From Patescibacteria group bacterium (GTDB lineage: Bacteria > Patescibacteriota > JABMPQ01 > JAHIRA01): a stretch of 17,013 nucleotides of DNA. How positions within the stretch are numbered: position 1 is the stretch's first letter; every line of letters starts with the position of its first letter. Shown piece after piece: positions 1-17,013 of this stretch. Made by a program: the position numbers and the translations under genes. The stretch spans positions 1-17,013 of the forward strand of contig JAHIRA010000027.1 of NCBI GenBank assembly GCA_018818905.1, given 5' to 3'. The notes beneath the pieces are model-generated. The model ran no database searches, was not told the DNA's origin, and saw only the letters and a list, made by a program, of their open reading frames with translations.

Positions 1-485
1 AGTGGATCTAGGGCATTGGTCGGTTCATCAAAAATCATCACCTCCGGCTCAGTCATAAAGGCCATAATCAGGCCAAGTTTTTGGCGGTTACCAGAGGAGA
101 GGGTTTTGGCTTTCTTGCTTGTATCAAAATCAAGACGCTTGATTAACTTCTGAGCAATATCCTTGTTCCCATTAAGCTTAGCCACCAAGCTGATGTGCTC
201 TTTGCCGTTCCAATGGTCATAAAGACGAACTTGCCCGGAAAGATAGCCAATTTTTTTCTTGAGCTCGACTGCGTTTTGATGAGCATCTTGGCCTAGAATT
301 TCTATTCTTCCTTCTTGCGGTCTGATGAAATCCATCAGACATCTGATCGTGGTGGTTTTCCCAGCCCCATTGGGCCCCAAGAAACCAAAAATCTCTCCTT
401 TTTGAACGTTAAAGGAGATACCATCGACAGCTTTGGTTTTGCCAAAATGTTTTTTTAGTTTTCTGACTGAGATGACTGGTTGCAT
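1..485 (-). CDS. ABC transporter ATP-binding protein, partial (C-terminus beyond the left edge)
   Basis: About 161 N-terminal residues of an ABC-type ATPase are visible, and the gene runs off the left edge. The order of motifs is canonical: Walker A GPNGAGKTT, a Q-loop in YLSGQV, a signature LSSGNRQKLG (Gly is followed by Asn, so slightly divergent), and Walker B MIFDEPTNALDP at the window edge. It would bind and hydrolyse ATP on the cytoplasmic side to drive a membrane partner. The sequence type resembles the DrrA/CcmA-like exporters that pair with an ABC-2 permease; no permease is in view, but it could lie further left. The ATG overlaps the stop of the upstream HepT-like gene by one base (TAATG), which suggests translational coupling. 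AAGAAGAG just upstream is a weak ribosome site. The family call is very secure; the substrate is unknown. Confidence 0.95.
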   Translation of the reverse strand, partial: MQPVISVRKLKKHFGKTKAVDGISFNVQKGEIFGFLGPNGAGKTTTIRCLMDFIRPQEGRIEILGQDAHQNAVELKKKIGYLSGQVRLYDHWNGKEHISLVAKLNGNKDIAQKLIKRLDFDTSKKAKTLSSGNRQKLGLIMAFMTEPEVMIFDEPTNALDP

Positions 486-913
486 TAACTCTTCTTTATG
501 TGTCGAGCGATTTGTTTGGAAAATTCATCAAAAACTGGCATAGATTTAACAGCATTCCGATAAGCAAGCTTTAGATTTAGATCAATATAGTCATGAATGA
601 GAATATTTCTAAATCCCGCAACACCTTCGAGTTTCTTGGAAAGGATTTTGGTAATCACTTTCTCACTAGCCAAGATTTCAAATGCGTTTTGCTTGGTCTC
701 TGGCTTTTTAAAGTCCTCTTCAGCAATAATCATATTACTGATAGTTATCACAGACTCAAGAACTCGTTCCAAGCTTTTTAGAAGTGCGTCTTGGGCCATT
801 TCGTCAGTCAGAAACGTTTTTTGACTGACTTTCTTCTGGTATTCTTTTTGCTTTTTTGTGAATTGTCTGAGGTGATTTAGGTGCGTCGCGAGAGTGTATT
901 TGGCAGCTGTCAT
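485..913 (-). CDS. hepT: HepT-like HEPN ribonuclease toxin
   Basis: This 142-residue, mostly helical, Lys-rich protein carries the HEPN active-site motif R-X4-H-X-Y as R102-NILI-H107-D-Y109, diagnostic of HepT (DUF86) toxins. Family members act as dimeric metal-independent RNases. In the characterised HepT/MntA pairs the Tyr of this motif is AMPylated by the partner nucleotidyltransferase, which silences the toxin. The partner gene lies immediately upstream, with a 7-base gap, in the usual antitoxin-first order. No clear Shine-Dalgarno site precedes the ATG, so translation may be coupled to the upstream gene. All motif residues are intact, so I expect an active toxin. Its stop overlaps the start of the ABC ATPase by one base, which is unusual for a toxin-antitoxin module. 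Function is inferred from motif and neighbour only. Confidence 0.88.
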   Translation of the reverse strand: MTAAKYTLATHLNHLRQFTKKQKEYQKKVSQKTFLTDEMAQDALLKSLERVLESVITISNMIIAEEDFKKPETKQNAFEILASEKVITKILSKKLEGVAGFRNILIHDYIDLNLKLAYRNAVKSMPVFDEFSKQIARHIKKS

Positions 914-920
914 CTTGGTG

Positions 921-1334
921 TTATTTAGATACTTTATTGGTATATACTTTTAACCACATACTCTCAAAATACTGCTGATCATGCCACTCTTGCAAAACTT
1001 CAAAAACAAAATACTTTCTGGCTTCTTCGTCCTGTGAATAAACAACTTTTCCATCTTTGATGATGTTGAATTTTAGCAATGATGAAAGTTTTTTATTATT
1101 GAGAACAATAACATCAACTTCATGACCTAGGAGTTTACTTAGTTTGGCCATGAAACTTAATCTAAGCTCTAAATAATTTTTGGACTTACTTTTGTCATTC
1201 AAAAACACAGCAAAATCAAAATCAGAGAATTCATTCGCTTTTCCTTTTGCTTGCGAACCAAAAAGATAAGCAAACTCAACTCCTTCTTTTTTGAGGATAT
1301 TCTGTATTTGAGTCTCTTCTTTTTTGCTAATCAT
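921..1334 (-). CDS. mntA: MntA-like minimal nucleotidyltransferase antitoxin
   Basis: This 137-residue protein belongs to the minimal nucleotidyltransferase family. The nucleotide-binding signature G26-S27-X10-D38-X-D40 and a third acidic residue, D74 in EVDVIVLNN, form a complete Pol-beta-type catalytic triad. In HepT/MntA systems this enzyme uses ATP to AMPylate the active-site Tyr of HepT, acting as an enzymatic antitoxin. The toxin partner follows 7 bases downstream. The ATG at 1334 lies 4-7 bases after AGAGA, a poor ribosome site. A terminator of the upstream operon (around 1391-1429) sits before it, so the module probably has its own promoter in the AT-rich stretch 1335-1390; I could not define one convincingly. 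Confidence 0.9.
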   Translation of the reverse strand: MISKKEETQIQNILKKEGVEFAYLFGSQAKGKANEFSDFDFAVFLNDKSKSKNYLELRLSFMAKLSKLLGHEVDVIVLNNKKLSSLLKFNIIKDGKVVYSQDEEARKYFVFEVLQEWHDQQYFESMWLKVYTNKVSK

Positions 1335-1390
1335 GTCTCTATTTTAGCAAAAACATTGAGCAAATTCTAGAGTAAATATTTTATATTTAA

Positions 1391-1429
1391 AAAATAAAAA
1401 ACCGGCTCTAACCCAAAGGGCCGGCCGGT
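1391..1429 (-). terminator. Rho-independent terminator of the heliorhodopsin operon
   Basis: On the minus strand ACCGGC (1429-1424) pairs with GCCGGT (1406-1401), with a possible inner GGCCC/GGG pairing in the loop, and is followed by a T-rich run (1400-1389). It sits 11 bases after the stop of the DUF6790-like gene and separates this operon from mntA-hepT. Confidence 0.85.
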
Positions 1430-1439
1430 ATCTAACGGC

Positions 1440-1934
1440 CTACATGCCCATCTTCCACAAAACAAGCAAAACAACCATAACAATCGGTCCCAAAATATCA
1501 GAATACAACACAGCCCCCGTATTGAGAATGGACTTGTTTTCTCTTTTCTTGAGATCAATGATGTGACCAACCCCCATCATGAAAAGCATAAATGAAACGC
1601 CAATGACTGTTGCTGTCCAGAAATCGCCCATGATCCAGGTGCTTAGAATTCCCAGAATACCAAAGGCTCCGCCAGCTGCAGCCACTTCTTTTTGAAAAGG
1701 ACTTCCTGGTTCCCAGCCGATGTTTCTAGCTAGTCTGTCAGCAGTTTTTCTTCTCCAATGCATAAAGAATGAGACCACCCCCAGGACACCAACGACCCAA
1801 AAAAGAATTGACTGTAGCAATGTCTCTATAAAGGCTCCATTAAAAAATAGAACGACAATTGCCGCATTAATAACTGCCGCTACCCAATACAAAGCAAAAA
1901 TGTACTTGGTAAAGACATGATTTAAGCTCGCCAT
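1440..1934 (-). CDS. DUF6790-like integral membrane protein
   Basis: This 164-residue protein is very hydrophobic, with about five predicted membrane spans: roughly residues 12-32, 40-58, 88-103, 106-125 and 143-161. A short polar segment after the second span (HWRRKTADRLARN) is followed by the motif GWEPGSPFQKEVAAAGGAFGI. From memory this motif and the span pattern match the uncharacterised DUF6790 family; I could not confirm this by search. No catalytic motif is evident. The ATG at 1934 has no Shine-Dalgarno site. It is the last gene of a four-gene minus-strand operon, 33 bases after the heliorhodopsin stop and directly before a strong terminator, so it is almost certainly co-expressed with the heliorhodopsin. 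A role as its membrane partner is possible but purely contextual. Confidence 0.6.
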   Translation of the reverse strand: MASLNHVFTKYIFALYWVAAVINAAIVVLFFNGAFIETLLQSILFWVVGVLGVVSFFMHWRRKTADRLARNIGWEPGSPFQKEVAAAGGAFGILGILSTWIMGDFWTATVIGVSFMLFMMGVGHIIDLKKRENKSILNTGAVLYSDILGPIVMVVLLVLWKMGM

Positions 1935-1967
1935 AATTTTGTTTTTATTTTAAAAAATAATAAATAC

Positions 1968-2735
1968 CTAGACAGGTCTAAGGGTGCCAGCAAAAACTTG
2001 CCAGGCCAAAACCGACTTGGCCACCAGACTCAAGATGATATAAACCTTTTCTCCAAAAACATAATCTTTCCAGGGACCAATTTTCTTGTACTGCAGAATC
2101 ATATTAATAGCGAAGATATTAAAGAAAAGGAAGATAGAAAAGAAAATCCAGTAAACAAAATTTGGCGGCCCTTGATCTCCCTCAATACTCCCAACTAGAT
2201 ACAAAGCCACGGCAACCCAAGGAATGAGTCCGGCAAAGCAACCAAAAATATAAGAAGTCCAGTTTGTTTTTTCCGTACTTTGATTATGTACTTCCATAAC
2301 CCAGCCAAAGAGAATCATACAAGCATTAACAGAGAGCAAGAGTAGCAAACTCACACCGTCATACATACCAACCAGCATAGCAATAACCACCATCATCAGA
2401 GAAGAACTCACACTATATTCAATCCATCTGGCTTTGTTTATGCCCTTCTTGAGATTGTTGACGTACCATTGATAGATGCCTGGAAGTGAAACTAGTAAAT
2501 GAGCCACCGCCGACAAGAAGAGGAAGATGGCCACCAAAGGACCAATGCGGACCTCCCAAACTGTCTCATAAACAGGAATGAGTTGCTGAACCATGGGGTT
2601 GAACTTCAAAAAGCCTGTCGTGATAGGTAGAGCAAAATCATTGCTCAAGTAAAGCATCAACCCTCCTTGAACCGCATGGAGCACCGCCATGACCAAATTG
2701 AAGATACGCAAGTTTCTGTACCGTTTTTCTTCCAT
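1968..2735 (-). CDS. Heliorhodopsin (retinal-binding seven-helix membrane protein)
   Basis: This 255-residue, seven-helix protein has all the hallmarks of heliorhodopsin. Helix 3 carries ARWIEYSVSSSLM with the counterion Glu at 106. Helix 7 carries SLVAKSVLAWQVFAG with the retinal-linking Lys at 240. His20 and His79 match the conserved pair near the Schiff base in the characterised protein 48C12 (H23, H80, E107, K241). Heliorhodopsins sit inverted in the membrane (N-terminus inside), have a slow photocycle and are thought to act as light sensors or regulators of partner proteins rather than pumps. I chose the ATG at 2735 because MEEKRYRNLRIFN is the typical family N-terminus; an in-frame TTG at 2774 would add 13 unlikely residues. 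No carotenoid or retinal synthesis gene is visible in the window. Upstream lies a GadC-like antiporter, downstream a DUF6790-like protein. Confidence 0.96.
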   Translation of the reverse strand: MEEKRYRNLRIFNLVMAVLHAVQGGLMLYLSNDFALPITTGFLKFNPMVQQLIPVYETVWEVRIGPLVAIFLFLSAVAHLLVSLPGIYQWYVNNLKKGINKARWIEYSVSSSLMMVVIAMLVGMYDGVSLLLLLSVNACMILFGWVMEVHNQSTEKTNWTSYIFGCFAGLIPWVAVALYLVGSIEGDQGPPNFVYWIFFSIFLFFNIFAINMILQYKKIGPWKDYVFGEKVYIILSLVAKSVLAWQVFAGTLRPV

Positions 2736-2796
2736 ATTATAATTATTAATAGTATTTATTTTTATTTGAGACAATCGTCTAGGGTTTTGTATTTAA

Positions 2797-4227
2797 CTAT
2801 TTGTCTGTGGCCACATTCGTAGTATCTTGATCTTCTTCCTTCTTGACCCAACTTGGCTTCTTGAAAATGTGAATGATAAACGGAATAGAAACAAAGACGA
2901 TAATGCCAACCACCAAAAACCCAACATAGAAAAGAGAATTGCCGGTCTTGAGATTTGACGGTGGAAAGAAACCAACCACAACGCCAAAAAGACTGCCTAG
3001 AAATCCAAGCCCACCAATAAGCCACATGCCAACTATGCCACCTGGCACTTTGTAAGGTCTTTTGGTTTCTGGTTGCTTGTAACGCAACACCAAGGCAGAG
3101 ACAAAAACCAAAAGATACATAATCAGGTAAAGCTGAGCCGTAAGTGAGATGAGAATCCAAAACGAAGCATTAATACTGGGCATAAGAAGAAAAATAAGAG
3201 ACATCAGTGAGAGGATAATTCCTTGCATAACCATAATGCCAACTGGCATACCGTGCTTGTTCTCTATCTGAAGTTTGGGTGGCAGATAACCATGTCTGGC
3301 AGTAGCCAGAAGTCCTTTGGTTGGACCAACGATCCAGGTACTAATCTGAGCTACAGCACCTATGGCTGTCAGAATCGCAATAACCGGGACCAAGAAACCG
3401 AGATTGTATGATTCAAAGAAATGCTTAAAAGCCTCCATCACTCCGGAGACCAGACTCAGACTCCCCTTTGGCACAACTGTGGCAATAGCAAGTGAGCCCA
3501 AAGTGACTAGAGTAATAATTATGATGGTCGATAGCAAAATAGCCCGAGGATAGTTTTTGTGCGGATTCTTGACTTCTTTGGCATGAACCGCCGACATTTC
3601 CATCCCCGCAAGTCCTAGAAGTACCCCGGCCATTAGAACCCAGTTGTTCATGTTACCTAGATCAGGTATGAGACCCTGCCAAGTAAAATCGATTTGAGCT
3701 GGCTTGCCCATGATAACCCAAACAACGCCAAGGATAATAATCAAAGCTCCCGGAATAAGCGTCCCAATAATAACACCCACACTACTAATCATGCCAGAAG
3801 CTTTCATGCCCAGAGAATTGATCAGGGTGCTACCCCAAAAAACAACCATCATGATAACCAGCATATAAACTTTGTTGGTGGCCAGGTCAGGATTTATGGC
3901 ATAAGCCAGAGTCGCCGCCGTAAAAGAAAGTGCCGTTGGATACCAAATCACATTCTCGACCCACTGAAGCCAAATAGCCAGAAAACCAAACTTGGGCCCC
4001 AAGGCTTCTTTGACCCACAAGAAAACACCGCCGTCTCCAGGCCAGCCCGTGGCTAATTCCGCAGCAATTAACGATAACGGAACAAAAAAAACAATGGCTG
4101 CAAAAACCAAATAAAAAACAGAAGTTAATCCATATTCCGCAGTAATAGGCAAGTTCTTGAGACTAACAATAGCAGCCACGTTAATCATGGCCAGCGTGAA
4201 GATCCCGATGCTTGTTTTTTTGGTCAT
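2797..4227 (-). CDS. GadC-like amino acid antiporter (APC superfamily)
   Basis: This 476-residue permease has about twelve hydrophobic spans. Residues 14-28 (INVAAIVSLKNLPIT) and the segment AELATGWPGDGGVFLWVKEALGP match the first helices of the glutamate:GABA antiporter branch of the APC superfamily. The segment VGPTKGLLATARHGYLPP is also typical of that branch. Such proteins exchange an amino acid for its decarboxylation product in acid resistance or simply move amino acids. The C-terminal tail is short and charged, so I see no long C-plug like that of E. coli GadC. No glutamate decarboxylase is in the window, so the substrate is open. There is no Shine-Dalgarno site at the ATG. It follows an 80-residue unknown gene by 21 bases and precedes the heliorhodopsin gene by 61 bases. 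Confidence 0.87.
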   Translation of the reverse strand: MTKKTSIGIFTLAMINVAAIVSLKNLPITAEYGLTSVFYLVFAAIVFFVPLSLIAAELATGWPGDGGVFLWVKEALGPKFGFLAIWLQWVENVIWYPTALSFTAATLAYAINPDLATNKVYMLVIMMVVFWGSTLINSLGMKASGMISSVGVIIGTLIPGALIIILGVVWVIMGKPAQIDFTWQGLIPDLGNMNNWVLMAGVLLGLAGMEMSAVHAKEVKNPHKNYPRAILLSTIIIITLVTLGSLAIATVVPKGSLSLVSGVMEAFKHFFESYNLGFLVPVIAILTAIGAVAQISTWIVGPTKGLLATARHGYLPPKLQIENKHGMPVGIMVMQGIILSLMSLIFLLMPSINASFWILISLTAQLYLIMYLLVFVSALVLRYKQPETKRPYKVPGGIVGMWLIGGLGFLGSLFGVVVGFFPPSNLKTGNSLFYVGFLVVGIIVFVSIPFIIHIFKKPSWVKKEEDQDTTNVATDK

Positions 4228-4248
4228 AGCTATAGTCGCTTTTTTATT

Positions 4249-4491
4249 TTACAGTTTCACTTCTTCTTCCCATTCATCAACTGTCATATTGAGAATATCT
4301 GCTGCCTTCTTATTCTTGGGAACTGCAATTTCTTCCAGAAGATTGTCCATATCAAGTTTGACTTTCCCAGTGTCCAAAGTAAGTACACTGATATAGCCAA
4401 CGCCACTTGAGCCAGGATTGCCGTACCCATCACAGTATTTGTCATAAGGACCAACAGCTGCATTAACAATTTCTTTTGGTGTTAATGACAT
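4249..4491 (-). CDS. Small unknown protein, first gene of the heliorhodopsin operon
   Basis: This gene encodes 80 residues with no membrane span or signal peptide. The middle is Gly/Tyr rich (around residues 15-33, with KYCDGYGNPGSSGVGYISV); the second half is acidic and likely helical, ending in DEWEEEV. I do not recognise the family. The single Cys at 20 is flanked by aromatic residues. It is a real-gene candidate because it lies in line with, and only 21 bases before, the GadC-like gene, and the intergenic space on both sides is AT-rich. The ATG has no Shine-Dalgarno site, like its neighbours. It could be a small cytoplasmic accessory of the transporter, but nothing in the sequence proves that. 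Confidence 0.65.
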   Translation of the reverse strand: MSLTPKEIVNAAVGPYDKYCDGYGNPGSSGVGYISVLTLDTGKVKLDMDNLLEEIAVPKNKKAADILNMTVDEWEEEVKL

Positions 4492-4559
4492 GTTTTTGTT
4501 TTTTTGTTAGGTGGAATTTGTTTCATTCTATCATTTTATAGACAAAAAATCTATCAACA

Positions 4560-4588
4560 TTGACAACAAGCGAAGACCAAATTAAGAT
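4560..4588 (+). promoter_or_regulatory. Predicted sigma70-type promoter of the coiled-coil gene
   Basis: TTGACA (4560-4565), a 17-base spacer and TAAGAT (4583-4588) lie about 25 bases before the GTG start of the plus-strand gene. The -35 is perfect; the -10 matches four of six positions. Confidence 0.5.
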
Positions 4589-4612
4589 GTAAAAAGAAAA
4601 GAGGTAAGCGGA

Positions 4613-5020
4613 GTGTCTTTTCTAATTATTAATTTCAAAACAATGACCGAGAACAACGACAAAACGCTTGCCAAAATTTTGAAGACTGTCAGTTTCCTCA
4701 AAGAAAAATCCGTAACCTTTGTAACCAAAGACGAGTTTGAGACAAGGATTCAGGAAATCATGCGAGTGGTTAGTGATCTCAAAAAAGAATCCGTGACTAA
4801 AGATGAGTTTGAAACAAGACTTCAGGAGAACAACAGAAAGTTAAAAGGAGACCTCAGAGATGAAATGATATTCCATAGAAACGAAATCATAAATCGCATT
4901 GATAGCTTTATTACCTTGCATCAAAAAGTTGATCTTGAAATTACCTCTCTTCATGCCAAGACAAAACGACATGATCATCAAATTAAAAGAATAGCCAATC
5001 ACAGCGGCGTAGAGGTTTAG
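4613..5020 (+). CDS. Small coiled-coil protein with repeated VTKDEFETR motif
   Basis: This gene encodes 135 residues, highly charged and predicted almost entirely helical. The nonapeptide VTKDEFETR occurs twice, at residues 37-45 and 61-69, 24 residues apart, followed by a long amphipathic helix (roughly 70-128). Proteins of this kind are common in Candidate Phyla Radiation genomes and have no established function; this is from memory, not a search. I list the GTG start at 4613 because AGAGG lies eight bases before it; an in-frame ATG at 4643 (protein beginning MTENND) is the alternative and lacks a ribosome site. It is the only plus-strand gene in the left half, has its own promoter, and ends just before a hairpin shared with the convergent V4R-like gene. 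Confidence 0.8.
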   Translation: MSFLIINFKTMTENNDKTLAKILKTVSFLKEKSVTFVTKDEFETRIQEIMRVVSDLKKESVTKDEFETRLQENNRKLKGDLRDEMIFHRNEIINRIDSFITLHQKVDLEITSLHAKTKRHDHQIKRIANHSGVEV

Positions 5021-5036
5021 AACAAAAATATTTTAC

Positions 5037-5067
5037 AAAAATCTCCACAAGTGGAGATTTTTGTTTT
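5037..5067. terminator. Bidirectional Rho-independent terminator between convergent genes
   Basis: AAAAATCTCCA (5037-5047) and TGGAGATTTTT (5052-5062) form a stem with a CAAG loop. A T-rich run follows on the plus strand, and the A-run on the left serves as a T-run on the minus strand. The hairpin can therefore end both the coiled-coil gene and the convergent V4R-like gene. Confidence 0.85.
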
Positions 5068-5097
5068 GAATAAAATTGACTAGAAACAACTCAATCA

Positions 5098-5670
5098 CTA
5101 CCACTTAATGATATAGTGGCAATCTTTGTGGTCTTTTTCTCGACATCCTTTGGTGCTATCATGTTCCACTCTTACTCCTAGTGAATACTCAGGCTTGAAT
5201 CTATTGGCCATAGCTGTGATAATACCTTGATCAAACTGACAGGGGTAAGGATTGTCACACTTTATTTCTACTTCACTGTCACCGATTTTTTTGTAGGCAT
5301 AGTGGCCAATGCCTTCCTTCATGCTCCCGTCTTTTGGATTAAACATGGGCTCGCCATCGATACGATGATTCATGTGATAAGCCACATCAATAGAAGCTAG
5401 AGCTTTTTCAATATCATCAATTTCTGCAGGAAACCTGGCATTTTCTGGAATTTTTTTACCAATAGAAAACAAGGTATGGGGGCCAATTTTGTCTGAAATC
5501 AATTTGAAAGCGTTAAGCCAGTCTTGTTGAGAATACCAGGCTTTTGGATCTAGGTCTTTGATACCATTTTCTTCTAAGATTTGAATTCCCGTGGGCTTGA
5601 TAGGGCCCATACCATCAACAATGGCATATACCGTTTGGCCGTTAACTTCAATGTAGGGTTCCTTGGTCAT
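5098..5670 (-). CDS. V4R-like putative sensor domain protein
   Basis: This 190-residue cytoplasmic protein has no signal peptide or membrane span. Its middle (about 25-100) reads like the TGIQILEENGI...WYSQQDWLNAFK...GPHTLFSIGKKIPE region of small single-domain proteins. The C-terminus GCREKDHKDCHYII resembles the C-X(n)-C-X-Y end of V4R (4-vinyl reductase) and related HNOB-fold ligand-binding domains. Four Cys (138, 144, 176, 184) and a His-rich stretch AYHMNHR (97-103) could bind a metal or small ligand. That is inference; no heme-ligand motif of the classic H-NOX type is evident. No output domain is attached, so it would act alone or through a partner. It lies 49 bases after the M23 lipoprotein gene. 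The assignment at superfamily level is moderate. Confidence 0.55.
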   Translation of the reverse strand: MTKEPYIEVNGQTVYAIVDGMGPIKPTGIQILEENGIKDLDPKAWYSQQDWLNAFKLISDKIGPHTLFSIGKKIPENARFPAEIDDIEKALASIDVAYHMNHRIDGEPMFNPKDGSMKEGIGHYAYKKIGDSEVEIKCDNPYPCQFDQGIITAMANRFKPEYSLGVRVEHDSTKGCREKDHKDCHYIIKW

Positions 5671-5719
5671 AATTTTTGATTTAATTTTTCTACAAAATAA
5701 TATACAAAAAATTTCTAGG

Positions 5720-6349
5720 TCAAAAAAGTGTTAATGGATCAGTCCAAGCTCGAAGATCTGTTTCATTCCGCACGTAACCCTTCAAATTCAAATCAGAATC
5801 ATTATAGATCGCTAAATGCAAATGTTTTCTTTCACCATCTGTTTCACGAGATTCTCCTTCTCCCAGAATAGCAACGTGTTCTCCTGCCAGAACTTGGGTA
5901 TTGACTCCAAGCAATGATCCCGGATCCAGGTGTCCGTATAAAACAAGATAATCTTGATTGTTGATATCATGTCTAATCACCATAACTCCTCCATAGCCAC
6001 TCACCCAATCTGAATAGAAAACTTCTCCATCTGTAATCGCCATGACCGGAACTTCTTCATTGGTATCTGCATATTCGACATCCACTCCAGTGTGATAACC
6101 GCTGAAACGTTCTGGCTGAATTGGAGAGTTCTGCGGAGTAATAAAAATGCCAAAAGGTTTTTTGGTGATTCTAGTTTTGAAATCAGCGATCGGCTCCATA
6201 CAAGTTTTTTTCTCCTCACCGAAAACTTTCTCCTCCTCTTCAAGTGACGATGTCTCTTGCAATTTCTGTTCTGTTTTCATTTGACAACCCGCCAAGACAA
6301 GAAGAATAGTAAAGAAAAAACAAGCCTTCTTGCTATTAATACAACTCAT
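5720..6349 (-). CDS. M23-family peptidase-like lipoprotein
   Basis: This 209-residue protein starts with a lipoprotein signal: a hydrophobic stretch (11-20) ending in lipobox L19-A-G-C22. A short acidic linker (about 30-50) follows, then a LytM/M23 domain. The zinc ligands are all visible: H86-X3-D90 in YHTGVDVEY, and H178 of H176-L-H178 in KHLHLAIY; H140 in LYGHL is the other conserved active-site His. M23 enzymes cut peptide crossbridges of peptidoglycan, so an outward-facing, membrane-anchored cell-wall hydrolase is expected. ATG at 6349 is preceded by GGGAG about 14 bases upstream, a marginal ribosome site. It ends in TGA, unlike most of its minus-strand neighbours. It lies 23 bases after the small membrane peptide at the end of the copper operon and could be co-transcribed with it. 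Confidence 0.9.
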   Translation of the reverse strand: MSCINSKKACFFFTILLVLAGCQMKTEQKLQETSSLEEEEKVFGEEKKTCMEPIADFKTRITKKPFGIFITPQNSPIQPERFSGYHTGVDVEYADTNEEVPVMAITDGEVFYSDWVSGYGGVMVIRHDINNQDYLVLYGHLDPGSLLGVNTQVLAGEHVAILGEGESRETDGERKHLHLAIYNDSDLNLKGYVRNETDLRAWTDPLTLF

Positions 6350-6372
6350 ATTTTCGATGTGTTCTCCCTTTT

Positions 6373-6537
6373 TTATTGACTAGACTTTCTTTTAGCAAGA
6401 CAAATAGAAATGGCGTTCACCCACAGAAGAACAGCAAAAAAGACCAGCCACTCTAGAAAACTATTGAGATATAAAGATGGTCTAATTGCTAGAGGTTCCA
6501 GAGTAACTGCTTTCCCTGGCTCAAGAACCTTAGACAT
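6373..6537 (-). CDS. 54-residue single-span membrane peptide at the end of the copper operon
   Basis: This short frame begins with ATG at 6537, just 7 bases after the copA stop, and ends with TAA at 6373. The peptide starts MSKVLEPGKAVTLEPLAIRP, then has one hydrophobic span (about residues 27-48, with EWLVFFAVLLWVNAISICLA) and ends KRKSSQ. The positive end suggests that the C-terminus stays in the cytoplasm. The peptide looks genuine: the hydrophobic block is bounded by polar ends, and the frame is in line with the operon. I do not recognise it. By analogy with small subunits such as KdpF it might stabilise or tune CopA, but that is only a contextual guess. Confidence 0.6.
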   Translation of the reverse strand: MSKVLEPGKAVTLEPLAIRPSLYLNSFLEWLVFFAVLLWVNAISICLAKRKSSQ

Positions 6538-6544
6538 TTTTATT

Positions 6545-8728
6545 TTACTTCAATTTCTTTCTTTTGAGAAGTAAAGAATTCAGGACCACCGACACAGAAC
6601 TGAAAGCCATAGCCAGTCCAGCAAACTCAGCCTTGAGAAGACCAAGAGCAGCGATAGGAATACCCAGACTGTTATAAAAAAGAGCCCAGAAAAGATTTTG
6701 CTTTATTTTCTTGAAAGTAGCCCGACTGAGCTTGAGAGCCGTGACCACATCCCTGAGATCATTCTTGATCAGGACTATGCCTCCTGACTCTATAGCCACA
6801 TCAGTGCCAGCTCCCATGGCAATGCCAAGATCAGCTTGAGCCAGGGCTGGAGCATCATTGATACCGTCCCCCACCATAGCTACGCGAACCCTTTCTTGCT
6901 GAAGTTTTTTGATTTCCTTGGCTTTATCTTCAGGAAGAACCTCGGCTAGAACTTTGTCGATGCCTACTTGCTTGGCGATAGCTTGAGCTGTTTTTTGATT
7001 GTCTCCAGTTATCATCACGGTTTTTAGACCCATGCTATGAAGGCCCTTAATAGCCTCCGCGCTTGTTTTCTTGATTTTGTCGGCAATAGCAATAAGGCCG
7101 ATAGCTGCCGTCTCGACAGCCAGAATAATAACAGTCTTACCTTGTCTTTCGAGTTCTGTCTTTTGCTCAATAATATCTTTGGAAAGTTCTATTTGAAACT
7201 CTTCTATGAGTGTTTTGGTTCCAAGCAAAACTTTTTTGTTCTCTAACTCACCCACAATACCTTTGCCAACAGCTGCCTCAAAATTACTGACCTCCTGTGC
7301 TTCTATCTTTTCTTGCTGCGCTTTTTTGATGACTGCTGCAGCCAGTGGGTGCTCTGATTTTTTCTCAAGAGAAACTGCCAATCGCAAAACTTCTTCTGTT
7401 TTGTAAGAGTCTGGCTTCAGAGACACAATATCAGTCACGCTGGGCTCACCCTGAGTTAGGGTCCCGGTTTTGTCAAAAACGACGGTCTTAACTTTGTTGG
7501 CTATTTCTAGCATTTCTCCGCTGCGGATAAGAATTCCGTTTTCTGCGCCACGGCCCGTACCAATGATAATAGCTGTGGGAGTCGCCAAGCCCAGAGCGCA
7601 GGGACAAGCAATGACTAACACCGCAGTTGAGGTTAGCAGAGCGTGCGCAAAGGAAGCCGAGAAGCCAAAATACCAGACCAAGAAAGTGATAATGGCAATC
7701 CCTAAAACTGAAGGGACAAAATACTGCGACACCGTATCGGCAAACTTCTGGATGGGAGCTTTTTGACCTTGAGCTTCTTCAACAATTTTGATGATCCCAG
7801 AGAGAACTGTCTCGGCTCCAACTCTGGTGGCCGTAAAAGTGAAGGTTCCAGTTTTGTTAAGAGTGGCACCAGTGACTTCATCGCCAATCTTTTTTTCGAT
7901 TGGCAGACTCTCACCCGAGATCATAGATTCATCGACACTAGAATAACCTTCGGTAATTTTGCCATCAACTGGAATTTTTTCACCCGGACGAACGACAATC
8001 TGATCATCAACGACTACTTCTTCAATAGGTATTTTTGTTTCTTGACCATCTCTGATAACCACAGCTTTTTTTGGTTTCAGATACAAAAGATTCTTGATAG
8101 CTTCTGAAGCCTTGCCTTTGGTTCTGCTTTCTAACCATTTTCCAAGAATAATAAAGGTGACCAATAGAGCCGAGGTCTCGTAGAAGACATCACCCTCGAT
8201 AATATATGTCGTCACCAAACTATAGAAAAAAGCCGCACTGGTTCCCAGAGCCACCAAGGTATCCATGTTGGCCGATTTGTTTCTGAGGGCAGCGAAGGCT
8301 CCTTTGTAGAATCGAAAACCAATGTAGAATTGAATGATGGCAGCCAGAAGTGACTGAATGACCCGACTTTGAAAAGAGTGATCCATAAGAATCATAGACA
8401 GGATCACAATGGGAACTGACAGAATTAAACTCAGAATAAACTGATTTCTTTCTTTGACAATTACTCTTTCCTTGGAGTCTTCCTGCTGTTGCTCCGCTTT
8501 GATATCTATCGCAACAGGCTCAGCCTGATAACCAGATTTCTTGACACTAGCCAAGACTTCATTGTCATCTAGCTTTTTGTCCTCGTATTCGACACTGGCT
8601 TTTTCGGTCGCAAAATTAACACTAGCCTCTTTGACGCCAGGAATTTTTTTGAGATTCTTTTCTACCGTCAAAGCACAGCTAGCGCAATGCATTCCGGTAA
8701 TTTGATAATCTTTTTTTATTTTTGACAT
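6545..8728 (-). CDS. copA: Copper(I)-exporting P-type ATPase
   Basis: This 727-residue P1B-type ATPase pumps Cu+ out of the cytoplasm. It has one N-terminal heavy-metal domain with the GMHCASC motif (C15, C18) and eight membrane spans. It carries the actuator loop SGES (271-274), the membrane metal site CPC (375-377), phosphorylation site DKTGT (D419), the HP dipeptide of P1B pumps (460-461), and the hinge GDGINDAP (620-627). The copper-specific residues YN (685-686) and MAFSS (707-711) in the last two spans point to Cu+ rather than Zn2+ or Cd2+. Length and order are normal for the family. It follows the HMA-TauE-cupredoxin gene by 18 bases and shares its regulation by CsoR. No Shine-Dalgarno site precedes the ATG. 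Expected role: copper detoxification. Confidence 0.97.
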
Positions 8729-8746
8729 ATACTTATTATGCTTATT

Positions 8747-10234
8747 TTATTCTACTCCAATTTGCTGACTACAACCACATGAAGTTGCCCCACAAGCGCC
8801 ACCACACGATTCAGCTTCATCGCAACTACTACTTGTTTCTGATTCAATTTCTTCTTGATCTAAACCGTTGGCATCAGAGATCTCTTTGTTCTCGATGACA
8901 ATAAACTTACCCCAGACCATTTGCATCCAGCAAGAAAACTTGATCTCTCCTGCCTCGGTTGGAGTAAATTCTATAATGTTTTCTCCCTGTTTTAGTTCTT
9001 GTTTAATATTGTAACTCGGAACAATAATTTCATTGGTACACCCAGAGACTTGCTTGGCATCAATCACCCATCTGACGGGAATTCCTTTTTTGATGGACAA
9101 AACATTGGGTGAATAACCACCGTAGCTTAACTCCATGTTCACTACTTGATATTCATCAACTTCTCCATTGACCACCTCTTCTTTACTACTAGCTTGCTGT
9201 CCTGGAACAAAGCTTCCGAATCCATAGCCAAAGTTAATCAATCCACGGTTGAACATAATCAGTCCCAGAATAATAACCACAATACCAGAAAATTTCATAA
9301 TGTTTTTGAGGTAGGCATTCTTGATCAAGGAAATGACACTACCAAAACCAAAGAGAAGTGGTACCGTCCCCAAAGCATAAATGCCCATAGATAGAGCTCC
9401 CGAGACAATACTCCCCGAGGTGAGCGCGTAAAGCTGCATAGCCTGAAGTGGCCCGCAAGGCATAAAACCGTTTAGAAGCCCAACGATAAATGGCCCCTTG
9501 GGATTTTTGGCGTGTCTGTTCTGATACAAAAACTTGGCAATAAATGCGGGGGTTTTGGGTTTTATCTTCTCTAGCCAAGAGAAATTGGTAACCAGGGACA
9601 AGCCCATCAGAACCATAAAAACTGCAGCAATGATAATAACAACTCCAGTAAAGGTTGGGTTGATGCCAAAAAAAGAGCCAACACCACCCAGAATGCCCCC
9701 GATAACTGTGTATGAAATAACTCGACCCAAATTATATTGGAGATGAGGTTTGGAAAAAGAGACCTTGCTTTCTTGAGATTTTTTGGCGGTCGCTGTGTAG
9801 GTCACAATCAAACCTCCGCACATCCCAATGCAGTGGAAACTGGCCAAAACACCAATGAAAAATATCAGAGCATAACTGAGATTTTGCTCATTGAGCCTAG
9901 AAAGAATTTCTAGCCATCCAAGTTTCTGAACCAGAAATGATGCAACCACAAAAAGAATTAAAGCCAGTCCAAAATAAACCAGGTTTCGATAATTCTTCTT
10001 ATTTTTTTCTACCTTGTTGCTTGCTTGTTGAACCTTGTACCCCAACTTCTCGATAGTTTTCTTGATTCTCTTTATTGCGACCTTATGTTCGTCAAATTCT
10101 ATCTGACATGTTCCAGTTTCAAAATCGACTTCAACTTTTCTAACCCCCTCCAAAGCTTTAATATCTGTCTCAATAAGTGTTTTGCAAGACTGACAATGAG
10201 TTCCTTCAAGACGTAGTTTCATTTTCTTGTGCAT
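8747..10234 (-). CDS. HMA - TauE/SafE-type membrane domain - cupredoxin fusion, copper handling
   Basis: This 495-residue, multi-domain membrane protein contains, in order: an N-terminal heavy-metal-associated domain with THCQSC (C14, C17; residues 5-70); a span around 84-103; a TauE/SafE/DsbD-like transport domain (about 118-330) with two half-repeats marked by FHCIGMCGG (133-141) and NGFMPCGPLQ (255-264); a cupredoxin-like domain (about 365-448) with SGCTNE (C399) and SCWMQM (C435, M438) as likely copper ligands; and a Cys-rich tail (C471, C477, C481, C486, C488). Such fusions occur next to copper ATPases and are thought to move or buffer copper across the membrane. The tail may be a further metal-binding extension. 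It starts two bases after the csoR stop, so it is translated from the same CsoR-controlled message. Confidence 0.9.
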   Translation of the reverse strand: MHKKMKLRLEGTHCQSCKTLIETDIKALEGVRKVEVDFETGTCQIEFDEHKVAIKRIKKTIEKLGYKVQQASNKVEKNKKNYRNLVYFGLALILFVVASFLVQKLGWLEILSRLNEQNLSYALIFFIGVLASFHCIGMCGGLIVTYTATAKKSQESKVSFSKPHLQYNLGRVISYTVIGGILGGVGSFFGINPTFTGVVIIIAAVFMVLMGLSLVTNFSWLEKIKPKTPAFIAKFLYQNRHAKNPKGPFIVGLLNGFMPCGPLQAMQLYALTSGSIVSGALSMGIYALGTVPLLFGFGSVISLIKNAYLKNIMKFSGIVVIILGLIMFNRGLINFGYGFGSFVPGQQASSKEEVVNGEVDEYQVVNMELSYGGYSPNVLSIKKGIPVRWVIDAKQVSGCTNEIIVPSYNIKQELKQGENIIEFTPTEAGEIKFSCWMQMVWGKFIVIENKEISDANGLDQEEIESETSSSCDEAESCGGACGATSCGCSQQIGVE

Positions 10235-10236
10235 GT

Positions 10237-10509
10237 CTATTTGTTAAGCAAACGAGTCACGCTCAAAATCTCTTCAATCATCTCTTTTTTCTTCTTCTCA
10301 TTCTTGGTTACCATGGCGTTCTTGAAACATGTCTTGAGATGATTCTCCATTAGCATTTGATGAGCAGACTTGAGAAGACCAATGGCAGCCAGATTTTGTT
10401 GCATGATATCAATACAGTATTTATCTTCTTCAATCATCTTAATGAGTTTGGTCATGAGGCTTTGGGACTTTTTGAAGTTGATGAGAGTTTTCTGTTTGGC
10501 TTTGGTCAT
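10237..10509 (-). CDS. csoR: CsoR-family copper-sensing repressor
   Basis: This 90-residue, all-helical DUF156 protein has the Cu(I) ligand set C32, H57 and C61, with the same 25- and 4-residue spacings as C36/H61/C65 of Mycobacterium tuberculosis CsoR. The apo-form binds DNA and represses; Cu(I) binding releases it. It is the first gene of the copper operon, and a near-perfect 23-bp palindrome lies 23 bases before its start, so autoregulation is expected. No Shine-Dalgarno site precedes the ATG (upstream is AACAACAATCACA). The very Lys-rich N- and C-termini may aid DNA contact. The downstream fusion gene begins after two bases. Confidence 0.93.
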   Translation of the reverse strand: MTKAKQKTLINFKKSQSLMTKLIKMIEEDKYCIDIMQQNLAAIGLLKSAHQMLMENHLKTCFKNAMVTKNEKKKKEMIEEILSVTRLLNK

Positions 10510-10523
10510 TGTGATTGTTGTTT

Positions 10524-10558
10524 ATTATATGTACCTGTACCCTAGGTGTAGGTATAAT
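10524..10558. promoter_or_regulatory. CsoR operator palindrome between two divergent -10 boxes
   Basis: The 23-bp inverted repeat TACCTgtACCctaGGTgtAGGTA (10532-10554) has 16 of 23 positions symmetric, including all of TACCT/AGGTA and ACC/GGT. A perfect TATAAT lies on the minus strand (10529-10524) for csoR and another on the plus strand (10553-10558). Both -35 positions (minus CCTACA, plus TGTACC, 17-bp spacing) fall inside the palindrome and are weak. CsoR bound here would block both promoters. Confidence 0.75.
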
Positions 10559-10636
10559 AACATGTCATTAGGAAATGTAGAAGGAGCGTCCTGTTGATAA
10601 CTTACTTCAGTGCTAACCCCACCCTATTTCTCAACC

Positions 10637-10665
10637 TTGACAAGAGACATTTTCCTTGCTTTTAT
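10637..10665 (+). promoter_or_regulatory. Predicted promoter of the secreted coiled-coil gene
   Basis: Perfect TTGACA (10637-10642), 17-base spacer and TTTTAT (10660-10665; four of six matches) lie about 46 bases before the ATG. A strong SD GGAGG follows. The region 10566-10636 contains no gene I can support. Confidence 0.5.
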
Positions 10666-10710
10666 GGCAGTGCACGTTGAACAAAAACTTTTTCAAAACG
10701 GAGGACTTTT

Positions 10711-11601
10711 ATGAAAAAACCAATCTTGGTTATGCTAGCTGTTTTGTTCTTCTCTTTGCCACAAAAAAATGTTTCGGCCGACAGCTCACAAACTCGAGGC
10801 AAGATCGTACTTCCCCCAATTCCTCCTGAATGGTCAAAAAAAAGAACTCGCCCCGCTAAGAGAAGGGGGTGCCCTCAAAAAAAACACTGTCTTGCAAAAA
10901 TTAAACGGCTGCAGAGAAAGCTGAAATTGTGCCGTGGCCGCAAGTATGTAGCACAAGTTCGCACTTCCTGCAATCTGCAACGATGTCAGCGCGAATTCCA
11001 ACGTCAACTCAGAGTTTTGAAACAAAGAGTCAAGACTATCCGCAAAAAGATAGGAACTCTTGAAAGCAAGCAACTCGATCTCGAAGAAAAAAAAACGAAA
11101 ATGTCTCTGAAAAAAACCGCCCTCGATACGAGAGAGGGTAAAATTCTGAGAAAGTCAGAGTTGCTTGAAGAAAAGGAAGTGCGCCTTTACCAGTGGGATT
11201 TGAAACTAAGGGAAAGAGAGAGAAAGCTTAGAAAAGAGAAGACCTACTTGAAAACTGCTGCCATCGACTACAACAAATGGCGAGAGATCAAAGGTATCAG
11301 AAAGATTCGTTGTGTCATTCCGCTGGGAGCCAGAAACCGTGACATTGGTGAGACTCTTATGGCTAGAAAGCGCAACTGTTACTACTATCTAGGAGGTCAC
11401 TCCCGCCAAACCAAGTGTCGCATCGATATGACCTGGACATGTACTCACGCAAAACCAACATACTGTGGCGTGACTATGCTGGCAACCTGTAAAGGGCTCC
11501 CTTGGGCATTTAAGGGTAGAAGCCAAAGACGTGGCAAATTCAGACGATACCGCTTCCCGGCCCCGTGGCGTCTCATACTAACCAGGGTCACTTCTTTTTG
11601 A
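10711..11601 (+). CDS. Secreted basic Cys-rich coiled-coil protein, unknown family
   Basis: This 296-residue protein has a clear Sec signal peptide: KK, a hydrophobic core (4-16) and a probable cut after V21-S-A23. The mature protein is strikingly basic. It contains a Pro-rich start (33-50), a Cys-containing segment (C54, C60, C74, C87, C92), a long charged coiled coil (about 93-185), and a C-terminal Cys-rich domain (C201, C223, C236, C244, C252, C260) with the aromatic run CYYYLGG. Eleven Cys in an exported protein suggest disulfides; one would be unpaired unless it binds a partner or metal. The start is set by GGAGGA seven bases before the ATG. Ends in TGA and a strong terminator, so it is a single-gene unit. 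I do not recognise the family. Neighbouring kinase genes suggest an envelope role linked to signalling, by context only. Confidence 0.8.
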   Translation: MKKPILVMLAVLFFSLPQKNVSADSSQTRGKIVLPPIPPEWSKKRTRPAKRRGCPQKKHCLAKIKRLQRKLKLCRGRKYVAQVRTSCNLQRCQREFQRQLRVLKQRVKTIRKKIGTLESKQLDLEEKKTKMSLKKTALDTREGKILRKSELLEEKEVRLYQWDLKLRERERKLRKEKTYLKTAAIDYNKWREIKGIRKIRCVIPLGARNRDIGETLMARKRNCYYYLGGHSRQTKCRIDMTWTCTHAKPTYCGVTMLATCKGLPWAFKGRSQRRGKFRRYRFPAPWRLILTRVTSF

Positions 11602-11618
11602 ACAGTGATCTTTTCCCC

Positions 11619-11640
11619 AGCAGGCCTAGCCTGCTTTTTT
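11619..11640 (+). terminator. Rho-independent terminator after the secreted coiled-coil gene
   Basis: AGCAGGC (11619-11625) and GCCTGCT (11629-11635) form a perfect 7-bp stem with a CTA loop, followed by T residues to 11640. It lies 17 bases after the stop. Confidence 0.93.
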
Positions 11641-11675
11641 ATTGCTTGGAAGAGCCAAAAACTGTTCTCCAAACA

Positions 11676-11703
11676 TTGACAAACAATTTCAAAAGTGTAC
11701 ACT
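11676..11703 (+). promoter_or_regulatory. Predicted promoter of the barrel-like/pseudokinase operon
   Basis: Perfect TTGACA (11676-11681), 16-base spacer and TACACT (11698-11703; four of six matches). Just downstream, TGAAAC (11708-11713) and GTTTCA (11719-11724) form a 6-bp inverted repeat around the expected transcription start, a possible operator or 5' hairpin. Confidence 0.55.
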
Positions 11704-11752
11704 CACCTGAAACATTCTGTTTCACCCGAACCTTAACAAGGAGGAAGAGGAA

Positions 11753-12718
11753 ATGACAAAATACATCTTGACTGCTTGGTGTTTCTGTTTTGCCATTGTT
11801 GGTCTTTCAGAAAGCGCTTTTGCAGCGAAAATGCAAAACAAGTGGGACAAAAAGCTAATACGAAACATGCCCTGGGAAGGGTCTGTTTGCAGTACCAATG
11901 CAGATTGTCACACTGAATTGACCTGTGCTATGGGTCAAAGCAAAATTGATCGCTGTCTAAAAGTTCAGGCTGACAAATGTGACCTGAAAGAAGAGGTTTC
12001 AATCAGAAAAGCATACGACAGAATTGGGTGTCGCAATGTCTCACTTTGCGTCTCTAGAAGCCAAAAATCTTTGTGGGAAAAACGATTCAATATTCTCTGT
12101 GAACGTTCAAGAGTAAAGCAAAAAAAGTACTTTGCTGCCTATGTTATTGGCCGCATTGGTCCTGCAATCTTCTTGACCATCAATGACACCACAACCGATC
12201 TAGATACCCTCAATCTTTCTCGTAGCTGGATAGCCAATATGCCTTTTTTTGAACCAGTAATGATTGCGATTGAGACCAAATTCACAGACATCTTTGGCCT
12301 CAGAACTGCTTTTGGCGGAAACTTTGCTCGCACCTTCCAGATTAACGGCCCAACCTGTTATGATTCCCTGCCGCAATGCAACCCTTTCTTGTTTGAGCTT
12401 GTCCTAAATGGTGGTTTCTTTCTCTCTTTTGCCAAAGACTCCTTCCAATTGAGTTTCAATGTCCAAGGCGTTTTCCAACAAGCCTGGCTAGGGGTAGCCC
12501 ATGCAAGCATTAAGCTGGAAGATAACTTTGTTGGTCCATTAATTAGAATGAGATTCAAGCTAGCAGGCGATCCAGCAAAACATGCCTTCGTCGCCATTGA
12601 GCTTGAAGGGGGTATTGCCTTTAACTTCAAAGACAGTAACAAAGCAGTGGTCTTACTGCCCTATGTTGGCCTAAAACTCACAGTCTATCTGGTGCCATTT
12701 GGGTTCACCTGGTTCTAA
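11753..12718 (+). CDS. Secreted protein with Cys-rich N-terminus and beta-rich C-terminal half, unknown family
   Basis: This 321-residue protein has a Sec signal peptide (core 5-18, likely cut after A22-F-A24). The mature N-terminus (about 40-120) holds eight Cys, with C46-STNAD-C52-HTELT-C58, a pattern like the small disulfide modules common in secreted proteins of Myxococcota and some other bacteria. From about 125 on, Cys are rare (only C202, C209) and the sequence alternates hydrophobic and polar residues in strand-like blocks (for example SFQLSFNVQGVF and AFVAIELEGGIAFNF), ending in GFTWF. A C-terminal Phe after a final strand is the signature of outer-membrane barrels, but the half is short, and no homologue is known to me. 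The start is fixed by AAGGAGG 11 bases upstream. The next gene follows after 20 bases with no terminator, so the two are co-transcribed. Confidence 0.8.
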   Translation: MTKYILTAWCFCFAIVGLSESAFAAKMQNKWDKKLIRNMPWEGSVCSTNADCHTELTCAMGQSKIDRCLKVQADKCDLKEEVSIRKAYDRIGCRNVSLCVSRSQKSLWEKRFNILCERSRVKQKKYFAAYVIGRIGPAIFLTINDTTTDLDTLNLSRSWIANMPFFEPVMIAIETKFTDIFGLRTAFGGNFARTFQINGPTCYDSLPQCNPFLFELVLNGGFFLSFAKDSFQLSFNVQGVFQQAWLGVAHASIKLEDNFVGPLIRMRFKLAGDPAKHAFVAIELEGGIAFNFKDSNKAVVLLPYVGLKLTVYLVPFGFTWF

Positions 12719-12738
12719 AACGAAGAAAGGAGATAATC

Positions 12739-13812
12739 ATGAAACACAGCAGCCAGTCTTCTTTTATCGGATTTGTCATTCCTCTCGGAACAAGACAGAT
12801 TCAGATTGAGGAACAACTTGCTTTTGGAAACTCTCAAACTACCCTGCTTAAGGGTGTCGACAAAGCTACTGGAGAGGTCTTTGGTATCAAACACTACGAT
12901 TTTTCCAGAAACAACCGAAAACAAGTAGAAAAGAGATTTTGGCGTGAAGCGCAATCACTTTTTTCTCTCAGCAGCCATCCAAGTTTTTTATCTTTCTCTG
13001 CTAGTACTTGTTTTCTTGACTCATCTTTCCCCGCCGGTTGGATTGTTATGGAACTAGCTCAAGGCGGAACTCTGGCGCAGCTTTTCAAACTAATGAAGAG
13101 ACAAGAGGAGAGGCACGAGAAAAAAATGCCACTTCTGACAATAGCAAGTTTCATGGAAGCTCTTCTTGAGGGAATCGTGCGGCTTGAAGAAGTAGAGATG
13201 ATTCACTGCGTCCTCAACCCCGAAAAAATCCTTCTGTGTTGCCCTTCAGAAGCACCACTTCAGTTCTGCAGCGGAAAAACCTCTGTCCTTTCCGGTAAAA
13301 ATATTCGTATTTCCGGTCTATCAAATCTTAAAACCGTCCCTGAGCTTAAATCTCTCCCTCCAAGCGCCAATCTCCACGGTCTTTACGCCGCCCCAGAAGA
13401 AGTCTCTTCTTTGGAGCCGCAAAAAAGAGCTCTCTATTCTCTGGGTCTTATCTTGTACGAGTTGATTATGGGGAAACTTCCTGAACCCCTTCTTGATATC
13501 CTTAACGATTCCTCCCCTTCCACAGTGAAAAATAAAGCGCTACATGAAGTCAAGCAAAGAACAGAGTGTTTCGATTTTCCACTCGGCCAAATTGAGGTGG
13601 AAAAAGAAGCTCTGTTACATAACTTTGTTCGAGGCCTGACACAAAAAGACCCCAAGAAAAGAATCAGTTCCAAAGCAGCTGTCAATCTCCTGAATAAGCT
13701 AAAGACGAGTCTTAGTGCTGAATCGGGAAACAATCCTTTGGCAGAAACTATGCATATGGAATTTGATCCGTCACGTGTTGCTGTAGTTGATGAGAATATA
13801 GAAAAAAAGTGA
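12739..13812 (+). CDS. Hanks-type pseudokinase
   Basis: This 357-residue cytoplasmic protein has a protein-kinase fold but a broken active site. Kept features: the VAIK-type Lys (K51 in VFGIKHY), a helix-C Glu (E70), the hinge WIVMEL and APE (218-220). Lost features: the Gly-rich loop is degenerate (LAFGNSQTT); HRDLKPEN reads HCVLNPEK (156-163), lacking the catalytic Asp, Lys and metal-binding Asn; DFG reads SGL (192-194); the conserved subdomain IX Asp is Ala (ALYSLG). ATP transfer is therefore very unlikely. Between catalytic loop and SGL it has an insertion starting LLCC, shared with the active kinase downstream. A roughly 35-residue tail follows the fold. Strong SD AAGGAGAT before the ATG. 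Probable role: scaffold or allosteric partner of the neighbouring kinase, linking it to the co-transcribed exported protein. The role is inferred. Confidence 0.87.
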   Translation: MKHSSQSSFIGFVIPLGTRQIQIEEQLAFGNSQTTLLKGVDKATGEVFGIKHYDFSRNNRKQVEKRFWREAQSLFSLSSHPSFLSFSASTCFLDSSFPAGWIVMELAQGGTLAQLFKLMKRQEERHEKKMPLLTIASFMEALLEGIVRLEEVEMIHCVLNPEKILLCCPSEAPLQFCSGKTSVLSGKNIRISGLSNLKTVPELKSLPPSANLHGLYAAPEEVSSLEPQKRALYSLGLILYELIMGKLPEPLLDILNDSSPSTVKNKALHEVKQRTECFDFPLGQIEVEKEALLHNFVRGLTQKDPKKRISSKAAVNLLNKLKTSLSAESGNNPLAETMHMEFDPSRVAVVDENIEKK

Positions 13813-13831
13813 CCCATGCTCTTTTTCACTC

Positions 13832-13862
13832 GCCTTGCCTTCCTGGTAAGGCTTCTTTTTTT
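13832..13862 (+). terminator. Rho-independent terminator after the pseudokinase gene
   Basis: GCCTTGCC (13832-13839) pairs with GGTAAGGC (13845-13852), with one G-T pair and a TTCCT loop, followed by a T-rich run to 13862. It lies 19 bases after the stop and closes the operon begun at the barrel-like gene. Confidence 0.9.
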
Positions 13863-13883
13863 GCTGCCATTCTTCTCTAACAC

Positions 13884-13911
13884 TTGACTTTGACCCTTAT
13901 ATAGCTACAAT
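13884..13911 (+). promoter_or_regulatory. Predicted promoter of the membrane kinase gene
   Basis: TTGACT (13884-13889), 16-base spacer and TACAAT (13906-13911). A 6-bp inverted repeat, AACACT (13879-13884) and AGTGTT (13912-13917), brackets the promoter and might be an operator, though six bases can occur by chance. A second TTGACA (13928-13933) has no properly spaced -10. Confidence 0.55.
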
Positions 13912-13968
13912 AGTGTTGGTTTGCACTTTGACAATTAAAAAATACACTTACGCAGAAAGGAGCGTGGC

Positions 13969-16683
13969 ATGACACGAGGTGATAACCAGAGATTCGGCCT
14001 TGGAACTCAGATTGATATCAGCGACTTCAGAGTCACCCTAAAACGACAAATTGGTATAGGTGCTAGTTCCATTGTTTTTGAAGGCGAGGACGAAAGCATT
14101 CAACGTCCCATAGCCATTAAAACCTCTTTTTTTAACTCTGTAAAAGACCCAGAATACCAAGCTTTTGTGGATGAGGTGGAAAATCTGGGACTGATTGGCA
14201 ACCATCCTCACATTTTGGCCTATTACGGTCACGCCTGCGTGACAAGAGAGGAGGATACACCTCTGAGTGGATGGATCGCCCTGGAATATGCTCGCGGAGA
14301 TACTGTTGCCAGGCTTATAGAGTCAACCAGATCTTCAGACAGGCTTCTGCCTTTACTCACTGCTCTATCGATTGCTAAAGGCGTAGCCCTGGCTATTTCT
14401 TACCTTGAACGCAAAGGATTGGTTCACGCTGACATCAAACCAGAAAACTGTTTTTTGTGCTGCACCCCAACTGAGCTTGAAAACTACAACGCTGGTCAAG
14501 TTAAGGCAGGCATCAAAACAGAACATATCAAGCTCGGAGACTTTGGTATTACTAGTCTCCCAGAGATTTACCACAAGAGGTACATAGAAGATAAACGACT
14601 CCATGGAACCCCGCTTTATATTGCTCCAGAGCAGATTTTGGGAAACATCGTCCCTGGTAAAACAGATCTGTACTCGCTCGGGGTAATGCTCTACCAGATG
14701 GTCACTGGAGGCTTTCCCAAAGAGATACACGAGATCATTGGTCGAACTTATGAAAGCTCTAAAGACCAATTCTCAACAATGATGGTTCACCGACTTTTAG
14801 AGCCAACCCTGACTCTGCCACCCAATGTGGTTCATCAGAAAAACTACGCGTTTCTGTTAAACGATCTTATCATCCGACTAACTGCTAAAGACCCTGCTGA
14901 CCGGCCCAGCCCCGCAGAAGTGATCAACAATTTAAGTGTTATTCAAGTAGGCTTGAGCAAGTCAAACCTCTCAGAAACACAAAGATTTTCCTCCAGAACT
15001 TCTAGAATCGTCACCCGTGAAACCACTGATCAACCAACAGAAGACCTTTGCCAGGGCAAGAAAGAAAAAAGGGAGCCTCTTTATTTTCCAGAAACTTCTG
15101 TCTATCCGAAAAACATTGAGATCGTTCCTTCTTCTCCACCCCCAAAGCATCTACCTGAAATGTCAGGCTCAAGCTTAACCGAAGTCATGAAAAATCTTAG
15201 CGAATCATCTTCAAGTTCTACTCCTAGGAAATTTCCTGATGACAAAACTGCAGAAATACCCAATCCTATTCCGACGAGAAAGGAAGAAGATTTCCAGGGA
15301 AATAGTTTTAGGCTTTCCTCACTTCCTGATACAGAAATGCGTAAAAATGATGGTCGGATAGAAGTACTGCAAGTTGTTGATCTCGCGTCAGAAGACGACA
15401 AAACTCCAGAGCAAGCTTTGCAAAAGGAAATTGAAGAACTACGAAAAGCAGACGTTACAATTCAAGAGAAGATCAGCCGGGGAAAAGCTTTAAGCGATAC
15501 CGAAGCCTACATAGTGAGCTGCATTTATGGAGAGGCAGGTCTCATCAATAAACCTCTTCCCGCCTTTGAACAGCCTGCGGTTTCCATAGCTCTTGATCCT
15601 TTCGGATCCGTAGGTCATGTGGCTCCGTATCAGACTCCAACACCAGTACCAAAAAAAGTCCGCCCACCCCCACCCAAGACCACTATCGACCCTTTCCCGC
15701 TTGGAGCATTTGGGGAATTGGCAAACGAGAATGAAACCAGGACTGGTGATTTTATCTCTGGTGACACCGACCCAGATAAGTGGGAATCTAGTCAACGAAG
15801 GAAGAAAACTTTTTTCAAGTTTCTTTTCTTTTTTCTCGGAGTAGGGAGTGTTCTTGGGGCTCTGCTTGTCATTCCTCAATATGTTTTGTCCGAGTGTTTT
15901 TGTTGGCACTGGACCTCTTACTGCCTAATCAAAAACAAGAACGGAATCACTCTCAAGAAGTTCCCAAGAGCAGAAATGCTAATTCTGAAAAAAAGGTGGG
16001 TTTGGGAGAAATACAAAGCAGCCTCCTTCGCTGTATCTCCAGATGGCTATGTTCTGACCTCTAGCCTAGATCTCAAGCAGATTAGCCTCATAAAACTCTT
16101 GAAAACAGGCCAACTAGACTCAAGCAACGTCAAAACGTATCAATCCAAATACGGGAGATTCTATACTTCTTTAGTTCTTTGGCACTCAGACTCCAAATCT
16201 TTTCTTGCTGCAGGCTTCTATAACAATAGAAGAAAATTTCTCTTAGCTTTGGGGAAAGTTGACCTGAAGAAAAAATCCATCATTCACCTAGCTAGCCTGA
16301 CAAGGTTAAGACGAGGAGAGTTTCCGTGTCGTGCAAGACAGCACCAAGACAAAATTAGTATTAGCTTCTGCAATAACACTGCCAAGGGTATTGCTTTGCC
16401 TCATCGTGAACTCTCTTGCCATTTCAAACCAAACAACAAAATTGTCTGTCGCAAATCTTCTAGCCTCGTCATTTCTGAAAGCTTTGACAATAGCGGCATT
16501 CCTGCCTTGAGAAAAAAGGCGGGACATCTTCAGCGTTTCTATCCGCTCAAACACAGTCAATTTATGAGTCAACAAGGCAACTTCATAGCCAGCATCTCTA
16601 GTCAACCCAAGACAAAGGAAGAAGTTCTGACTCTCTGGAAAATAAAACCTGCCACTATTTGTCAGATTCTCTGCTCGAAGTGA
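13969..16683 (+). CDS. Membrane-spanning Ser/Thr protein kinase with Cys-containing ectodomain
   Basis: This 904-residue protein has an intact Hanks-type kinase domain at about 20-325: Gly loop GIGASS (29-34), K51 in IAIKTS, HADIKPEN (153-160), DFG (191-193), activation segment GTPLYIAPE (213-221) and D233 in KTDLYSLG. The catalytic loop lacks the Arg of HRD (it is HAD). An insertion beginning FLCC lies between N160 and D191. A long Ser/Pro-rich cytoplasmic linker (about 330-610, with a short helical piece at 478-505) leads to one membrane span (about 616-640), then a 265-residue external domain with Cys at 643, 645 and 652 and more near the end. That domain has repeated strand-like blocks (FAVSPDGYVLTS, SFLAAGFYN, VLTLWKI) suggestive of an incomplete beta-propeller. 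Strong SD AAAGGAG; ends in TGA plus terminator. Likely senses an external cue and phosphorylates cytoplasmic targets. Confidence 0.93.
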   Translation: MTRGDNQRFGLGTQIDISDFRVTLKRQIGIGASSIVFEGEDESIQRPIAIKTSFFNSVKDPEYQAFVDEVENLGLIGNHPHILAYYGHACVTREEDTPLSGWIALEYARGDTVARLIESTRSSDRLLPLLTALSIAKGVALAISYLERKGLVHADIKPENCFLCCTPTELENYNAGQVKAGIKTEHIKLGDFGITSLPEIYHKRYIEDKRLHGTPLYIAPEQILGNIVPGKTDLYSLGVMLYQMVTGGFPKEIHEIIGRTYESSKDQFSTMMVHRLLEPTLTLPPNVVHQKNYAFLLNDLIIRLTAKDPADRPSPAEVINNLSVIQVGLSKSNLSETQRFSSRTSRIVTRETTDQPTEDLCQGKKEKREPLYFPETSVYPKNIEIVPSSPPPKHLPEMSGSSLTEVMKNLSESSSSSTPRKFPDDKTAEIPNPIPTRKEEDFQGNSFRLSSLPDTEMRKNDGRIEVLQVVDLASEDDKTPEQALQKEIEELRKADVTIQEKISRGKALSDTEAYIVSCIYGEAGLINKPLPAFEQPAVSIALDPFGSVGHVAPYQTPTPVPKKVRPPPPKTTIDPFPLGAFGELANENETRTGDFISGDTDPDKWESSQRRKKTFFKFLFFFLGVGSVLGALLVIPQYVLSECFCWHWTSYCLIKNKNGITLKKFPRAEMLILKKRWVWEKYKAASFAVSPDGYVLTSSLDLKQISLIKLLKTGQLDSSNVKTYQSKYGRFYTSLVLWHSDSKSFLAAGFYNNRRKFLLALGKVDLKKKSIIHLASLTRLRRGEFPCRARQHQDKISISFCNNTAKGIALPHRELSCHFKPNNKIVCRKSSSLVISESFDNSGIPALRKKAGHLQRFYPLKHSQFMSQQGNFIASISSQPKTKEEVLTLWKIKPATICQILCSK

Positions 16684-16710
16684 CCCACTCTTCCCCCGTT
16701 CTTTCTAATA

Positions 16711-16737
16711 GACACCCATACCCGGGTGTCTTTTTTT
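16711..16737 (+). terminator. Rho-independent terminator after the membrane kinase gene
   Basis: GACACCC (16711-16717) and GGGTGTC (16724-16730) form a perfect 7-bp stem with an ATACCC loop, followed by seven T (16731-16737). It lies 27 bases after the kinase stop. The remaining space to the transposase fragment (16738-16879) shows no gene. Confidence 0.94.
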
Positions 16738-16879
16738 GGAAACTACGCAAAAAATATATCAACGCCAAGTTAGTGGCTTGGTGACTCACTTTTTACTGCC
16801 TCTCTCCAAGGATCAAAGATGATTTACTGCAAGACACAAAATGCCTTAAAATAGCCAAAAGGAGAGCACAAATAAAAGT

Positions 16880-17013
16880 TCAAGCTTTCTTTGCACCACT
16901 TTGTTCATTAATTACTTCGTTAGGGGTCAGGAAGTTCAGGGATTTCCTGGGACGGTTATTGATTTTCTCTTGAATTTGCTGAAGTTCTTCATTTGTAAGA
17001 TCACTTAGATCAG
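16880..17013 (-). CDS. IS30-family transposase, C-terminal fragment (runs off the right edge)
   Basis: The last 44 codons of a minus-strand gene are visible and end in TGA at 16882-16880. The translated end contains INNRPRKSLNFLTPNEVIN, the characteristic C-terminus of IS30-type DDE transposases (the usual pattern is NNRPRK-L-F-TP-EV). The catalytic core would lie beyond the window, so intactness cannot be judged. The terminal inverted repeat of the element should lie between 16738 and 16879, but it cannot be defined without the other end. The element marks the right boundary of the kinase cassette and is a possible means of its mobility. Confidence 0.85.
   Translation of the reverse strand, partial: DLSDLTNEELQQIQEKINNRPRKSLNFLTPNEVINEQSGAKKA

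Follow-up and report, generated by a model that had tools for sequence, protein, structure and literature searches.

A putative accessory receptor-kinase locus with a degenerate kinase paralogue and two candidate exported cysteine-rich proteins in a Patescibacteria genome

Receptor kinases such as PknB and PknD share a general architecture in which a cytosolic Hanks kinase is followed by a linker, one transmembrane segment, and an exposed C-terminal sensor. The mycobacterial pseudokinase MviN (ActPs3) acts with the receptor kinase PknB and with FhaA, and several further groups are distinguished: the ActPs1-3, GLW, and DYD pseudokinases either have another residue in place of the beta3 Lys or show degradation of every one of the three catalytic motifs, DLHK pseudokinases keep the HRD Asp, and CP1 pseudokinases carry a linked COG3899 domain (PMC12599244). 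This article describes four adjacent genes, A to D, that invite comparison with these systems. They were listed as open reading frames within the window, the whole 17,013-nucleotide stretch of Patescibacteria DNA that was analyzed, and all four lie on the plus strand, consecutively, as the original prediction had it (Table 1). They are probably an accessory signaling locus that was imported, and not a conserved system. More specifically, the four genes could constitute an acquired, lineage-restricted receptor-kinase locus where signaling falls to D, with C as its catalytically dead partner or its substrate, a reading to which we give about even credence.

Table 1. Positions of genes A to D and of associated features in the window
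Feature	Position	Strand	Description	Basis
SD of A (GGAGG)	10700..10704	+	anti-SD run 5	
Gene A	10711..11601	+	putatively exported basic Cys-rich protein, 296 aa	ORF, composition, hydrophobic N terminus
Terminator-like hairpin directly 3' of A	11619..11635	+		
Promoter-like site before B	11676..11703	+	TTGACA-16-TACACT	
SD of B (AAGGAGG)	11738..11744	+	anti-SD run 7	
Gene B	11753..12718	+	putatively exported Cys-rich protein, 321 aa	ORF, composition, N terminus
SD of C (AAAGGAG)	12726..12732	+	anti-SD run 7	
Gene C	12739..13812	+	pseudokinase, 357 aa, no signal, no TM	ORF, Pfam PF00069, motifs
Terminator-like hairpin directly 3' of C	13832..13852	+		
Promoter-like site before D	13884..13911	+	TTGACT-16-TACAAT	
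SD of D (AAAGGAG)	13956..13962	+	anti-SD run 7	
Gene D	13969..16683	+	transmembrane Ser/Thr kinase (TM predicted), 904 aa	Pfam PF00069, motifs, PDB matches
D kinase domain	14035..14928	+		
D hydrophobic segment, residues 614-640	15808..15888	+	predicted TM; hydropathy up to 2.39	
D ectodomain, residues 641-904 (~264 aa)	15889..16680	+	9 Cys after TM segment	
Terminator-like hairpin directly 3' of D	16710..16731	+		
IS30-family transposase, C-terminal end	16880..17013	-	cut by contig end	tblastn

The kinase domain of D matches Pfam PF00069 at 114 bits, above the cut-off, and retains its catalytic motifs (HADIKPEN and DFG, with the Lys, Glu, catalytic Asp, and Asn all present), as in Hanks-type receptor Ser/Thr kinases; the best PDB matches by sequence are PknB entries. 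Hydropathy predicts a single transmembrane segment with an exposed sensor domain beyond it, in agreement with the proposal of an active-looking kinase bearing an external Cys-containing domain. This ectodomain matches no Pfam family. Its single-sequence AlphaFold model is of low confidence (pLDDT 44), and the Foldseek matches listed for that model, none at E <= 0.001, are largely propellers; the domain is possibly a beta-propeller. It may read a cue from the surface or from a neighboring cell, and such a cue would switch on the cytosolic kinase domain, probably via dimerization.

The neighboring gene C encodes a degenerate kinase, as predicted. Its product reaches the PF00069 cut-off at 55.6 bits and keeps the beta3 Lys (Lys51) and the alpha-C Glu (Glu70), yet the HRD Asp (HCVLNPEK, with Val in its place), the catalytic-loop Asn, and the DFG motif (SGL) have been lost; a kinase fold with lost catalytic residues is what defines bacterial pseudokinases in general. 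C and D are sister paralogues in the kinase tree (support 99/99), are 29% identical, and share an insertion with LCC that follows the catalytic loop and is absent from five other kinases compared. Branch lengths of 3.0 for C and 0.94 for D mark C as the fast-evolving copy. When C is compared with PDB sequences, the best match is ULK4, itself termed a pseudokinase (PMC12599244). It is plausible that D and its adjoining degenerate paralogue form a signaling pair, in which C, a catalytically dead copy derived from the D kinase domain, would serve D as an allosteric partner in soluble form, as a decoy, or as a substrate.

The products of A and B appear to be exported and Cys-rich, as proposed. A has a Sec-like hydrophobic N terminus, 11 Cys, 81 Lys and Arg residues against 22 Asp and Glu, a middle part that looks coiled-coil-like by eye, and a Cys-containing C-terminal part; it matches no Pfam family above the cut-off. 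B has a Sec-like signal at about residues 1-24 and 12 Cys, two of which lie inside the signal, with a Cys-rich N-terminal part that includes the motif CSTNADC and a beta-rich C-terminal part that ends in FGFTWF. The suggestion that B is barrel-like draws weak support from its beta-type alternation (z 2.4-2.6), which exceeds that of 199 of 200 proteins of the same genome, and none from its single-sequence AlphaFold model, which is unusable (pLDDT 32). An outer-membrane barrel would be expected to combine a signal peptide, amphipathic beta strands, and an aromatic C terminus, and to depend on the Omp85/BamA insertion machinery. Omp85/BamA was found in none of seven genomes of the class (seven of 14 controls were positive), and the outer-membrane assignment of B is rejected as it stands. 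A and B, the latter probably on the transcript of C, may together make up the surface structure that the ectodomain senses, which is the least supported step of the scheme; their part in signaling is conjectural, and a physical contact of either with D is suggested by adjacency.

The four genes likely form three transcription units, A, B-C, and D. The gap between B and C is 20 bp, and the two are probably co-transcribed, as the original prediction held. The same prediction credited all four genes with a shared style of promoter, Shine-Dalgarno (SD) sequence, and terminator, of which the SD part stands for every gene. Sigma70-like promoter sites, each with 10/12 matches, precede B and D, and none was listed before A. 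Neither the promoters of the window (10 observed vs 6.6 expected) nor its terminators (8 vs 7.9) exceed chance, and thus only the placement of these signals speaks for them. Since A, B-C, and D have separate hairpins, co-regulation of the three units is not required. This suits a rival explanation in which the genes are merely neighbors: D and its paralogue C would be a receptor kinase pair of the usual sort, and A and B would be unrelated exported proteins that came to lie in the same accessory region. SD-led genes for Cys-rich exported proteins also occur on three other contigs of the same genome (L068, L093, and L100 on C18, C103, and C111); these are short, at 4.5-6.8 kb, and a kinase was found on none of them. 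The apparent co-transcription of B with C speaks against mere adjacency, which we regard as less likely than not.

The expectation that the four genes recur together was not borne out by the searches made, and the lack of a conserved neighborhood in these searches again suits genes that are merely adjacent. A and B had no match in 57 other genomes. Among 5.8 billion proteins, searched with B, C, and the D ectodomain, each query matched only itself, and a C/D profile matched only one other kinase in 285 other Patescibacteria genomes, in G004 (E <= 1e-12). A scan of genome contigs with D gave no relative, whereas a second one, with DsbD, gave 17 related loci. B had no match in plasmids and C none in phages, one protein being tested on each collection, and of six stretches of viral contigs that fitted a pattern with A none was confirmed; a plasmid or phage origin is rejected on these results.

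Kinase genes elsewhere in the phylum provide a looser parallel. In G004, a kinase gene, together with genes for a TPR protein and a LamG lipoprotein, makes up an island of 58-60% GC in surroundings of 36-44%. In G043, about 4 kb separate a kinase gene (58% GC) from a gene for an exported beta-rich protein (65%), other genes being mostly at 43-51%. In both genomes the DNA at or near the kinase has a GC that looks foreign. These regions (G004:C38, G043:C2 and C1) resemble A-D in having a Ser/Thr kinase within or close to a group of genes with odd GC, some of them exported, and anti-SD runs of at least 5 stand at the called start of five of eight genes. They differ in their higher GC and their PEGA, TPR, and LamG partners; by eye no pseudokinase was recognized in them, A had no match there, and B none below E 0.29. 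The exported Cys-containing lipoprotein two genes from the G004 kinase, like the exported beta-rich protein in G043, weighs against the association of A and B with kinases being mere adjacency.

An SD sequence is missing from most genes of the small genome that carries A-D and present on all four of them, and these common translation signals mark the locus off from the neighboring genes. Runs of at least 5 to a presumed anti-SD, whose 16S end was absent from the 130 loci examined, precede 4/4 cassette genes vs 13/99 other ORFs (p = 5e-4), at least two of these 13 (L060:6684 and L068:4337) probably not being genes. The SD-led class so defined comprises 31 of 200 sampled ORFs of the genome, a sample from which B was dropped by a mechanical overlap rule and scored apart, and runs of at least 7 occur at 5.0% of starts vs 0.37% of 1355 internal ATGs. 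All four kinase genes of the genome over the Pfam cut-off have an SD, as do six of seven sampled Cys-rich exported candidates, a count for which the threshold was set once the data had been seen. When export is called by a simple signal-peptide rule, the excess among SD-led genes is only modest (11/31 vs 32/169 of the others; 5/19 at runs of at least 6), and several of the 28 non-cassette members are housekeeping genes by eye (SSB, MiaA, RNase Y, RibBA-like). In this SD-poor family the class takes in the Ser/Thr kinases, almost every exported Cys-rich protein of the sample, and the two exported proteins with the strongest beta alternation in it; the class might represent a translationally marked host-interaction set derived from SD-using diderms, with A-D as one cluster, an idea we offer tentatively. 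For the barrel-like protein at L063, the beta alternation of the sister-genus orthologue reaches only z 1.5.

The import of A-D is argued for by their absence from the sister genus (G001), which keeps the heliorhodopsin-p190-CopA order of the neighboring genes, together with an IS30 remnant at the far side; this remnant matched 1154 plasmid records by tblastn, all at <60% identity (the six listed are annotated as IS30-type), and has no Pfam match. The two flanks share no exact repeats of at least 10 bp. Further support comes from the SD on 4/4 genes, the odd-GC kinase regions of G004 and G043, and codon usage: A-D jointly conform to a codon model built on the remaining SD-led genes, a class whose usage differs from the rest of the genome (G000; p = 7e-6), and do so more closely than 4968 of 5000 native sets of four genes drawn at random. 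Against import, GC and GC3 of A-D are near those of native genes, and the codon usage of B, taken singly, is like that of native genes (LLR -2.2) despite its strong SD. The donor would most likely be an SD-using bacterium; A-D may resemble Myxococcota-style genes.

The SD-led class may instead be a native translational regulon, a vertically kept minority of genes, including kinases and exported Cys-rich and beta-rich proteins, that use SD-dependent initiation as a control in an otherwise SD-poor lineage, with A-D as one cluster that is not foreign. The size of the class and the excess of long runs at starts fit such a regulon, as do two gene pairs common to G001 in which the SD is kept (L063:5692/L129:11447, 64-65% identical, runs 6 and 6; L099:3852/L129:13138, 80% identical, runs 7 and 7), and because SD-led genes are thus held in common at 64-80% identity, the SD mark need not denote recent transfer. 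SD-led genes of G001 also have normal GC3 (23/130 genes, p = 0.46). The distinct codon usage of the class in G000 opposes this explanation, as does GC3 in G004 (0.59 for SD-led genes vs 0.42; 9/105, p = 4e-5), though at least two of those nine genes are housekeeping by eye (recA, ftsZ), and we consider a native regulon on the unlikely side. A binning error, which would assign the contig, or only its right half, to a different organism, could be entertained for a MAG of 186 contigs (88% complete, 3.9% contamination) in which A and B are without relatives in the class. It is very improbable, as the left half of the contig has counterparts in two genomes of its class, G001 and G004 (heliorhodopsin 87%, CopA 73 and 64%, DsbD 64%), and SD-led genes adjoin SD-poor ones on all eleven contigs listed. 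If the imported receptor-kinase reading is true, Patescibacteria carry imported kinase circuits identifiable from start signals, which would offer a cheap route to the sensing genes of uncultured, presumably host-bound cells.

Among described systems, D is closest to the PknB/PknD-type receptor kinases, with a cytosolic Hanks kinase, one predicted transmembrane segment, and an exposed C-terminal domain. It differs from the PASTA kinases (PknB/StkP) in having no PASTA domain (113.7 bits vs a PASTA-kinase-model cut-off of 450), and from PknD in that its ectodomain lacks Pfam propeller repeats, NHL included. NHL is present in the kinase that this genome encodes on C175. D shares kinase-domain similarity with the defense kinases MADS mad6 and PD-T4-6 (PADLOC mad6 E 2e-46), at 46 bits vs the MAD6 NCBIfam cut-off of 460; as the likeness is limited to the kinase domain and PADLOC gave no match for A or B, the defense-kinase reading is rejected. 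By the definitions of PMC12599244, C is set apart from ActPs1-3, GLW, and DYD by its retained Lys51 and Glu70, from DLHK by the Val at the HRD Asp position, and from CP1 by its length of 357 aa with no extra Pfam domain over the cut-off. No FHA reader protein was found at E <= 0.001 in the 88% complete genome (6/14 controls were positive), which separates the locus from a switch of the MviN-PknB-FhaA type. C differs from MviN in standing alone, in having no transmembrane segment, and in keeping the beta3 Lys, and resembles it as a pseudokinase that would work with an active receptor kinase and, by eye, in the Thr-bearing tail behind its kinase fold. C and D would then be a stand-alone kinase/pseudokinase pair, outside the named bacterial pseudokinase families, whose duplication history is readable.

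The four plus-strand genes of the cassette, here called A to D, have the anatomy originally predicted for them, an exported Cys-rich pair with a degenerate and an active-looking kinase, as judged from their ORFs and motifs. A (296 aa, 11 Cys) and B (321 aa, 12 Cys, two of them within the signal) each begin with a Sec-like N-terminal signal, and A is strongly basic, with 81 K+R against 22 D+E. C (357 aa) has a kinase fold above the Pfam cut-off and retains the β3 Lys and αC Glu, with HCVLNPEK replacing HRDLKPEN and SGL replacing DFG. D (904 aa) carries the catalytic motifs HADIKPEN and DFG, about 280 residues of linker, a single hydrophobic segment (614-640), and then a 264-residue ectodomain with 9 Cys. 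The promoter and terminator style said to be shared by these genes is partly visible, in T-run hairpins directly 3' of A, C, and D and promoter-like sites upstream of B and of D, but totals of such elements in the region do not exceed those of shuffled sequence, and placement alone was used as evidence. The B-C gap is 20 bp, and the transcription units are likely A, B-C, and D.

Two further kinases of the source genome exceed the cut-off, one encoded on contig C120 and one, with NHL repeats, on C175; a weak match on C76 falls below it. In a tree of ten kinases, in which long branches leave some joins unsure (program warning), C and D are sisters (99/99); this grouping and the long branch of C (3.0 vs 0.94 for D) together indicate that C arose by duplication of D and has since decayed. 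The kinases on C175 and C120 cluster with the sister genus (96/99) and the C-D pair is placed weakly (76/89) beside the kinase of a high-GC island in another Patescibacteria genome, G004, a separation by which the pair seems to have a history other than that of the resident kinases. Matches to the D kinase domain were found in G004 and in a further Patescibacteria genome, G043, only, and B, C, and the D ectodomain, the three queries used there, matched only themselves among 5.8 billion proteins. With A and B giving zero matches in 57 other genomes, and a C+D profile (E ≤ 1e-12) picking up just one kinase outside the window (in G004) when run on 285 other members of the phylum, the locus does not yet qualify as a distinct system. 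What stands here is an accessory locus made up around a receptor kinase and its home-grown pseudokinase. No title listed from a mostly non-subscription literature, covering SD use, Hanks-type/Ser-Thr kinases, and Cys-rich proteins in Patescibacteria/CPR as well as Patescibacteria protein kinases with horizontal gene transfer and Myxococc-, concerned this subject.

More interesting than the A-D locus is the class of SD-led genes, that is, ORFs with an anti-SD run of at least 5 upstream of the start, the remaining sampled ORFs being termed SD-poor. The strong SD noted originally is present on all four cassette genes (runs of 5, 7, 7, and 7 for A to D) but is not a style of the genome, where 13 of 99 other ORFs reach 5 (p = 5e-4; 103 ORFs, first 23 contigs). 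In a 63-contig sample of ORFs of at least 150 aa, from which B was excluded by an overlap rule, 31 of 200 ORFs have such runs. The SD minority is real, because runs of at least 7 are far more frequent at starts (5.0%) than at 1355 internal ATGs (0.37%). The class has codon usage of its own: the SD-led codon model is preferred by 64% of 28 non-cassette SD-led genes vs 12% of 169 SD-poor genes (p = 7e-6). Ranked among SD-poor genes toward this model, A, C, and D stand at the 97th, 96th, and 92nd percentiles and B, with a negative score, at the 75th; as a set, A-D are equalled by 32 of 5000 native four-gene sets drawn at random. Anti-SD runs of 7, 7, 8, and 5 precede the four kinase genes that pass the cut-off. 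Cys-rich export candidates (hydrophobic N terminus and at least 2.5% Cys, a limit chosen after looking) make up 6 of 31 SD-led vs 1 of 169 SD-poor proteins (p = 6e-5); the six include A and a borderline pilin-like protein, and the single SD-poor candidate appears cytosolic by eye. Under a plain signal rule the excess of export is only modest (11/31 vs 32/169). The Pfam cut-off is exceeded by 5 of 18 scanned proteins among the 28, a rate not valid class-wide, the ten unscanned including several that resemble housekeeping proteins by eye.

Import of the SD-led genes and kinase loci, which would make them a transfer footprint, is favoured by the following. A three-gene island of G004 comprises a kinase (sub-threshold PEGA match), a TPR-like protein, and a LamG lipoprotein at 58-60% GC vs 36-44% in the surroundings, and GC3 in the same genome is 0.59 for SD-led genes vs 0.42 (9 of 105 genes, p = 4e-5). 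On contig C2 of G043, a kinase and a GGDEF gene are each 58% GC vs mostly 43-51% in their neighbours, and an exported beta-rich gene (65%) lies about 4 kb from there with two other genes intervening; the contrast is weaker for tandem kinases on C1 (54 and 59%), one neighbour likewise being 58%. A MopE-repeat protein on contig C18 of the source genome is 49% identical over 71 residues to the lipoprotein of the G004 island. The source genome and its sister genus (G001), however, have in common two SD-led gene pairs with their SDs kept, an exported protein (64-65% identical) and a membrane protein (80%); GC3 is unremarkable in the SD-led genes of G001 (p = 0.46), and just 2 of 6 kinases outside the source genome have called-start runs of at least 5, which together argue that the class is at least partly old. 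The class may be a translational regulon, a footprint of transfer, or a combination of the two. Plain contamination is an unlikely source of these genes, which adjoin SD-poor ones on each of the 11 contigs listed.

The window spans one entire contig, C106 (17,013 bases), of the source genome. The genome itself (1.14 Mb, 186 contigs, 87.9% complete, 3.9% contaminated) belongs to a class represented by seven genomes in the collection used. By sequence similarity the left half of the window is assigned to Patescibacteria, because its DsbD/cupredoxin, heliorhodopsin, and CopA match Patescibacteria records: the first shares 64% identity with JAHJQX010000029.1 and 45-63% with further records from Patescibacteria or Parcubacteria (17 loci), and the others are 87 and 73% identical, respectively, to G001. 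The match of the DsbD fusion in G001 is limited to one piece, containing a stop. Heliorhodopsins are tied to monoderms in the title of PMC8612252.

Coordinates of features in the window and at other loci
Locus	Position	Strand	Feature
Window	485-1334	-	HepT-like and nucleotidyltransferase pair, arrangement of toxin-antitoxin type
Window	1440-1934		DUF6790 membrane protein, adjoining heliorhodopsin
Window	1968-2774	-	Heliorhodopsin, Pfam E 5e-103
Window	4249-4491	-	80-aa ORF matching first 60 positions of PF02329 (pyruvoyl histidine decarboxylase), beside amino acid permease; appears truncated
Window	6545-10509	-	Probable copper-handling set: CsoR-type repressor, HMA-DsbD-cupredoxin fusion, CopA-type ATPase
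L055 (source genome, C5)	234-4242	-	Pair of SD-led membrane proteins, 818 and 469 aa, neither matching Pfam; both with basic tails and final letters DDGNEGIGQ
L063 (source genome) / L129 (G001)	5692-6279 / 11447-12037		SD-led exported beta-rich protein
L099 (source genome) / L129 (G001)	2986-3852 / 12257-13138		SD-led membrane protein matching no Pfam family; L099 gene the most codon-atypical SD-led gene of its genome
L011 (G004, C38)	8-1822		604-aa sugar-nucleotide dehydratase-like ORF, apparent intein-like insertion (by eye)
L011 (G004, C38)	7323-11656		GC island, flanked by low-GC nucleotide-sugar genes
L013 (G043, C1)	6067-8085		Tandem kinase genes, both over Pfam cut-off; catalytic loops HSDVKPDN and HRDVKPHN (by eye)

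Beta alternation in the C-terminal half of B is above that of 199 of 200 proteins of its own genome and is exceeded only by the SD-led exported protein of L063, whose sister-genus orthologue has a lower z, 1.5. A barrel-forming B would be unlikely to rely on BAM in its own cell, since Omp85 was not found in the seven genomes of the class; the L063/L129 protein is kept across genera despite this. Guesses for B include a surface-layer protein, a secreted beta protein, or a protein for another cell's envelope. A could bind anionic surfaces, being basic and Cys-rich.

D is a receptor kinase whose ectodomain, probably a propeller although this is a weak assignment, would read something outside; NHL repeats likewise suggest a propeller ectodomain for the resident C175 kinase. 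In the simplest view, C, which has lost its catalytic residues and kept the nucleotide Lys-Glu pair, would serve D as allosteric partner, decoy, or substrate. For mycobacterial MviN, PMC12599244 describes a pseudokinase tail that PknB phosphorylates. No FHA reader was found in the source genome, a point of difference from MviN-PknB, and the likeness between the two lies in the association of a pseudokinase with an active kinase.
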